Shown in pieces: positions 1-64,000 of a stretch of DNA of 64,000 nt. The stretch spans positions 1-64,000 of the forward strand of contig JAJFKR010000006.1 in the NCBI GenBank assembly GCA_021773095.1. The letters run 5' to 3'. The notes below the pieces were generated by a model. It had not been told where the DNA came from. It saw only the letters and a program-made list of their open reading frames with translations, and searched no databases. Position numbers and translations under genes: made by a program. Position 1 is the first letter of the stretch, and every line of letters begins with the position of its first letter. The stretch comes from Woeseiaceae bacterium. Lineage in GTDB: Bacteria; Pseudomonadota; Gammaproteobacteria; Steroidobacterales; Woeseiaceae.

Positions 1-126
1 GCTATCCATGATTGCCAGTGCCGCATCTGCTTCGTCATACACAGCACGAATATGTGTCTCTTGAGCAGTCGCAAGACGGCAAGCTACAAGCAGAAGGAAA
101 GAGATGACAAGAACTGATCTTTTCAT
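1..126 (-). CDS. Partial secreted protein (N-terminus only)
   Basis: An open minus-strand frame begins with ATG at 126 and runs off the left edge after 42 codons. The protein starts MKRSVLVISFLLLVAC, a positively charged start followed by a hydrophobic stretch, and then RLATAQETHIRAVYDEAD. This is a clear export signal, with cleavage likely after ATA. A cysteine at residue 16 could be a lipobox, but the hydrophobic stretch ahead of it is short. No good ribosome binding site is seen, and too little of the mature protein is present to name a family. The start lies about 60 bp beyond the end of the next minus-strand cluster, so it may be the last gene of that cluster. Confidence 0.6.
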   Translation of the reverse strand, partial: MKRSVLVISFLLLVACRLATAQETHIRAVYDEADAALAIMDS

Positions 127-184
127 AATATTTGGAGGTACTGACAAGTTAACTACTCAGCCGAAGCAAATTCGGGTGCGATCC

Positions 185-667
185 TCAGGGTGCGGATTCA
201 CTCGAATCCAGGCGTACTTTTAGATATTTCTCGAAACTTGGTTTGTCGTCCCGGCAAAGCACTGTTTGGATCCAGGCTTCACTTTCAAAAGCTATTACTC
301 TTAATTCGTGCACGCACGCAATCAAGGATTTGTCAGGTTCTACAGATATGGAACCCGGTTTATCGAGAGGAGACGAAAATAACTTTTGATGAATAATGTC
401 CCCCATTTCCCACCAGTCCAGCAGGTACCAATTTCGCATTGTTCCATGATGAATAACCAGGAAACCAACACCATAACGTTGTTCTGTCAAAGCAGGCTGT
501 GGTAAGTGCGATAACACGGTATTCATTCCCTCTGACACAGCCCCCTCAGTATGGGGGTTTGATTTCGCAGAAATTTCATAAACCTTAATGCGCCAACCAT
601 TCGAGTGAGCCTGTTCTATGAATTTTATAGGTCGAACACCATACGGATCGAAACTGTGCATTTTCAC
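185..667 (-). CDS. Conserved-looking hypothetical protein
   Basis: The protein has 160 residues, no signal peptide and no membrane segment. Its ATG overlaps the stop of the upstream alpha/beta hydrolase gene by 4 bases, so it is very likely translationally coupled. The sequence is rich in aromatic residues in the centre (HHGTMRNWYLLDWWEMGD), which looks like the core of a small globular domain. I do not recognise the family. It is the last complete gene of the seven-gene cluster under the divergent LysR regulator. That suggests an accessory role in the same small-molecule or detoxification function, but this is inference only. Confidence 0.75.
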   Translation of the reverse strand: MKMHSFDPYGVRPIKFIEQAHSNGWRIKVYEISAKSNPHTEGAVSEGMNTVLSHLPQPALTEQRYGVGFLVIHHGTMRNWYLLDWWEMGDIIHQKLFSSPLDKPGSISVEPDKSLIACVHELRVIAFESEAWIQTVLCRDDKPSFEKYLKVRLDSSESAP

Positions 668-1488
668 TTGCCCAGGAACTGATTGATACGATCCCCGATT
701 TCATCCGGCTTTTCATCTATCAGCCAATGGCCGGCGTCCTTGATCCAGACTAGCTCTGCATGCGGAATTGCTTCCGCCAGCTTCGGGGCATATTCCGGTT
801 TTTGGAAGGGATCCTTGTCACCCCACAGCACTAGCGTCTGATGCGGAAGGTGCTTAAGCTCGTCGGCAATAGACTGGGTGTATTCCTTGTTCAGCCGCCT
901 AAGATTGCGAAAAAATGCCCGCTTGCCGTCTTCGGTTGACCAGGGCGCTAGATAAAGATCGATGACATCATCGGTCATTGCACTTTTGTTAACTACGCCG
1001 TTCGGCATAAAGCCTCGCATCATGCCAACGAAGTCGCTAAGGCTCATCGCGGTGTCAGCGCCCGGCTGCTGTAGCGGCTCAAATTCTGGAATGGGCCACG
1101 AGTCGAAACAAACACTGTCCATAAGAACGAGCTTCCGAATCTTCTCCGGATAATTGACAGCAATCAACTGTGCGACGCCGCCTCCAACATCATGTGCTAC
1201 AACATCAGCTCTTCGCACCCCCAGGGAGTCCATCAACTGAATGATCATGCGGCTTTGAGCATTTATTGATACATCGGCACTTTCTGGTTTCCCGGATTCG
1301 CCATAATTGAGCAGGTCCGGAGCGATTACACGATGATTTGTGGCAAGTTGCGGAATAATATCTCGCCACATCAGGCTGTTGGTTGGTATCCCGTGAATTA
1401 GAATCACCGGGCTACCCTCGCCCTGTTCCCGAAAAGCAATCTTGTGCCCGTCAATGTACGTATGGTGTTCTGTAATTTTAGTGCTCAT
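664..1488 (-). CDS. Alpha/beta hydrolase, haloalkane dehalogenase/epoxide hydrolase type
   Basis: A 274-residue alpha/beta hydrolase. The HGIPTN oxyanion-hole loop is near residue 32. The nucleophile elbow AHDVGGG puts Asp100 where serine hydrolases have Ser, as in haloalkane dehalogenases and soluble epoxide hydrolases. An acidic GDKDPF loop and the late DAGHWLIDEKP segment with His254 complete the triad. An ATG 10 codons upstream is in frame, but the start at 1488 follows a good GAGGAG and gives the usual N-terminus. The substrate cannot be told. Neighbouring MAPEG and CMD genes suggest processing of reactive or xenobiotic compounds. The stop overlaps the next gene by 4 bases. Confidence 0.88.
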   Translation of the reverse strand: MSTKITEHHTYIDGHKIAFREQGEGSPVILIHGIPTNSLMWRDIIPQLATNHRVIAPDLLNYGESGKPESADVSINAQSRMIIQLMDSLGVRRADVVAHDVGGGVAQLIAVNYPEKIRKLVLMDSVCFDSWPIPEFEPLQQPGADTAMSLSDFVGMMRGFMPNGVVNKSAMTDDVIDLYLAPWSTEDGKRAFFRNLRRLNKEYTQSIADELKHLPHQTLVLWGDKDPFQKPEYAPKLAEAIPHAELVWIKDAGHWLIDEKPDEIGDRINQFLGK

Positions 1489-1587
1489 AACATTCTCCTC
1501 AAAGTGGTGCCAGTTCAAAGTACGTTCAACGTTACTGAACGATCGCAGTGAGAGTAAGATAGGTTTAGGTCAAATCACTATGCACAG

Positions 1588-2016
1588 TCAGCAACAATGG
1601 TGGATCAGAGCGAAAAGGGTCAATACCAACAAGATCAGAACACCGACGCTAAACACGCTTCGTCGTAGTGGTACATAGTTCGAGCCTGTGTGAATGACAG
1701 CGTGGGCGATGCGCGTCGCGACAAACAACCACGATATGACGTGGACGAAGGCACTGACAGCGCCCAGGCCCCACAAGATGAATGTCAACACATAGAACAG
1801 CACCGGTATTTCAAATTGGTTACGAATGCAGTTATTGATTTTGAGGACACTCTCTGGCCAGGCATCGTCAAAAAGTGCTCGCCGATTTTCATCTACCTCT
1901 TCTCTGCGTGAAGCTCTGGACTTGGCGATCGCTAAATGGGCATAGAGAGCAATGACAAGTGTGATTTGAACGAGGACCGGCAGGAATACTAAATTCTGCT
2001 TCATCTGGACATCCAT
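1588..2016 (-). CDS. MAPEG family membrane protein
   Basis: A 142-residue integral membrane protein with about four hydrophobic segments. It has the MAPEG signature NCIRNQFEIPVLFYV in the middle and a RIAHAVIHTGSNYVPLRR segment later. MAPEG proteins include microsomal glutathione transferases and leukotriene C4 synthase; bacterial members are mostly of unknown substrate. Length and topology fit the family. It sits between the CMD gene and the alpha/beta hydrolase gene on the same strand. The start may be either the ATG at 2016 or the one four codons later; neither has a strong ribosome binding site. Confidence 0.88.
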   Translation of the reverse strand: MDVQMKQNLVFLPVLVQITLVIALYAHLAIAKSRASRREEVDENRRALFDDAWPESVLKINNCIRNQFEIPVLFYVLTFILWGLGAVSAFVHVISWLFVATRIAHAVIHTGSNYVPLRRSVFSVGVLILLVLTLFALIHHCC

Positions 2017-2054
2017 CGGTCAGATACAGGACGGTTCAAGTTCGTCTCAGAGCA

Positions 2055-2624
2055 TTAGCTCGCCAGCCTCGTTGCGGCGGGGGCCCATGCCATGGATTCA
2101 AACGCATCATCCAGCGGGGTGTCAGCCATGTGGTTTGTGTAGTTGCTAAGCGTCTTAAAAGTGACACCGAGGACAACTTCCAGTATCTGGGCTTTCGTAT
2201 AGCCTGCGCCAAGAAATGCAATCACGTCCGACTCAGTCACCCAGCCACGCTTTTCAACGACGGTAATGGCAAAGACCCGAAGCGCCTGCAACTTGCTGTC
2301 TGCGATCGGCTGGTCATTTCGAATTGCGTCAATAACGTCGTCGGGCACTTTCTGCATGCCGGCGACAACGGAATGCGCGGCAACGCAGTAGCTGCATCCA
2401 TTCAACCGACTGACAGCAAGAATGATGAGTTGGCGTTCTGTCGCTGAAAATGAAGACTCGTCAAAGATCTTGCCCAGGCTCATATACGCGCGCAACGTGG
2501 CGGGCGACTCGGCAAAAACGCCATAGAGGTTCGGAATGAATCCATAGGCCTTTTCAATCTCGCCTAGCATCTCGGCGGCCGGTGCTTGAGCTGTCTGAGT
2601 TGTATGTATGTCAAAGATATTCAT
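2055..2624 (-). CDS. Carboxymuconolactone decarboxylase (AhpD-like) family protein
   Basis: A 189-residue protein with the CMD-family active-site motif NGCSYCVAAH (Cys77, Cys80, His84), the CxxC-x3-H arrangement of AhpD-type peroxidase-linked disulfide reductases. Length matches the longer single-domain peroxidase-related members that start with a short extension. AGGAGAACAAC precedes the ATG. AhpD-like proteins use the CxxC pair in thiol-disulfide chemistry against peroxides; a decarboxylase role is not supported by the motif. The cluster with MAPEG and PNPOx-like genes favours oxidative or electrophile stress handling (inference). Confidence 0.9.
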   Translation of the reverse strand: MNIFDIHTTQTAQAPAAEMLGEIEKAYGFIPNLYGVFAESPATLRAYMSLGKIFDESSFSATERQLIILAVSRLNGCSYCVAAHSVVAGMQKVPDDVIDAIRNDQPIADSKLQALRVFAITVVEKRGWVTESDVIAFLGAGYTKAQILEVVLGVTFKTLSNYTNHMADTPLDDAFESMAWAPAATRLAS

Positions 2625-2749
2625 GTTGTTCTCCTGTCATTTGACAGCTTAATTGCTCCGCGACAAAGTCGCGTGTGTAGGTTCCAATCCGGAACTTGTG
2701 CAATTTCGTTGCCGGGCCTGGCGGCCCGGCAACAGTTTTTGCGCACTCA

Positions 2750-3175
2750 TTATTCGTCGCCGGGTTGCCACTCTTGCAGGCCGTGGATTGCCGTAACGTC
2801 GCGAATGACATCAGCAAATGTGCGCTCCGGAACAAATTTGAAATCATTCCAGCGCGCAACACCAAGTTCGATCGTAAATTCTTCGAGATCATGCGGCCTC
2901 GACGTCTCGACAACCCAAACAAGGGTGTGCTCGAGCCCGGAGTGGTACATATCTACTATGTTAGTGACTCCGTATTTCTCCATCAGCGGTGCAAGATCCG
3001 TCTTACTGATCGTGATGACTTCTTTTGCGGTTTCGCGATTGTTGACAGGGCAGTCGTGCCTGTTATGTGCGCCGTAGATTCCCCACAATGTCGGCTCTGC
3101 CTCTGCAGAGGCGTTTCCGGCATAGAGCGGCAACAGCGCGCAAAGTGATGTAGCTATGATGTGCTTGATTTTCAT
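2750..3175 (-). CDS. Small exported protein of unknown function
   Basis: A 141-residue protein with a clean signal peptide (MKIKHIIATSLCALLPLYAGNASA, cleavage near residue 24). The mature part is about 117 residues. It contains a HDCPVNNRETAKEV segment, a SGLEHTLVWVVE strand and an ARWNDFKF segment. This layout recalls small ferredoxin-like alpha/beta proteins such as the DUF3303 or muconolactone-isomerase type, but I am not certain. GGAGAGTAATC before the ATG is a good ribosome binding site. It is the only clearly exported product of the cluster, so the pathway may have a periplasmic step. Confidence 0.75.
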   Translation of the reverse strand: MKIKHIIATSLCALLPLYAGNASAEAEPTLWGIYGAHNRHDCPVNNRETAKEVITISKTDLAPLMEKYGVTNIVDMYHSGLEHTLVWVVETSRPHDLEEFTIELGVARWNDFKFVPERTFADVIRDVTAIHGLQEWQPGDE

Positions 3176-3235
3176 GATTACTCTCCAGTTTCAGTTCTGA
3201 TTAACTTGCTTAATGTTCGATCTACAAAAAATAGG

Positions 3236-3252
3236 ATTAGCGCAGGTCTAAT
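3236..3252. promoter_or_regulatory. Candidate LysR-type binding site
   Basis: ATTAG-N7-CTAAT is a perfect 5-bp inverted repeat that also fits the T-N11-A rule for LysR-type sites. It lies 61 bp upstream of the exported-protein start, in the only sizeable gap within the cluster. The divergent regulator at 4463 is GcvA-like, and E. coli GcvA sites are reported to carry CTAAT cores. Binding is inferred, not shown. Confidence 0.4.
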
Positions 3253-3266
3253 TTCCGGCACTTTTT

Positions 3267-3839
3267 CTAATCTCCGCGTGAGCGATCGGCCCGCGCTTCA
3301 AATTCGGATTCCGTATACCTTGGTGTGATGTGCTGTGGGCAATTCCAGTCAAACGCAACTACATCAATAAATACGACACGCTCTACCCGCGCCCTGTAGC
3401 GCGGTAACTCCACCTGCGCCAGGTCGGTGACCTCACCCGAACGTCCGTCTTCTACACGCATGTGGCCGAGAAGTTTCAGTCGACGGCGATTGGGATAGTC
3501 GATCAGAATCAACGAGCAGCGATCGTTCTTCGAGACATTTCCGGCACTGATCAACTGTGTATTGCCACGGAAATCCGCGTAGGCAAGTTGATTCGGCCCA
3601 AGGATCTTCAAGAAGCCAGGTGGGCCACCGCGGTGCTGCACGTAAGGCCAATCCGTCTCGCTAACTGTTGCAAGGTAAAAAGTGTCGCGCTGTGCAATAA
3701 ATTCGGTTTCTCGCGGAGTGAGCTGGTCATTCGGGCCGTAGTTTTCCTGTAAACGTTGGTTATGAGTGCGCGACCCAAAACGTTCCTGAGCGACCTTTAC
3801 GCTGTCAGTAAATGTGATGTCTGCGAATCGATGAGTCAT
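3267..3839 (-). CDS. Pyridoxamine 5'-phosphate oxidase-like (split-barrel) flavoprotein
   Basis: A 190-residue protein of the PNPOx-like FMN-binding split-barrel fold. The N-terminal segment PRETEFIAQRDTFYLATVSE leads into WPYVQHRGGPPGF, ILGPNQLAYADFRGN and NDRCSLILIDYPNRRRLKLLG. These are strand elements typical of the subgroup annotated as pyridoxamine 5'-phosphate oxidase family. It lacks the C-terminal dimer region of true PdxH, so vitamin B6 synthesis is unlikely. A flavin-linked reductase or oxidase acting on a small molecule is more likely. GAGAAAG precedes the ATG. It lies between the DUF1348 gene and the exported protein on the same strand. Confidence 0.85.
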   Translation of the reverse strand: MTHRFADITFTDSVKVAQERFGSRTHNQRLQENYGPNDQLTPRETEFIAQRDTFYLATVSETDWPYVQHRGGPPGFLKILGPNQLAYADFRGNTQLISAGNVSKNDRCSLILIDYPNRRRLKLLGHMRVEDGRSGEVTDLAQVELPRYRARVERVVFIDVVAFDWNCPQHITPRYTESEFEARADRSRGD

Positions 3840-3885
3840 GATTACTTTCTCTTCTTGAAAAGATACGGCCGCATAATGGGCGGCT

Positions 3886-4287
3886 CTAGTTCGCGGCCAA
3901 TGTGTTACTGCAATGATCAGTCATGTCGCAAAACGTCATGTAGCCGTCCCTATCGAATTCCCAGTGTTCAATGCCGTGACTTCGATACCACTGACCGGAT
4001 TCGGCGTGTTGCCATGCGTAATCAAAGCGCACAGAAATTCGATTGTCGGTAAAGGCCCAAAGCTCTCTTGTTGGTCGGTCGTGCAATTCAATCGCCCATT
4101 TGCGCTTGAGGAAGTATTCAATCGCCGCTCGACCTTGAAATAGCTCCTCGCGGCTTTGCCAAACGCAATCCGGTGAATACGTTTGTGCGACTTTCCTAGC
4201 ATTTTGCGTGATCCACGCTTTCTCAGTGGCTTGAACCTTTGCCAGCGCCGTGTCGCGTGTAAACGGCGGAATTGGATGGCGTCGCAT
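3886..4287 (-). CDS. DUF1348 / NTF2-like family protein
   Basis: A 133-residue cytoplasmic protein whose start HPIPPFTRDTALAKVQATE and middle RAAIEYFLKRKWA, ELWAFTDNRISVRFDYAW are diagnostic of the DUF1348 branch of the NTF2-like superfamily. The C-terminal end (MTFCDMTDHC) departs from the usual family ending, while the length is close to or slightly below the norm. Function is unknown; NTF2-like folds often bind small hydrophobic ligands or act as isomerases. It is the first gene of the minus-strand cluster and diverges from the LysR regulator. GGAAG lies six bases before the ATG. Confidence 0.85.
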   Translation of the reverse strand: MRRHPIPPFTRDTALAKVQATEKAWITQNARKVAQTYSPDCVWQSREELFQGRAAIEYFLKRKWAIELHDRPTRELWAFTDNRISVRFDYAWQHAESGQWYRSHGIEHWEFDRDGYMTFCDMTDHCSNTLAAN

Positions 4288-4439
4288 ATAGATACTTCCT
4301 GCATTTCTGTTATGTTTATCAAGCTGTTTCTCCGGTCTAAAGAGCTAGTAAAGCTAGGTCAAAATCATGGAAAGCGAAGGTCTGGGTACCGTTGTAGGCT
4401 TTCTTAAGATCCTAGACAAACGAAGATTTCTCGCGCAGA

Positions 4440-4454
4440 CTTAGAAAAACTAAG
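4440..4454. promoter_or_regulatory. Inverted repeat overlapping the LysR gene's ribosome binding site
   Basis: CTTAG-AAAAA-CTAAG is a perfect 5-bp inverted repeat that ends 8 bases before the ATG of the LysR gene and contains a T-N11-A pair. It lies in the divergent intergenic region shared with the DUF1348 gene. That is where LysR-type regulators normally bind to repress themselves and activate the divergent operon. The position over the ribosome binding site would suit autorepression. The call rests on position and symmetry alone. Confidence 0.35.
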
Positions 4455-4462
4455 GTGAGTCC

Positions 4463-5368
4463 ATGCCCCGACGAATGTATCCATTGAATGCGCTGCGTGC
4501 GTTCGAAGCCGCTGCGCGTCATCTCAGCTTTGTGAAAGCGTCCGAAGAATTGTCGGTAACTCCGGCGGCAGTTAGTCATCAGGTAAAAAGGCTGGAGGAG
4601 TACCTGGGCCTGCCGCTATTCCGGCGTTTGCGGCGCGGCTTGTTGCTGACGGAATCCGGACAGTCGCTGTTGTCCGAGTTACGCGAGGTATTTCTGGGTT
4701 TGGACAACGCTATGGAGCGAGTGATCGATAGTGGCTCCCGTGGAACAATCACCTTAAGTGTTGCCCCAACTTTCGCTGTTATGTGGCTGATCCCGCGTTT
4801 GCAGAAATTCTATACGCTACATCCGGATATCGACGTGAGAATCTCGACTGGCCTCGGTCTAGTCGACTTTCAGCGCGATGACTTTGACGCGGCAATTAGA
4901 CTTGGCAGCGGACATTGGTTTGGTCTGGAAGCGATTAAGCTATTTGACGAGTCGGTTACACCCATGTGTAGCCCTCGTTTGCTTGAGGGGCCGGATGCGC
5001 TAAAGAGTCCGGATGATCTCCGCAAGCATGTGCTACTGCACAATCATTCTATGGACTACGACCCTGATGCGCCTACTTGGAAGACATGGCTGGAAGCGGC
5101 GGGGGCGAGCGGTGTGAATGCTTCGCGAGGCACGCATTTCAGCCTGCCTGACCACGGTCTGCAGGCCAGCATTGATGGCGCGGGCGTCGTATTGGGTTGG
5201 CGTTCTCTCGCGGCGAAAGACGTCGCGGCGGGACGCGTTGTAGAACCATTCGATCTTACCCTGTCTCTCGGGTCCAGCTTCTACCTGGTCTATCCGGAAG
5301 CGCACTCTCTCAGGCCGAACATTGCAGCCCTCCGGGATTGGTTAATGCAGGAAGTCCGAGAGAATTAG
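4463..5368 (+). CDS. LysR-family transcriptional regulator, GcvA-like
   Basis: A 301-residue regulator. The N-terminal winged helix (PLNALRAFEAAARHLSFVKA, then ELSVTPAAVSHQVKRLEEYL) is the GcvA/AmpR subgroup signature. It is followed by a periplasmic-binding-protein-like effector domain from about residue 90. AAGGTGAG precedes the ATG. The gene diverges from the seven-gene cluster and probably controls it, with the cluster's substrate or product as coinducer (inference from arrangement). Its 3' end is followed directly by the decayed mobile-element region, so this gene marks the edge of the intact neighbourhood. Confidence 0.93.
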   Translation: MPRRMYPLNALRAFEAAARHLSFVKASEELSVTPAAVSHQVKRLEEYLGLPLFRRLRRGLLLTESGQSLLSELREVFLGLDNAMERVIDSGSRGTITLSVAPTFAVMWLIPRLQKFYTLHPDIDVRISTGLGLVDFQRDDFDAAIRLGSGHWFGLEAIKLFDESVTPMCSPRLLEGPDALKSPDDLRKHVLLHNHSMDYDPDAPTWKTWLEAAGASGVNASRGTHFSLPDHGLQASIDGAGVVLGWRSLAAKDVAAGRVVEPFDLTLSLGSSFYLVYPEAHSLRPNIAALRDWLMQEVREN

Positions 5369-5550
5369 TGTGGGTCGGACCGAATTACAATATCGCGAAA
5401 TGCGAATCGACCCTATTGCTAAATCTTACAAGTTGAGATGCGGGACTTTTGCGTGTTTCAGCTGTGCATTGTTGTGCAGGGTTGGGCGAATAATGCAACG
5501 GACGCACAGCGACTTCTTTAGTTAATACAATTACTTACAGTTCATTGATC

Positions 5551-5598
5551 TAACTTCGAACCAGGTGGTCGGGAGTTCGAATCTCTCCGGGCGCGCCA
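5551..5598 (+). pseudogene. tRNA-Arg 3' fragment (anticodon loop to CCA end)
   Basis: The 48 bases read as the 3' half of a tRNA. There is a CTTCGAA anticodon loop (anticodon TCG), the variable region, a T arm GGGAG-TTCGAAT-CTCTC with one G-T pair, an acceptor strand CGGGCGC, discriminator G and an encoded CCA. The expected 5' acceptor strand GCGCCCG and the D arm are absent from the preceding 90 bases, so this is a fragment and not a gene. Such 3' ends are regenerated when integrative elements insert into tRNA genes. The adjoining transposase remnant supports an old integration event, although no intact integrase is visible. Confidence 0.8.
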
Positions 5599-5614
5599 TT
5601 TTTGATAAAAAATC

Positions 5615-5650
5615 AAGGGTTTATCTTTTGGGGATAAACCTTTTGTTTTA
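5615..5650 (+). terminator. Rho-independent terminator downstream of the tRNA fragment
   Basis: GGTTTATC-TTTTGGG-GATAAACC is a perfect 8-bp stem with a 7-base loop. It can be extended by AAG/TTT pairs and is followed by TTTTGTTTT. It starts 17 bases after the CCA of the tRNA fragment, the normal position for a tRNA gene terminator, so terminator and tRNA end were probably carried together. Confidence 0.75.
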
Positions 5651-5744
5651 CCAACGTAGCTCTATCGTAGCTCCAGAAGTTACGTTATCCCATCCCGTTC
5701 AATTCGAGCCGCCGCGCCCGACAAATGCTGCGGTGCCAGATGGG

Positions 5745-6215
5745 CATACGGCAACACCATGTCGTACTGTTCGGTGGTTGTGCTTCAATCTGAGCAGTCG
5801 AGCTATCGAGGATCTGACTGCGGAGCGGGAATCGCTGTCAGCTAGGAATCGACACGATTGTGGTATAACAAGTTCGACCCCGTGTACGCGAAGCGACGTC
5901 GAGACCGTGCAGCAGCAATGCGCTTGTCTAATCGGCTATCATACGCAGCTGGCAATGAACCGAGACGAATCGTCACAGATACGCTGCGCAGTTATGGCGT
6001 CATTCATCGAGAGCTTATCCCTGAAACAATCCACGACATGTCACAGTACGCCAACATTTGAGCTGAGCCTTCTCATCAGCCAACGTGGGTCAGAGAGCGC
6101 GGCATTCGATTTCGGCCGAACACTACCAAAATATTCAGGCAACGCGCATTTATGTCTCGGAGGCTTGCCGCGGCCATCTAGCACGCACTTTCGAAGAGAA
6201 CCGTCCAACGCGGAA
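5745..6215 (+). pseudogene. Decayed IS6-family transposase
   Basis: The remnant is readable across two frames. First comes TVRWLCFNLSSRAIEDL followed by TAER (5769-5828), then after a one-base shift GIAVS-stop-ESTRLWYNKFDPVYAKR. Next is a jump to NEPRRIVTDTLRSYGV and HRELIPETIHD, then an in-frame stop at 6059-6061 and AEPSHQPTWVRERG. These match the N-terminal helix region, WCxKFGPVYAK, VTDKLRSYG and RAExSHxPxRxRER blocks of IS6/IS26-type DDE transposases. A large internal deletion has removed the first catalytic Asp region. Stops, a frameshift and this deletion make it non-functional. No terminal inverted repeats were recognised. Confidence 0.82.
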
Positions 6216-6321
6216 CGTTGATTTGTTAGTACGGCCGCCGGTCCTAAAGTAGCGTTAAGGCCTGCTGAAACCATGTATGGATTGATTCGGACCGTGGGAC
6301 GATGGAGGATGTAGAGGTGCC

Positions 6322-8085
6322 ATGTTGAATACGAAATTGACTCCAGAACGGTCGGCTGCAACTCATGTTCGAGATGAGCAGATTCGGATGCTGTACGTAC
6401 AATCCCCCCTGCTCTTCGGCGGAATAATTTTCTTGATCGCCGTAACCTCATGGTATCTGTGGGATGGCGTTTCGAAATCGGCTCTGATGACATGGGTAGG
6501 CGTGAACCTTGCCCTGACAACCGCTCGTGTTGGCATTGTAGTAGCTTTCGCACGACGCCAGAAAGGGTCACATGAGGCGGTGCACTGGGCACGATGGTCA
6601 ACGTTGATGTCGGGTATTTCAGGTACAGTTTGGGGCTCACTGGCATTGTGGGCATTGAACCCCGATTCGATCGCGAATGTCATATTCATTGTGACCGTAC
6701 TCAGTTCGATGACGGCGGCAAGTCTAATTGCGCTGGCAGCATGGTTGCCGGCGTACAATTCTTATACATTTAGCTCTCTTTCTCTTTTGATTTTTGGCCT
6801 GCTGGCAGCCAATGACACTGCGTTTCGTTTGCTCGCGGTACTCATTATTGCACTCTTGATAGTGCATTCGTTGTTTGCAATCAATGTAAACCGAAGTATT
6901 CGTGAGACGCTCCGGTTGCGATTCGAGAATCTGGAGCTGCTACAGAGCCTCAAACGGCAAAACGAGATTGCGGTGAAGGCGAGTCTCGACAAGTCTGTCT
7001 TTCTGGCCGCTGCCAGTCACGATCTCAGGCAACCACTGCATGCGTTGGATCTTTTTTTGACCTCAATGCAAGGGTCAAAAACACTGGCTGAACAGTTTGA
7101 GTTGGTGGAAAAAGCGCGTTTATCCAGTCGAACGTTAGGCGAGCTACTGAACGCATTGCTTGACGCTTCGAGACTGGATGCCGGCGCAGTGTCACCCAAG
7201 GAATCCGGTTTCTCGATCAGTCCGATATTGAAGACGCTAAGCTCAGAGTTTGAAGGGCGTGCGAGAAAATCTGGTCTGCAATTGCGTGTTCGCCCTTGCG
7301 ATACCAACGTACATTCGGACCCGGTGCTTTTGGGAAGAATGATCCGAAACCTCGTCGCGAATGCTCTGCAATATACTATCGCTGGCGGCGTTCTTGTCGC
7401 CTGCAGAAGGCGCGGGCCTCTCTTGAGAGTAGAAGTTTGGGATACGGGAATCGGCATTGGTGAGGGCGATCAAGAATGTATATTCGACGAGTTTTTTCAA
7501 CTTGGCAATCAGGAACGCGATCGAAACAAAGGTCTGGGTATGGGTCTTGCGATTGTCAGACGACTATCGATCCTGCTGCGGCACCCGGTCACAGTGCATA
7601 GCATACCCGGCAAGGGTTCTTGCTTCCGGGTGGAAGTGCCGGTGGTCTCTATGCCGACACCCGAATCGTTGTCGCTGCCTGGAGATGACGATGCCCCCGG
7701 TACCGATATCGCGGGTACCTTCGTCATCTTAATCGACGACGATAGACAGGTTCGAGAAGGGATGCGAATCCTGTTGAGAAAATGGGACTGTGAAGTCCTG
7801 CTTGCGGTGGACGCTGAATCGTTGCTCGAAGAATTGATGAGCGCGGAGTATTCTGCACCCGACATCATCATTTCCGACTTTCGCCTCCCTGGTGATTGCG
7901 ATGGCATCGATACAGTGATTGAAGTTCGTCGCAAGTTTGGGCGCGACATACCGGCAATTATTGTAACCGGAGACACGGGTGCCGGGACAATAAAGAAAGT
8001 AGATCAAGCTGGCTGCAGCGTCCTCTTTAAGCCGGTGACAGGAAAAGCCTTGCGTACGGCGATTGCTCTGAATTGCAATCGCTAA
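6322..8085 (+). CDS. Hybrid sensor histidine kinase with C-terminal receiver domain
   Basis: A 587-residue hybrid kinase. It has roughly six to seven membrane segments in residues 25-190 and no large periplasmic sensor. A HisKA domain follows with the phosphorylatable His233 in AAASHDLRQPLHALDLF, then a HATPase domain with NLVANALQYT and DTGIGIG. A receiver domain lies from about residue 470, with acceptor Asp519 in IIISDFRLPG. The ATG at 6322 is preceded by AGAGGTG. The layout matches membrane-embedded hybrid kinases that pair with LuxR-type regulators. The convergent regulator gene, which overlaps its 3' end by 4 bases, is the obvious partner. The signal sensed is unknown. Confidence 0.92.
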   Translation: MLNTKLTPERSAATHVRDEQIRMLYVQSPLLFGGIIFLIAVTSWYLWDGVSKSALMTWVGVNLALTTARVGIVVAFARRQKGSHEAVHWARWSTLMSGISGTVWGSLALWALNPDSIANVIFIVTVLSSMTAASLIALAAWLPAYNSYTFSSLSLLIFGLLAANDTAFRLLAVLIIALLIVHSLFAINVNRSIRETLRLRFENLELLQSLKRQNEIAVKASLDKSVFLAAASHDLRQPLHALDLFLTSMQGSKTLAEQFELVEKARLSSRTLGELLNALLDASRLDAGAVSPKESGFSISPILKTLSSEFEGRARKSGLQLRVRPCDTNVHSDPVLLGRMIRNLVANALQYTIAGGVLVACRRRGPLLRVEVWDTGIGIGEGDQECIFDEFFQLGNQERDRNKGLGMGLAIVRRLSILLRHPVTVHSIPGKGSCFRVEVPVVSMPTPESLSLPGDDDAPGTDIAGTFVILIDDDRQVREGMRILLRKWDCEVLLAVDAESLLEELMSAEYSAPDIIISDFRLPGDCDGIDTVIEVRRKFGRDIPAIIVTGDTGAGTIKKVDQAGCSVLFKPVTGKALRTAIALNCNR

Positions 8086-8696
8086 GCGTTCCCAAGGTGG
8101 AGCAATTCGCGTGCCGCCATGCCGGCCTGTGTCCGATTATCGACATGTAACTTACTGAGTATCGTACTGACGTACTGTTTTACCGTCCCCTCGGTTAGCG
8201 ACATTCGTGAGGCGATCTGTTTGTTAGTGGCGCCGACAGCCAGCAAGGCAAGAATATCCAATTGACTGTCAGTAAAATCAGGTGCGGCGGATATGTCTCT
8301 CTCGATTAGCTTGTGCGGTACGAAAGTCTCGCCATTCATCACTCGAAGTATGGACCTCATGATCGTTTCACCGCTGGCGGATTTGGGCACGTAACCTGCA
8401 GCACCACAATCCAAACAAGCACGAATAGTTGCCGGATTTTCCTCCGCCGAGACCACGATGACGCGCGTAGTTCCGGTTCTTTCGCACAGATCCCTAACAC
8501 TTACCACACCCTGCATGCCTGGCATATCCAGATCAAGAAGAAGGATGTCGTACGAATCACGCCGACGCAACGCTCGATCGACGTCGCCAAAGGAACCAAC
8601 GGTGTCTATCCTGAATGCACTATCAGAGCGCTCAATCCACACTCGAAGCGAATCGCGGAATAGTTCGTGATCGTCTGCAATAAGAATATGTTTCAT
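8082..8696 (-). CDS. LuxR/NarL-family response regulator
   Basis: A 204-residue two-domain regulator. The N-terminal receiver domain starts HILIADDHELFRDSL and carries the acceptor Asp in ILLLDLDMPGMQG. The C-terminal LuxR-type helix-turn-helix contains TNKQIASRMSLTEGTVKQYV and the LHVDNRTQA tail. Its stop overlaps the stop region of the hybrid kinase by 4 bases in a tail-to-tail arrangement. This is less common than a shared operon for cognate pairs and leaves open antisense effects between the two transcripts. Target genes are not evident; the lipoprotein gene at 8845 is the nearest candidate. Confidence 0.92.
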   Translation of the reverse strand: MKHILIADDHELFRDSLRVWIERSDSAFRIDTVGSFGDVDRALRRRDSYDILLLDLDMPGMQGVVSVRDLCERTGTTRVIVVSAEENPATIRACLDCGAAGYVPKSASGETIMRSILRVMNGETFVPHKLIERDISAAPDFTDSQLDILALLAVGATNKQIASRMSLTEGTVKQYVSTILSKLHVDNRTQAGMAARELLHLGNA

Positions 8697-8844
8697 CAGT
8701 CGAAAACCAATTCAAGAATCTTGTGCGATTGTACAAATCATGCTCGTGCCGGTCCGAATCACTTACTTTCGTTAATTATCTTTCTGTTATCTCTGGTGTA
8801 GCGTGCACAGAACAGCATACGAAATCCTGTGGCGGAGAAAGATA

Positions 8845-11178
8845 ATGAAAATGTTCCCAAAGCAGATTCTCCGCTTGTTAGTCCTTGTAGCTTGCCAATC
8901 CCTCGCTGTCGCCGGATGCGACGGTACCAATGACGTTGGAGCCGAAACCCGCGATTCAACAATAACAGCAGGCGAATTCTCGAAAACGGCGGGTGAAGTT
9001 ACAGTGACTACCTCACCGGTCATTGAGACCTACGGCCTGCACGAGATAAGAAGCCTCGTTACAAAGATACATTACCATCCGGGCCCGGGAAGTTTCGACT
9101 TTCCGGCTGAGTCGGACGTTAACGAAGTCATCGAGGTTTCGCAGACTGTGATGCCCGATAATGGATTGGGCTTGAAGCCTACGTTTGATGAAATCACTCT
9201 GGACACGTCTGCCGAGTTTCGCACGGCGTTCCAGCAGGAGTTCGTGCCCAGCGCGCTTGGCGAATTCCGGGTTACAACAACCGTCAAAATTGCCAGCAAG
9301 GAATTGTCGTCAAGCTCGACGACTCTGATCAAAGTTGTGTCTCCGGAACTCATTGGAGAGGCTCGACTTGAGGCCGGTGAAAGATTGCTCGACGGTGAGT
9401 CGCTGCAGCTTGGAAAAAAATACCTGATTATGCATGAGGGTACCCTCGAGCTGTGGACCCGCGGCGCGAGGGCCTGGCACTGGTCGTCGCCAATCCCAAT
9501 CGTCAACGAACCGGGCGCTTATCTGGAAATGCAGAATGACGGCAATCTCGTCATCTACGCTGCGGACGGGCGTGTCGTCTGGGCTACGGGAACAAACCTT
9601 ACAATGCCGCTGGGTGCGATCCCGCACCTGAAATTGCAGATCGACGGCAATGTTGTGGTGGCGTACACGAGGCACGTGCCAGTCGTTACTCCTGATAATC
9701 CGCTAGACGGCGTGCTCTGGGACACGCATACGCATGGGTTCAGCTGGATGGAGCGAATGGACTATGTAATTGCCGATATTCCATTGCGCGAGCTGGCGAT
9801 ACCCGGGACGCACGAGTCTGCGACCTACGATCTGGACAGAAACAGATGGGCCGATGACGGCAACATCACTGAAGGCGAGTGGGACAAAGCTACAAAAGCA
9901 CGGCCAAGCTGGATAGAGCGCTGGGCGACGGCGCAAGAGGAGGATATATTCGCTCAGCTGAACGATGGCATACGCTACCTCGACTTTCGCCTGTTTTTCT
10001 TACCTGAAGTCAATTCAACTTTTTTCCAGCAGAAGGAGGGCTATCGTGCCGTACATTCGTTGCTCGGTCCTCGGCTTGAAGACCTTCTCTCTCAGGTCAG
10101 GGCCTATATCGACCGCAATCCGCGGGAAATCGTGATTATCGATTTCCAGCAGGTGTTTGTACAGTTCGGCTTCAGACACGATGCTCTGCAGAACACCATC
10201 GTCGAACTATTGGGCGAGGAGATCGTGATTCCGTATACGGTCGACGGTATGGAGCGGACACTGAACGAACTTTGGGAAAGTGGCCAACAGGTCATCCTTC
10301 TCTATCCGACTAACCCGTTTCCATTACCTCCGTTGTTCTGGCCGCGCGACCATGCGTTGCAAAGTAAATGGCCGAACAAACAATCGGGCCAGGGCGTTAT
10401 GGACGTCCTGGCAGACGACGTGATCGGCAATTCGGCAAACGATGGGAAACTCTGGGTCGTTCAGGCCGTTCAAACCCCTGATTTCGGGGGCATCCTCTCT
10501 AACATTGACGCCATTGGGAAAAATAACTGGAGAGGCTACAGTTCGCTTAAGGACGTCGGAGCCGATACTGACACGTTCCTCGCGAAGTGGCTCGACGGCT
10601 GGCGTGGCGGCATTGTTTGGGCGTCCGGAAGTGTCGGTGGAACGGCCAGTGACATCCCCCAGTTGTGTTTTCAGAATGACGGCAATGTTGTAGTCTCGAC
10701 GAGCGCAGGGCCGGTTTGGGACTCGGGTACTTTCGAGAGGCCGGTTACAATCGTACGGGAGGGGTTCGGCCTGCCGTTTCCCGTTAACGTGTCCGTGATT
10801 CGGCCACCGGGGAAAACGTTTGTGATGCAGAATGATGGCAATTTGGTTATCGCACCAGAGTTACCCCCGGTTATCGAAAACAGGATCGACAAGTGGCCTG
10901 CCGGAAGGGCAGTGTGGGATTCATCGACACACGGAAATCCCGGTTCAGAATTGATCTTTCAGGGTGACGGAAATCTCGTGATTTGGGGAGGTCACCAGAA
11001 ACTAAACATCGTGATCGCGGATTTCTATAAGAGCACCTTTCCTTTTATCAATCGGGTTGTCGAGCACAATTTTCTGCATGACCAGATCTATAATCAGCCT
11101 CCACCGATACCGCGTTTGAATCACATTTCGACATTGACAAAGGGTTCGTGCAGAGAGCCCGACGGAACGATACGATAA
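8845..11178 (+). CDS. Lipoprotein with PI-PLC-like core flanked by bulb-lectin repeats
   Basis: A 777-residue protein starting at the ATG at 8845, behind GGAG; the 14-codon upstream extension would spoil the signal. The N-terminus is hydrophobic and ends in AVAGC, a lipobox. PI-PLC X-domain features include LAIPGTHESATYDLD (His323), DGIRYLDFRLFF, VHSLLGPRLEDLL (His404) and EIVIIDFQQVF. These two His residues match the general acid/base pair of this superfamily. QxDGNxV bulb-type lectin repeats occur before the core (about residues 230 and 265) and after it (about 610, 662 and 706). The likely product is a surface- or periplasm-anchored phosphodiesterase that targets glycans or glycolipids. 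True substrate specificity cannot be read. Confidence 0.85.
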   Translation: MKMFPKQILRLLVLVACQSLAVAGCDGTNDVGAETRDSTITAGEFSKTAGEVTVTTSPVIETYGLHEIRSLVTKIHYHPGPGSFDFPAESDVNEVIEVSQTVMPDNGLGLKPTFDEITLDTSAEFRTAFQQEFVPSALGEFRVTTTVKIASKELSSSSTTLIKVVSPELIGEARLEAGERLLDGESLQLGKKYLIMHEGTLELWTRGARAWHWSSPIPIVNEPGAYLEMQNDGNLVIYAADGRVVWATGTNLTMPLGAIPHLKLQIDGNVVVAYTRHVPVVTPDNPLDGVLWDTHTHGFSWMERMDYVIADIPLRELAIPGTHESATYDLDRNRWADDGNITEGEWDKATKARPSWIERWATAQEEDIFAQLNDGIRYLDFRLFFLPEVNSTFFQQKEGYRAVHSLLGPRLEDLLSQVRAYIDRNPREIVIIDFQQVFVQFGFRHDALQNTIVELLGEEIVIPYTVDGMERTLNELWESGQQVILLYPTNPFPLPPLFWPRDHALQSKWPNKQSGQGVMDVLADDVIGNSANDGKLWVVQAVQTPDFGGILSNIDAIGKNNWRGYSSLKDVGADTDTFLAKWLDGWRGGIVWASGSVGGTASDIPQLCFQNDGNVVVSTSAGPVWDSGTFERPVTIVREGFGLPFPVNVSVIRPPGKTFVMQNDGNLVIAPELPPVIENRIDKWPAGRAVWDSSTHGNPGSELIFQGDGNLVIWGGHQKLNIVIADFYKSTFPFINRVVEHNFLHDQIYNQPPPIPRLNHISTLTKGSCREPDGTIR

Positions 11179-11392
11179 CGATGAATAGCGACAGGGCTTG
11201 ACACGCTTACGTCCGCTTGTAGAGGTAGAATGTCGGGACGACTAGGGCGTAAATCGCCTTTCAAGCGATCATAATTTCATCAAGACGAGGGTGTATACCG
11301 GTCACATGGTTTACATCTTAAGCCGGAAACAGGCCCATTGCCCAACAATACGCGAGACCGGCGTGCGTCGGCAGAGCGCACAAGGACGTATC

Positions 11393-12679
11393 TTACTCTC
11401 GAACAATATCAACGAGGTCTTCCGGCTTTAGCTTGAAGCGTATGGCATTGCCTTCGTGAAGGCCTCTGAATTGTGCACCGACATACTCGACAACCTGCTG
11501 CCTGTCTTCCTCCGGAATTTCGGCTTCGGTAGCCATGTTCATGACGTTGTCGGCATTAAACGACGTCCACTCTAAAACGCATCGCCTAACCGCCTCTCTC
11601 ACAAAGTCGCGATACGCGACGGCGGCCTTTTCAGGCGTTCCTACTTCGGCGCGCAGCGTCTTGTAGTTCTCAGCCGATGCCAGGTAAGCATCGATATAGA
11701 CTTCGCGCAGCAGGGAAACGTTATTTAGTTCATACATTCCGATGAGCGCATCTATATATGCCCCATCATCCATCGTGATGAAAGACATCGGGGCAAGATC
11801 GGCTTTTAGGAGTGGAATATTGGATGTAACACGCGAGGTTCTTTTATTCACATCATCAAAAGCTTGCAAATAAGGAATGTGAACGATTAGGAAGAAAGAT
11901 TGCTCAAAGGGATCAGTAATCGCAGCCGCTTTCTCTATGATGATAATGAATTCTTCTTCGATCTCGAATTCATCGTTAAGCGGTGTGTAGCTTGAATGCG
12001 TGATACCGGCAGGAAGACGGCGTAACCTGCCTGCCATGGCCGGGTCAATTAGCAATCCGTCAGAAAGCAGGGCGTGAATATTGCAGATATCCTGCCGGGT
12101 GATCCCGATGTCTCCGAGATTATCGACGAGGTACTGTATCGCTTCCTTGTGGTTTAGGATCATCACCGCTTCCTTGCGGTCCTTGCCGGTGGCTTCTTCG
12201 CCAAAGCGTATCAATTGCTCGGTCTCAAGGATGTTATAGGTGTTTCCTTCCATACGAGAAGATGCCCAGGCCAGATCAACAAGCAACCGCTCAAGGATAC
12301 GTCTTGCATATGTTCCGGCGGGCAGGGGTGGTCCGGCTGGCTGGCCGGCCTCGTGCAATTGCTCGCGGTCCGGCTCACTCAAGTAGAAGGTTCGGTCCGG
12401 TATGTAGTTGTCCAGAAATTCCTTGTTGTACATCTTGGGGGCGCGCCGGTTATAAGGCGTTTGCAGATAGGCGCGCACCACGGCTGACCCGGCGATCGTG
12501 TAGCCCGTTGCCCGCGCTTTGCCAACCATCTCAAGCTTGTCTTCATCCGTCAGGCGCCTAAGCGTGCGCCACATCGTCGTCTCACTGACTTCCGGTGCGA
12601 CGTTTTTGCGTATGTCTTCCCGGCCAGTCCCCGGATGGGCGGCGATGTAATCGAGAAAGGCCTGATCGGTTACGGGCAT
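11393..12679 (-). CDS. Fic-family protein (probable AMP-transferase), class II type
   Basis: A 428-residue protein. An N-terminal winged-helix-like region (about 1-70) is followed by an inhibitory helix with SSRMEGN (Ser140, Glu144, Gly145). The Fic motif is HIPYLQAFDDVNKRTSR (267-283), the variant with DVNKR in place of the classical GNGR. The catalytic His267 and the Arg residues are kept. The preceding inhibitory helix makes it a class II Fic, autoinhibited by the motif Glu. Such enzymes transfer AMP to target proteins. The N-terminal DNA-binding-like domain and repeated TGAAAYGATT sites over its start suggest self-regulation. No neighbour encodes a separate antitoxin. Confidence 0.9.
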   Translation of the reverse strand: MPVTDQAFLDYIAAHPGTGREDIRKNVAPEVSETTMWRTLRRLTDEDKLEMVGKARATGYTIAGSAVVRAYLQTPYNRRAPKMYNKEFLDNYIPDRTFYLSEPDREQLHEAGQPAGPPLPAGTYARRILERLLVDLAWASSRMEGNTYNILETEQLIRFGEEATGKDRKEAVMILNHKEAIQYLVDNLGDIGITRQDICNIHALLSDGLLIDPAMAGRLRRLPAGITHSSYTPLNDEFEIEEEFIIIIEKAAAITDPFEQSFFLIVHIPYLQAFDDVNKRTSRVTSNIPLLKADLAPMSFITMDDGAYIDALIGMYELNNVSLLREVYIDAYLASAENYKTLRAEVGTPEKAAVAYRDFVREAVRRCVLEWTSFNADNVMNMATEAEIPEEDRQQVVEYVGAQFRGLHEGNAIRFKLKPEDLVDIVRE

Positions 12680-12710
12680 GAAATGATTCCTACGTTCTTA
12701 TGAAACGATT
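12678..12710. promoter_or_regulatory. Two direct TGAAAYGATT half-sites at the fic start
   Basis: ATGAAATGATT (12678-12688) and ATGAAACGATT (12700-12710) are direct copies spaced 22 bp start to start, about two helical turns. The first overlaps the initiation codon of the Fic gene and the second lies just upstream. The same 10-bp core recurs in two palindromes further upstream, which suggests one DNA-binding protein recognises all of them. Confidence 0.5.
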
Positions 12711-12748
12711 ATCTATTTAAAATATATAGAAATTTCTGTTTCGTCAAG

Positions 12749-12777
12749 AAATCATTTCATCTATTTTGAAATGATTT
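12749..12777. promoter_or_regulatory. Palindromic operator candidate 1 upstream of fic
   Basis: AAATCATTTCA and TGAAATGATTT form a perfect 11-bp inverted repeat with a 7-base spacer. It lies about 70 bp upstream of the Fic start in an AT-rich stretch that probably holds the promoter. Confidence 0.6.
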
Positions 12778-12872
12778 TGCCATACGTCTATGAATGGGCT
12801 CCTGCAACGATACGCCGTATCTATGAAACATATAAGTCACTGAGTTTTATCGTACATCCTTCCTACCGATCA

Positions 12873-12899
12873 AATCGTTTCACGAAGAATGAAACGATT
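12873..12899. promoter_or_regulatory. Palindromic operator candidate 2 upstream of fic
   Basis: AATCGTTTCA and TGAAACGATT form a perfect 10-bp inverted repeat with a 7-base spacer, the same geometry as the palindrome at 12749 but with C/G in place of T/A at one position. It may serve the same regulator or mark a second promoter. Confidence 0.55.
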
Positions 12900-13481
12900 C
12901 TTGGTCATCTTCACGACCATTGCCCTGCCTGTTGATTTGCAACGAAATCTAAGCCAAAAACGGCTCTCTATCGCGATTCGTGACCGACCAATGGGACATT
13001 GACGAGGCTACGGCGAAGTGTCCGAGTCTCCGGAATATGTTGGAGCGCCTCGAAGAACTCAGGACAAGAAAGCTATCATAGAGTCTTACCAGGCTAATGC
13101 CATTACGCTTTCGCGATGAACCACTCAACGTGTTTATTTACGTACTTGGTTGGTGACGATCATCGGTCGGATCCAGCAGGCGGGCCACGATACGCAGAAA
13201 TAACGCAGCCGCCGGTCAACAATGCCGCGGTGATTCAAATGAGCGCTCGGTTGGGGCATCAGCAAGTCGCCGGCGGGCTCCCACAAGTGGAAAACGCGTA
13301 TTGCGGCAATAAACGTAAAACCCGATAGTTATCCGCTGGATAGTCGGTGTTTTCACCGTCAATCTACTTCGATAATAATCTGTACCTGAAGCAGATCGAA
13401 CGTGCACTCATCGCCTCTCCGCAGTTCTGTGTGCCAACAACAGACGCCGCTACCGAATGCGGGACCAGTCTGGGGAAAATA
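12900..13481. other. Intergenic stretch with a possible gene remnant
   Basis: No gene of convincing length lies between the fic operators and the autotransporter start. A short plus-strand frame at 12965-13081 ends in a coding-like run (DQWDIDEATAKCPSLRNM, LERLEELRTRKLS, stop). It could be the C-terminal tail of a degraded gene, but I cannot assign it. The frame continuing upstream of the autotransporter ATG to a GTG at 13347 encodes no signal-like sequence and is taken as untranslated. Confidence 0.35.
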
Positions 13482-16400
13482 ATGAACGATACGCGGATCA
13501 CCGGGTTTCCATCGGGAATACCTGGACTCATGTCTATTCTCTTTACGCTCCTATTTCTCGGCGCAGGCATTGCGCTCGCCGATGTCGACGTCTCCGATAC
13601 TGTAATCGAAGGCACCGACAACGACGACACAATCGCCGTTTCCGGCCCCACCGATGTCAGCGCCCTGGCACTGATTGCCGAGCCTGGCAAAGCAACAGCC
13701 ACCGCAACCGTGGTCGACGCAAAAGACGGCACAGATTTCGTGAGTACCAGTGACACCGTCACCTCCACGGCCGATGCCTCCGGCGCATTCGTCGCGCCAC
13801 TCCTGTTCGACGATGGCGACCTCATCCCGAACGGCGACGATAAGGAAATCAAACTCTCTATCGAAACCGAAGCGACGGCAACAGGCCTCGAGGGCGGTGA
13901 CGGCAATGACACGCTCCTGAATGGCGCCCCCATCGACAGCTTCGCGATCACAACATCGGGCGGCACCGCGGACCAGCTCGACGTGTCACTAACCGAGGAC
14001 GCAACGGTCAAGTCCGAGTCCACAGCCAAGTCCAGCGCTTTCGGCATCAAGGCCGGCGACGGCGATGATGCAGTCACAGCGAACAACCCCATTGACGCGA
14101 CGGCCACGGCAACGAGCGGCGCCCTCACCGTCGGCGTTGTTATCGGCGACTCAACCAACACGACGCGCAACGTGAACAGCAAGATGGAGGCTACCGCCAA
14201 GGCCGAGGCCGAAGCCACCGGCATCGAAGGCGACAAAGGCATCGACACCGTTACGATCGCAGACGATGTAACGACGGAAGCAACTGCCATCAGTGGCAGC
14301 GCAGCTGCGTCTATCGGCGTGGAAGTCAGCGGCTCGGCATCCACCGTCGTCAAATCCGAGGCGAAAGCCACCGGCACTGCCGTTTCCACCGGCGCAGACA
14401 ATGACACCGTTACGAACGCGGGCACGCTCACAGCAACATCGACCGCGCTCGCCGGCGCCGTTTCCTTCGACATGGAAATTGCCAACCCGGCACCAGCCGG
14501 CGGCGGCGAGAAAAAGAAAGACAAGGAAGACAAGTCCTCGTCCGAAACCAGCGTAACCGCAGAAGCCACCGCGACGGGTATCGACACCGATGGCTCAGCC
14601 GACACCCAGGACAAAGACTTCAATATCGATTTCGTCGACAACAGAATCGTAGTCGACTGGCACAACAATGAAGTGTCCACAGGCGGTGACGACGTCGTCG
14701 ACAACCGTGGCGACATCACGACGACTGCTCTCTCGGCCAGTCGCAGCGATGGCGCAGCCATCACGATAGGCACCGCCGGCTCCGCCGAGTCGAAGTCAAA
14801 TTCGACGTCCAAGGCAACGAGTACGGGTATCGCCACGGGGGGAGGCAGCGACCAGATCACCAACACCGCGATTATTAAATCAACCTCCGGCGCAGCAGCC
14901 AGCGCCGTCAGTCTCGGCCTGGCCGCAGGACAATCATCCGACGAAAACAACGACATCAAGCTGACAACCAAGAGTACGACCAAAGCTGAAGCGACAGCCA
15001 GTGCCATAGGCATCGACGCCGAGGGCGACGCGAGCCAGAAAACGCTCAGTGGCAACGTGTCCGTCGGACTGACCGGCCTGACCACGAATGTTCAGTGGGG
15101 ACAGGTAAGTGCCGCAGCTGACGACGTTGTCGACAACGCCGGGGAAATCATCATCCTGTCCGGCGCAACGGCCGACTCGACTGAAGCCAGTATAGAGATC
15201 CAGGCCTCGGGCTCCGTCGAGTCCGACTCCAGCGCCACGGCGAAAGCCGATGGCATTGCTATCAATACCGGTGCGGGCAGCGATACTGTCGTCAATATCG
15301 GTGCGCTATCCACGCTCGTCTCCGCCGACGCAGGCGCGGTCGGGCTCTCCCTGAGCGTGACTGAAGCAACCAACGACAAGGACGACGATCCACCCGGCGA
15401 CAAGAAAGACAAGAGCAACATCAAGAGCGAAGCCAGCGCGACAACAACAGCCAGCGCGATCGGAATTGATGCCGAAGGCACCGCGCACGACAAGAACAAT
15501 GTCGTCAATGTCGACATCAGCGGCAGCGGCCTCTATGTCGATGTCGATGTCGAATCCACATCGCTTGCGGGCGAAGACACCGTCGACAACGACGGCACAA
15601 TAACGTCCATCGCAAACGCCACGAGCGGCGCCATTGCCGCATCCGTCGATATCCAGGCAGCAGGGTCGGTCGAATCCAAGGCCGACGCCAAGGCGACGAC
15701 CAAGGCAGGTGGTATCTACACAGGCGGTGGTGAGGACACGATCGACAACTCCGGCGGCATCACGGCCGTCGCGACCTCCACGTCCGGCGCACTGTCGGTC
15801 GGAGTCACTGTTGAACAACCGAGCACGGAAGAAGATCCGGTAACCGGCATCCTCGACAAACTCAAAGGCCTGTTTGCCTCGACCCACAGCACCGCCAACG
15901 CGACGACCGTGGCCACAACCTTTGGTATCGATGCCGAAGGTGAAGAGCACGACCAGTCCACAACGTTCTCGGCCTCGATCGACGGCGATGGCATTGCCAT
16001 CACGTTCGACCATGAAAGCCTGACGAGCAGCAGCGACGATATCGTCGCCAACAGTGGCGCGATCAACCTGCACAGCATCGCCACGAGTGGCGCTGGCGCG
16101 GGCGAAGTGCGCGTGCAAGCCGGCGGCACGGCCTCATCTGAGGCCAACGCCAAAGCCACCGCGAAAAGCACGGGCATCAACACGGGTGGCGGCAGCGACT
16201 CGATCTCTCACTCGGGATCGATCATCGCCGACTCCTTCGCAACGTCCGGCGCCGTAGCCGTCAGCTTCTCGCAGGACGGCCCGGGGGCCGAGTCCAAGGC
16301 CGAAGCCAAGGCAACATCCGAATCCGAGTCCATCGGCATCGCCGCGGACAGCGGCGCCGATACGATTTTCAATGTCGCCCACTCAATCAGCGAGGACGGC

Positions 16401-19400
16401 ATCTCCTCCTCGTTCCACTATGAGAAGACCGCCGCCAGTGGCGACGATATCGTCGGCTCCACGGGGTCCGTGGAAGCCTTCGCGACCTCGACCAGCGGCC
16501 TGGTTGCCGCCGCCGTTACGATTGACGGTTCCGCCAGCACGAACGTAAAAGGTACCGCCAAGAGCAATGCCATTGGCATCGAGACCGGCAACGGTGATGA
16601 CCAGGTCAGTAGCGACGGCGTGGTAGGCGCAGCCGCAACCTCCACGGCAGCCGCCGTGGCGGCCAGCGTCGGCACCAACTCCGAAGACAAAGGCAAAGGC
16701 AAGGCCAAGGTCGAAGGCGAAACACTGGCAGAAGCCACAGCAACGGGTATCTCCACCGATGGTGGCGACGCCGATTCGTTAATAGACTTTTCACTGACCA
16801 TCAATGGCGACGGCATCGTCTCAAGTTTCGAAACCTCAACGACAGCCGCATCCGGTGACGACCTTATCGAGGCCCGCGGCTCGATCACGAGCGTTGCCAC
16901 GGCGACGAGCGCGCTCGTCGAAGTTCCCGTCCAGATCAAGGGCGCCGCAGAAGCCAAAGCCGACTCGGAAGCCAAGGCAGAGGCCTGGGGCATCAACACC
17001 GGTGGCGGCACCGATGCCATCGACAACCGGGCCAGTATCGACGCAATATCAACGGCAACAGCGGCAACCGCCAGTGTTGCCGTCAGCACCAAGGGCAACG
17101 CGATCTCCAATGCAGGTGTCCTCGGAGCAGGCACAACGGCGAATGCCAGTGCAACGGGCATCTCCAGCTCCGGCACGGACTACGCCAAGTCATTAACCGT
17201 CGACACGAACATCGACTTCAACAGCATCGGCGTTGAAGTCAACGTCGAATCAAGCAAAGACAGCATGACCACGGACGGCATCGACACGATCGCCAACAGC
17301 GGCAATGTCAAGACGTTCAGCACAGCGACCGCACCTCAGGTCACGGCAGCCGTCACCTCGAAAGGTATTGCTGCGTCTGTTGGACGCGCAAAGGCGAATT
17401 CAACCTCGACCGCGATCGAGTCCGGCAACATGGGTGACACGATCGACAACGCCGGTGATCTCCACAGCACTGCTTTGTCCAGCGCCTACATGGCCAACGT
17501 GGCCGTGACCAGCAAAGGCCTCGCTGTTGCCGGTAACTCCACCTGGGACGGTGGCACCGAAGCCGAAGCTGCGGCAACGGGTATCGATGCGGACAATGGC
17601 TCAGTCTCGACACACACAACCAACGTCGAAGTCAGTCTCGAGCGCGCACAGATCGTTTACACCTCCGAAACCCTGTACGCATCGGGCGATGACACGATCG
17701 TAAATACAGGTGAAATCACAACGATCGCCGGCGCGCTGGCACCGGGCGTCAGCGTCGCGGTTGCTCCAAAAGGCGTCGCTGCAGCCGTTTCAACCTCAAC
17801 TGCGAAATCCGAGTCGACGGGCATCAAGGGTGGCGACGGTAACGACGACATAGACAACACGGGACGGATCGAAAGCCACTCCGAGGCCATCGCCACCACG
17901 GCTAATGTTGCTGTCACAAACACAGGCGCCGCCGTTGCAGCCGACTCCGTCTGGGACGGCGGCACCAAGGCAACCGCGAACGCCACGGGTATCGCGGGCG
18001 ACGGCGGTGATCGCAGCAAGACCACGCGTCTCGCCATCGGCACGGACGAGATGAGTTTCAGCTCGACCACAGAAGTCGCTCAAGGCAGCGACACGATTTA
18101 CAACGAGGGCGATATCCTCGCCGACGCCAATGCAGGCGCCGCATCCGTCAGCGGCACCTACGTCGGCAAAGGCATAGGCATCGCTACAGCAACGTCGACG
18201 TCCAAGGCCGAAGCCACAGCCATCGACGCCGGTGAGGCCGAAGATGACGACGTGGTCGACAACTTCGGCGACCTGGAAGCCAACGCTCGCTCGGGCGCAG
18301 TTTCGAGTTCGATCAGTTACACGAACTCAGGTGTCGCCATCGCGGCCGACGCTTTCTGGGACGGCGGCACCGGTGCAGAAGCAAAATCCAGTGGTATTAA
18401 GGTCGGCGGTGGCAATGATCTCATCAACAATGCAGGCAATATCGAGACCTCCTCGATCGCGGTAGCCGGATCGCTCAGCGTAGGCGTGGCCATCAAAGGC
18501 GTGGCCGGCGCCGTGGCCGCCTCTACGGCCGACGCACACACGATCGGCATCGATGCCGGCGAAGGCGTCGATACAGTCAATAACCAAGGTAGCGTCGATA
18601 CAATCGCCAGTGCGACCTCCGGCTCCGCAGGCGTAGCGGTTGCCGGCTCCGGTGTTGCTCTCGCAAGCGCCTGGTCGACAAGTAACTCGACCGCAACAGC
18701 TATCGATACCGGCGATATTGCCGATGACGATGAGGTCACGAATGATGGCGACCTGTCAGCGTTCGCCAACAGTAACGCCGTCTCGGCATCCGTATCCGTC
18801 ACCAAAGCCGGCGTTGCCGGCAGTGTTGGCGCCGTCTGGGACGGCGGTACCAAGGCGGATTCACGCGCGCGGGGTATCGATGTTGGTGCGGGACTGGTGG
18901 GCGACTACATAGCCAATTCGGGCAATATGGACATCGATGCCGTTTCTGTCACCGGCGCTGCATCAGTCAGCGTTGCGCTGGCAGGTGTCGCCGTATCCGT
19001 TGCCACTTCGACGGGCACCTCCGACGCGACAGCAATCGATGCAAGCCAGGGTGATGATGCCGATACGGTTCTCAACTCCGGCAATCTCGACGTCAACTCC
19101 GATGCGTTTGCCGCCACGGTAGGCGTAACGATAACCAAGGGTGGCGTTGCCATCGCCACAGACTCCGTTTGGGATGGTGGCACCAAGGCAACCGCACGCG
19201 GCCGCGGCATCGAAACAGGCCAGGGCGCGGACGAGATCCAGAATGCCGGTAATATCGACGTGCTGTCGATCTCGGGCACGGGCTCGGTGCAGGTTGCATT
19301 GCCGATCGCCGCTGGTGTCGGCATTGCCGTGGCCACAGCCACATCGAACGCTGATGCCACCGCAATTGATGCAGGCGAAGACGAAAGCGACGACCTGGTC

Positions 19401-22400
19401 CTCAATGAAGGCGACATCGATGTTGATGCCGACGCAGTAGCAGCATCCGCTGCCGTGTCCTTCACGCTCGCCGGCGTCGTTGGCGCGGGCGGCACGCCCT
19501 GGGACGGCGGCACGACGGCGAATGCCCTCGCTCGTGGCATCTTTGTCGGCGAAGGCAACGACACTGTGCAGAACACCGGTGTTATAGAGGTTGATTCGCT
19601 CGCCACTGCCTCCGCTACGAGTGAAGCCGTTGCTATCGCAGGAGCAGCCGGCGCTGTCTCTTCAGCAAATACAACGTCTGAATCGCTGGGCATCGATACG
19701 GCGGGCGGTGACGACATCATTATCAATAGCGGGCGCGTCGATACGCACGCACTAGCGAATACGAATACGGTCACCGCTGCCGGAGCGAAATTTGGTGTTT
19801 CAGTTGCCGGCAACAATGCCTGGGACGGTGGCACCATGGCTATCGCCTCCACGACCGGCATAAATGCCGGAGCTGGCGAGGACATCATCGATAACGATGG
19901 CGAAATCGAAGCCACTGCACAAGCGATCGCCCCGAACGCGACGGTTACGTTTACGGTCGGCGGTGTCTCGGCATCCATCTCGACAGCAACAGCAAGAGCT
20001 GATGCGACAGCCATCGATGCTGGCGACGACAACGACGTCGTCGATAACTCCGGCGACCTGACGCTCGGCACGACGGCCATAGCGGCTTCGATGAACGCCG
20101 CCATTACCGGCATCGGGGTTTCCGCGGCTGGTGACAGCGTCTGGGACGGCGGCACCACGGGTACGGCTGTATCCACCGGCATCACGGGTGGCCAGGGTGA
20201 AGACACCATCATCAACAGTGGCGATGTCGATGGTACGGCACTGGTCGTAGCACCCTCCGCGTCGGTTGCATTCACGGTTGGTGGCGTTAGTGCATCGACC
20301 TCGACCGCAACCGCGAACGCCGAGATTACGGGCCTCGACGGTGCCGATGACGACGACCGCATCGACAATTCCGGCGACCTGACCATCTCCTCCGACGCCA
20401 TAGCCGTCGCGGCCAACGTCGCGATCACGGGCGTAGGCGCGACAGTCGCAGCGGACGCTGTCTGGGACGGTGGCACGACATCGACAGCACTTGCCGACGG
20501 CATCGAAGGTGGCGCGGGCAACGACACGATCACGAGTGCCGAAGGCAACCTGGTCGACGCAACAGCGACATCGAAGGCCGAGTCGGCGAGCCTGAGCTAT
20601 TCGGGTATCGGATTCGCCGCGTCAACGAGCACGGCCACAGCCAATGCCGATGCCAATGCCATCAACGCCGGCAGCGGCGATGACATTGTTATCAATGACA
20701 GCGACCTGACCAGCCTGGCGGATGCCAATGCGGCGGGCGTCAGCGTCTCGGTCACGGGTATCGGTGGCGCGTTTGCCGCCGACTCGATCTGGGATGGTGG
20801 CACCAAGGCGAACGCCAATGCCACCGGCATCAACCTCGGCACCGGTAACGACGAGGCTGCGAACACGGGCACCATTACCACGACAGCCGACTCGGACACC
20901 TTGTCGGTTTCCGGAGCAATCACGGGATACGGTGTTGCAGGATCTTTCGCAGCCTCGACCTCAACTGCCGACGCGGCCGCCATGGACGGCGGCGAAGGTG
21001 ACGACCTGCTCATCAACGAAGGCACCCTGAACAGCAAGGCCGAAGCAGATGCAATCGGCGTGAGCCTGTCGATGTCACAGGTCGGCGCAGCTATCGCCGG
21101 TTCCTTCCTCGACAACGCAACACGTGCCAACTCTTCCGCCACAGGAATTGAAGGCGATGAAGGTGTCGATCAATTGCGAAACGCAACGGACGCCTATATC
21201 GATGTAACGTCCAACGCAACAACGAGCGATGCGGCGATCGCGATAGCGCTCTTCGGCGTCGCAACAGCAGATTCCAATGCGGTCTCAACGGCCGAGGGTA
21301 TCGGCCTTGATGGCGGCGACGGTGACGACGTCATCCTCAATGAAGGCACGATAAAGGCAACGAGCATTGCCGAAGCACAGTCTCGCGCGATCACCATCTC
21401 GATCGCCAGCGGAGCTCCTCCGGTCGAGGAAATTGTCACAACATCCGCCAATGCGGTTGGCTTCTCCGACACCACTGGCATCGCTGGCGGGGCCGGTGAC
21501 GATATCATCGAGAACCGCGGCATGATCGATGTCTCGAGCAAAGCGCTTTCCGTAGGTCAGACGTTTAGCCTGACGGGCATCGGGGCAAATGTCAGCGAGG
21601 CCAACGCCGACGCTGTTGTAACCGCAACCGGTATCAGCGGCGACGCTGGCGCGGACAGCCTCGTCAACAGTGGCCAGATTATCGTTGGATCACTGGCCGA
21701 CACAGACGCACGCAATATTGGAGTGGGCGTTGTCGGACTGACCGTCAGCAAGGCGAACTCGACAGCTACAACCAATTCCACGGGTATCGATGGTGGAGAC
21801 GACAACGACACAATCATCAATACCGAATCCGGTTTCATCGACGTTGTCTCGGTTGCGGACACCTACGCGAATGCCGTGACAATCCAGGTCGCCGGCTCCG
21901 GCGCAACCGAGGCCCGCGCGGCTCCAGTCGCAATGGCCAACGGACTCGTTGGCGGCGCCGGCGACGACGGCATCCAGAACGACGGGGACGTCACTGTAAT
22001 GGCGAAGTCAAGGAGCTACGCAGCTTCGACCACCGTTACGGTCTTCGGCGACTCGAGCGCGAAAGCCGGTACCGAGGTCGAGAGCGAGGCAACCGGCATA
22101 TCCGGCGGGCTCGGCAACGACACGCTCATCAACACCGGCACGCTGCAGGTTGGGCCGGCAGCCGATGCCGACGCCGACGCCTTCTACATGTCCGTACTCG
22201 AAGCCGACGCCTACACGGCCGGCTTTTCTGGCAGCGGTGAGGCACAGTCCGGCGCATATGCCGAGACGTCCACGACTGGCATGGATGGCGGCGACGGCGG
22301 CGACCTGATCGTAAACTCCGGTGATATCGATGTACTGGCGACAGCCCAGAGCAAGACGTCAGCCAGCACCATGAGTGTTTTCGGCGGCGGGGACGCGAAA

Positions 22401-25400
22401 GCGAAGTCCGGGGCCTTCACCGACGCAACGGGTTTTGCCGGCGGCATGGGCGATGACGTGATAATCAACGAAGAAACCGGCACGGTCGATGTCACGGCGG
22501 AGACGAATACGTTTGCAGATGCGACGAGTTACTCGTTCGCCGGTGGCGGTGACACGGGTGCACAACTCGAGGGCGATTCCACTGCGATCGGTTTCCGGGG
22601 CGATGCCGGGAACGATGAGCTGTTCAACTACGGCACGCTCAACGTTACGGCACTCGCCGACCTGACATCCAAGGGTGGCACGAGCGCGACCTTCGACGGC
22701 GGCAGCACCTACGCAACGAGCAAGACGGCGGCGACGTCGTTTGCTGCGGCAATGAAAGGCGGTGATGGTAACGACACGCTCGCCAATTCAGGCGACACCA
22801 GCGTTGCAGCCACGTCCATCGCGCGTGCACAGAACAACTCCAGCAGCACGGCCTCGTTCTCGAGCGACAATATCGCCGGGTCGATCAGCGAAGCCACGGC
22901 AGAAGCCGTTGGCCTCGCCGGGGGCGATGGCACGAACATCCTCTCCAATGACGCAAACCTGGCCGTTACAGCCAACAGCACCGCGTACTCCTTCGCGTAC
23001 GCTAATGGTGCGACGTTCTCGTTTGACGGCGATGCCATGTCGCGCACGGACAGCCTGGCTGTCTCGACGGCCACGGGAATCCTCGCAGGTGACGGTGACA
23101 ACGTCGTGCTCAACGACGGCCAGCTGACCGTTACAGCCACAGCCGGCACAGCGGAAGACCTCGTGTCGTCGATCGTCTCGTATCGCCTGCAGGGCGACTA
23201 CCAGGATTCACCGGAACGACCCGACGACAAGATTGCCGAGGAAGTCGACGAAGAACCTGACTGGTCGGACTCCAGCGTGCAAGCGCAATACTCTAACGGT
23301 GACATCCTGTACTGCACGGGCGCCGATTGTGATATCGATACAACGGTAAGCAGCGCCGGACGTCATTACGAAGTCGTTGTGACATCGGTTGATCATGACA
23401 ACGACAACTCGACAGATCCGATAGACGAGTACAGCTGGGAGCCGGTCGAAGCGCTCGACAACACGCCAGACATGAGCGACGCGGCCAACCAGGCGCTGTA
23501 TGCGGACGGCGACATCGTTGCCTGCCGCGCCGTATCCTGTCGCGAAGAGACGGATATCAACTCAACCGCAACCTTCTGGCAGCTCGTCGTAACCACGAGT
23601 GGCGATCCACCGGTCGACGAATACGATTGGCAACCGGTCATCGGCCTGTTCATCGAGATTTCCGCCGACATCACGGAGGCGAGTTTCCCGAGCTACTCGG
23701 TCGCCAACGCAAATGGCATGGACGGCGATGGTGACGCCGGTGCGATCGGTAGTACCGAGGCCTACGCCTACGGTGTTCGGCTCGGCGATGGCAATAATGA
23801 GATTCGTTCAAACGACCTGATTGTCGAGGCCGTGGCAAACACGAATGTGAATGTCGCCTCGGATGGTGACGTAATCGGCGACGCCTGGGGTACCTCAACG
23901 GCAAATGCCGTGGCAGAAGCTGTCGGTATCGTGCTTGGGATCGGCGATGACACAGTCTGGAACACCGGTCTGCTGTCCGTGACTGCCACACCCTCGGCGC
24001 AGGCACATACTGCCGCCACGGCTGGTGACGGTATCTGCATCTGGTTCTTCGTCTGGCTGTGCGCCGGCGACGGCACATCAACGGTCAACGCGAACGCTGA
24101 CTTCACCGCAATCGCGAGCGGAATTCTCGCAGGCGATGGTGACAACACGATCGTCAATGACGGCACGATCTCCGTATCGGCCATACCAACGATTGCAACG
24201 GACGTGCGCCGCGATGACGACCAGTACGCCGCCATCGCCAGGGGCGACAACCGTACTATGACGGTCACTTCCAGCTCGACGGCCATAGGTATCCAGACAG
24301 GTGTTGGCAACGACACCATCATCAACAATGGTGACATCGTGGTGGAGGCTTGGGATGTCCTTAGCAGCTGCGAAGAAGAAGCCGGCGACTGCGGCGTTAC
24401 GATAGACGACCAGTCCGTCTTGAGCGCGATCGGCGTTCAGACCGGTGACGGCGATGACGCGGTAACAAACAACGGCACGATCTCGGCATTCACGTACACC
24501 GATAGTATTCCCGCAACAACGATCGCCATCGATCTGGGTGCTGGCGATGACACGCTCACGCTGGGCGATGGTTCGTCGACGATCGGCACCATCACGCTTG
24601 GCGAAGGCGATGACCGGCTGATCCTGATGGGAACCCCGGTTGCAATGGAAGATGGCAGTGCAGTGTTCAGCCTGCCGGGAGGCGCGGGCTACGACGGCCT
24701 GCTCCTCTTCGGTGACGGCTCGTTTACAGCACAACTCATCGGGTTCGAGCATGCAACGAAGTACAACCCCGGCACCTATTGGCTGCCAGGGCTTGCGCCT
24801 CTCAGCACGCTGACCATTGACGGTGGCACGCTGGCGCTCGGGTCGAGCTACGACTTCCGCCCGGACGGGGCTTTCTTCACTTACTTCGATGTCGAGGGCG
24901 AGCATGGCCTGTTCGATATCGAAGGCAGCTCAGTTCTGGATGGTGCGATCACGGTAAAACGGCGCAGTGACGGTTACATTTCCGACGACAGCCGCTACAC
25001 GCTGGTAGCCGCAAGCGGCGGTGTCAGCAATGCGTTTGCCGATATCACCCTGCCGGAATCGCGGCCACTGCTGAGCTTTGCTCTCGAACAGACGCCAACA
25101 ACGGTGGACCTGGTTATCAACGCCGAACCGTTCGAGTCTATGGCGCTCGATCGACTGCACCGCTTTGTTGCCACGAACCTGACAACGATTGCTGACAATG
25201 CAACGGGTGAGTTCAATACGCATATGGGCACGATCCAGAACATGGAGGACGGATTTGAGATCGTCTACGCAAGCCTCGCACCGGATACCTTCCAGGCATT
25301 GACCGCCAATACAGTATCCATGGCGCATGAGACGACGCAGTTGTTGCGCAATCACCTGAGCGATGCACGTGCCTTTGCGCGTGGCGAAACGCCAGTGGCA

Positions 25401-26363
25401 GCCGCTTACGAGCCCGTCACATTGCTGTACGACGGCGCCAACTTCCAAACCGCGAGACTCCGCGGCCTGGCCGTTGCACCGTCTGTCTACCTGGCGGAAA
25501 ACGAGACGGCGGAGACGGTATCCGGCTCGTCATCTCAGTGGATGACCTGGATGGGCGTCTATTCGGCAAGCGGCGACTACGATCAGGTCGACGGCTACAC
25601 TCAGTTCGATCATGACGCAGCGGGCCTGAGCGTCGGCCTGGACCGCGTACTGGACAACGACTGGGTCGTCGGCTTCACGGCAGGTTTTAACGACAGCGAC
25701 ATCAAGATGTACGAGGCCGTTGCTGACGCAGCGGTCGAATCCTGGAGCGGCTCGCTGTACGCGATGAAGTACAACGACCGTAACTACATCGAAGGTGGAC
25801 TGTACTTCTCCGGACAGAAGATCGAATCAGCACGAACGGTCACGCTCGACACGTTAGAGCAACGGGCAACCAGCAGTCATGATGGCGATACACTAATGGC
25901 ATTCCTGGCGGGTGGCCGTCGCTTTGACTTCGAATCCTGGTATATCGAGCCTTATGGCAGCCTGTTCTACTTCGATATCAGCGAAGATGGATTCGAGGAA
26001 ACAGGTGCAAGCAGTCTGAGCCTGGCATTCAACAAGAAGTCCGTCGATGCACTGTTTGGCGAGATCGGCGCGAGACTGATGCGCAGCCACGAGACCGGGC
26101 GCGGCCTGCTCAACTTGCATGCCACACTGGCTTACAATCACGACTTCCGGATTGATGACATGAATATCGAGTACGCCTATACCGGCGAACCCGATCAGTT
26201 CTTCATCATCCCCGATCGCATCGTCAAGTCCGACAGTGCCGTGTTTGCAGCCGGGCTTGCCTACGTGCGAGGACGCAGCACCTTGGGTATCGACTATCGT
26301 GGCCAGTACAACAGTGCGTACACCAACCATATCGTTGGAGCGAGGTTCGGATACGAGTTTTAG
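13482..26363 (+). CDS. Giant repeat-rich autotransporter (type Va secretion)
   Basis: About 4,293 residues. The ATG at 13482 follows GGGGAAAATA and opens a good signal peptide (residues 1-33, cleavage after GIALA). A longer frame from GTG 13347 would bury this signal. The passenger (about 34-3,950) is a low-complexity Ala/Thr/Ser/Asp-rich chain of repeats with GxGDDxIxNxGxI steps, best read as a long right-handed beta-helix. Residues about 4,022-4,293 form an autotransporter beta-barrel, starting at WMTWMGVYSASGDYDQV and ending in the aromatic FGYEF typical of outer-membrane proteins. The likely role is adhesion, aggregation or surface coating. The GGDGNDTL-like motifs resemble RTX repeats, but the N-terminal signal and C-terminal barrel argue against type I secretion. 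Confidence 0.9.
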   Translation: MNDTRITGFPSGIPGLMSILFTLLFLGAGIALADVDVSDTVIEGTDNDDTIAVSGPTDVSALALIAEPGKATATATVVDAKDGTDFVSTSDTVTSTADASGAFVAPLLFDDGDLIPNGDDKEIKLSIETEATATGLEGGDGNDTLLNGAPIDSFAITTSGGTADQLDVSLTEDATVKSESTAKSSAFGIKAGDGDDAVTANNPIDATATATSGALTVGVVIGDSTNTTRNVNSKMEATAKAEAEATGIEGDKGIDTVTIADDVTTEATAISGSAAASIGVEVSGSASTVVKSEAKATGTAVSTGADNDTVTNAGTLTATSTALAGAVSFDMEIANPAPAGGGEKKKDKEDKSSSETSVTAEATATGIDTDGSADTQDKDFNIDFVDNRIVVDWHNNEVSTGGDDVVDNRGDITTTALSASRSDGAAITIGTAGSAESKSNSTSKATSTGIATGGGSDQITNTAIIKSTSGAAASAVSLGLAAGQSSDENNDIKLTTKSTTKAEATASAIGIDAEGDASQKTLSGNVSVGLTGLTTNVQWGQVSAAADDVVDNAGEIIILSGATADSTEASIEIQASGSVESDSSATAKADGIAINTGAGSDTVVNIGALSTLVSADAGAVGLSLSVTEATNDKDDDPPGDKKDKSNIKSEASATTTASAIGIDAEGTAHDKNNVVNVDISGSGLYVDVDVESTSLAGEDTVDNDGTITSIANATSGAIAASVDIQAAGSVESKADAKATTKAGGIYTGGGEDTIDNSGGITAVATSTSGALSVGVTVEQPSTEEDPVTGILDKLKGLFASTHSTANATTVATTFGIDAEGEEHDQSTTFSASIDGDGIAITFDHESLTSSSDDIVANSGAINLHSIATSGAGAGEVRVQAGGTASSEANAKATAKSTGINTGGGSDSISHSGSIIADSFATSGAVAVSFSQDGPGAESKAEAKATSESESIGIAADSGADTIFNVAHSISEDGISSSFHYEKTAASGDDIVGSTGSVEAFATSTSGLVAAAVTIDGSASTNVKGTAKSNAIGIETGNGDDQVSSDGVVGAAATSTAAAVAASVGTNSEDKGKGKAKVEGETLAEATATGISTDGGDADSLIDFSLTINGDGIVSSFETSTTAASGDDLIEARGSITSVATATSALVEVPVQIKGAAEAKADSEAKAEAWGINTGGGTDAIDNRASIDAISTATAATASVAVSTKGNAISNAGVLGAGTTANASATGISSSGTDYAKSLTVDTNIDFNSIGVEVNVESSKDSMTTDGIDTIANSGNVKTFSTATAPQVTAAVTSKGIAASVGRAKANSTSTAIESGNMGDTIDNAGDLHSTALSSAYMANVAVTSKGLAVAGNSTWDGGTEAEAAATGIDADNGSVSTHTTNVEVSLERAQIVYTSETLYASGDDTIVNTGEITTIAGALAPGVSVAVAPKGVAAAVSTSTAKSESTGIKGGDGNDDIDNTGRIESHSEAIATTANVAVTNTGAAVAADSVWDGGTKATANATGIAGDGGDRSKTTRLAIGTDEMSFSSTTEVAQGSDTIYNEGDILADANAGAASVSGTYVGKGIGIATATSTSKAEATAIDAGEAEDDDVVDNFGDLEANARSGAVSSSISYTNSGVAIAADAFWDGGTGAEAKSSGIKVGGGNDLINNAGNIETSSIAVAGSLSVGVAIKGVAGAVAASTADAHTIGIDAGEGVDTVNNQGSVDTIASATSGSAGVAVAGSGVALASAWSTSNSTATAIDTGDIADDDEVTNDGDLSAFANSNAVSASVSVTKAGVAGSVGAVWDGGTKADSRARGIDVGAGLVGDYIANSGNMDIDAVSVTGAASVSVALAGVAVSVATSTGTSDATAIDASQGDDADTVLNSGNLDVNSDAFAATVGVTITKGGVAIATDSVWDGGTKATARGRGIETGQGADEIQNAGNIDVLSISGTGSVQVALPIAAGVGIAVATATSNADATAIDAGEDESDDLVLNEGDIDVDADAVAASAAVSFTLAGVVGAGGTPWDGGTTANALARGIFVGEGNDTVQNTGVIEVDSLATASATSEAVAIAGAAGAVSSANTTSESLGIDTAGGDDIIINSGRVDTHALANTNTVTAAGAKFGVSVAGNNAWDGGTMAIASTTGINAGAGEDIIDNDGEIEATAQAIAPNATVTFTVGGVSASISTATARADATAIDAGDDNDVVDNSGDLTLGTTAIAASMNAAITGIGVSAAGDSVWDGGTTGTAVSTGITGGQGEDTIINSGDVDGTALVVAPSASVAFTVGGVSASTSTATANAEITGLDGADDDDRIDNSGDLTISSDAIAVAANVAITGVGATVAADAVWDGGTTSTALADGIEGGAGNDTITSAEGNLVDATATSKAESASLSYSGIGFAASTSTATANADANAINAGSGDDIVINDSDLTSLADANAAGVSVSVTGIGGAFAADSIWDGGTKANANATGINLGTGNDEAANTGTITTTADSDTLSVSGAITGYGVAGSFAASTSTADAAAMDGGEGDDLLINEGTLNSKAEADAIGVSLSMSQVGAAIAGSFLDNATRANSSATGIEGDEGVDQLRNATDAYIDVTSNATTSDAAIAIALFGVATADSNAVSTAEGIGLDGGDGDDVILNEGTIKATSIAEAQSRAITISIASGAPPVEEIVTTSANAVGFSDTTGIAGGAGDDIIENRGMIDVSSKALSVGQTFSLTGIGANVSEANADAVVTATGISGDAGADSLVNSGQIIVGSLADTDARNIGVGVVGLTVSKANSTATTNSTGIDGGDDNDTIINTESGFIDVVSVADTYANAVTIQVAGSGATEARAAPVAMANGLVGGAGDDGIQNDGDVTVMAKSRSYAASTTVTVFGDSSAKAGTEVESEATGISGGLGNDTLINTGTLQVGPAADADADAFYMSVLEADAYTAGFSGSGEAQSGAYAETSTTGMDGGDGGDLIVNSGDIDVLATAQSKTSASTMSVFGGGDAKAKSGAFTDATGFAGGMGDDVIINEETGTVDVTAETNTFADATSYSFAGGGDTGAQLEGDSTAIGFRGDAGNDELFNYGTLNVTALADLTSKGGTSATFDGGSTYATSKTAATSFAAAMKGGDGNDTLANSGDTSVAATSIARAQNNSSSTASFSSDNIAGSISEATAEAVGLAGGDGTNILSNDANLAVTANSTAYSFAYANGATFSFDGDAMSRTDSLAVSTATGILAGDGDNVVLNDGQLTVTATAGTAEDLVSSIVSYRLQGDYQDSPERPDDKIAEEVDEEPDWSDSSVQAQYSNGDILYCTGADCDIDTTVSSAGRHYEVVVTSVDHDNDNSTDPIDEYSWEPVEALDNTPDMSDAANQALYADGDIVACRAVSCREETDINSTATFWQLVVTTSGDPPVDEYDWQPVIGLFIEISADITEASFPSYSVANANGMDGDGDAGAIGSTEAYAYGVRLGDGNNEIRSNDLIVEAVANTNVNVASDGDVIGDAWGTSTANAVAEAVGIVLGIGDDTVWNTGLLSVTATPSAQAHTAATAGDGICIWFFVWLCAGDGTSTVNANADFTAIASGILAGDGDNTIVNDGTISVSAIPTIATDVRRDDDQYAAIARGDNRTMTVTSSSTAIGIQTGVGNDTIINNGDIVVEAWDVLSSCEEEAGDCGVTIDDQSVLSAIGVQTGDGDDAVTNNGTISAFTYTDSIPATTIAIDLGAGDDTLTLGDGSSTIGTITLGEGDDRLILMGTPVAMEDGSAVFSLPGGAGYDGLLLFGDGSFTAQLIGFEHATKYNPGTYWLPGLAPLSTLTIDGGTLALGSSYDFRPDGAFFTYFDVEGEHGLFDIEGSSVLDGAITVKRRSDGYISDDSRYTLVAASGGVSNAFADITLPESRPLLSFALEQTPTTVDLVINAEPFESMALDRLHRFVATNLTTIADNATGEFNTHMGTIQNMEDGFEIVYASLAPDTFQALTANTVSMAHETTQLLRNHLSDARAFARGETPVAAAYEPVTLLYDGANFQTARLRGLAVAPSVYLAENETAETVSGSSSQWMTWMGVYSASGDYDQVDGYTQFDHDAAGLSVGLDRVLDNDWVVGFTAGFNDSDIKMYEAVADAAVESWSGSLYAMKYNDRNYIEGGLYFSGQKIESARTVTLDTLEQRATSSHDGDTLMAFLAGGRRFDFESWYIEPYGSLFYFDISEDGFEETGASSLSLAFNKKSVDALFGEIGARLMRSHETGRGLLNLHATLAYNHDFRIDDMNIEYAYTGEPDQFFIIPDRIVKSDSAVFAAGLAYVRGRSTLGIDYRGQYNSAYTNHIVGARFGYEF
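14567..18117 (+). repeat. Extended passenger repeats with an inserted strand pair
   Basis: Nine units in the first third of the passenger share the frame ATGIDxxG, then an insert of about 25-35 residues, then SGDDxIxNxGxI. Examples are the units at residues with IDTDGSADTQ, IDAEGTAHDKN and ISTDGGDADS. The inserts carry a DGIxxxF/V core with alternating hydrophobic residues, such as INGDGIVSSFE and IDGDGIAITFD. Charged linkers of variable length (KKKDKEDK, GDKKDKSN, SEDKGKGKAK) sit just before several units. The inserts disappear after about 18117. Confidence 0.7.
17544..21120 (+). repeat. WDGGT tandem repeats, about 107 residues each
   Basis: Ten copies of a WDGGT box start at 17544, 17952, 18357, 18837, 19170, 19500, 19821, 20142, 20463 and 20790. 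Spacings are 408, 405, 480, 333, 330, 321, 321, 321 and 327 bp, so the period settles to exactly 321 bp (107 codons) in the middle. Each box is followed by AxAxGI and a GDDxIxNxG step. A degenerate eleventh copy (LDNATRANS) lies near 21110. All spacings are multiples of three. Confidence 0.85.
23262..23645 (+). repeat. Twice-occurring cysteine-containing module, carbohydrate-binding-like
   Basis: Two related modules lie back to back in the passenger. Copy 1 (about 23262-23450) reads DWSDSS, YSNGDILYCTGADC, a middle strand and DEYSWEPV. Copy 2 (about 23460-23640) reads DMSDAA, YADGDIVACRAVSC, FWQLVVTT and DEYDWQPV. The order Trp/Asp start, Y-x-x-G-D-I, G-x-x-Y/F-W strand, W-x-P-V end resembles the small CBM5/12 chitin-binding fold. 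A Cys-x4-Cys pair is added in each. The resemblance is by eye only. Confidence 0.55.
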
Positions 26364-26623
26364 GGTGATCTATTTCGGATAAAGTCCTGCTGGTAGCGGG
26401 TCACCGACGTGTCGGCCTGACGGGTCTATCGTCGATACAAATTAGCGCCGGAATAGGATCAAGTTTCAGTGCAAATCGACACTGTGCAGAATGTCCACTC
26501 TGCCAGCGATGCTCTTGACCCTGTTGTGGGCGACAAAAACAGTAGATACTTGCATTCAGCAAATAACCGACCGTTTGCATAGCGCCGTGCTATTGAAACG
26601 GCGATACAAATGGGAGAGAAAAA

Positions 26624-27328
26624 ATGGCTGATAGTTCCTATTCAATACTCAATGCGATGGTGGATATTATTGCCGCGCCGGGCAAAGCCCTGGACGAAAT
26701 CAAGTCACACACATCCTGGTTATGGTGGCCACTGCTTATCTCAGTGTCGCTGGCCACGGGTCTGATGCTTTACTACTACAACTGGGTGGATTTTCCATGG
26801 CTGATTGAAGAAACCATCAGGCAGCTGCCCGCTGAAGATCGTGCTGAAGCTGCGGGTCCCATCCGTCAATTCATGTCGGTTGGAACCAGTAGCTGGACAA
26901 CCGTCGTTGCTATTGCGGTCATGTCCCTGCTCATCTACGCCGTCCAGGCAACCTACTTACATCTCGCCAACAAACTAACCACCGGTGCGGAAATCGGCTT
27001 CGGCCAATGGTTTTCACTCAGTGTCTGGACATCATTTGTAGGTGTGTTCGGTGCTCTTGCGGCTTTTGTGGTGATTCTTATGGCGGACTCGAACCAGCTG
27101 GCCGGAGATAAACTTCAAGTGTTGTCGCTGAATTCGCTGATTGTTCATGCGAGTCACGGCGATCCGTTGTTTACGTGGGGTAATTCGCTGACGCTAATCA
27201 ACTTCTGGACGCTTTGCCTGATGAGCATCGGCTACGCTCGCTGGACGGGTGCCACGATCGTTAAATCAACCATAATTGCTGTGCTTCCCTGGGCGTTGAT
27301 TTTCGGTGTTTGGGGCCTGATGGCCTGA
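26624..27328 (+). CDS. Yip1-domain family membrane protein
   Basis: A 234-residue inner-membrane protein with about five to six hydrophobic segments. It has the Yip1 (PF04893-like) opening ILNAMVDIIAAPGKALDEI, in which a short amphipathic IAAPGKAL segment precedes the first membrane helix. GGGAGAG lies five bases before the ATG. The gene ends 22 bp before the ABC exporter adaptor gene on the same strand, so it is probably its operon partner. Bacterial Yip1 proteins have no settled biochemical role; the linkage here points to envelope or export function. Confidence 0.82.
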   Translation: MADSSYSILNAMVDIIAAPGKALDEIKSHTSWLWWPLLISVSLATGLMLYYYNWVDFPWLIEETIRQLPAEDRAEAAGPIRQFMSVGTSSWTTVVAIAVMSLLIYAVQATYLHLANKLTTGAEIGFGQWFSLSVWTSFVGVFGALAAFVVILMADSNQLAGDKLQVLSLNSLIVHASHGDPLFTWGNSLTLINFWTLCLMSIGYARWTGATIVKSTIIAVLPWALIFGVWGLMA

Positions 27329-27350
27329 TGGCCTGACTGGACTGACTGTG

Positions 27351-28562
27351 ATGAAGAAGATCCTGATTTTTGCAGGACTGGCCGTGCTCCTGGTCGGTTT
27401 ACCATTGATTTCGAAGTGCACCGGCGGTGCTGATGCCAAACAGGTTGAAGTTCAAAAGGCTGAGCTCAAACTGATCAAGAGCTCGATCCTGGCCTCCGGC
27501 ACCCTCACGTTTCGCGAACAGGTGCAATTACGCTCCGAAGTTATCGGTCAGGTTACCGATCTGCACGTCGAAGAGGCGGACGAAGTACTGAAGGGCGACC
27601 CGGTCATAACCCTCGACCCCAAGACGTATCAGGCGCAGGTGGACCAGGCGGAGGCACAGGTTCGTATTCAGCAGATCGCTATTGAACGACAACGTCTGCT
27701 TATCAGTACGCTTGCCGACCGCTTTGACCGCCAGAAAGCCATGTTTGCCAGAAATCTGGTAGATGAGGACAGCTACGAATCGCTGAAAAGTGAGCTGGCT
27801 TTGGCGAGAGTTGATCTTCGCTCCCTGCAGGAATCCCTTGCACAAGTTCGCGCCGCACTCGATCAGTCTGAGGAGTTGCATTCAAAGACACGCATCACGT
27901 CGCCGATTGACGGTGTTGTTATCCAGATCGATATCAAGGTCGGTGAAACCGTTATCGCTGGCACCACGAATATTCCGGGTTCGACGATGATGGTGATCGC
28001 CGATCCGTCGGAAACGCTGACGGAAGTCCGGGTAGACGAGGCGGATATCGCGCAGGTTCGTGAAGGCCAGAACGCTGATGTCTTTACGGCCGCGTATCCC
28101 GATACACCGCTTTCCGGCACCATCCAGTCAATTGCGTCCGTTGCCCGACAGACGCCGGGGCAGGCGAGCCTATCCTTCCTGGTGAAAATCCTGATGGACA
28201 AGCAGGACAGTATGAAAATACGTCCCGGCATGAGTGTGCGTGCCGATATCTACACCGAGAGCAGCGATGAAGCGCTGGCGATTCCGGTGCAGGCGGTGCT
28301 TTTTGACGAGGAAACGGATGAGGATGACGAAGGCGAAGGCGAAGAGGAACAGACCTACGTCTTTGTCATGCAGGATGGAAAGGCGATTCGTAAGGATGTA
28401 GAGGTTGGCATCTCCAGCGACAGTGACCAGGAGATTACCGATGGCCTGGAAGAGGGTGAATTAGTCATTTCCGGACCTTACAGAATTCTGCGGCATCTCA
28501 TGGATGGTGAGGATGTCGAGAAAGCAAAAGACGACGATGCGACCGAGGAAGTCAGCGACTGA
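27351..28562 (+). CDS. Periplasmic adaptor subunit (MacA/HlyD family) of an ABC exporter
   Basis: A 403-residue protein with an N-terminal membrane anchor or signal (residues 4-22). It has the lipoyl/barrel-sandwich halves, [20 protein letters not shown]-like at about residue 60 and [16 protein letters not shown] at about 184, separated by a coiled-coil hairpin (about 95-175). Beta-barrel and membrane-proximal domains follow. A very acidic insert ([14 protein letters not shown], about residue 320) is unusual for the family. The ATG at 27351 is preferred over the GTG one codon earlier. The stop overlaps the ATPase start (TGATG). It should link the inner-membrane permease to a TolC-like channel encoded elsewhere. 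Confidence 0.9.
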
Positions 28563-29269
28563 TGCAATCGGGTAACAAAGAAACACCGGTTATCCAACTG
28601 CAGAATGTCTACCGGACGTATGAGATGGGTGATCAGTCGCTCAATGCACTCGATGGGGTGGACCTGGAAATCTCGCGCAACGAGTATATTGCCATTATTG
28701 GTGCTTCCGGCTCCGGCAAATCCACGATAATGAATATCATCGGTTGTCTGGACCGTGTTACCAGCGGCGACTATTGGCTCAATGGTACGAATGTTGGAGA
28801 CATGAGCGAGGCAGACCTGGCAAAAGCCCGCAACCGTGAGATCGGTTTTGTGTTCCAGAGTTTTAATCTTCTGGCACGGGCATCGGCCCTGAAAAACGTG
28901 ATGCAACCACTGGTCTACCGCCAGATTCCACGTCCTGAGCGCAAACGTATTGCGACCGAAGCTCTTGAACACGTTGGTCTTGGTGACCGCCTCGATTCAC
29001 GGCCCAATCAGTTGTCGGGCGGGCAACGCCAACGTGTTGCTATTGCCCGAGCGTTGGTGGGCCAACCAGCCATATTGCTGGCGGATGAGCCCACCGGTAA
29101 CCTGGACAGCAAAACCAGCAAGGAGATCATGGGGCTGATCGATCAGCTGCACGAAAAAGGCCAGACTATTATTATGGTCACGCACGAGCCCGATATAGCT
29201 GCACATTGTGAGCGCGTTATTGATCTCGCGGACGGCAAAATTGATTCCGACACGAGGAGTGTCAACTGA
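28562..29269 (+). CDS. ABC transporter ATP-binding protein, MacB/LolD type
   Basis: A 235-residue ATPase with Walker [11 protein letters not shown]-loop VFQSFNLL, signature [16 protein letters not shown], Walker [14 protein letters not shown] and the switch His in MVTHEP. The TGNLDS D-loop is characteristic of the MacB/LolD/FtsE class that powers mechanotransmission rather than direct substrate passage. It overlaps the adaptor stop by one base and the permease start by one base (TGATG at both junctions), so the three proteins are made in coupled fashion. Confidence 0.95.
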
Positions 29270-30498
29270 TGTTCATGCTAATGGAGAGTATCCGTTCAGC
29301 TTTTGAATCTATCTGGGCTCACGGTTTCCGATCCTTGCTGACCTCGCTGGGCATTATTATCGGTGTGACCTCGGTGATCGCGGTGGTCTCTATCGTTCAG
29401 GGACTGTCCTATACCATCAATGAGCAGTTCGCCGGCCTGGGTGGCAACTCGCTGACCATCCGATCTTACACACCGTTCAAGAAACAAATTCAGGGCCGCT
29501 TTGCCAAACTGCGAGATAATGACATGCGAGTCATTATCCAGCGCGTGGACGGCATATCCGATATCACGCCAGTCCTATTCGCACAATCCGGTACTCAGGG
29601 ACAGCTCAGCTATCGTTCACAGGTTTCGTTCTCCCGGGTTGTTGGTATTGGCCCCAGTTATCCAGACGTCAACAGTATGAATCTGCAGGATGGGCGATTC
29701 TTTACAGCCGATGACGATGCACGCCGACGGTTGGTGTGTACGGTTGGCGTCGACGTAATAGAAGATCTTGAAATGCCGGATGATTCCGTCGGCGAGTTTT
29801 TCCGTGTTGGCAACGAGTGGTGCAAAATTGTTGGGATTCTGGAAAAGCGCGGAGAACTACTGGGTTTTTCGCAGGACAATATTGTTTTACTTCCCTACGG
29901 TACAGCCAAGCGCATCATGGGAGCATCCAATGACCTGGATATCCAGATTCAGGTACTGGTCGATGACATAAACCGGCAGGAAGAGGTGAAAGACCGGATA
30001 CGTCGTGTATTACGGCAGGAACACGGGCTCAAAGCAGGGGAGCCGGACGACTTCAAAGTGCAGACCGCTGAACAGCTAACCGAGTCATTTAATGCTGTCA
30101 TTAATATGGTGACCGCCGTTTCCGGCGGCATCGTGGGGATATCGCTATTGGTCGGTGGCATCGGCATCATGAACATCATGCTGGTGTCGGTGACCGAAAG
30201 AACCCGCGAAATCGGAATTCTCAAAGCGCTCGGTGCAACACGGCAGAACATCCTGCTGCAGTTCCTGATTGAAGCGCTGACCCTGACAATGATTGGCGGG
30301 CTGGTCGGTATCGCCATTGGTTATGGATTGGGTGCAGCGGTGGCGGCTTTGTTGCCAGGCTTCCCGGCAGCCCATGTACCCCTTTGGGCGGTTTCCTTAA
30401 GTTTCGGCTTCTGTGCTGCCGTGGGCGTCATCTTCGGCATTGTGCCGGCCGCCAAGGCGGCAAACCTGGATCCAATCGACGCTTTGCGCTACGAGTGA
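29269..30498 (+). CDS. MacB-type ABC permease with FtsX domain
   Basis: A 409-residue type VII ABC permease. One membrane helix at about 20-45 (LLTSLGIIIGVTSVIAVVSI) precedes a large periplasmic domain (about 50-280). Three helices follow with the FtsX motifs GGIGIMNIMLVSVTERTREI and GILKALGA, ending in DPIDALRYE. This is the usual half-MacB architecture with a separate ATPase subunit. Substrate cannot be inferred. MacAB relatives export peptides, lipids, toxins or antibiotics, so no resistance role is claimed. The operon order is Yip1, adaptor, ATPase, permease. Confidence 0.93.
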   Translation: MFMLMESIRSAFESIWAHGFRSLLTSLGIIIGVTSVIAVVSIVQGLSYTINEQFAGLGGNSLTIRSYTPFKKQIQGRFAKLRDNDMRVIIQRVDGISDITPVLFAQSGTQGQLSYRSQVSFSRVVGIGPSYPDVNSMNLQDGRFFTADDDARRRLVCTVGVDVIEDLEMPDDSVGEFFRVGNEWCKIVGILEKRGELLGFSQDNIVLLPYGTAKRIMGASNDLDIQIQVLVDDINRQEEVKDRIRRVLRQEHGLKAGEPDDFKVQTAEQLTESFNAVINMVTAVSGGIVGISLLVGGIGIMNIMLVSVTERTREIGILKALGATRQNILLQFLIEALTLTMIGGLVGIAIGYGLGAAVAALLPGFPAAHVPLWAVSLSFGFCAAVGVIFGIVPAAKAANLDPIDALRYE

Positions 30499-30678
30499 GG
30501 CTTACCAAGCGTGCCCGATCTGGTTGTACCAGTTGGTGTCTTACGGTCCCATGACTATACCGTCGAGCGAGAACTCTACGGCATTGTAGACCGGCATCCA
30601 AAAATAACCCGGTTTAGGGGCCGATTCACACAAAGGTCACGATGACCCCGCGCTTCGCAATGTAATTTCCAATCATCG

Positions 30679-30831
30679 GCCAAATGGAATTAGCCCCTTA
30701 AGCTGAAGGCCAACTTGCGTAATGCGAGCATCCTCAAGAACAACCGCGTTGTTTTTAATATCTACGGGAATAAATACAGGATCGTAGTGTTGTTGGACTA
30801 TGCCCGACGCGGGATGTTGATTCGGTTTGTA
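30679..30831 (+). pseudogene. higB: Decayed HigB-type toxin
   Basis: In one plus-strand frame the DNA reads AKWN, a TAG stop (30691-30693), then PLKLKANLRNASILKNN, RVVFNIYGNKYRIVV and LDYARRGMLIRFV. This is the core of HigB mRNA interferases (consensus-like W-N-x-DLKxxFxxASIL, RVVFNIxGNxYRLVV, IRFVGTH). The final H/EYD segment is lost by a frame change. A HigB-like DRHP piece near 30590 may be the N-terminus. No antitoxin gene follows before the CPBP gene. This remnant accounts for most of the otherwise gene-free 30499-30892 interval. Confidence 0.72.
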
Positions 30832-30892
30832 ATGTCTGGCGCGAGCGTTTCCAGTTGATGCATCGTTCGTATAGGATTTCGCACCCGACAGG

Positions 30893-31615
30893 TTACGCTA
30901 GCTGCGATTCCATGCCGTCATCGTCCTTCCGTAGCAGTTCATGTATTGCTGCGCCCTGTAGCACATCGAGTAGCGCGTGCGCGACGATCGGCAACCAGAT
31001 CGAACCGGTGACAACGTAAAAGATGCCGAAGGCAAGTCCGACCAGACCGGTCCGCACTGCACCTTTTGCGCCCTGGTAACTGTGCGCGAGACCGAATGCA
31101 ACGGATGACACGGCAATGGCAAGCCAAAGCGGCATGACCTGGACGAGGTACCAAAGCACGAAACCCCGATAGACGATTTCCTCAACAATACCGGCCGTTA
31201 TCGATACGCCAAAAAAATTGTGGAGTTCGCGGATTGTGTGTGGAAGGAATTGCACAATCTCGCCGAACGATTCCGTCTGTTTAGCTTTATCGGTATTGCT
31301 GGTCCGCTTCGCGCCTTGCCACGTGTAAAAAAGAAATCCGGTGAGCAAAATGAGCAGGGCAGTGCCGCCCCAGAATCCCGCGCCGCCGACGGTTGTAAAA
31401 CCCAGGTCCGCAATCGGTCGGCCGAAAGTGAACCAGGCTGCAACTAGTACCGCAAGAAATATCCACTCCAGCAACGCTGTCTGTCGGTAAAAACGGACTC
31501 GATTGACAGGCTGGCCTGCTTTCGCCAGAGCCTCGTAGTGTCGAGCTTCGAAAACGCCGTAAATGGGCTGCACGACGAACAGCAGCAGTATGAAAATGTG
31601 GTCGACAGGTTCCAT
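30893..31615 (-). CDS. CPBP-family intramembrane metalloprotease
   Basis: A 240-residue multi-spanning protein with the CPBP/Abi (PF02517) motifs. They are EEIVYRGF with the paired glutamates, FGLAHSYQGAKGAV with a conserved His, and PIVAHALLDVLQ with the second His. These residues line the active site of Rce1-type intramembrane proteases. The gene diverges from the ArsR-like regulator at 31711, and two palindromes lie between the starts. Roles known for the family include prenyl-protein processing, bacteriocin immunity and membrane-stress adaptation; none can be chosen here. Confidence 0.9.
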   Translation of the reverse strand: MEPVDHIFILLLFVVQPIYGVFEARHYEALAKAGQPVNRVRFYRQTALLEWIFLAVLVAAWFTFGRPIADLGFTTVGGAGFWGGTALLILLTGFLFYTWQGAKRTSNTDKAKQTESFGEIVQFLPHTIRELHNFFGVSITAGIVEEIVYRGFVLWYLVQVMPLWLAIAVSSVAFGLAHSYQGAKGAVRTGLVGLAFGIFYVVTGSIWLPIVAHALLDVLQGAAIHELLRKDDDGMESQLA

Positions 31616-31631
31616 TGGTTTCGCTATCCTG

Positions 31632-31679
31632 AATATTCACTGAATCGTGAATATTATTATTCACCTTTATGTGAATAAT
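31632..31679. promoter_or_regulatory. Two tandem TTCAC-N6-GTGAA palindromes
   Basis: AATATTCAC-N6-GTGAATATT (31632-31655) is followed immediately by ATTATTCAC-N6-GTGAATAAT (31656-31679). Both are perfect 9-bp inverted repeats with the same core and spacer, and their centres are 24 bp apart. They fill the space between the divergent CPBP and regulator starts, ideal for a dimeric winged-helix repressor controlling both genes. Confidence 0.78.
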
Positions 31680-31710
31680 CAACCCCTAAATTGAAAAATA
31701 TGCGAAGCTC

Positions 31711-32259
31711 GTGAAAAATACCTATAAAATCAAAGATCTTGCCCAGGTTCGCTTGCTGGCCGACCCACTGAAATTGCAGCTTCTGCAAGCATTTGCCGAG
31801 TCGCCCAAGACAACCAAACAAGTGGCTGCCGAGCTTGGCGAAAGTGTCACGAAATTGTACAGGCATGTGGACGCCCTGCATGATTCAGGCTTGCTTGTGG
31901 TGGTTGAGGAGAAGCAGAAACGCGGTACGGTAGAACGTACTTTTCGGGCCGTCGCTCAGCGATTCGAGGCAGACCATGCCCTGTTTGCCGACGAAGCCGG
32001 AGAGGCGGGCGCGGACGCGGTGCGCGAGATGCTTCGGGTCAGCGAGGGGGAAATTCTAAGCGTCCTGGCAAATGCCTCTGATGACGACGATGATCAGGCG
32101 ATCGTCATGCGAATTCGAGGCAGGGCTAGTCCGGAAAAGATCGCAGAACTGCGGGCAACGCTTAAAGACTGGCTTGATTCAGTACCGAGCTCCGATCAAT
32201 CTGCCGCCGATGACGCCAGGGACATCGGTGGACTGATCGCGTTTTATCGAATCGACTAG
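31711..32259 (+). CDS. ArsR-like winged-helix transcriptional regulator
   Basis: A 182-residue regulator starting at GTG 31711; the only nearby ATG upstream is in a different, quickly closed frame. The N-terminal winged helix includes VRLLADPLKLQLLQAFAESP, KTTKQVAAELGESVTKLYRH and a wing with KQKRGTVERTFRA. This is the ArsR/HTH_20 style that often reads membrane or metabolic states. The C-terminal half (about 95-182) is acidic (SDDDDDQ) and probably a ligand or dimer domain. No metal-binding cysteine motif is present, so metal sensing is unlikely. It is the likely binder of the tandem palindromes directly upstream. Confidence 0.85.
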   Translation: MKNTYKIKDLAQVRLLADPLKLQLLQAFAESPKTTKQVAAELGESVTKLYRHVDALHDSGLLVVVEEKQKRGTVERTFRAVAQRFEADHALFADEAGEAGADAVREMLRVSEGEILSVLANASDDDDDQAIVMRIRGRASPEKIAELRATLKDWLDSVPSSDQSAADDARDIGGLIAFYRID

Positions 32260-32328
32260 TCTCTATCGAGGGGGTCGGACAAATTGACCGGCCAGGTGAG
32301 ATTCCCGCTTACGACAAGACTTTGACCT

Positions 32329-34443
32329 ATGACACGAAGCGACAGAAACCGCCTACAACCTGGATCAATATTTTTCTCAGCGATATTGCTTGCCTGCAGC
32401 AGCATCGCTATAGCCAGTCCGTCCAACCATATGGCCGGGTCCGCAGACCTTGATGAAATAATCGTTCACGTGACACGTCTGGATAAACGACTCGAAGACG
32501 TTCCGGCCGCAGTCAGCGTAATTCAGAAGGACGATATTCAACTTGGCCGACAACAAATCAGCCTTGGTGAGTCGCTGGCAGCAGTTCCCGGTCTGTTCCT
32601 GCAAGACCCGTACAATTTCGCGCAAGACCTGCGTATTGCGATTCGAGGTTTTGGTGCGCGCTCAAGTTTCGGCATCCGGGGCATCAGGATTGTCGTGGAC
32701 GGAATTCCGGAGTCACTCCCGGATGGGCAAGGCCAGTCTGATGCGATCGATCTTGGTTCAGCAGAGAGAATAGAAGTTATTCGGGGGCCATCGTCATCGC
32801 TGTATGGAAATGCATCCGGTGGTGTAATCAGTATTTCTTCGGAACGCGGACCGGCTACCCCGTTCGTCGAGGCACGTTTATCTGCGGGTGATTTTGATTT
32901 CCAGAAAATTCAATTAAAAGCCGGTGGTGATGCGGGCCGACTAAATTACCTGGTCAATTTATCTGACATGCAGTTTGACGGTTATCGGGACCACAGCGAA
33001 ACAGAAAACACCCTCGTGAACGCCAGATTCACTTATACGCTCGACGACAACTCGGAAATTGGTTTGGTATTGAACTCTACGAACCAGCCGCTGGCCAATG
33101 ATCCCGGCGGTGTCAACCTGGCACAGGCACAGTCAGACCCCACCTCAGCACGGCAGCGAAACGTCGACTTCGATGCCGGAGAGGCGCTGGACCAACAACG
33201 AATAGGGCTGAGCTACAAGAAGTCGATCGGTGAGCAGCATGAATTCCGGGTTCGAAATCATTACGCGTGGCGAGATTTCGCCAATAAACTACCGTTTGAA
33301 GGTGGCGGCGCTGTACAGTTTGATCGATTCTATGTCGGCGGCGGCGCAGCCTATACCTATCAGAATTCATTGTTCGGCCGACAGAGCCGCCTGATCATTG
33401 GCGCGGACATCGATCACCAGGACGATTCTCGCCGACGCTTCGATAACCTCTCAGGAACGCTCGGGCCGCTCGCGTTTGACCAACAGGAATTAGTAACCAG
33501 TATCGGCGTGTTTGTACAAAACGAGATCGCGTTAAGCGATGCCATCGCATTGACGCTCGGCTTGCGCTACGACGGTATTCACTTTGAAATCAAGGATAGA
33601 TTCCTTGTCGACGGTGACGACTCGGGCGATCGAACTTTGAGTGAAACGAGTCCGATGATTGGTGTCGTGTATTCCCCCTCTGAATCAACCAGCCTCTATG
33701 CCAAGTATTCCGCGGCATTTGAAACGCCGACAACAACAGAGTTTGCAAATCCAGATGGCAGCGGTGGATTTAACCCGGATATCGATCCGCAACTCGCGAC
33801 AAGCTCTGAGATCGGCATCCGGGGACTGTTTAATAGCCGGAATCGCTATGAATTGGCTCTTTTCTCCGTCGATGTTGATGATGAGCTGATTCCTTTCGAA
33901 CTGGCCTCGCAACCTGGGCGTGATTTTTATACCAACGCTGGAAAATCAACACGCGATGGAATCGAGTTGTCGTTTGTCAGCGAGCCAATAGACGGCTTGA
34001 GGATTTCGCTTGCCTACACCTACTCCGATTTCGAGTTCGATAGATTTGTCGATGACAATGGCAATGACTTTGCCAGCAACACGATTCCCGGTATTCCCAA
34101 GAACCTGCTGCGGGGTGAAATCGCATACAAACATTCGTCTGGATTTTATGCGGTTATCGATACTCTCGATGTCGGCGATTTATATGTCAACAATGCCAAT
34201 TCTGCTGCCAGCGATTCCTACAATGTCGTCAACCTTCGCGCTGGACTGACCGATTGGCGACTGGGTAACTGGTTGCTATCACCCTTTGTTGGTGTGAATA
34301 ACCTGACTAATGAACGATATGCCGCAAACGTGCGTATCAATGCTTTTGGCGGCCGTTTTTTTGAGCCGGCGCCAGAGCGGCATTTCCTGGGCGGGTTGAC
34401 TATTCGTCGCGATTTCGAGCCGAAAATGGCCATTCAAAAGTAG
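32329..34443 (+). CDS. TonB-dependent outer-membrane receptor
   Basis: A 704-residue receptor with a signal peptide ending near SIAIA (about residue 29). A TonB-box-like DEIIVHVTR follows, then a plug domain (about 50-165) with LEDVPAAVSVIQ, GFGARSSFGIRGIRI, VIRGPSSSLYGNASGGVI, and a 22-strand barrel with family blocks such as YAKYSAAFETPT and NLTNERYAANVR. Its class resembles siderophore or vitamin receptors, but the ligand is unknown. It is upstream of a thioredoxin/GMC oxidoreductase cassette on the same strand, separated by only 52 bp. Import of the compound oxidised by that cassette is therefore the simplest reading (inference). Confidence 0.94.
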   Translation: MTRSDRNRLQPGSIFFSAILLACSSIAIASPSNHMAGSADLDEIIVHVTRLDKRLEDVPAAVSVIQKDDIQLGRQQISLGESLAAVPGLFLQDPYNFAQDLRIAIRGFGARSSFGIRGIRIVVDGIPESLPDGQGQSDAIDLGSAERIEVIRGPSSSLYGNASGGVISISSERGPATPFVEARLSAGDFDFQKIQLKAGGDAGRLNYLVNLSDMQFDGYRDHSETENTLVNARFTYTLDDNSEIGLVLNSTNQPLANDPGGVNLAQAQSDPTSARQRNVDFDAGEALDQQRIGLSYKKSIGEQHEFRVRNHYAWRDFANKLPFEGGGAVQFDRFYVGGGAAYTYQNSLFGRQSRLIIGADIDHQDDSRRRFDNLSGTLGPLAFDQQELVTSIGVFVQNEIALSDAIALTLGLRYDGIHFEIKDRFLVDGDDSGDRTLSETSPMIGVVYSPSESTSLYAKYSAAFETPTTTEFANPDGSGGFNPDIDPQLATSSEIGIRGLFNSRNRYELALFSVDVDDELIPFELASQPGRDFYTNAGKSTRDGIELSFVSEPIDGLRISLAYTYSDFEFDRFVDDNGNDFASNTIPGIPKNLLRGEIAYKHSSGFYAVIDTLDVGDLYVNNANSAASDSYNVVNLRAGLTDWRLGNWLLSPFVGVNNLTNERYAANVRINAFGGRFFEPAPERHFLGGLTIRRDFEPKMAIQK

Positions 34444-34495
34444 GTACTTATACGTAATCGGAAATAATGCGCGTGCTGGTACGGTCCATGTTGGT

Positions 34496-35023
34496 ATGAC
34501 AAATTGGGCAATGAAATTGGCAACGCCAAGTCGGATACTGCCGCTTTCGATGATAGCTGTGCTTATAGTGAGCGCACCGGCGACGGCGGCCGATGTCAGT
34601 GACGTTGCTCCGGAATTCGAGATCGCGACACAGGATGGCAACGTAATTCGGCTGTCAGAATTTCGTGGTCGCAAGCCGGTTTATGTGGTGTTTTGGAACA
34701 CCTGGTGTTCCTTCTGCATTAAGAAAGTCCCTCGGTATATCAAGCTGCAAGAACAGTTCGCGGACAAGATAGAGATCATCGCAATCAATACGACCTGGAG
34801 CGATTCTCCCGAGAAGATGCGAGTATTCGAGGATCGTTTTAACGTCAATTATTCAACTGTGTTTGATCTCGGCAAGCTGATAACGGATCGTTTCGAAGTC
34901 ACCAACGTTCCAACCGAGTTCATCATTGATGTAAACGGGGTAATCCGATACAGAAACAGCGTTCCTGAATACGCTATCGCTCATTTGCCTGATTGGTCGG
35001 TAACGAATGTCTCTATCGACTAG
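34496..35023 (+). CDS. TlpA-like exported thioredoxin
   Basis: A 175-residue thioredoxin-fold protein with a signal peptide (cleavage after APATA, about residue 31) and the redox site WCSFC (Cys71, Cys74). The cis-Pro loop VPTEFIIDVNG follows. The AhpC/TSA-TlpA layout with the QDGNVIRLSEFRG opening is clear. It probably acts in the periplasm as a thiol reductant, for example for cofactor-bearing or cysteine-containing partners. The gene overlaps the next by 17 bases, tying it to the gluconate-dehydrogenase-like pair. An internal ATG at codon 6 could be the true start. Confidence 0.9.
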   Translation: MTNWAMKLATPSRILPLSMIAVLIVSAPATAADVSDVAPEFEIATQDGNVIRLSEFRGRKPVYVVFWNTWCSFCIKKVPRYIKLQEQFADKIEIIAINTTWSDSPEKMRVFEDRFNVNYSTVFDLGKLITDRFEVTNVPTEFIIDVNGVIRYRNSVPEYAIAHLPDWSVTNVSID

Positions 35024-35579
35024 TCACCTGGACCGTCGAAAATTTCTGATCCGTGGAGGTGCGACGGTCGCGGTCGTAACGGCGCTGGCTGGACTCCCTT
35101 TAGCGCTACGAAAGGAAATGACCAAAGAGACGTCTTTTGTCTTTTTCTCGTCTCAACAACAGCAAACGCTTACTGCTCTCCAGGAGCACCTGTTTCCCAA
35201 AGGTCCTGATTCTCCGGGCGCTACCGATATTGGCGCAGCGGCGTATCTTGAATGGGCGATAACGGTACCGGAGTCGGATCCGGACTCGCGAAATACAATA
35301 GTTAACGGCATCGGTCGATTGCAGGACGCGACCATTGAGCGATTCGATACGGTGTTTACACAACTTGAGTTCATGCAAAAGGAACGACTGTTGCGCTATC
35401 TCGCGGACGAAACCCGTTGGGGCCGGGTTTGGCTTTCAATGGTGCTGACCTACATCTTCGAAGCCTTGCTTTCCGACCCGGTATACGGTGGCAACCCCGA
35501 TCAGGTCGGCTGGCGGTGGCTTGAACATCAACCCGGGTTTCCCAGACCTCCGACGGACAAAGTATACGGAAAGCTGTGA
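35007..35579 (+). CDS. Gluconate 2-dehydrogenase subunit 3 family protein (Tat-exported)
   Basis: A 190-residue protein with a twin-arginine signal (DRRKFLIRGG followed by a hydrophobic run, residues 9-35). The mature domain begins TLTALQEHLFPKGPDSPGA and includes DIGAAAYLEWA and RWLEHQPGFPRPP. These features are typical of the gamma subunit that accompanies membrane-associated FAD dehydrogenases. The Tat signal on this small subunit usually carries the folded GMC subunit across the membrane. Its stop overlaps the GMC start (TGATG), as expected for a heterodimer made in fixed ratio. Confidence 0.87.
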   Translation: MSLSTSHLDRRKFLIRGGATVAVVTALAGLPLALRKEMTKETSFVFFSSQQQQTLTALQEHLFPKGPDSPGATDIGAAAYLEWAITVPESDPDSRNTIVNGIGRLQDATIERFDTVFTQLEFMQKERLLRYLADETRWGRVWLSMVLTYIFEALLSDPVYGGNPDQVGWRWLEHQPGFPRPPTDKVYGKL

Positions 35580-37282
35580 TGGTCGATTTCGATGTATGTG
35601 TAGTGGGAAGCGGTGCGGGTGGAGGTCCGATCGCGTTGACGTTGGCTGAGGCCGGGTTCTCTGTGCTGGTATTGGAGAAAGGACCCTGGCTGACGGAAGA
35701 CGATTTCTACAAAGATGAGATCGCTTGCTGCCGGCGCAACACCTATTCACGCAACCTGCGAGAAGAGTTTCACGTAGTAGAAAAACGCAACAAGGGCAAC
35801 GGCTGGACTGCGAAGCCTACTTACGACGGTGGCCGGGATTTTTGGAATGGCAATATGGTGGGCGGCTCATCAAATCTGATGAGTGGCTTCTTTCATCGCC
35901 TTAAGCCTAAAGACTTTCGTTTGCTGTCGGAGTTTGGTCCGATTGACGGTGCAAATGTTGCGGATTGGCCCATTGCTTATGACGATCTGGAACCTTACTA
36001 CGCAAAAGTTGAACGCGAAGTTGGCATTTCCGGCCGAGTCATCGAACATCCGAATCTTGAGCCACGATCAACGAACGACTATCCGTACCCGCCAACCGCT
36101 GAACACCCGGTGGCCGAATGGTTTGACGATCTTTGCCGAGGAGAAGGATTGCATTCAATTCCGGTTGCACGCGCCATATTGTCACGCCCGGCGAGTGGCA
36201 GATCCGCCTGTCAATACTCTGGCTATTGCGGAAGCTATGGTTGTTCCTCCGGCGCCAAGGGCAGTTCGCGTGCAGCATTGTTGAATCGTGCTGTTGCATC
36301 CGGGAATTGTGAAATTTGGCCGAATTGCCACGTCTGCCATCTGCAAAGCGACAGCAGCGGCCGGGTGGTGAGTGCCGATTATTATGATGCGAATGGAGTC
36401 GTTCAAAAAGTCCGCTCGGACCTGTTTGTTGTTGCTTGTCAGGCGGTTGAAACATCCCGATTGCTGCTGCTCTCGCGTGGGCCGCGTCATCCGAACGGTC
36501 TTGCAAACCGTCACAATCAAGTCGGCAAGAACCTGATTTTTTCGGGTGGTGGAGCCGGCACAGGTACGTTCCTGTATGACGACCTGGATCCGGAAAAAGC
36601 GGCTCAACTCAAGATCCGCGGGCCGTTCGTCAATCGTGCATTACAGGACTGGTATTACATCGATAATGACGAGATGGGCAAGGCGAAAGGCGGCACGATT
36701 GAATTTCTGTTTCGGCACCCAAACCCCACCGGTCGTGCGATTCAGCAGAAATGGGAGTCCGATCGATTGCTTTGGGGGCATCCATTGAAGAACAAGCTGC
36801 ACCGATATTTTACGAGTGCTGGCTACCTCCGCTTCGAAACGTTTGCGGACTGGCTACCCAACAATGACTGCAATGTGACCCTGGATTCGGCGCTAAAAGA
36901 CAAATGGGATGCGCCTGTTGCACGCATAAAAGTCGGCAAACATCCGCAGGACCTAAAGATCAGCCGATATCTGGCCCGCAAGGGCTATCAGATGCTGACT
37001 GATTTGGGCGCGGACAAGGTGAGTTGGGGCGTTAGCAGTAATCCGCCAGGCAACCTGATGGCCGGTGGTTGCCGGTTTGGGCACGATCCGGAAAAATCGG
37101 TACTTGACCGGAACTGCCGTGCACACGACGTTGAAAACCTGTACGTGACAGACGGGAGTTTCATGCCTACCGGTGGCAGCGTCCCTCACACCTGGACGAT
37201 CTACGCGAATGCATTTCGTGTTGCGGATAAAATAGTGGCCGAACACGGGAGCTCGCACCGAGGTGATTCACACAGGCTGTGA
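35579..37282 (+). CDS. GMC-family FAD-dependent oxidoreductase
   Basis: A 567-residue flavoprotein starting at ATG 35579 (a GTG one codon earlier is also possible). The FAD-binding dinucleotide motif VVGSGAGGGPIALTLAEAG is followed by LVLEKGPW. A WNGNMVGGSSNLMSGFFHRL segment and the C-terminal block LYVTDGSFMPTGGSVPHTWT contain the expected active-site His. It lacks its own signal peptide and should be co-exported with the Tat-bearing gamma subunit. The class oxidises sugar acids, sugar alcohols or other alcohols at the periplasmic face. No cytochrome c electron acceptor gene is adjacent. Confidence 0.92.
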   Translation: MVDFDVCVVGSGAGGGPIALTLAEAGFSVLVLEKGPWLTEDDFYKDEIACCRRNTYSRNLREEFHVVEKRNKGNGWTAKPTYDGGRDFWNGNMVGGSSNLMSGFFHRLKPKDFRLLSEFGPIDGANVADWPIAYDDLEPYYAKVEREVGISGRVIEHPNLEPRSTNDYPYPPTAEHPVAEWFDDLCRGEGLHSIPVARAILSRPASGRSACQYSGYCGSYGCSSGAKGSSRAALLNRAVASGNCEIWPNCHVCHLQSDSSGRVVSADYYDANGVVQKVRSDLFVVACQAVETSRLLLLSRGPRHPNGLANRHNQVGKNLIFSGGGAGTGTFLYDDLDPEKAAQLKIRGPFVNRALQDWYYIDNDEMGKAKGGTIEFLFRHPNPTGRAIQQKWESDRLLWGHPLKNKLHRYFTSAGYLRFETFADWLPNNDCNVTLDSALKDKWDAPVARIKVGKHPQDLKISRYLARKGYQMLTDLGADKVSWGVSSNPPGNLMAGGCRFGHDPEKSVLDRNCRAHDVENLYVTDGSFMPTGGSVPHTWTIYANAFRVADKIVAEHGSSHRGDSHRL

Positions 37283-37346
37283 CCAGTCCGGAAGACCCAG
37301 ACTCCTCGACTTCCACGTCCGAGCTGACGAGCGGTAACGGCGGTAC

Positions 37347-38639
37347 TTGTTCCCTCAAGATTTCGAAATAAATGCCGGTACGATCTCCAAAAGTATTTCG
37401 GCCTACGATATGCAGGTCAGCGACGCGATTTATGGCGAATGCCAACGCTACGTCTGTCGAGAACGGCTGGAGGCAATGCTCGACTATGAGCAGTCGCTTA
37501 CCCGGGAAAGACTATCGAAGTCGCGCGGTGATTCGAGCAGTTTTTTCACATTCGCCGATACCGTGTCTGCGAGAAATTACCACGGCAGCAACGAATGTCA
37601 CGCGTGGATGGGAATGCGGTTTCAGGCCGGGCCCAATCAGGATGACAGTACGATCATTTTGCACGTGCGTATGCGAGATGAAAGCAACGCGTTGCAGCAG
37701 GAGACGCTCGGCATTGTTGGCGTGAATCTGATACACGGCGCCTACACGCTGCACCAGGAACCCGCAGTGCTTCTCGCGTCCTTGATAGACGGTCTTTCTA
37801 CGGATCGGATCGAGATCGACATGATCGACTTCAGCGGTCCGGCATTCGAGGAAATGGACAATCGAATAATGTCGCTGCACCTGGTGCAACTGGGTTTGAC
37901 CGGCGCGGCGATGTTTTCTGCCGATGGCAAGGCACTGCAACCCTCCGAGGTACTTCGTAAGCGCCCATTACTTATTGAAAGAGGGCGCTTTCGTCCAGTG
38001 ACTCACGTCAATATCGACATGCTGAATGTCGCGCAAACGGAATTCGAAAAGGTTTGCGATGCTGATGCGGGCTCCATCATCCCAATCATGGAAATTTCAA
38101 TGCACAACCTCGTTGAGGATGGTGAGGTGTGTCTCGAGGATTTCGTGAGCAGGGCCGAAGTCCTGGCAACGACCGGCCATATCGTTTTGATTTCCGATTT
38201 TCCAGAACATTATCGTTTGGCTAATTATCTGAGTCAGTATACAAACCGGCCCATCGGCCTCGCTATGGGGCTCGGAACCCTGCGCAGTATTTTTGACGAA
38301 CAGTATTATGAAGGCCTTGCCGGCGGTATTCTCGAAAGTCTGGGTCAGCTGTTCAAAGACCAGATAAGCATTTTCGTCTATCCACTGAAAAATACTGTCA
38401 CCGGCAAGATAGAATGCCTTGAGGACCTGAGGCTTCCGAACTCTCTGCACCACTTGTTTCATTATATAAGGAAGCGCAACGGCATCTTTCCTCTTGAGGA
38501 CGTTGTGCATCAGTATCTTGATATTCATTCGCCGGATGTAATTGACAGAATTTCGAACGGCGGAGATTGGAAAGATATGGTGCCGGAAAGCGTGGCTGCT
38601 GCGATCATGCAGCGTAAACTCTTTGGATATTCCAACTGA
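37347..38639 (+). CDS. Uncharacterised conserved protein (430 aa)
   Basis: A cytoplasmic protein with no membrane segment. Conserved-looking blocks are NECHAWMGMRFQAGPNQ, IVGVNLIHGAY, RIEIDMIDFSGPAFEEMDNR, PVTHVNIDMLN, EISMHNLVEDGEV and FVYPLKNTV. I recall similar proteins from other proteobacteria listed under unreliable names (TonB receptor, nicotinate-nucleotide adenylyltransferase), but I see no domain supporting either name. The first possible start is TTG 37347, just after an in-frame TAA and behind GGCGG; an in-frame ATG at 37410 is the alternative. It lies 64 bp after the GMC gene and 16 bp before the antiporter gene, on the same strand. Confidence 0.8.
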   Translation: MFPQDFEINAGTISKSISAYDMQVSDAIYGECQRYVCRERLEAMLDYEQSLTRERLSKSRGDSSSFFTFADTVSARNYHGSNECHAWMGMRFQAGPNQDDSTIILHVRMRDESNALQQETLGIVGVNLIHGAYTLHQEPAVLLASLIDGLSTDRIEIDMIDFSGPAFEEMDNRIMSLHLVQLGLTGAAMFSADGKALQPSEVLRKRPLLIERGRFRPVTHVNIDMLNVAQTEFEKVCDADAGSIIPIMEISMHNLVEDGEVCLEDFVSRAEVLATTGHIVLISDFPEHYRLANYLSQYTNRPIGLAMGLGTLRSIFDEQYYEGLAGGILESLGQLFKDQISIFVYPLKNTVTGKIECLEDLRLPNSLHHLFHYIRKRNGIFPLEDVVHQYLDIHSPDVIDRISNGGDWKDMVPESVAAAIMQRKLFGYSN

Positions 38640-38655
38640 CAGCGGACAATAAATC

Positions 38656-39960
38656 ATGAGCGTTTTCGAAATTGGTGCGTTTCTCATCGGCCTTTCCGCG
38701 CTGTTTGGCTACGTTAATCACAAGATGCTGCGTTTGCCGCACACGATTGGTCTCGTGATGATGGCACTGGCGGCTTCGCTGGTGATCATCGCCATGGAAT
38801 TTTTGAGTCCGTCCACAAGCGTTCTGAGCATAGTTACCGGTGTACTGCAGCAAATCGACTTTCATGAAACAGTGATGCGCGGCATGTTAAGTTTCCTGCT
38901 GTTTGCCGGCGCAATGCACGTTGATTTTTCCGTTTTCCGATCGCAGTCGCAGGCAATTGCGCTTATGGCGACCATGGGGATTCTCATATCGACGTTCGCC
39001 ATCGGTTGGGCGACATGGATCTTGCTCAACTATTTCGGCATTGAGATGCCATTTATTTGGGCGCTGGTCTTCGGCGCTCTCATCAGCCCGACCGATCCGG
39101 TGGCTGTGCTGGGTCTTTTCAAGACGGTGGCTGTGCCCGAGACACTGGAAGCCAAGATGGCGGGTGAATCGCTATTCAATGACGGTGTCGGAGTTGTGGT
39201 TTTTACCGTTGTTGTAGCGATCGCAGTCGGAGCGGGTGGACACGGTGGTGACACGAGTGTGTTGGCCATCGCGGAGCTGTTCCTGATGGAAGCTATCGGC
39301 GGTGCGGTGCTAGGCCTGCTCGCGGGCTATATCGGTTACCGCGCGATGTACCACATTGATGAGCATAATCTCGAAGTTCTAATAACCCTGGCCGTGGTGA
39401 TGGTGACCTATGCGGTCGCGATGCGGCTGCACATGAGCGGTCCCATCGCGATGGTTGTCGCCGGGCTCTTTATCGGTAACAAAGGTCTGAAATTTGCGGT
39501 TAGCGACAATACCCGGGACTATGTCAAGAAATTCTGGTCGCTACTGGATGAAATATTGAACTCGGTGTTGTTTCTTCTTATCGGGCTTGAGGTGCTGGTG
39601 ATCGCGAAACGTGCTGATCATATTGAAGTTGCGCTCCTCGCAATACCCATCACACTCGCGGCTCGACTGATCAGTGTCTATGTCCCGATAACGATCCTAT
39701 CGAGATGGAAAACGTTTACCAAAGGCGCCGTACCGATACTGACCTGGGGCGGTTTGCGGGGCGGAATAGCGGTTGCCCTGGCATTGTCGCTACCGGTGAA
39801 TGAATACAAACCAACAATCCTGACCATCACCTATGCGGTGGTCTTATTCTCGATAATCGTGCAAGGATTGACGATCAAACCACTGGTCGAGCGCCTGGTC
39901 TCCAAGGGCGCGGTTGACGATGCCATCTTCAATAGTGCCTTTGAAGATGCGGATATTTGA
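38656..39960 (+). CDS. Na+/H+ (cation:proton) antiporter, CPA1 family
   Basis: A 434-residue membrane protein with about 12 hydrophobic helices. The CPA1 ion-site signature LISPTDPVAVLGLF is near residue 145, followed by MAGESLFNDGVGVVVF, whose Asn-Asp pair binds the transported ion. WGGLRGGIAVALALSLP lies near residue 370. Length and helix plan fit single-domain NhaP/NhaK-like exchangers without a large cytosolic tail. They exchange Na+ or K+ for protons for pH and salt homeostasis, fitting a marine host. A strong terminator follows 34 bp after the stop. Confidence 0.93.
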   Translation: MSVFEIGAFLIGLSALFGYVNHKMLRLPHTIGLVMMALAASLVIIAMEFLSPSTSVLSIVTGVLQQIDFHETVMRGMLSFLLFAGAMHVDFSVFRSQSQAIALMATMGILISTFAIGWATWILLNYFGIEMPFIWALVFGALISPTDPVAVLGLFKTVAVPETLEAKMAGESLFNDGVGVVVFTVVVAIAVGAGGHGGDTSVLAIAELFLMEAIGGAVLGLLAGYIGYRAMYHIDEHNLEVLITLAVVMVTYAVAMRLHMSGPIAMVVAGLFIGNKGLKFAVSDNTRDYVKKFWSLLDEILNSVLFLLIGLEVLVIAKRADHIEVALLAIPITLAARLISVYVPITILSRWKTFTKGAVPILTWGGLRGGIAVALALSLPVNEYKPTILTITYAVVLFSIIVQGLTIKPLVERLVSKGAVDDAIFNSAFEDADI

Positions 39961-39994
39961 TGTCTTAAGGTTTTTTCAATAATATCGCGCTGCT

Positions 39995-40027
39995 CCGGAC
40001 AATCCTTTCTGATTGTCCGGTTTTTTT
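39995..40027 (+). terminator. Strong Rho-independent terminator after the antiporter gene
   Basis: CCGGACAATC-CTTTCT-GATTGTCCGG is a perfect 10-bp stem with a 6-base loop followed by seven T. It closes the plus-strand transcription unit and separates it from the small lipoprotein gene starting 25 bp later. Confidence 0.92.
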
Positions 40028-40052
40028 GGCTGTAAGAACGAGGGAGATTTTC

Positions 40053-40244
40053 TTGAGAAATGTAATTGTTTTGGTGGTACTGGCGATGTGGCTTGTGGCC
40101 TGTGCATCCAATCAAACGGCTCAATCCGAGGGTTCAGAGGGAGAAACGTCGGCGACTGCCGAGGACTCCGCAACCCCAAAGAAGGATTGCAAGCACGAAA
40201 GAAACAGCGGTGGATTCTCCCGCGTCAAGCGCGTTTGCAGTTAA
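40053..40244 (+). CDS. Small two-cysteine lipoprotein
   Basis: A 63-residue protein started by TTG at 40053, six bases after AGGGAG. An upstream frame opening at 40026 lies inside the terminator T run and is not a plausible start. The N-terminus is a short lipoprotein signal with lipobox LVAC (Cys16). A Ser/Thr/Glu-rich linker follows, then a conserved-looking tail KDCKHERNSGGFSRVKRVC. This CxxxxxxxG...VC ending recurs in many tiny gammaproteobacterial exported proteins of unknown function; the two cysteines may form a disulfide. Its closeness to the preceding terminator suggests its own promoter overlapping that hairpin. Confidence 0.75.
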   Translation: MRNVIVLVVLAMWLVACASNQTAQSEGSEGETSATAEDSATPKKDCKHERNSGGFSRVKRVCS

Positions 40245-40338
40245 GTCCAGACCTCGAATTTCAAAACGATACTCCGGAGCCGCTGTCCTGTTATTTCGGA
40301 CGGGTAGCGGCAAGCGCGTTATGTCAACGCAACAGGTA

Positions 40339-41970
40339 TCAGGTGCCGGGAAACTTGTAGTCCGCGAATTGCTCGCGCAATGCCAGCTTGTTGAGTTTTC
40401 CGGTCGCGGTATGCGGCAGTTCATCGACGAAAACCACATCGTCGGGTCGCCACATCTTGTCAAGGCGGCTGCTTAACCAGGTCAATACTTCATCTTTATC
40501 AATATCGTCGCCAGCATTCTTGACGGCGATAAGCAATGGACGCTCCGACCATTTTGGATGATAGCGACCGATAACGGCGGCTTCCGCAATTTTCGGATTA
40601 TCAACGGCCGCATTCTCAAGATCGATCGAGCTGATCCATTCGCCGCCGGACTTAATGACGTCTTTTGTGCGATCCGTTATCTGCATGTAGCCGTCGGGAT
40701 CAATGGTTGCTACATCCCCCGTTTCGAACCAGCCGTCTTTATCCAGCGGATCGACGTCGTCGAGCCGGAAGTAACTGTTGCAGACCCAGGGCCCGCGGAC
40801 TTTAAGCGCACCGAACGCAACGCCGTCCCAGGGTAATTCGTCGCCGTCCGGGCCGGTGATCTTCATTTCAATGCCGAATACGCCGCGACCCTGTTTTGCT
40901 TGCAGCCTGGCAACGTCGTCAGCCGGAAGATCCTTATTGCTCGACTTGAGACTGAACACGGTGCCAAGAGGGCTCGTTTCAGTCATGCCCCAGCCCTGGC
41001 ACACGGTAATTCCGAAACCATCCCGAAATCCTTCGATGATAGAAAGCGGGCAGGCGGCGCCGCCAACACTTAGGCGCTTTATACTGTCGATTCGTTTGCC
41101 CGACGCCTTAAGATAGCTGAGCAGGCCCAGCCATATTGTGGGTACGCCCGATGCGATCGTGATGGACTCTTCCTCCATCAGGGCCTGCAATGTTTCACCG
41201 TCTCCCATCTTGGGTCCGGGGAATACAATCTTCGAGCCGACCAGCACGGTGGCGTAGGGAATACCCCATCCGTTCACATGAAACATTGGCACGACCGGCA
41301 TTACTGTGTCGTCACCCGAGAGTCCGAGCACGTCAGCCAAACAGCTTGCATAGGCGTGTAGCATCGTTGAGCGATGGCTGTACAACACACCTTTCGGGTT
41401 GCCGGTGGTACCCGATGTGTAGCACAGCGAACTCGCAGTATTCTCATCGAACTCCAGCCATTCGAATTCATCTGACTCCGCGGCGATCAGGGTCTCGTAA
41501 CACATTACGTTGGGGAGCGAGGTCTTTGGCATGTGCTCTTCATCTGTGAGCACAATGATTCCTTGTACGCCTGCTAACTGATCCGCCAGCGCTTCCAGCA
41601 AGGGCACAACCAGCAAATCGACAAATACGAATTTGTCCTCCGCGTGATTGATGATGTAGGCGACCTGCTCCGGAAATAATTTGGGATTGATGGTGTGGCA
41701 CACCATGGCGCTGCCGGAAACAGCGTAGTAGAGCTCAAAGTGGCGATAGTCGTTCCAGGCGAGAGTAGCGATGCGATCGCCGGCTTCCGCGCCCAGGCGT
41801 TTGAGCGCGTTTGCCAGTTGGCGCGTACGCTGGAAGGACTCGCGAAACGTGTAGCGATGCCGCGGGTTATCGGCCGTGACCGAAACAATTTCCTGGTCGG
41901 GATAATTCTTGTCTGCTGATCGCAATAAGCTTGAGATCATCAATTGACTGTCCATCATCAGTCCGCGCAT
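40339..41970 (-). CDS. Acyl-CoA synthetase (AMP-binding, long/medium-chain fatty acid type)
   Basis: A 543-residue adenylate-forming enzyme with the AMP-binding P-loop [13 protein letters not shown], the A5-type GWGMTETSP, the A7-type [15 protein letters not shown] and a C-terminal lysine region ([13 protein letters not shown]). The start at 41970 follows GGGGAG. It activates a fatty acid to its CoA thioester. As the third gene of the WS/DGAT operon it would supply acyl-CoA for wax ester or triacylglycerol formation (inference). Chain-length preference cannot be read. The gene lies 30 bp downstream of the alpha/beta hydrolase. Confidence 0.93.
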
Positions 41971-42000
41971 GTTTTCTCCCCGTTGTGTTTCGATTGGTCG

Positions 42001-42933
42001 TTATGCTGCCTGGTCTGACGAGTTCTTCGCGCCGAAACTGTTCTCGGCTGAGCAAAGGTGCAGAAGCAAGTGGTCAACGACGGCTGGCAAATGTTTGGGT
42101 GGCAGATCATGGCCCATTCCTTCTATGACCTGCACGCGTGCTTTTTCTATTTCGGTGGCGATATCCAATCCGTTTGGGAGTGGTACCAGCGGATCCGCGG
42201 AGCCGTGAATGACCAGGCTCGGTGCGCTTATTTTTCGCGTCCATTCGCGAAGGTCACCGCTGGCGATGATCGCCGCCATTTGACGCCGGATACCGGCGGG
42301 TGACGAATTCCGGTCGATAGACGCAGCGACTTGTCGGCGTAATTCAACCGTGTCTCTACCGCCGTCCTTCGTGCCGATCAGGGTCGAGATTCGCATCGTG
42401 ATATCAACGAGTTCGTCGCGCGTGCTGGTGCGCTTGCGCGCGGTGAGAATCTCAAATGCGAGTTTGGGGTGAGCTTTCGGCAAAGCAGGATTATTTGTTG
42501 ACGACATGATCGCAGTAAAACTTTTGGCTCGCTGCGGATTCTCGGCGCAAAGTATTTGTCCGATCATGCCGCCCATCGACGCGCCGACGATATGAGCGTG
42601 CCGGATATTCATGGCATCCATGACGCCGAGCGTATCGTTTGACATGTCGGTCAGTTTGTACGGTGCCAGCGAACCGGCTAATCCAACCCCGCCGAGAAGC
42701 GCGACGAGAAGCGGCGATGTTGCGCGCTCGGAGCTCAATTTTTCGGACAACCCGATATCACGGTTATCGAATGCGATGACGTAGAATCCTTTATCCACAA
42801 TCGACTGAATAAAGGCTTCCGGCCAGAGCGTTAACTGCGCGGCAAGACCCATGATGAGTACCACCGGCGGGTCGGATGGGTTGCCGTATTCTTCGACTTC
42901 GATCCTGAGACCGTTGCTGGTAACTGTCGCCAT
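42001..42933 (-). CDS. Alpha/beta hydrolase (serine type)
   Basis: A 310-residue hydrolase starting at ATG 42933 behind AGGAA; a 29-codon in-frame extension overlaps the upstream gene and is unlikely. The LIMGLAAQLTLW oxyanion segment, AFDNRDIGLSE, the serine nucleophile elbow GASMGGM and the late GMGHDLPP His are all present. Sequence pattern is close to lipases/esterases of the monoacylglycerol or homoserine-acyl-ester kind. Between a wax ester synthase and an acyl-CoA synthetase, an esterase or lipase role in storage-lipid turnover is reasonable but inferred. Confidence 0.9.
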   Translation of the reverse strand: MATVTSNGLRIEVEEYGNPSDPPVVLIMGLAAQLTLWPEAFIQSIVDKGFYVIAFDNRDIGLSEKLSSERATSPLLVALLGGVGLAGSLAPYKLTDMSNDTLGVMDAMNIRHAHIVGASMGGMIGQILCAENPQRAKSFTAIMSSTNNPALPKAHPKLAFEILTARKRTSTRDELVDITMRISTLIGTKDGGRDTVELRRQVAASIDRNSSPAGIRRQMAAIIASGDLREWTRKISAPSLVIHGSADPLVPLPNGLDIATEIEKARVQVIEGMGHDLPPKHLPAVVDHLLLHLCSAENSFGAKNSSDQAA

Positions 42934-42941
42934 CGAAATTC

Positions 42942-44387
42942 CTACCCGGCCAGCAAATCGTCGAAGGATGATTGCAGGCACTCTGCATAAAACGCGGGGT
43001 CGGGCAGCATATCTCGACACGCCGTGACCGCTATGCCAATTTCACCACAATAACTCGTGACGGCCTGGAACAGTCCCATCGAGTCCATGACAGGACCGAC
43101 ACCAAAGGATCGCACCATGCGGGCGCCCGCCATGTAGAGCGGTACCGGCGGGCCCGGCACATTAGTGACGACGGTATTGAACATGGGGTTCAGCTGATTG
43201 GCCAGACCGAGCCGCGAATAGAGCCGCGTGGACACGCCGGAGATCATGGCCGGAGCGAGCTTCGACATCTCCGATATCTCGCGAGCGCCGATGGCGTTTG
43301 AAAGTTCCTTGGACTTCACGGCTTTTTCATGTGTGAATCGAAGTCGCTCGAGCGGATCTTTGATGTGCGTGCCCAGCGCAATGCTCAGTGCAGATACTTC
43401 GTTGCCCAGTGATTTTTTTTCGTCGCTCGATCGGACTGACAAAGGTGCCATGGCGACCAGCGATTCCTCGGGGAGTTCATCCTTGCTGTCGAGATAGCGG
43501 TGTAATGCACCACCAACGACGGCAAGCATTACATCGTTAACTGTGACGCCGGGTACACGCTGGCGGATTTTCTTGACATCAGCAAGACTGAACGACACCG
43601 CTTCAAAAACGCGCTGGCCCGAAACGATACCGTTGAATCTTGTGCGCGGTACGCTTGAGCCGAACAGTTTGAAGTCATCGCGCGTGAATCCGACGGCGTA
43701 TTTGAGTGCGCCCGGAGCCATTCGTCCTGCGTGCATTAATGCCTGAAAGGGTTTTACGAGGTTATTGTAATTCGCACGAGCCAGTATTTCGACGGTGCCA
43801 ACCTGGCGGCCGGGCGGATTGCCGGGCTCATCGCTGCCCACCTCATCCTCGGGTTGCAACGAGTGGATGGCTTCCGAGATTTGCACGCCCGATGCACCGT
43901 CGATCGCGCAATGATGGACCTTCGACACGATCGCGTAGGATCCGGTGGGTATGCCGGGGACATTGTCCAGGCCCTCAATGACCGTGAACTCCCAAAGCGG
44001 TTTTGAAATGTCGAGCGGCCGTGCGTGCAGCCTTGCGACCTGGATGCAGAGCTGGCGCCAGTCTCCGGGGTGCGGCAGTGCGATATGACGAATATGGAAT
44101 TCGATATCGAAATCCGGATCGTCGACCCAGTACGGGCGATCGAAGTCCAGTGGCACCTGCTTTAATTTCTGGCAAAACGTCTTGGCACGGTGCGTCCTGT
44201 CATCGACGAATTTAAGAATATCCTTTAATCGAACCGTGCCGTCGGGTGCGGAGGCGGGGTCATAAATCGCGCAAGAGCCAATGTGCATTGGGGTTCGCGC
44301 GGACTCCGCGTGCAGGAAAAAAGCATCAAGGCCCGATAGCTGCTCGGGCGCCCATTTATCAAAAAGGTCAGTCAGTTTTGTTGCCAA
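42942..44387 (-). CDS. Wax ester synthase/acyl-CoA:diacylglycerol acyltransferase (WS/DGAT)
   Basis: A 481-residue acyltransferase with the WS/DGAT catalytic motif HHCAIDG (His158, His159, Asp163) and the family segments LSGLDAFFLHAESARTPMH at the N-terminus, VMLAVVGGALHRYL in the middle, and VTNVPGPPVPLYMAGA near the C-terminus. It transfers acyl groups from acyl-CoA to fatty alcohols or diacylglycerol, making wax esters or triacylglycerol at the membrane and lipid droplets. It is the first gene of a three-gene minus-strand operon ending with the acyl-CoA synthetase, and it diverges from a polyhydroxyalkanoate-granule-type gene. Confidence 0.95.
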   Translation of the reverse strand: MATKLTDLFDKWAPEQLSGLDAFFLHAESARTPMHIGSCAIYDPASAPDGTVRLKDILKFVDDRTHRAKTFCQKLKQVPLDFDRPYWVDDPDFDIEFHIRHIALPHPGDWRQLCIQVARLHARPLDISKPLWEFTVIEGLDNVPGIPTGSYAIVSKVHHCAIDGASGVQISEAIHSLQPEDEVGSDEPGNPPGRQVGTVEILARANYNNLVKPFQALMHAGRMAPGALKYAVGFTRDDFKLFGSSVPRTRFNGIVSGQRVFEAVSFSLADVKKIRQRVPGVTVNDVMLAVVGGALHRYLDSKDELPEESLVAMAPLSVRSSDEKKSLGNEVSALSIALGTHIKDPLERLRFTHEKAVKSKELSNAIGAREISEMSKLAPAMISGVSTRLYSRLGLANQLNPMFNTVVTNVPGPPVPLYMAGARMVRSFGVGPVMDSMGLFQAVTSYCGEIGIAVTACRDMLPDPAFYAECLQSSFDDLLAG

Positions 44388-44525
44388 GTCTTCGATCCTG
44401 ATTCGTCATGCGGGCCACAAAGCGGTCTAGTCTAGTATAAATGCGCGTACCGGGTGTCTGAAAAGTCGGGAATATGTGTTTCAATATCAATTCCGGTCGG
44501 CGCGGCCCTGAGGTTTTCGACAGCA

Positions 44526-44792
44526 ATGAAACTAGAACGAAATCACGAACTTGGTATCGACGAGGCTAAACAACGTGTTGATCGTATTCGGTCTGGCATC
44601 GAATCACAGTATGGACTGTCGGGTAACTGGAAGGGCGATACTCTGAAATTCTTCGGCGCAGGCGTAAACGGACACATCATCGTGGACGAGCAGCGTGTGT
44701 TGGTGGAGGTGCGTCTTGGTTTTGCGATGTTGCTGATGGAAGGGCCTATCAAATCACACATATCCGCCGCAATGGACGAGCACCTGGTATGA
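44526..44792 (+). CDS. Polyhydroxyalkanoic acid system family protein
   Basis: An 88-residue protein from ATG 44526; a 24-codon upstream extension from 44454 carries no conserved sequence. Pattern MKLERNHELGIDEAKQRVD, YGLSGNWKGDTLKFFGAGVN and GHIIVDEQRVLVEVRLGF match the PHA_gran_rgn family (PF09650). These are small proteins found near polyhydroxyalkanoate genes in gammaproteobacteria, with no known biochemistry. Its stop overlaps the molybdopterin oxidoreductase start by 4 bases. Coupling with that gene rather than with PHA synthase genes is unusual. Confidence 0.82.
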   Translation: MKLERNHELGIDEAKQRVDRIRSGIESQYGLSGNWKGDTLKFFGAGVNGHIIVDEQRVLVEVRLGFAMLLMEGPIKSHISAAMDEHLV

Positions 44793-46903
44793 CAACGACT
44801 GAACCGAAGACCCACTACCGAACCTGTAATATATGCGAAGCCATGTGCGGTATCGAAGTGCGCTACGACGAGCAGCAGATTCTTTCCATCAGGCCTGACA
44901 AGAAAGATCCTCTCAGCCGCGGACACATTTGCCCTAAAGCGGTGGCCCTGCAGGATTACTATCGTGACGAGGACAGGCTCACTCAGCCGTTGCGTCGCAC
45001 GGCCAGTGACTGGGAGGAAATATCCTGGGACAGTGCCCTTGAAGAAATCAGCGAGCGTGTTCGCGATATTCAGAGAGCACACGGCAAGCAATCCGTCGCC
45101 ACCTACATTGGCAATCCCAATGCTCACAACCTGGGCTCGCTGGTTACCATTCACAAGTTTCGTAAATCACTGGGTACTAACAACCATTACAGCTCCGCAT
45201 CCGCGGACCAGTTGCCGCATCACGTAGCCAACAAGCACATGCTGGGGCACGGTTCCCTGATCCCCGTTCCCGATATTGATCACACAGACTACATGCTGAT
45301 CATCGGCGCCAATCCGGTCGTTTCAAACGGCAGCATGATGACTGCGCCGGGTTTCCCTCGTCGCATGAAGGCCATTCAGGAACGCGGCGGTAAGGTCGTC
45401 GTTATCGATCCCAGGCGGACCGAAACTGCGGACAAGGCAGATGAGCATTTCTTCATCGAGCCGAATACGGATGCATTGTTGCTACTCGCTCTGAACCAGG
45501 TCTTGTTCGCTGATGGACTGGAAAGTCCCGGGCATCTGTCGACGGTGATCGCCGAACTCGACGTTTTCAGGCAGGCCGTCGCTGCCTATACACCGGAGCG
45601 CGTTGCGCCAATTACAGGGATTGATGCACAGGAGATACGCCGGCTGGCACACGAAATGGCGCATGCGTCGTCCGCAGTTTGTTACAGCCGCATGGGTGCA
45701 TCAACCCAGCAGTTCGGCGGTTTATGCCAGTGGCTGACCATCACGTTTAATATTGTGTCGGGCAATTTTGATCGGCGCGGCGGTGCGATGTTCACGACGC
45801 CGGCATTCGACCTCGTCAAAATCACGGACAACAGCAATCGACCGAATACGTATGGCAGCAAACAAAGTCGGGTTCGAGGGTTGCCATTTAATAACAGCGA
45901 GTTCCCGGTTTCCGTCCTGGCGGAGGAAATTCTGACGCCTGGAGAGGATCAAATTCGAGCATTGATCGCAGTCGCAGGAAATCCTGTCATCTCTGCGCCG
46001 AATGGCCGGCGACTGGCCGCAGCATTCGCGAGTCTTGAGTTCATGGTCAGCGCCGACATTTACCTGAACCAGACGTCACGATTCGCAAACATTGTTCTGC
46101 CGGCAGCATCGGGACTACAGATTCCTCAGTATGACGTGGCCTTTCATATCAACGCCGTTCGCAATACGGCGAAGTATTCAGAAGCATTGTTCCCGCCGAC
46201 AAAAGGGCAGAAACCCGATTGGGAGATATTCAAACTTCTGGGTTCTGCTATCAATCAAGTCGACGATGATGGAATCACGCCTGAGATGGTTCTCGATCAT
46301 TCACTCAGGGCGGGCCCGTACGCGGAGCAGGGCATGAGTTTGAAAATGTTGCATGAGCATCCGCACGGCGTCGACCTGGGTCCGTTGGAAAGCAATCTTG
46401 CGGAACGTTTGCAGACGCCCGATGGCATGATTCATCTGGCGCCACAATTGTATTTGGACGATTTGGAGCGGTTGGAGCAAGCCTTTTTTGGCGGTACAGC
46501 CGCAACAAAGAAATATCCGCTGTCACTGATTAGTCGTCGCTTGCCTCGCAGTCACAATTCATGGACACACAATTCCCACCGACTGGTTAAGGGCAAAACG
46601 CAATGCACGTTGCTGGTCAATTCTGACGATGCCGACGGACTGAATCTGCAAACCGGACAGACAGTACGGGTGATCTCGAACGTCGGTGAGTTAAAGGTGG
46701 CGGTCGAGGTGAGTGATGAAATGATGCCCGGTGTTGTGAGTCTTCCACACGGTTGGGGCCATGACATGGATGGAACACAAATGCGTACGGCGCGATTGCA
46801 ACCCGGTGTGAATATTAACGAGCTTACGGATGATGCGGTCGTTGATAACCTGACGGGTAACGCTTGCTTTAGTGGTATTCCGGTCTCCGTACAGCCCGTG
46901 TGA
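44789..46903 (+). CDS. Molybdopterin-dependent oxidoreductase (DMSO reductase superfamily)
   Basis: A 704-residue catalytic subunit with an N-terminal 4Fe-4S motif (Cys13, Cys16, Cys20, Cys48), Mo-bis-MGD binding blocks (YIGNPNAHN, MLIIGANPVVSN, VIDPRRTETA), and the C-terminal molydopterin dinucleotide-binding domain (SHNSWTHNSH, VSLPHGWGHD). There is no Tat signal, so it works in the cytoplasm. The motif at the metal ligand position reads SASADQLPHH, without an obvious Cys or Sec, as in several uncharacterised relatives. Formate dehydrogenase or nitrate reductase cannot be claimed. ATGA and GTGA overlaps tie it to its neighbours on both sides. Confidence 0.9.
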   Translation: MTTTEPKTHYRTCNICEAMCGIEVRYDEQQILSIRPDKKDPLSRGHICPKAVALQDYYRDEDRLTQPLRRTASDWEEISWDSALEEISERVRDIQRAHGKQSVATYIGNPNAHNLGSLVTIHKFRKSLGTNNHYSSASADQLPHHVANKHMLGHGSLIPVPDIDHTDYMLIIGANPVVSNGSMMTAPGFPRRMKAIQERGGKVVVIDPRRTETADKADEHFFIEPNTDALLLLALNQVLFADGLESPGHLSTVIAELDVFRQAVAAYTPERVAPITGIDAQEIRRLAHEMAHASSAVCYSRMGASTQQFGGLCQWLTITFNIVSGNFDRRGGAMFTTPAFDLVKITDNSNRPNTYGSKQSRVRGLPFNNSEFPVSVLAEEILTPGEDQIRALIAVAGNPVISAPNGRRLAAAFASLEFMVSADIYLNQTSRFANIVLPAASGLQIPQYDVAFHINAVRNTAKYSEALFPPTKGQKPDWEIFKLLGSAINQVDDDGITPEMVLDHSLRAGPYAEQGMSLKMLHEHPHGVDLGPLESNLAERLQTPDGMIHLAPQLYLDDLERLEQAFFGGTAATKKYPLSLISRRLPRSHNSWTHNSHRLVKGKTQCTLLVNSDDADGLNLQTGQTVRVISNVGELKVAVEVSDEMMPGVVSLPHGWGHDMDGTQMRTARLQPGVNINELTDDAVVDNLTGNACFSGIPVSVQPV

Positions 46904-47751
46904 CGAAGGATCACATCGAAACGCACGTACTGGTCGAATCTCCAGAGGACAGTCCGGTGGACCTGCTGCAACGAGCAACCGGACTGTCCCGGCAACGAAT
47001 TAAATTAGCGATGACTCTGGGCGCGGTCTGGATAACCCGTGGGCGCAACACCCAGAGACTGCGTCGGGCAAAGCGCGTGCTTCGGGTGGGCGATGAGGTG
47101 CACCTCTACTACGATGTGAAAATACTGGCCGAGATTCCTCCCGAGCCGACGTTGATCGCAGATGTCGGCGGGTATTCAGTTTGGCGAAAACCCTACGGTT
47201 TAAGATCGCAGGGATCGAAATGGGGCGATCACTGCACGGTGGCGCGGTGGGCTGAGCGCCACCTTCAGCCGGAGCGGCCGGCCTTTACCGTGCATCGACT
47301 TGACCGGGCAGCCAATGGGCTGATTCTGCTAGCACATACGCGGACCATTGCAGCAACGCTATCGGACCTGTTTCAAAAGCGCGCGGTCGAGAAACGATAT
47401 CAGGCGTTGGTGGCGGGTGACTTTTCAGTGCAGCCTGATCCGCTCCGAGTAGAGCAGGCGATCGATGGCAGAGAGGCCGTTAGTGAGTTTTCCTTGCAGC
47501 AGGTTAGTACCGATGGTGAGCGTTCATTAGTGGATGTGCGTATTGAGACCGGGCGCAAACATCAGATTCGTCGTCATCTGGCAGGCCTCGGGCATCCGGT
47601 TATTGGTGATCGTTTGTACGGCGAGGGGGGGCATGACGGCGTCGATTTGCAATTGACTGCGCGCCTGTTGGCGTTTCATTGTCCGGTTACCGATGATCGG
47701 GTTGAGTATCGAGTGGCGAGCGAGTGCTTGCCGATATCATCACCACCATGA
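46900..47751 (+). CDS. RluA-family pseudouridine synthase
   Basis: A 283-residue protein starting with GTG in a GTGA overlap. A short S4-like RNA-binding region (about 25-75, RQRIKLAMTLGAVWI) precedes the catalytic domain. The RluA motif appears as TVHRLDRAANGLILLA with the catalytic Asp; the usual TSG is AAN-G here. RRHLAGLGHPVIGDRLYG follows. It isomerises uridine to pseudouridine in rRNA or tRNA; the target position is unknown. The altered motif after the Asp is worth noting but keeps the catalytic residue. Confidence 0.88.
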   Translation: MTKDHIETHVLVESPEDSPVDLLQRATGLSRQRIKLAMTLGAVWITRGRNTQRLRRAKRVLRVGDEVHLYYDVKILAEIPPEPTLIADVGGYSVWRKPYGLRSQGSKWGDHCTVARWAERHLQPERPAFTVHRLDRAANGLILLAHTRTIAATLSDLFQKRAVEKRYQALVAGDFSVQPDPLRVEQAIDGREAVSEFSLQQVSTDGERSLVDVRIETGRKHQIRRHLAGLGHPVIGDRLYGEGGHDGVDLQLTARLLAFHCPVTDDRVEYRVASECLPISSPP

Positions 47752-48134
47752 AACTATGTAATTCATGCGGCAAGTGTTGTGAGTATGCCGGTAATGGTGG
47801 CTTGTCAGCATCGCGTGAGGAGATCGACTGGTGGGAAACGCATCGGCCGGCAATCGCACGCTATGTGCAGGACGGGAAGATTTGGGTCGATCCGGAGACG
47901 GGTACGTATTTCGCGCGTTGCCCATGGCTGCGTCAGTCGCCGGATCAGGACAGGTATACCTGTGATATTTATTTCGACAGACCGGAAGACTGCCGTCATT
48001 ATCCCGTCGACATTGCACAGATGGTTCGTGACGATTGTGAAATGCTTGAGCGGCGTGATTTCGATGATCTGAAACGAGCGCAGCAAAAACTGGATGCTCT
48101 GATGTCAGACAGCCGCCCGCCCGTGACCAGGTAA
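47748..48134 (+). CDS. YkgJ-family cysteine cluster protein
   Basis: A 128-residue protein from ATG 47748 (ATGA overlap with the RluA-like gene). It begins MKLCNSCGKCCEYAGNGG and continues with RCPWL, YTCDIY and DCRHYPVD, giving the eight-cysteine zinc/iron-binding (CxxCxxCC...C...C...C) pattern of the YkgJ/UPF0153 family. Function is unknown; a metal-cluster role is inferred from the cysteines. It closes a four-gene coupled plus-strand run. Confidence 0.88.
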   Translation: MKLCNSCGKCCEYAGNGGLSASREEIDWWETHRPAIARYVQDGKIWVDPETGTYFARCPWLRQSPDQDRYTCDIYFDRPEDCRHYPVDIAQMVRDDCEMLERRDFDDLKRAQQKLDALMSDSRPPVTR

Positions 48135-48159
48135 AAGGCGTTTGCAGTCCTACTGTTGT

Positions 48160-48639
48160 TTAGTATCTTCCGTGTTGTTTGAAAATGTAGTTATTCAATT
48201 CGATGAACTCGTGGTTCATCTGGTGCACGATTCGATGCGCCGAGCGGGCCACTGCTCGCATGACTTTGTAGACCAGTTGCGGATTTTTATCGACCAACTT
48301 CTCGAAGTCCTCGCGCGTCAAACTGAGTACCTGACCATCGCGGAGGGCGCGTAGTCCGACAGTGTGAACTTCGCCATCGATAAAGCTGAGTTCGCCGGCG
48401 AGATCGCCTTCCCTGATGATGGCGATGCTGGCTATGCCATCGTTGCCGCTTCGTTTGACGACCTCCAGGTTGCCGTCGACCACCAAATGCAACGAATTGT
48501 CTACAACGCCTTCACTAATGAGATATTCGGCACCGCGCAATGCCTTCAGTTTCATGAGCCCGGCAAGCGTGCCGGCCTCTTCGTCCGAAAGCTCCGCACC
48601 CAAACGAGAATCGAGGACTTGTTGCGTTGATTTGTTCAT
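48160..48639 (-). CDS. Cyclic-nucleotide-binding domain protein without DNA-binding domain
   Basis: A 159-residue protein from ATG 48639 with GGGAG upstream. It is a single cNMP-binding (Crp-like) beta-roll: YLISEGVVDNSLHLVVDGNLEVV, then EGDLAGELSFIDGEVHTVGLRAL, which contains the phosphate-binding-cassette position, and a C-terminal helix. No helix-turn-helix follows, so it cannot act like Crp directly; it may sense a nucleotide and act through a partner. It converges on the YkgJ-family gene. Confidence 0.87.
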   Translation of the reverse strand: MNKSTQQVLDSRLGAELSDEEAGTLAGLMKLKALRGAEYLISEGVVDNSLHLVVDGNLEVVKRSGNDGIASIAIIREGDLAGELSFIDGEVHTVGLRALRDGQVLSLTREDFEKLVDKNPQLVYKVMRAVARSAHRIVHQMNHEFIELNNYIFKQHGRY

Positions 48640-48742
48640 GTGATTTCTCCCGAACACATGAAACTAATGCACTCTTATCGGTGCGTCTATTCGGAATAAC
48701 ACCTAACACACAAATCGATCACGATCGCCATGATTCTGGTGT

Positions 48743-49486
48743 CTAGGGTTTGCGAAACAGAAATGTAAACCGGTCGGTATTGCCGCTGACCGAACGACGA
48801 CCCACTTCGTATTCCAGTTCGTCATCACCACGAAAGTGCAGGTCAGCGTAGTCAACAAACTCGAATCCCAGGTCCAGCATTTCCCTGATCACCAGCACCG
48901 GGTCGATACGGCGACGATTTTCGTTGTCGAGTTTTTCCATGTGGCGTCGGGTGTGATCGATCACACCGTAAAGTCCGCCACTCTTCAGTGACCTGAATAC
49001 TTCCCGATTCATTATGGCCCGCGCCTCGGGGCCGAAATTATGCAGGTTGCGGAATGTCAAAACCATGTCCAGGTTTGAAATACCAAAGTCAAACTCTTCC
49101 ATAACATAAAAGCGGGCCCCTTTGGGCCGGTGGATGTTATCCGATGTTTCGACGCGTATTACTGCCTCAAACCCGGGCTCCATGAGGACGCCCTCGCTGA
49201 TCCGGTCTGTTCCCAGGGCGACGTAAAGCTGGCCGTTCTCCGCTAGAACAGGCCCCAGAATACGCGTATACCAGCCGCCGCCCGGTACAAGTTCCAACAC
49301 TCGCATATTGTCTTTCAAACCGAAGAAATTCAGGGTTTCCAGGGGCAGGCGGTTTTCATCCCGATCACGGTGAGCCTCCGGGCGCGAAGTATCGGCCAGA
49401 GCGGCTTCAACCTTCATATTGATTTCATTGGCAGCCTGCACGTTGAACATGATCAGCAGCATGAGCGCGGTGGTAATTAGTTTCAT
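48743..49486 (-). CDS. Exported class I methyltransferase-like protein
   Basis: A 247-residue protein from ATG 49486. The signal peptide MKLITTALMLLIMFNVQA predicts export. The mature part has a SAM-binding-like LELVPGGGWYTRILGPVLA motif, then LDMVLTFRNLHNFG and GLYGVIDHTRRHMEKLDNEN, as in COG4798-type predicted methyltransferases. A periplasmic location would be odd for a SAM-dependent enzyme because SAM is cytoplasmic, so it may have lost activity or use another ligand. A longer frame reaches back to 49567 into the rhomboid gene and is discounted. Confidence 0.85.
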   Translation of the reverse strand: MKLITTALMLLIMFNVQAANEINMKVEAALADTSRPEAHRDRDENRLPLETLNFFGLKDNMRVLELVPGGGWYTRILGPVLAENGQLYVALGTDRISEGVLMEPGFEAVIRVETSDNIHRPKGARFYVMEEFDFGISNLDMVLTFRNLHNFGPEARAIMNREVFRSLKSGGLYGVIDHTRRHMEKLDNENRRRIDPVLVIREMLDLGFEFVDYADLHFRGDDELEYEVGRRSVSGNTDRFTFLFRKP

Positions 49487-49547
49487 GGGTATTGTCCGGA
49501 TTGAGTTGTAAAGAAGCCTATCAGTTTTCGCTGAACGTGTACCAACC

Positions 49548-50144
49548 CTACGCGACAAGGCGAGCAAAAGCGCCCGGGTCTGTGACTGCTACAAACATCA
49601 GGCCGCTTATCGCGCCACACAAATGTGCGTCGTGATTGATGCGGCCAGTATCTTGCGTCGATGCCCAGTAAGAATAGGCGACATAGCCGATCGCAAACAG
49701 GAAGGCGGGGATTGGTACTGGTATGGGAATGATCATCAACGTCGTTGTCGGGAAGTAAACGATAAACGCGAACAAAACCGCCGAGATGGCGCCCGACGCA
49801 CCGAGGGATGCGTAACCCGGATTGTTCCGCTGCTTGTACCAGGTGCAGGTGTGGCTGACGACAAGGCCGAAGAAATACAGGATGAGGAAGGGAATCGTAC
49901 CGATGAACCGCTCCATCGGGAAAGCGAAAAAGTAAAACGTGAACATGTTGAACAGCAGGTGACCAATATCGGCGTGTACAAAGCCGCTCAAAATCATCGT
50001 GTCGTACTGCTTGTCACGCAGGAAATGGTAGGGCCGGAACAAGCACATATCGATAATGCGCGGCGACTGAAATAAACCCATCAGGCTGATGCCGATGGTC
50101 AAAATCATTATCAGGGGTGCTGCTATGCTGCCGCTTTCAAACAT
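49548..50144 (-). CDS. Rhomboid-family intramembrane serine protease
   Basis: A 198-residue membrane protein with about six helices. Key residues are present: HxxxN (His62, Asn66) in HLLFNMFTFYFF, the serine elbow GASGAIS (Ser117) and the catalytic-His helix NHDAHLCGAISG (His174). The conserved Gly/Ala packing is intact, so it is likely an active rhomboid that cleaves membrane-spanning substrates. It starts 16 bp after the ABC exporter stop on the same strand and is probably cotranscribed with it; no substrate is evident. Confidence 0.9.
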   Translation of the reverse strand: MFESGSIAAPLIMILTIGISLMGLFQSPRIIDMCLFRPYHFLRDKQYDTMILSGFVHADIGHLLFNMFTFYFFAFPMERFIGTIPFLILYFFGLVVSHTCTWYKQRNNPGYASLGASGAISAVLFAFIVYFPTTTLMIIPIPVPIPAFLFAIGYVAYSYWASTQDTGRINHDAHLCGAISGLMFVAVTDPGAFARLVA

Positions 50145-50159
50145 ACTGATGAAATCCTT

Positions 50160-51983
50160 TTATTGATAACCACGTGCCTGCAGCTTGAACAGGTGCGCAT
50201 ATTGTCCGTCTTCTGCCAGCAGGCTTTCGTGCGTGCCCCGCTCGAGAATCTCACCCTGATGGATTACGATAATTTGTGCCGCCGCACGCACCGTCGAAAA
50301 TCGATGGGAAATAAGGATGGTCATTTTACTGCTACTCGCCGTGCGGAAGTGCTCGAATACCTCGGCTTCCGACGATGCGTCCATCGCCGCCGTCGGCTCA
50401 TCCAGTACAAGGATATCAGCGTCGCTGCGCATGAAAGCACGTGACAATGCGATCTTCTGCCACTGCCCGCCGGACAGCTCGCGACCACCTTTGAACCAAC
50501 GGCCTAACTGCGTTTCGTAGCCGTCCGGCATATCTTCAATGAACGGAGCGGCCAGACCGGTCGTCGCCGCGTCCCGCCAGCGGTCTTTGTCATCGATATG
50601 CCGCACATCGCCCGCGCCAATATTTTCTCCGACCGAAAACTGATAGCGGCCGAAGTCCTGAAAGATAACACCCACACGTTGCCGCAATGCCCCAACATCC
50701 CATTCTTGCAAATCAAGACCGTCCAACAGGATACGACCCTCGGTTGGGTCGTAGAGGCGGGTGAGGAGTTTGATGAGGGTTGTTTTACCGGATCCGTTTT
50801 CGCCAACCAGTGCCAGACTTTCGCCCGGTTTGATTTGCAGGCTGATGTTATTGAGCGCTTTTTCTTTTGCGCCCGCGTAAGTGAACGATACGTTCTCAAA
50901 CTCTAGTCCGCGCCCGGGATCCGGGCCGTGAACAGCGTCACCGTGTCGTGTCGGAACGGGTTGCTCGAGATACTCGTATAAATTCGACAGATACAAATTG
51001 TCTTCGTACATGCCGCTGATTGAGCTCAATATCGCCGCCACGGCAGATTGTCCCTGTCGGAACAGCACGAGATACATCGTCATTGCGCCAAGAGTGATTA
51101 CTCCCGCAACCGTAGTAACGACGATCCAGCCATAGGCGGCATAAAGAGCACATATGGAAACCAGCCCGAGCAGGAACCCCCAGGAATCTCGCCGAATGGT
51201 TAATTTGCGATCTTCAACAAACAGTTTCTTGAAAATATCCCGGTATCGCTGCAGTAACCGTGGCCCCAGCTGAAAGAGCTTGACCTCTTTGACGCCGTCT
51301 TCGCGGGCTATGACTGTCTCGAGATACATCTGCATGCGCGTATCCGGAGAGCGCCAGCGGAACAGGCGGAATGCATCGCCGGAGAATTTCGCCTCGGCGA
51401 AGAAAGAGGGCAATCCCGCGGCAACCAATATGACGACAGCCCAGGGTGAAAAAGCGAACAGCAAGACTGAGTAACTCGTGAGCGAAATGACGTTTTGCAC
51501 CAGCCCGAAAGTCCGGTTCACAAGGCTCAACGGTCGGCTCGATGCTTCGCGTCGTGCTTGTGTGAGTTTGTCGTAAAATTCGGAGTCCTCAAAGTGTGCG
51601 AGATCGAGCGTCATCGCTTTTTCTAAAATCATGACGTTGACTCGCTGGCCGAGCAGACCGCGCAGCAGTGACTGGCTGGCCGATACTCCGCGCTGGGTTG
51701 CAGCGACCGCTATTACGACCAATGCCTCAAGCCCAACGAGCATTAACACGCCACGCGTATCAGGATCAGTGGTTTGAGTGGCAGCGATGACACCGTCAAC
51801 GATGAGTTGTCCGATATAGGCGATGACGGCAGGCAGGACTCCGCCGGCCAGCGTCAATAGTGCGAGAGTGACAGTGAGCGGCCGGCTGGTCGTCCAGACA
51901 AGCTCGAGCGCGCGACGGCTGTAGCCGAACACGCCGAGAGCCCGCCGCATGAATCCGGCGCTGGTGTTGTTGGTGTCGGCCAT
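50160..51983 (-). CDS. ABC exporter half-transporter (membrane and ATPase domains fused)
   Basis: A 607-residue type I ABC exporter half. The six-helix membrane domain spans about residues 25-330 and the ATPase about 365-600. Walker A is GENGSGKT (394-401), Q-loop FQDFGRY, signature ELSGGQWQKIALSRAF, Walker B ILVLDEPTAAMD and switch His ISHRFST. No peptidase or signal-recognition extension is attached. It is MsbA-like in layout, but substrate (lipid, peptide or drug) is not readable. It diverges from the GltD-like gene, with 76 bp between the starts. Confidence 0.92.
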   Translation of the reverse strand: MADTNNTSAGFMRRALGVFGYSRRALELVWTTSRPLTVTLALLTLAGGVLPAVIAYIGQLIVDGVIAATQTTDPDTRGVLMLVGLEALVVIAVAATQRGVSASQSLLRGLLGQRVNVMILEKAMTLDLAHFEDSEFYDKLTQARREASSRPLSLVNRTFGLVQNVISLTSYSVLLFAFSPWAVVILVAAGLPSFFAEAKFSGDAFRLFRWRSPDTRMQMYLETVIAREDGVKEVKLFQLGPRLLQRYRDIFKKLFVEDRKLTIRRDSWGFLLGLVSICALYAAYGWIVVTTVAGVITLGAMTMYLVLFRQGQSAVAAILSSISGMYEDNLYLSNLYEYLEQPVPTRHGDAVHGPDPGRGLEFENVSFTYAGAKEKALNNISLQIKPGESLALVGENGSGKTTLIKLLTRLYDPTEGRILLDGLDLQEWDVGALRQRVGVIFQDFGRYQFSVGENIGAGDVRHIDDKDRWRDAATTGLAAPFIEDMPDGYETQLGRWFKGGRELSGGQWQKIALSRAFMRSDADILVLDEPTAAMDASSEAEVFEHFRTASSSKMTILISHRFSTVRAAAQIIVIHQGEILERGTHESLLAEDGQYAHLFKLQARGYQ

Positions 51984-52059
51984 AGGTGCCTAGAATACTT
52001 CAAAACGAGACAGCGGATATGGGCGGGCGATAAATAGAACGACTGCGGAGCCGGCTTGC

Positions 52060-53763
52060 ATGAGTAATACCCCTGATGCCATTGCGCAACACCATTCCTA
52101 TGATTACATTGGAATCATGACTACAGACGATCTCACAAAAAGCGCCGACCTCACACGCCACGCCCGGGGGACCGGGGCCTTGCGCACGCGGCGGCCCGCC
52201 TACGTCGACTTTCTGCCACCGTGTAACGACGCTTGTCCGGCCGGTGAGAATATTCAGGCCTGGCTGGCGCTGGCGCAGTCGGGTGATTACGAGGCGGCCT
52301 GGCGTGAGCTGGTCCGCAACAACCCGATGCCATCAATTCACGGCCGGGTTTGTTACCACCCGTGCGAAGACGTTTGTAATCGTGCTTTCACGGATAGTGC
52401 TGTCAGCATTCACGCCGTGGAACGCTTTCTCGGTGACACGGCGCTGGAGCAGGACTGGCAGTTCGAGAAACCCACGACAAGCACCGGCAAAAAAATTCTG
52501 GTCGTTGGGGCCGGGCCGAGTGGACTGTCGGCTGCGTATCAACTTGTCCTCCTCGGGCATGAGGTGGAGATACGGGAGGCGGGTCCTGTTGCCGGCGGTA
52601 TGATTCATTTTGGTATTCCAGCCTACCGGATGCCGCGCGATGAATTGCAGGCCGAAATCAGTCGCATTGAAAATATCGGTGTGAAAATTTCTCTGAATCA
52701 TCGCGTCGACGATCTTCTTGCAGAGAAAAAAGCAGGCAATTTTGATGCAGCGTTTGTTGCGGTTGGTGCACACATAAGCAAGAAGATCGATATTCCCAAC
52801 CGGGATGCCGGCAAGATCCTGGATGCCGTCAGTTTTCTCAGTCAGGCGAAAGAGGGCGAGGCTCCGAAACTCGGACGGCGTGTTGCCATATACGGTGGCG
52901 GAAATACTGCGATGGACGCGGCACGAACGGCGAAACGTCTGGGCGCAACCGAAGCGATGATTATTTACCGGCGCGACCGCAGCAGTATGCCCGCGCACGA
53001 CTTTGAAGCCGACGAGGCGATGGAAGAGGGCATTAAAATCAACTGGTTGAGGACGATCAAGGAGATAGACCGTTCGACGTTCAAAGTCGAGGTAATGGAA
53101 CTGGACCGTAACGGTCGCCCGCAGCCCACCGGAAAATTCGAAGTGCTTGAAGCAGATTCGCTGATTCTCGCAGTGGGTCAGGACACGGATACCGCGTTTC
53201 TCGAGTCCGTTCCGGATATCGAATTTCAAAGCGACCATACCGTTGTTGTCGATAGCAATATGATGACCGGGCATGCAGGAATTTTTGCCGGCGGCGACAT
53301 GGTGCCCAGCGACCGGTCGGTGACTATTGCTGTGGGACATGGCAAACAGGCCGCGCGCCATATTGATGCGTATCTGAAGGGGGCGACTTACCAGCGTGCT
53401 CCTCGAAATGACTTGATCGGTCATGAAAAGCTGCAGTTGTGGTATCGCACGGCCGCACCCCAGGTTGAGCAGGATCGACTTCCGGTCGACCGCCGCGAGG
53501 GCGGCTTCGATGAAATTCTGCAGAATCTTTCCGAGCCCGAAGCTCAGTTTGAGGCCAGGCGATGTCTATCCTGCGGTAATTGTTTCGAGTGCGATGGTTG
53601 CTACGGAGCCTGTCCGGAGGATGCAATCATCAAGCTCGGCCCCGGCAACCGGTATAAGTTTGACTTCGACAAATGCACCGGTTGTGCTGTGTGTTTCGAA
53701 CAATGCCCCTGTCATGCCATCGAGATGACGGATGAGCCCGGTGTAATGGAATCGCAATCGTGA
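52060..53763 (+). CDS. GltD-like NAD(P)H oxidoreductase fused to a 2[4Fe-4S] ferredoxin
   Basis: A 567-residue protein. A cysteine region (Cys55, Cys59, Cys98, Cys102, Cys106) forms the N-terminal Fe-S domain of the GltD family. FAD-binding VVGAGPSGLSAAYQ is near 147 and the NAD(P)H-binding IYGGGNTAMDAARTAKRLGA near 277. C-terminal ferredoxin clusters CGNCFECDGCYGACP (about 501) and CTGCAVCFEQCP (about 539) follow. It should pass electrons between NAD(P)H and ferredoxin-like carriers, not glutamate. The stop overlaps the PFOR start (GTGA), so the two proteins probably form an electron-transfer unit. ATG 52117 is an alternative start. Confidence 0.88.
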   Translation: MSNTPDAIAQHHSYDYIGIMTTDDLTKSADLTRHARGTGALRTRRPAYVDFLPPCNDACPAGENIQAWLALAQSGDYEAAWRELVRNNPMPSIHGRVCYHPCEDVCNRAFTDSAVSIHAVERFLGDTALEQDWQFEKPTTSTGKKILVVGAGPSGLSAAYQLVLLGHEVEIREAGPVAGGMIHFGIPAYRMPRDELQAEISRIENIGVKISLNHRVDDLLAEKKAGNFDAAFVAVGAHISKKIDIPNRDAGKILDAVSFLSQAKEGEAPKLGRRVAIYGGGNTAMDAARTAKRLGATEAMIIYRRDRSSMPAHDFEADEAMEEGIKINWLRTIKEIDRSTFKVEVMELDRNGRPQPTGKFEVLEADSLILAVGQDTDTAFLESVPDIEFQSDHTVVVDSNMMTGHAGIFAGGDMVPSDRSVTIAVGHGKQAARHIDAYLKGATYQRAPRNDLIGHEKLQLWYRTAAPQVEQDRLPVDRREGGFDEILQNLSEPEAQFEARRCLSCGNCFECDGCYGACPEDAIIKLGPGNRYKFDFDKCTGCAVCFEQCPCHAIEMTDEPGVMESQS

Positions 53764-56700
53764 CCGGGAAGCGTGCCCTTGAAGGCAACGAAGCGGTCGC
53801 TCGAGTCGCGTATGCCGTCAGCGAAGTGTGCTCGATCTATCCCATCACTCCCTCATCTCCGATGGCGGAGTACGCCGACGTCTGGGCGGCTGCAGGCAAG
53901 CAGAATATGTGGGGGCAGGTACCCGATATTATTGAGATGCAAAGTGAAGGTGGTGCTGCCGGCACCGCGCACGGTGCTTTGCAGACGGGTGCGATGACCA
54001 CCACATTTACGGCATCGCAGGGCTTGATGTTGATGTTGCCGAATATGTACAAGATTGCAGGTGAACTGACATCGGCTGTCTTTCACGTTGCCTCCCGGTC
54101 GCTCGCGGCACAGGCATTGTCAATTTTTGGTGATCATCAGGACGTGATGGCCGCACGCACTACGGGTTTTGGCTTACTAGCGTCATCTTCGGTGCAGGCT
54201 GCTCAGGATCTGGCGTTGATCACGCATGCGAGCACGCTTGCAACGCGCGTGCCCTTCGTACATTTTTTCGATGGCTTCAGAACGTCGCACGAAGTCAGCA
54301 AGATTGACCTGGTCAGCAGCGACGATATTCGGGCGATGATCGATTCAAATCTTGTTTATGAGCATCGCAGTCGTGCGCTGAATCCAGATAATCCGTTCAT
54401 ACGCGGTACGGCACAAAACCCGGATGTATATTTTCAGGGCCGTGAAAGCGTCAATCGCTTCTACGACCAAACGCCGGCGATCGTGCAGAAGTCGATGAAC
54501 CAGTTTGCAAGCCTGACGGGCCGTCAATACAAGTTGTTTGATTACTACGGTGACCCGACGGCAGAACGAGTGATTGTGCTCATGGGCTCGGCGGCAGACA
54601 CTGTACAGCAAACGATTGATGCATTGCCTGACTTGGGTTTCGGCATGGTCAACGTCCGCCTCTACAGGCCATTTTCGAACGAACATCTGCTGGCTGCTAT
54701 TCCGGCGTCGACAAGGAAAATCGCAGTGCTGGATCGCACCAAGGAGATCGGTGCCAGTGGTGAGCCTTTGTATCAGGATGTTGTGACGGCCCTGGCCGAA
54801 GCAGTCAGTGACGGTCAGCGACCCGGGATGCCGAAGGTAATCGGAGGGCGTTACGGTCTTTCTTCCAAAGAATTCACACCGGCCATGGTGAAGGCGGTTT
54901 ACGACGAGCTGGGCAGGGACAGACCCAAGAACCACTTTACGATCGGCATCATAGATGACGTCACCCACACGAGCCTTGGGTACGACACGGATTTCCAGAT
55001 TGAGGGTGATGAGGCAACGCGAGCCTTGTTTTTTGGTTTGGGCTCGGATGGTACAGTCGGCGCGAACAAGAACAGCATCAAGATTATCGGCGAAAGTACC
55101 GATCTCTATTGTCAGGGCTACTTTGTTTACGACTCCAAGAAGTCGGGATCACGCACTGTGTCGCACTTACGTTTCGGTCCGGAACCGATTCACGCTCCGT
55201 ATCTGATTCAGTCGGCGAACTTCATCGCCTGCCACAAGTTCGATCAGATCAACAAAATCGAAATTTTGCGGGATGCGGCGCCGGGTGCCGTGTTCCTGCT
55301 TGATAGTCCGTATGCCGCCGACGAGGTCTGGGACAAATTGCCCGGGCCCGTGCAACGGATAATCATCGATCGCAAAATCAGTTTTCATGTGATTAATGCC
55401 GTCGACGTGGCACGTGATGCAGGCATGGGAAATCGAATTAATACGATCATGCAGGTGTGCTTTTTTACGCTTTCAGGCGTGTTGCCCCGTACAGAGGCGA
55501 TCCTGCAGATCAGGAAGGCGATCGAGAAAAGTTACCGGTCGAAAGGGCAGGATGTTATCGATAAAAATTTCGCTGCAGTTGATGCGGCTCTGGACCATCT
55601 TCACGAAGTGAAGGTGCCGAAGCGCGTTAGTAATGATCGACCGCTCGACGATGTTGTTCCTTACGACGCACCGAAGTTCGTCCGGGAAGTCACAGCACAG
55701 ATGATGCTCGGTCACGGTGATGACCTGCCGGTTAGCAAAATGCCGGTCGACGGTACTTACCCCAGCGCTACTGCGCGCTTCGAAAAGAGCAACGTGTCTG
55801 ACAGCGTGCCGCTTTGGGAGCCTGATCTGTGTATCCAGTGCGGTAACTGCGCTTTCGTCTGTCCGCACAGTGTTATCCGCGCAAAGTTCTACCACGAGAG
55901 TTCGCTTCAGGACGCGCCGGACGGATTCCCGTCGGCACCGATTAGTGCGCGCGGATTTCCAGAGACACGATATTCCTTGCAGGTTTATCTTGAGGACTGC
56001 ACCGGTTGTAATCTTTGCGTGGATGCCTGTCCTGTGAAGAGCCCGGGCGATGAGAACTTTCGTGCCATCAACATGACGGATAAAACGCCATTGCTCGAGC
56101 AGGGCAAAACAAACATCGACTTTTTCGAGTCTCTGGCATTTAACGATCGGGCCGCGGTAGAGTTTTCATCCGTGCGTGGCGCTCAGTTCCTGCAGCCGCT
56201 ATTCGAGTTTTCGGGAGCATGCGCTGGCTGTGGTGAAACACCCTACGTCAAACTGCTGTCGCAATTGTTTGGGCCACGATTACTGGTTGCGAACGCTACG
56301 GGTTGTTCTTCTATCTACGGCGGCAATCTTCCGACGACTCCGTGGAGCAAAAATGCGGAGGGCAGCGGGCCCGCCTGGTCCAATTCATTGTTTGAAGATA
56401 ACGCCGAGTTTGGTCTGGGTATGCGTGTTGCGGCCGATCATCACATGAGAATTGCCAAACAACTGGTCAGTGAACTGGCGCCGGAAATTGGCGCAGAAAT
56501 TGCCGATCAGCTGGTCAATGCCGGACAACGTGTCGGTAGTGAGCTGCGTTCACAGCGACATCGTGTTTCGGAGCTTAAGGAAAAGTTGCAGGAAATCATT
56601 AACACAAGCGACAACGAGAGAGCCGTCGCCCTGTTATCGATTGTGGATCACCTCGTCCGTCGCAGTGTCTGGCTGGTTGGCGGTGATGGTTGGGCCTACG

Positions 56701-57326
56701 ATATCGGCTCGGGTGGTTTGGACCACGTGCTGGCCAGTGGCCGCAATGTAAACGTGCTCGTTATGGATACCGAGGTGTATTCGAATACCGGCGGGCAAAT
56801 GTCCAAGGCGACACCGTTGGGTGCTTCTGCACGCTTTGCATCCGCCGGCAAGCGCATTGGCAAAAAGGATCTGGCGTTACAGGCGATCTCCGGCGGCAAC
56901 GTCTACGTGGCGCAAGTTGCCATGGGCGCGAACCCTCAGCAAACACTGCTGGCGATGCGGGAGGCCGAGGAATACGACGGGCCGTCGCTGATTTTGGCTT
57001 ACAGTCACTGCATTGCACACGGCTATGAGTTGAAGGACGGCCTAAAGCAGCAAAAACTCGCAACGCTGAGTGGTTACTGGCCATTGATTCGTTACAACCC
57101 GGCGCTGCGTACCGCCGGCAAGAAACCGTTTGTACTGGATTCACCACGGCCCACCATTCCATTGCGCGAGTATGCCTATAACGAAATGCGTTACAAGATC
57201 CTGACAAAGACGCACCCGGAAGAGGCGGAAAAGCTAATGGAAATGGCGCAGGAGACGGTCAACCGGCGCTGGCAAACCTACGAGCACCTCTCGATGCAGG
57301 AGCCGACGCAGTTCGAGCACGCATAA
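53760..57326 (+). CDS. nifJ: Pyruvate:ferredoxin (flavodoxin) oxidoreductase
   Basis: An 1,188-residue single-chain PFOR of typical length. Domain I begins YPITPSSPMAEYADVWAA with the substrate-binding region, the IIGESTDLYCQGYFVYDSKK gamma-type segment lies near 440, two 4Fe-4S motifs (CIQCGNCAFVCPHSV near 690; CTGCNLCVDACPVKS near 747) follow, then CAGCGETPYVKLL near 820 and a TPP-binding GGDGWAYDIG...NT block near 975-1010. The reaction is pyruvate + CoA to acetyl-CoA + CO2 with reduction of ferredoxin, or the reverse. It ends in a bidirectional terminator. Confidence 0.94.
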   Translation: MTGKRALEGNEAVARVAYAVSEVCSIYPITPSSPMAEYADVWAAAGKQNMWGQVPDIIEMQSEGGAAGTAHGALQTGAMTTTFTASQGLMLMLPNMYKIAGELTSAVFHVASRSLAAQALSIFGDHQDVMAARTTGFGLLASSSVQAAQDLALITHASTLATRVPFVHFFDGFRTSHEVSKIDLVSSDDIRAMIDSNLVYEHRSRALNPDNPFIRGTAQNPDVYFQGRESVNRFYDQTPAIVQKSMNQFASLTGRQYKLFDYYGDPTAERVIVLMGSAADTVQQTIDALPDLGFGMVNVRLYRPFSNEHLLAAIPASTRKIAVLDRTKEIGASGEPLYQDVVTALAEAVSDGQRPGMPKVIGGRYGLSSKEFTPAMVKAVYDELGRDRPKNHFTIGIIDDVTHTSLGYDTDFQIEGDEATRALFFGLGSDGTVGANKNSIKIIGESTDLYCQGYFVYDSKKSGSRTVSHLRFGPEPIHAPYLIQSANFIACHKFDQINKIEILRDAAPGAVFLLDSPYAADEVWDKLPGPVQRIIIDRKISFHVINAVDVARDAGMGNRINTIMQVCFFTLSGVLPRTEAILQIRKAIEKSYRSKGQDVIDKNFAAVDAALDHLHEVKVPKRVSNDRPLDDVVPYDAPKFVREVTAQMMLGHGDDLPVSKMPVDGTYPSATARFEKSNVSDSVPLWEPDLCIQCGNCAFVCPHSVIRAKFYHESSLQDAPDGFPSAPISARGFPETRYSLQVYLEDCTGCNLCVDACPVKSPGDENFRAINMTDKTPLLEQGKTNIDFFESLAFNDRAAVEFSSVRGAQFLQPLFEFSGACAGCGETPYVKLLSQLFGPRLLVANATGCSSIYGGNLPTTPWSKNAEGSGPAWSNSLFEDNAEFGLGMRVAADHHMRIAKQLVSELAPEIGAEIADQLVNAGQRVGSELRSQRHRVSELKEKLQEIINTSDNERAVALLSIVDHLVRRSVWLVGGDGWAYDIGSGGLDHVLASGRNVNVLVMDTEVYSNTGGQMSKATPLGASARFASAGKRIGKKDLALQAISGGNVYVAQVAMGANPQQTLLAMREAEEYDGPSLILAYSHCIAHGYELKDGLKQQKLATLSGYWPLIRYNPALRTAGKKPFVLDSPRPTIPLREYAYNEMRYKILTKTHPEEAEKLMEMAQETVNRRWQTYEHLSMQEPTQFEHA

Positions 57327-57329
57327 AAA

Positions 57330-57355
57330 AAGGCGAGGTCCGAAGACCTCGCCTT
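57330..57355. terminator. Bidirectional terminator between PFOR and cold-shock genes
   Basis: AAGGCGAGGTC-CGAA-GACCTCGCCTT is a perfect 11-bp stem with a CGAA tetraloop, flanked by A-rich and T-rich sides so it can stop transcription from both directions. It serves the plus-strand PFOR operon and the minus-strand cold-shock gene. Confidence 0.9.
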
Positions 57356-57383
57356 TTGTTCAGCTTCGTAACGCTGTAACGTT

Positions 57384-57406
57384 TCGCGCGTGAGACGCGC
57401 TCCTAC
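57384..57406 (-). repeat. REP-like element at the cold-shock gene stop
   Basis: On the minus strand the bases read GTAGGAGCGCGTCTCACGCGCGA: a GTAG head followed by an imperfect palindrome. This is the form of REP sequences moved by RAYT transposases in Pseudomonas, Xanthomonas and relatives. The TAG stop of the cold-shock gene is the TAG of the GTAG head. No RAYT gene or second copy was noticed in the window. Confidence 0.6.
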
Positions 57407-57609
57407 AACGGTACGATGTTCTCTGCCTGAGGACCTTTCTGGCCGTCAGTAACAGTGAACTCGACCTTCTGACCTTCTGCCAGAGTCTTGAATCCGCTGC
57501 CAGTGATATTGCTGAAATGAGCAAATACGTCAGGACCTGACTCTTGCTCGATGAAGCCAAAGCCTTTGGCTTCGTTAAACCATTTTACGGTTCCGGTAAC
57601 TGTAGACAT
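57403..57609 (-). CDS. Cold-shock protein, CspA family
   Basis: A 68-residue single cold-shock domain with RNP1 KGFGFIEQ and RNP2 DVFAHFS, and the usual [14 protein letters not shown] start. It binds single-stranded RNA and DNA and helps translation or antitermination after temperature drop or in growth transitions. A 180-base leader upstream of the ATG, rich in A/T at its start, is consistent with the long structured 5' UTR of csp mRNAs. The stop codon lies in a REP-like element, and the shared terminator lies 48 bases beyond it. Confidence 0.95.
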
Positions 57610-57859
57610 TTTCTATTCCTAATTATCAAAAGTTTTGCCTCATCGCTGAGGCGGTTAAGCGAGAGTGCTGCTTGGTACTTATGAAAATCAGGACGAGGTA
57701 CTAAGGAACTTCGAAATGGTGTACATAAATATCAGCCGATCATTCTAGCTGCGGGCAGTATAGCCCCCGAATATCGCAAGTCAACGGCTGAGCGAACATA
57801 TTTGTGCGACTTTTGTCCCGTATATGGGCCAAAATAGCGGCAGAACCGCTATTTCCCGG

Positions 57860-59398
57860 CTACATACGGGCCCGAGCGGCGCAGTTCTTATTGATGAAAT
57901 CGCGGTGTGACGGCAGGCAACCCACCTCCTGGACGATTGTTTTCTTAATGTGGGCAAGAAATTGCTCGAGTTGCTGCTTTGATATTTTCTCAGCCATGGG
58001 GTGATAGTGCCTGGGAAAAACGCGCTGACCGATCATCACCTGCAACCAGGCCAGCTCCGTAAACAGCTCCTCGCCATCACGGTGGATTTGTCCACTGTTA
58101 CGGAATAATTCCATTTTTCGGGTCAGCTTTTCCGGCACGGACATCTCCCGACGATCAATCCAGAACGGGCTGTCGATACGTTCATTGGCGTGATAATGCA
58201 AAATAATAAAGTCGCGGATACTCTCAAACTCAAATGTCGACTGACGATTGAATTCATCAGCATTGTGCGGCGAAAAACTCTTGTCCGGAAACATCCTGAT
58301 CAAACGGTCGATACCCGACTGAATCAGGTGGATGCTGGTGGACTCGAGTGGCTCCATAAAACCGCTGGCCAGGCCGAGGGCGACACAATTCCTGTTCCAG
58401 AATTTTTTGCGTCGCCCAGGCGTAAATTTGATCAGCCCTGGATCAGCCAGCGGCTCACCATCCAGATTTTGAATCAGGCTGGCGCGGGCTTCATCATCGC
58501 TGATGTACTGGCTGCAATAGACATAGCCGTTGCCAATACGATTTTGCAGCGGTATACGCCATTGCCAACCCGCCACACAAGCATTTGAGCGCGTGTAGGG
58601 CTGTAATGGTTCAAGCGGTTCGCAGGCGACTGCAATCGCGCGATCGCAGGGAAGCCAGTGGGTCCAGTCTTCATAACCGGTTTGCAGAGCATCTTCTATC
58701 AAAAGACCTCGGAATCCGGAGCAATCGATGAATAGATCACCGTCAACCTGCTTGCCGCCCTCCAGGCTAATCGATTCGATAAACCCATCCGAGCCACGCA
58801 ACGCGGTATCGATGACCATGCCCTCGGTACGTTTCACACCGTGTTTACTAGCGTATTGACGCAGGTATCCGGCTACCCGTGTCGCGTCGAAATGATACGC
58901 GGGAACCAGTCCCGCCATGCCGGTATCACCCAGGCGTTGCAGGTGCGCATATCGATTGGCGATGGCGGCCTTGTAGTTAAACGAGTAATCCCACAGGCTG
59001 GAGTTATCTCCGGTAGCACGGGCTTTTAGCCAGTAGGGCAGGAATGTAAGCATTCCCAGGCTGCGGCCGACATCGCCGAAAGCGTGCATATAGGAATCAC
59101 CGATCTTACCCCAGTCATTAAACTGAATTCCCAACTTGATGGTACCGTTGGTCTGGCCTAAAAATTCGTGTTCATCCGTACCCAACACAGCCAGCAGTAA
59201 CCTGATCTGGGGAATCGTGGCTTCACCGACACCGACCGTTCCGATCTGGTCCGATTCAAGCAGTTCAATATCGAGCACATGCCCCATGGTCCGAGCAAGT
59301 ACAGCTGCGGCCATCCAACCGGCAGTCCCGCCGCCGACGATGACTACTTTTCTAATCGGGTCATGGCCCACATCAACCTCCGCACAATTCTTAAACAA
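57860..59398 (-). CDS. Tryptophan-halogenase-like flavin-dependent halogenase
   Basis: A 512-residue protein of the PF04820 family. The FAD motif is VVIVGGGTAGWMAA. The proposed catalytic lysine lies in GTIKLGIQFNDWG, and the halogenase WxWxIP motif appears as AGWQWRIPL. EPLESTSIHLIQ carries the conserved active-site Glu region. All diagnostic elements are present, so it probably forms hypohalous acid from reduced flavin and halide and directs it to an aromatic or indole-like substrate. No flavin reductase or biosynthetic cluster is next to it, so the acceptor is unknown. It diverges from the S9 peptidase gene. Confidence 0.92.
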   Translation of the reverse strand: MFKNCAEVDVGHDPIRKVVIVGGGTAGWMAAAVLARTMGHVLDIELLESDQIGTVGVGEATIPQIRLLLAVLGTDEHEFLGQTNGTIKLGIQFNDWGKIGDSYMHAFGDVGRSLGMLTFLPYWLKARATGDNSSLWDYSFNYKAAIANRYAHLQRLGDTGMAGLVPAYHFDATRVAGYLRQYASKHGVKRTEGMVIDTALRGSDGFIESISLEGGKQVDGDLFIDCSGFRGLLIEDALQTGYEDWTHWLPCDRAIAVACEPLEPLQPYTRSNACVAGWQWRIPLQNRIGNGYVYCSQYISDDEARASLIQNLDGEPLADPGLIKFTPGRRKKFWNRNCVALGLASGFMEPLESTSIHLIQSGIDRLIRMFPDKSFSPHNADEFNRQSTFEFESIRDFIILHYHANERIDSPFWIDRREMSVPEKLTRKMELFRNSGQIHRDGEELFTELAWLQVMIGQRVFPRHYHPMAEKISKQQLEQFLAHIKKTIVQEVGCLPSHRDFINKNCAARARM

Positions 59399-59542
59399 CT
59401 CACACTGTAATGACTACGAGATCCGTAATCCAGAAGGTAGGGTAATGCAGTGCGAGCCGTTTCGTGTTTTTTCCGGATCGGGCACTGCCAATGCTTGTTG
59501 GGTGCTAATATCGGCCTCTTTTTCGGATTATCAGGCGCAAAA

Positions 59543-61627
59543 ATGGACAAGAAATTAGTTGGAATAGTCGTTCTCGTGGCCCTTGCGGCCTGTTCGCCAG
59601 CAGAAAAAGCTGAGGATCCGTACCTCTGGCTGGAGGAAGTCGAGGGTACCGAGGCGTTGGCCTGGGTTCTGGAACAAAACGACGACTCGCTCGGATACCT
59701 TGAAGCGCTGCCGACATTTCAGCCGATCTACGAACGCAATCTCGAGATCTATGACTCGGACGAGCGGTTTGCATCGCCCAGTCTCATGGGTGACTACGTC
59801 TATAACTATTGGAAAGATGCCACCAACAAGCGCGGAATCTGGCGGCGAACGACGCTTGAAAAATACGTGGCTGATGAGGCGGATTGGGACATTGTGCTGG
59901 ACCTTGATGCACTTGCCGAGGACGAGGGCGAAGACTGGGTCTGGAAAGGCAGCTCGTGTCTGCGTCCCGAGTATCAGAAATGTCTGCTGCGACTTTCGCG
60001 CGGCGGTGCCGATGCGGTCGTGGTTCGGGAATTCGATACCGAAACACGGTCTTTTGTCGATGATGGCTTTTATATTGCTGAGGCCAAATCAGATACCAGC
60101 TGGATAGACGAAGACACGCTTTTTATTGGCAGCGATTTCGGTGATGGCTCGCTGACCGATTCGGGCTACCCCAGAACCTCACGCTTATGGAAGCGCGGCG
60201 TACCGCTCGAGGAGGCGACTGAGGTCTTCGCCGGCGAGCAGGCAGACGTTGCGATTAGTATTTATCGCGCCTGGGATGGCGATGAGTCCTACGACGTCGT
60301 ACATCGCGCACCCACGTTCTTTACGGCAATTCGCCACCTGTTCGCCGAAAACGGTGATCATCAAAAAATCGATATCCCGGACGACTCGTCGTTTCATGGC
60401 CTTATGAACGGGCAAATGATCGTTGAGTTGAAGAGCGACTGGCAACCCGGCGATACGAAATACGTTCAGGGTTCACTCATGTCTATCGATTTCGATTCGT
60501 TTATGGCCGGTGGTCGTGACTTCGACAGTATTTACGTACCGACAGAACGCAGCGCGATTCCACGCGGCGGTGTCGCGTGGACACGTGACTACCTGATCCT
60601 GAATCAACTCGAAGATGTCACCAGTAAATTGTCACGCTACGAATACGTTGATGGAGAGTGGATTCGGAGCGATATCCAGACGGAGACGCTTGGCAGTATT
60701 TCTCTGGTCAGCGCAGCTGAAGATTCCAACGTATTCTTTTTTAGTTACGAAGGGTTTCTGCGTCCTGACACCCTGTACGTTGCGAACGATGGCGGTGCTT
60801 CGGTCGAAGCATTGTTCTCGCTACCGGCGTTTTTCGATGCAGAGGGCATGGCCGTTCAGCAGTACTTCGCAACCAGTAAAGATGGTACCAAGGTTCCGTA
60901 TTTCCTGATTTGCCCAAAGGGTTTTGAGGCAAATGGTGATACGCCGACATTGTTGTATGGATACGGTGGTTTTCAGATCAGCCTGACACCGGGTTACAGC
61001 GCGACAGTCGGTCATGCCTGGCTCGAGCGCGGTGGCGCCTACGTTGTCGCGAATATTCGCGGCGGTGGCGAATACGGACCACGCTGGCATCATGCAGCTT
61101 TGAAAGAAAATCGCCAGCGTGCCTATGACGATATGGCCGCGGTTGCCGAAGACCTGATCGAGCGCAAGGTGACGAGTCCTGAGCACCTTGGGGTTAAGGG
61201 CGGATCGAATGGCGGTTTGCTGACCGGTGTAATGCTGACGCAACGCCCGGACCTTTGGGGTGCGGTTGTTGTCCAGGTACCGCTTCTGGACATGAAGCGC
61301 TTCAGTCATTTGTTAGCGGGAGCCTCATGGATGGACGAATACGGGAACCCGGATACTGACGACTGGGAATACATAAAGGAATACTCGCCGTATCAAAACA
61401 TTGATGCCGACGCGGACTATCCGAAAGCGTTCTTTACAACATCGACACGTGATGACCGTGTGCATCCGGCGCATGCTCGCAAGATGGTTGCTCGTATGCG
61501 CGAGCTGGACCACGACCTGTATTACTACGAAAACACAGTTGGTGGCCACGCGGGGGCCTCGGACAACACGCAATCTGCACGCTTGCAGTCACTGATTTAC
61601 AGTTATCTGTGGGGCGAACTGCAATGA
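59543..61627 (+). CDS. Prolyl oligopeptidase-family S9 serine peptidase (exported)
   Basis: A 694-residue peptidase from ATG 59543 (AGGCG upstream). A lipobox LAAC at residues about 13-16 of the signal predicts a lipoprotein. The N-terminal part (about 30-400) is a beta-propeller. The catalytic domain has KGGSNGGLLTGV (Ser555), TSTRDDRVHPAHA (Asp638) and GGHAGASDN (His669). The Ser-Asp-His order and RGGGEYG loop are those of prolyl endopeptidases, which cut small proline-containing peptides. Its stop overlaps the aldo/keto-reductase-like gene start by 4 bases. A longer frame upstream to 59450 is rejected because it would bury the signal peptide. Confidence 0.93.
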   Translation: MDKKLVGIVVLVALAACSPAEKAEDPYLWLEEVEGTEALAWVLEQNDDSLGYLEALPTFQPIYERNLEIYDSDERFASPSLMGDYVYNYWKDATNKRGIWRRTTLEKYVADEADWDIVLDLDALAEDEGEDWVWKGSSCLRPEYQKCLLRLSRGGADAVVVREFDTETRSFVDDGFYIAEAKSDTSWIDEDTLFIGSDFGDGSLTDSGYPRTSRLWKRGVPLEEATEVFAGEQADVAISIYRAWDGDESYDVVHRAPTFFTAIRHLFAENGDHQKIDIPDDSSFHGLMNGQMIVELKSDWQPGDTKYVQGSLMSIDFDSFMAGGRDFDSIYVPTERSAIPRGGVAWTRDYLILNQLEDVTSKLSRYEYVDGEWIRSDIQTETLGSISLVSAAEDSNVFFFSYEGFLRPDTLYVANDGGASVEALFSLPAFFDAEGMAVQQYFATSKDGTKVPYFLICPKGFEANGDTPTLLYGYGGFQISLTPGYSATVGHAWLERGGAYVVANIRGGGEYGPRWHHAALKENRQRAYDDMAAVAEDLIERKVTSPEHLGVKGGSNGGLLTGVMLTQRPDLWGAVVVQVPLLDMKRFSHLLAGASWMDEYGNPDTDDWEYIKEYSPYQNIDADADYPKAFFTTSTRDDRVHPAHARKMVARMRELDHDLYYYENTVGGHAGASDNTQSARLQSLIYSYLWGELQ

Positions 61628-62514
61628 TCGATCGCCGGGAATTCATGCAATATGCCGGCGCCGCGGCGGCAACGGCACTCGCAGCTCCGGCGTTATCAGC
61701 AAAGCAGGTGCCGACGCGAATGATTCCAGGGACAGACGAGGCACTATCGATTGTGGGGCTTGGCAACTCGCGCGCTTTTGCAGCGGCTGATCTGGGGCCG
61801 GCATCGCGGGTACTGGATACCTTTCTGCAACACGGCGGTGGCTATATCGATCTATCCGGGTCCAGTCGATTCACCATGGGCCGGATGATTGCTGAGCGCG
61901 GCGCAGAGCAGCAAACGTTCCTGGCTAATTACCTGATGGGTCAGAACCCTGACCAAACGCGTGCCGAGATTCGGCAGCTGCAATCGGTCCAGGGCGACGC
62001 ACCGCTGGATCTGTCAATGAAGCGGGACGTGGCGGATCTTGGTAATCGCGCCAGCCAGTTCCGTGCGCTTAGGGAAGAAGGACTGCTGCGTCATGTCGGA
62101 ATCGGTCGTCCGCACAAACGTTTTTACCCGGCCATGATGAAACTAATGCGCGATGATGTCGTCGACTTCATACAGGTGAACTACTCGATGATGGAAGCTG
62201 ACGCAGCCGAGGAGATTCTGCCGCTGGCCAGAGACCTTGGTATTGCGGTCGTAATCAATCGTCCCTTTTTGAACGGAGACTATTTCGGAATCGTCAGGGG
62301 TCACAAGTTGCCGGAATGGGCGGCGGAATTCGATTGCGATAGCTGGGCGCAGTTTTCGCTCAAATATATTTTGTCGAACCCTGCGGTCAATTGCGTGCTG
62401 ACAGAGACCTCAAAAGCAGAACATCTGATCGACAATCTCGGCGCAGGTCTTGGCGCGATGCCGGACGAAAACACACGCAAGAAGATGCGCGAGCACTTTC
62501 TTAGCCTGGCGTAA
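61624..62514 (+). CDS. Tat-exported aldo/keto-reductase-like protein with altered active site
   Basis: A 296-residue protein from ATG 61624 with a twin-arginine signal (DRREFMQYAGAAAATAL). The remainder follows the aldo/keto reductase TIM-barrel plan: ALSIVGLGNSR, GGYIDLSGSSRFTMGRMI, EEGLLRHVGIGRP, VDFIQVNYSMME, and a C-terminal NPAVNCVLTETSK. Asp of the usual D-Y-K-H tetrad is kept, but the Tyr, Lys and His positions appear as Ser/Phe, an Asn-Tyr pair (TFLANYLMG) and no His. It may therefore be catalytically inactive or use another chemistry. It ends in a 14-bp tail-to-tail overlap with the PAQR gene. Confidence 0.83.
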   Translation: MIDRREFMQYAGAAAATALAAPALSAKQVPTRMIPGTDEALSIVGLGNSRAFAAADLGPASRVLDTFLQHGGGYIDLSGSSRFTMGRMIAERGAEQQTFLANYLMGQNPDQTRAEIRQLQSVQGDAPLDLSMKRDVADLGNRASQFRALREEGLLRHVGIGRPHKRFYPAMMKLMRDDVVDFIQVNYSMMEADAAEEILPLARDLGIAVVINRPFLNGDYFGIVRGHKLPEWAAEFDCDSWAQFSLKYILSNPAVNCVLTETSKAEHLIDNLGAGLGAMPDENTRKKMREHFLSLA

Positions 62515-63148
62515 GCACAAAGTAGTAGACCGACACAAAATGGCTGGCGCTGCCCAGTAAGCAGAAAATGTGAAAGGTTGCGTGACCGAAAGGCAATTTC
62601 CTGATGCTGTAAAACAAGGCGCCAACTGTGTAGAAAACGCCGCCCGAGAACAGCCAGGTCATGGCCTCCGACGAAATATTTGCAAGCAGTGGTTTGATCG
62701 CAAAAACAATGATCCAACCCATGAAGACGTACATGGCAGTGGAAATCTTATCGTAACGCCCGGTGTGAAATAATTTGATGGTGATCCCGATGGCAGCCAG
62801 GGCCCAGGTCACGCCAAATATCGCCCAGCCAGCGGTGCCCTTTAGTACCAGAAGCGAGAAGGGCGTGTAGGTACCTGCAATCAGGACGTAGATCATTGCG
62901 TGGTCGACGGTTCGTAGAAAGGCTCGCCGGGCGACATCGACCGTGCTGTGATAGATCGTGGACGAGCCGTACAGTGCGATCATGCTCGTCGCAAATACCG
63001 AGACGCTGATGACTTGCAACAAACCCTGTGCTTTAAGGGTCAAAGTCGCTAGCGCCAGCACGCTCAGAATAAGCCCCAGGCCGTGTGAGTAAACGTTGAT
63101 ACGTTCTTCGGCCGCTGGATAGGTGCTGTGTTTGTGAATATCTGTCAT
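62501..63148 (-). CDS. Hemolysin III / PAQR-family membrane protein
   Basis: A 215-residue membrane protein with seven hydrophobic helices, taken from ATG 63148 (GGACGC upstream); ATG 63175, nine codons earlier, is also possible. Family motifs are EERINVYSHGLG, SSTIYHSTVD, RTVDHAMIYVLIAGTYTPF and a C-terminal GHATFHIFCLLGSASHF. The Ser and three His are the metal-site residues of the alkaline-ceramidase-like CREST superfamily. The hemolysin name is historical; a membrane-homeostasis hydrolase role is more plausible. Confidence 0.9.
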   Translation of the reverse strand: MTDIHKHSTYPAAEERINVYSHGLGLILSVLALATLTLKAQGLLQVISVSVFATSMIALYGSSTIYHSTVDVARRAFLRTVDHAMIYVLIAGTYTPFSLLVLKGTAGWAIFGVTWALAAIGITIKLFHTGRYDKISTAMYVFMGWIIVFAIKPLLANISSEAMTWLFSGGVFYTVGALFYSIRKLPFGHATFHIFCLLGSASHFVSVYYFVLTPG

Positions 63149-63186
63149 CTGAGCGTCCGGCGATTTAGCTGGCATAATAGGCGAAT

Positions 63187-63726
63187 ATGAAAATAGCCGT
63201 ATTAATTATTGGTTGGGCGTTGGGTGTCTGGTTGCCGGTTGTCTCACAAGCCACCGAGCAAGACGTTTTCGGTGAGTTAATAGCGGAATTCGAGTTGCTG
63301 GACGCCGAAGGCGCTCGAGTGACGCTTGCCGGATACCGGAACAAGAACGTGTTGCTCACATTCGGTTTTACCCATTGCCAGCATATTTGCCCGATGATCG
63401 CGGCCAATATGGCGCGGGCGCTCAATGCCAGCGACAAGGCGGCGATAGGTATTTTTGTCAGCGTGGACACGGAAAGAGATTCACCGAAGGTAACAAACCA
63501 GTACGCGCATCAGTTTGGTGACCGAATGATTGGTCTGGGGGGTAGTCACAAACAAGTCGCCCGGGCGGCCAGGAACTTTGGCGTTACGTTTGTTGTCACT
63601 AAATCTGAGGACAACTACACGGTGCAGCACACGCCGAGTATTTTTCTTATCGGTCCGGATGGTGACATCAAAGAGGTGTTCGCAATGAATACGCCGACCG
63701 ACGACATCACGGCGGCAATGCGATAA
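63187..63726 (+). CDS. SCO1/SenC-family copper-chaperone-like thioredoxin
   Basis: A 179-residue protein with an N-terminal signal or anchor (residues 3-22). The copper-binding FGFTHCQHICPM (Cys64, Cys68) and the distal His147 in YTVQHTPSIFLIGPDG complete the Sco1 ligand set. Sco proteins deliver copper to the CuA site of cytochrome c oxidase or act as thiol reductants in the periplasm. It is divergent from the PAQR gene with only a short gap and is followed 8 bp later by a membrane protein gene. No cytochrome oxidase genes are in view, so the client is unknown. Confidence 0.92.
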   Translation: MKIAVLIIGWALGVWLPVVSQATEQDVFGELIAEFELLDAEGARVTLAGYRNKNVLLTFGFTHCQHICPMIAANMARALNASDKAAIGIFVSVDTERDSPKVTNQYAHQFGDRMIGLGGSHKQVARAARNFGVTFVVTKSEDNYTVQHTPSIFLIGPDGDIKEVFAMNTPTDDITAAMR

Positions 63727-63734
63727 GCGACGTT

Positions 63735-64000
63735 ATGGCCAACGGAGTTCGCAACAACTACCCCCGCGTAGGCCTGGTGCTTTTCATCAGCCTGCTGATT
63801 TCATCCGCCTGGCTGGTTTTCCCGTACCTGATTCAGGGCAAGCAGTTACTTGGCAATGTTGGTGACAATGCGCGCATGACCAAGGCGGGTCACGTGTCGA
63901 TGTATCTGACTCGCTATCTTGTCGATCATCCGGCGCTCGAACTTACGGCAACCTTTGCGACCGATGAGTTTTTTCAGTACGTCGATCAGGCGACAACCAT
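63735..64000 (+). CDS. Partial membrane-anchored protein
   Basis: From ATG 63735 an 88-codon frame runs off the right edge. The N-terminus MANGVRNNYPRVGLVLFISLLISSAWLVFPYLIQG has one clear transmembrane segment. A soluble part follows (DNARMTKAGHVSMYL, LTRYLVDHPALELTA) that looks extracytoplasmic. No family was recognised. The 8-base spacing after the Sco1 gene suggests an operon, possibly with a role in copper or respiratory assembly (inference). Confidence 0.6.
   Translation, partial: MANGVRNNYPRVGLVLFISLLISSAWLVFPYLIQGKQLLGNVGDNARMTKAGHVSMYLTRYLVDHPALELTATFATDEFFQYVDQATT

Follow-up and report, generated by a model that had tools for sequence, protein, structure and literature searches.

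The fic locus and its upstream repeats

The window, i.e., the whole 64-kb stretch of DNA that was analysed, carries on its minus strand a fic gene preceded by an array of short repeats. Features of the gene and its upstream region are listed below, with distances counted from the fic ATG.

11393..12679, minus strand: fic, encoding a 428-aa Fic-family protein (Pfam Fic PF02661, 4.5e-6)
12679..12688, minus strand: P4, proximal half-site AATCATTTCA, overlapping the fic start codon; slot kept at -9
12701..12710, minus strand: P3, proximal half-site AATCGTTTCA, -31; slot kept at -30/-31
12719..12747, minus strand: predicted sigma-70 promoter of fic, TTGACG-17-TATTTT (consensus scan)
12750..12759, plus strand: P2, proximal palindrome half-site, inverted, -80, 2 bp from the -35 box
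12767..12776, minus strand: P1, proximal palindrome half-site, -97
12803..12812, minus strand: D4, distal, weak/degenerate site TATCGTTGCA (TGCAACGATA), -133; slot at about -122 in orthologues
12824..12833, minus strand: D3, distal, weak/degenerate site ATATGTTTCA (TGAAACATAT), -154; conserved slot
12873..12882, plus strand: D2, distal palindrome half-site, inverted, -203
12890..12899, minus strand: D1, distal palindrome half-site, -220

The surroundings of fic include a divergent 4338-aa ORF (13347-26363), highly repetitive and with a barrel-like C-terminal end, which resembles a giant surface protein of the autotransporter type; a 791-aa ORF (8803-11178) with a weak B-lectin match under the cut-off, whose sequence suggests a secreted phospholipase-like protein; and a hybrid histidine kinase with a LuxR-type response regulator opposite it (6322-8696, Pfam).

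Exact copies of TGAAAYGATT were found at six sites within 12679-12899 and nowhere else in the window, where 0.49 would be expected, and none of 100 shuffles reached six copies. The six copies reported upstream of fic by the sequence-only reading are therefore all exact and unique in the 64 kb; its start at 12678 was wrong by one, the first site beginning at 12679. Both palindromes read AATCRTTTCA-N7-TGAAAYGATT. Identical 7-base spacers had been claimed for them, of which the length of 7 was retained while the spacer sequences proved unlike. The description of six sites also overlooked the two weaker ones, D3 and D4. Since these occupy slots that are filled in orthologues, the array comprises eight sites in two equal modules, namely one four-site module present twice, with offsets of 0/17/66/87 and 0/17/66/88 bp. 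The predicted promoter sits within the proximal module, which adjoins the -35 box, with P3 on or just past the predicted transcription start and P4 running into the fic ATG. No promoter was evident by eye in the distal module.

In the 3.41-Mb genome, which is about 89% complete, a search allowing up to 3 mismatches found the palindrome only at the two places upstream of fic. The single 10-mer occurred 24 times, 6 in the array and 18 elsewhere, indicating that the arrangement, and not the word, is the special part. The 18 copies outside the array form no palindrome in the 3.4 Mb, and this search had been proposed beforehand as a check.

A class II Fic protein with a predicted winged helix

The Fic (Fido) fold of the product was recognised by Pfam PF02661 with 27.8 bits against a cut-off of 24, FICD was matched at 1.5e-9, and NCBIfam had no model for the Fic domain. 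In place of the canonical HPFx[D/E]GNGRxxR, the protein has the degenerate motif YLQAFDDVNKRTSR (which reads QAFDDVNKRTSR), where Q272 takes the position of FICD's catalytic His in the alignment. Residues Y270, Q272, F274, D276, N278, K279, R280 and R283 were invariant in 65/65 aligned relatives. Ahead of the Fic motif, SSRMEGN conforms to the class II pattern [S/T]xxxE[G/N] and is aligned to the FICD motif, and E144, G145 and N146 of this inhibitory motif are invariant as well. The full-length structure prediction was poor (mean pLDDT 52) and only its N-terminal domain was used, so the assignment of Q to the position of the His rests on sequence alignment. Because Q replaces the catalytic His and the other nucleotide-site residues are kept, the Fic domain may be a nucleotide-binding sensor or an altered enzyme and not a normal AMP-transferase, and AMP transfer would be lost or changed.

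When the first 80 residues were modelled, residues 1-65 formed a predicted winged helix with three helices and a two-strand wing, with a pLDDT of ~80 over residues 1-50 and lower values beyond, and VIA-align gave Z scores of 9-10 to MarR, MecI, FeoC and other winged helices. The winged-helix-like N-terminus noticed in the sequence-only reading was thus borne out by structure prediction.

SoFic, a solitary anti-phage Fic, is similar in being solitary and in having an inhibitory helix and a winged helix. However, the PADLOC SoFic model matched the window Fic over residues 128-241 only, with 38.5 bits and not over its full length, and the Pfam SoFic-like_C domain and the catalytic His (here Q) are both lacking. 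Two other Fics of the same genome (L112 and L127) scored 365-407 bits to this model.

Arrays and words in related fic genes

A scan of bacterial genomes yielded 57 orthologues, 66-80% identical, with the same array upstream, in gamma-, alpha- and deltaproteobacterial, desulfobacterial, rhodothermal and gemmatimonadal records. Spacing and conservation were determined on a thinned set of 41 loci, with counts given for measurable loci. The P1-P2 offset was 17 bp in 40/40 loci, the P2-P3 offset 48 or 49 bp in 37/37, the P3-P4 offset 21-23 bp in 38/38 and the D1-D2 offset 17 bp in 30/30, and the distance from module to module was 112-116 bp in nearly all loci. Mean information was 1.59 bits for the site columns and 0.55 for the remaining proximal region, where the best conserved stretch outside the sites was the TTGA of the -35 box. 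Eight loci had the proximal module alone, indicating that this module is the core.

An all-against-all comparison of flanking ORFs revealed no common neighbour beyond a close Rhodobacteraceae group, and none shared with the window. Among eight other genomes, the palindrome was present in seven, at fic save for a weak match and the remnant of a duplicated fic that retains the promoter only; the genome of L027 had no palindrome at the threshold used. This remnant is a second palindrome in the genome of L023, 7 kb from fic, where the duplicate of a fic promoter has decayed and its gene is missing. With no common neighbour and with the palindrome at fic, it is the gene plus its array that moves between genomes.

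At L164 (2022-2105), a fic promoter with palindrome and half-site has survived beside a duplicated upstream gene, and the fic coding sequence has been lost. L022, L024 and L057, from three Rhodobacterales genera, have identical Fic parts and near-identical promoters, which suggests recent transfer, probably by plasmid.

Searches of plasmids and genomes also detected relatives at 33-46% identity with unchanged domain order, many of them located on plasmids, and relatives of the clade with Q in the Fic motif were present in 42/369 genomes of the class. The plasmid location, together with a spacing by whole helical turns that iterons likewise have, would suit an array acting as a replication or partition iteron; the array might otherwise control the divergent autotransporter gene at ~13484. 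Either role is extremely improbable, since on chromosomes and plasmids alike the sites keep their distances from the fic start codon, rep genes next to the array are the exception, and other loci do not share the autotransporter.

The promoters of the distant relatives carry arrays of other words, which differ by Fic clade as follows.

Word TTGCGCSTA: helix type RRTLQYRL
Word TGGCGCGA: helix type RRTLQRRL
Word CTGCGCCA: helix type ARRTxQRxI
Word TGTCCWAT: helix type xKTLQRRL
Word GGCYGWTA: helix type ERxxxRWL
Word GCGACATATAA: helix type PPRMLQRRL

When the commonest 8-mer was compared with shuffles, significant arrays were obtained for 31/54 distant relatives at p 0.05 and 20/54 at 0.01, against 5/158 and 2/158, respectively, of the control windows taken from the same loci. 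The other 23/54 missed p 0.05, and some of them, e.g., the PPRM group, show clear arrays by eye.

Arrays were also found at fic genes of other kinds. The positive control L115, a close homologue of CccR of Yersinia pseudotuberculosis (411 bits, 3e-122 to 7XUX), has five promoter copies of TGTAGATAA, matching the footprinted AGATAATCAT of CccR. These copies, upstream of the ORF at 988-2196 (minus strand), stand mostly at 23-bp steps and give more sites than the footprinted pair of CccR. Among generic HTH-type fic loci, 11/33 had significant arrays versus 2/63 control windows; these loci were therefore dropped as a negative set, and other windows of the same loci were used instead. The short Doc-like genes that lack an HTH (L102, L106, L119 and L124) had no array at p 0.05. 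Two of the 11 array-bearing loci are the strong SoFic genes of this genome, each with a promoter array of its own word, TAGTAAAG in seven copies for L112 (G000:C22) and AATCGACA in nine copies for L127 (G000:C20). A palindrome guessed for L112 gave no match in the genome search, and TGTCGAT-N3-ATCGACA, the word at a different fic gene in the genome, was too unspecific to count as private, with 75 places at 2 mismatches.

The recognition helix of the winged helix was compared with the word. Among the orthologues, the six with TTGCA for TTTCA at most sites are exactly the six whose recognition helix begins with [DN][DN]P instead of the usual VSE-like residues. In a tree from which the winged-helix domain was left out, VSE to [DN][DN]P and TTTCA to TTGCA changed together twice, both changes being concordant and one of them lying between the sisters L044 and L051. 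RRT to KT and GCGC to GTCC also changed together twice, in L088/L089 and, independently, in L154. Over all pairs of the family, helix and word similarity were correlated (Mantel r 0.31, p 0.0005), and the correlation was gone after controlling for Fic-domain distance (partial r 0.015, p 0.40), indicating that shared descent accounts for most of the link. The case for coevolution therefore rests on the four concordant changes, which are few and chosen post hoc, and with two pairs each a sign test has no way of becoming significant.

The array is best explained, and with high probability, by self-regulation through Fic, because it accompanies fic from phylum to phylum without a common neighbour, is found almost only at fic promoters among the genomes searched, and has a word that differs by Fic clade and in two cases changes with the recognition helix, and because the N-terminus of the protein is a predicted winged helix. 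Good support for this reading comes from comparing more than 100 related genes, and repression as its direction would follow from the placement of the sites and from CccR. The sequence-only reading had left the choice open between control by Fic itself and by an unlinked repressor. An unlinked host regulator binding the array in place of Fic would be in line with the 18 single 10-mers elsewhere in the genome, but it is very unlikely: the array follows fic whatever the neighbours, is almost limited to fic promoters, and shifts its word by Fic clade and with the Fic recognition helix. A regulator with a single conserved target that switched its specificity in step with that target would be odd.

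Known Fic regulators and the proposed mechanism

A possible role in the control of fic was suggested for Fic-fused HTH domains by Kinch et al. 2009 (PMC2686095). CccR was established with a reporter, EMSA, footprinting and ITC as a repressor of its own gene that acts at AGATAATCAT-N26-ATGATAATCT (PMC9755527), and its structure was deposited with that paper (PDB 7XUX). The window fic would therefore not be the first case of a self-regulating Fic; its array varies a known design and the mechanism is not new. In the open-access papers searched, CccR was the only Fic found to bind its own promoter, and earlier reports may exist.

CccR resembles the window Fic as a solitary class II Fic with a DNA-binding domain and inverted 10-bp half-sites in its own promoter; the window Fic likewise combines a predicted winged helix with specific inverted half-sites in its own promoter. 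The two differ in that CccR has a C-terminal HTH and an intact HPFGNGNGR, whereas the window Fic has an N-terminal winged helix and Q for the His. CccR has two half-sites, 26 bp apart and near the -35 and -10 boxes, whereas the window fic has eight in two modules.

In the mechanism proposed from the sequence, the array would serve as fic's own operator and be bound by the winged helix of Fic. Each 17-bp-spaced palindrome would take up two protomers, and additional ones would sit on the two direct half-sites. Bound Fic would block its own promoter, given a palindrome at the -35 edge and half-sites on the transcription start and start codon. The distal four-site copy would most likely add cooperativity or a loop.

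CbFic2 of Coxiella burnetii is likewise a class II Fic with a DNA-binding winged helix; in contrast to the window Fic, the winged helix is C-terminal and the motif intact, and DNA is reported to switch the enzyme activity. Own-promoter binding was not found in the part of this report that was consulted (PMC10628234). The main effect of array binding by the window Fic might instead be activation of its own promoter or, by analogy, a DNA-induced switch in the state of its Fic domain; the reported driving of CbFic2 by DNA into a dimer with altered activity (PMC10628234) and the position of the distal module far upstream of the promoter would agree with this. Such a role is unlikely, since half-sites at the -35 edge, transcription start and start codon suit repression, and CccR acts as a repressor at sites close to -35 and -10 (PMC9755527).

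Phd-Doc operons are similar in that a Fic-fold gene is autoregulated, and K, as in the NKR of the window Fic, is allowed by HPFx[D/E]GN[G/K]R, the relaxed motif under which Doc falls (PMC4454073). In Phd-Doc, however, a separate antitoxin binds DNA, whereas the window Fic has the DNA-binding and Fic domains in one protein, and the window fic has no neighbour gene conserved across phyla.

Class II is said to comprise ~80% of Fic proteins, and its roles and control are almost unexplored (PMC9755527). Tight self-repression through a fused DNA-binding domain has been demonstrated once so far, and the present results suggest that it is common among HTH-bearing fic genes. Three features were absent from the open-access papers searched, with the proviso that earlier reports may exist: the N-terminal winged-helix clade with invariant Q, the doubling of the four-site operator and the wide occurrence of arrays at fic promoters. 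Tentatively, the clade with QxFxDxNKRxxR may represent a widespread class of single-gene repressor cassettes. Their Fic domain would have abandoned AMP transfer to serve as the ligand-sensing half of an autorepressor, and every branch would have evolved a private operator word that keeps paralogues within a cell from cross-talking. The arrays supply testable protein-operator pairs, including natural switches of recognition-helix specificity, and lead to a large clade with Q for the catalytic His, whose biochemistry was absent from the open-access papers searched.

Among the densest arrays found was that of the L088 promoter, with ten TGTCCAAT-type sites in 250 bp.
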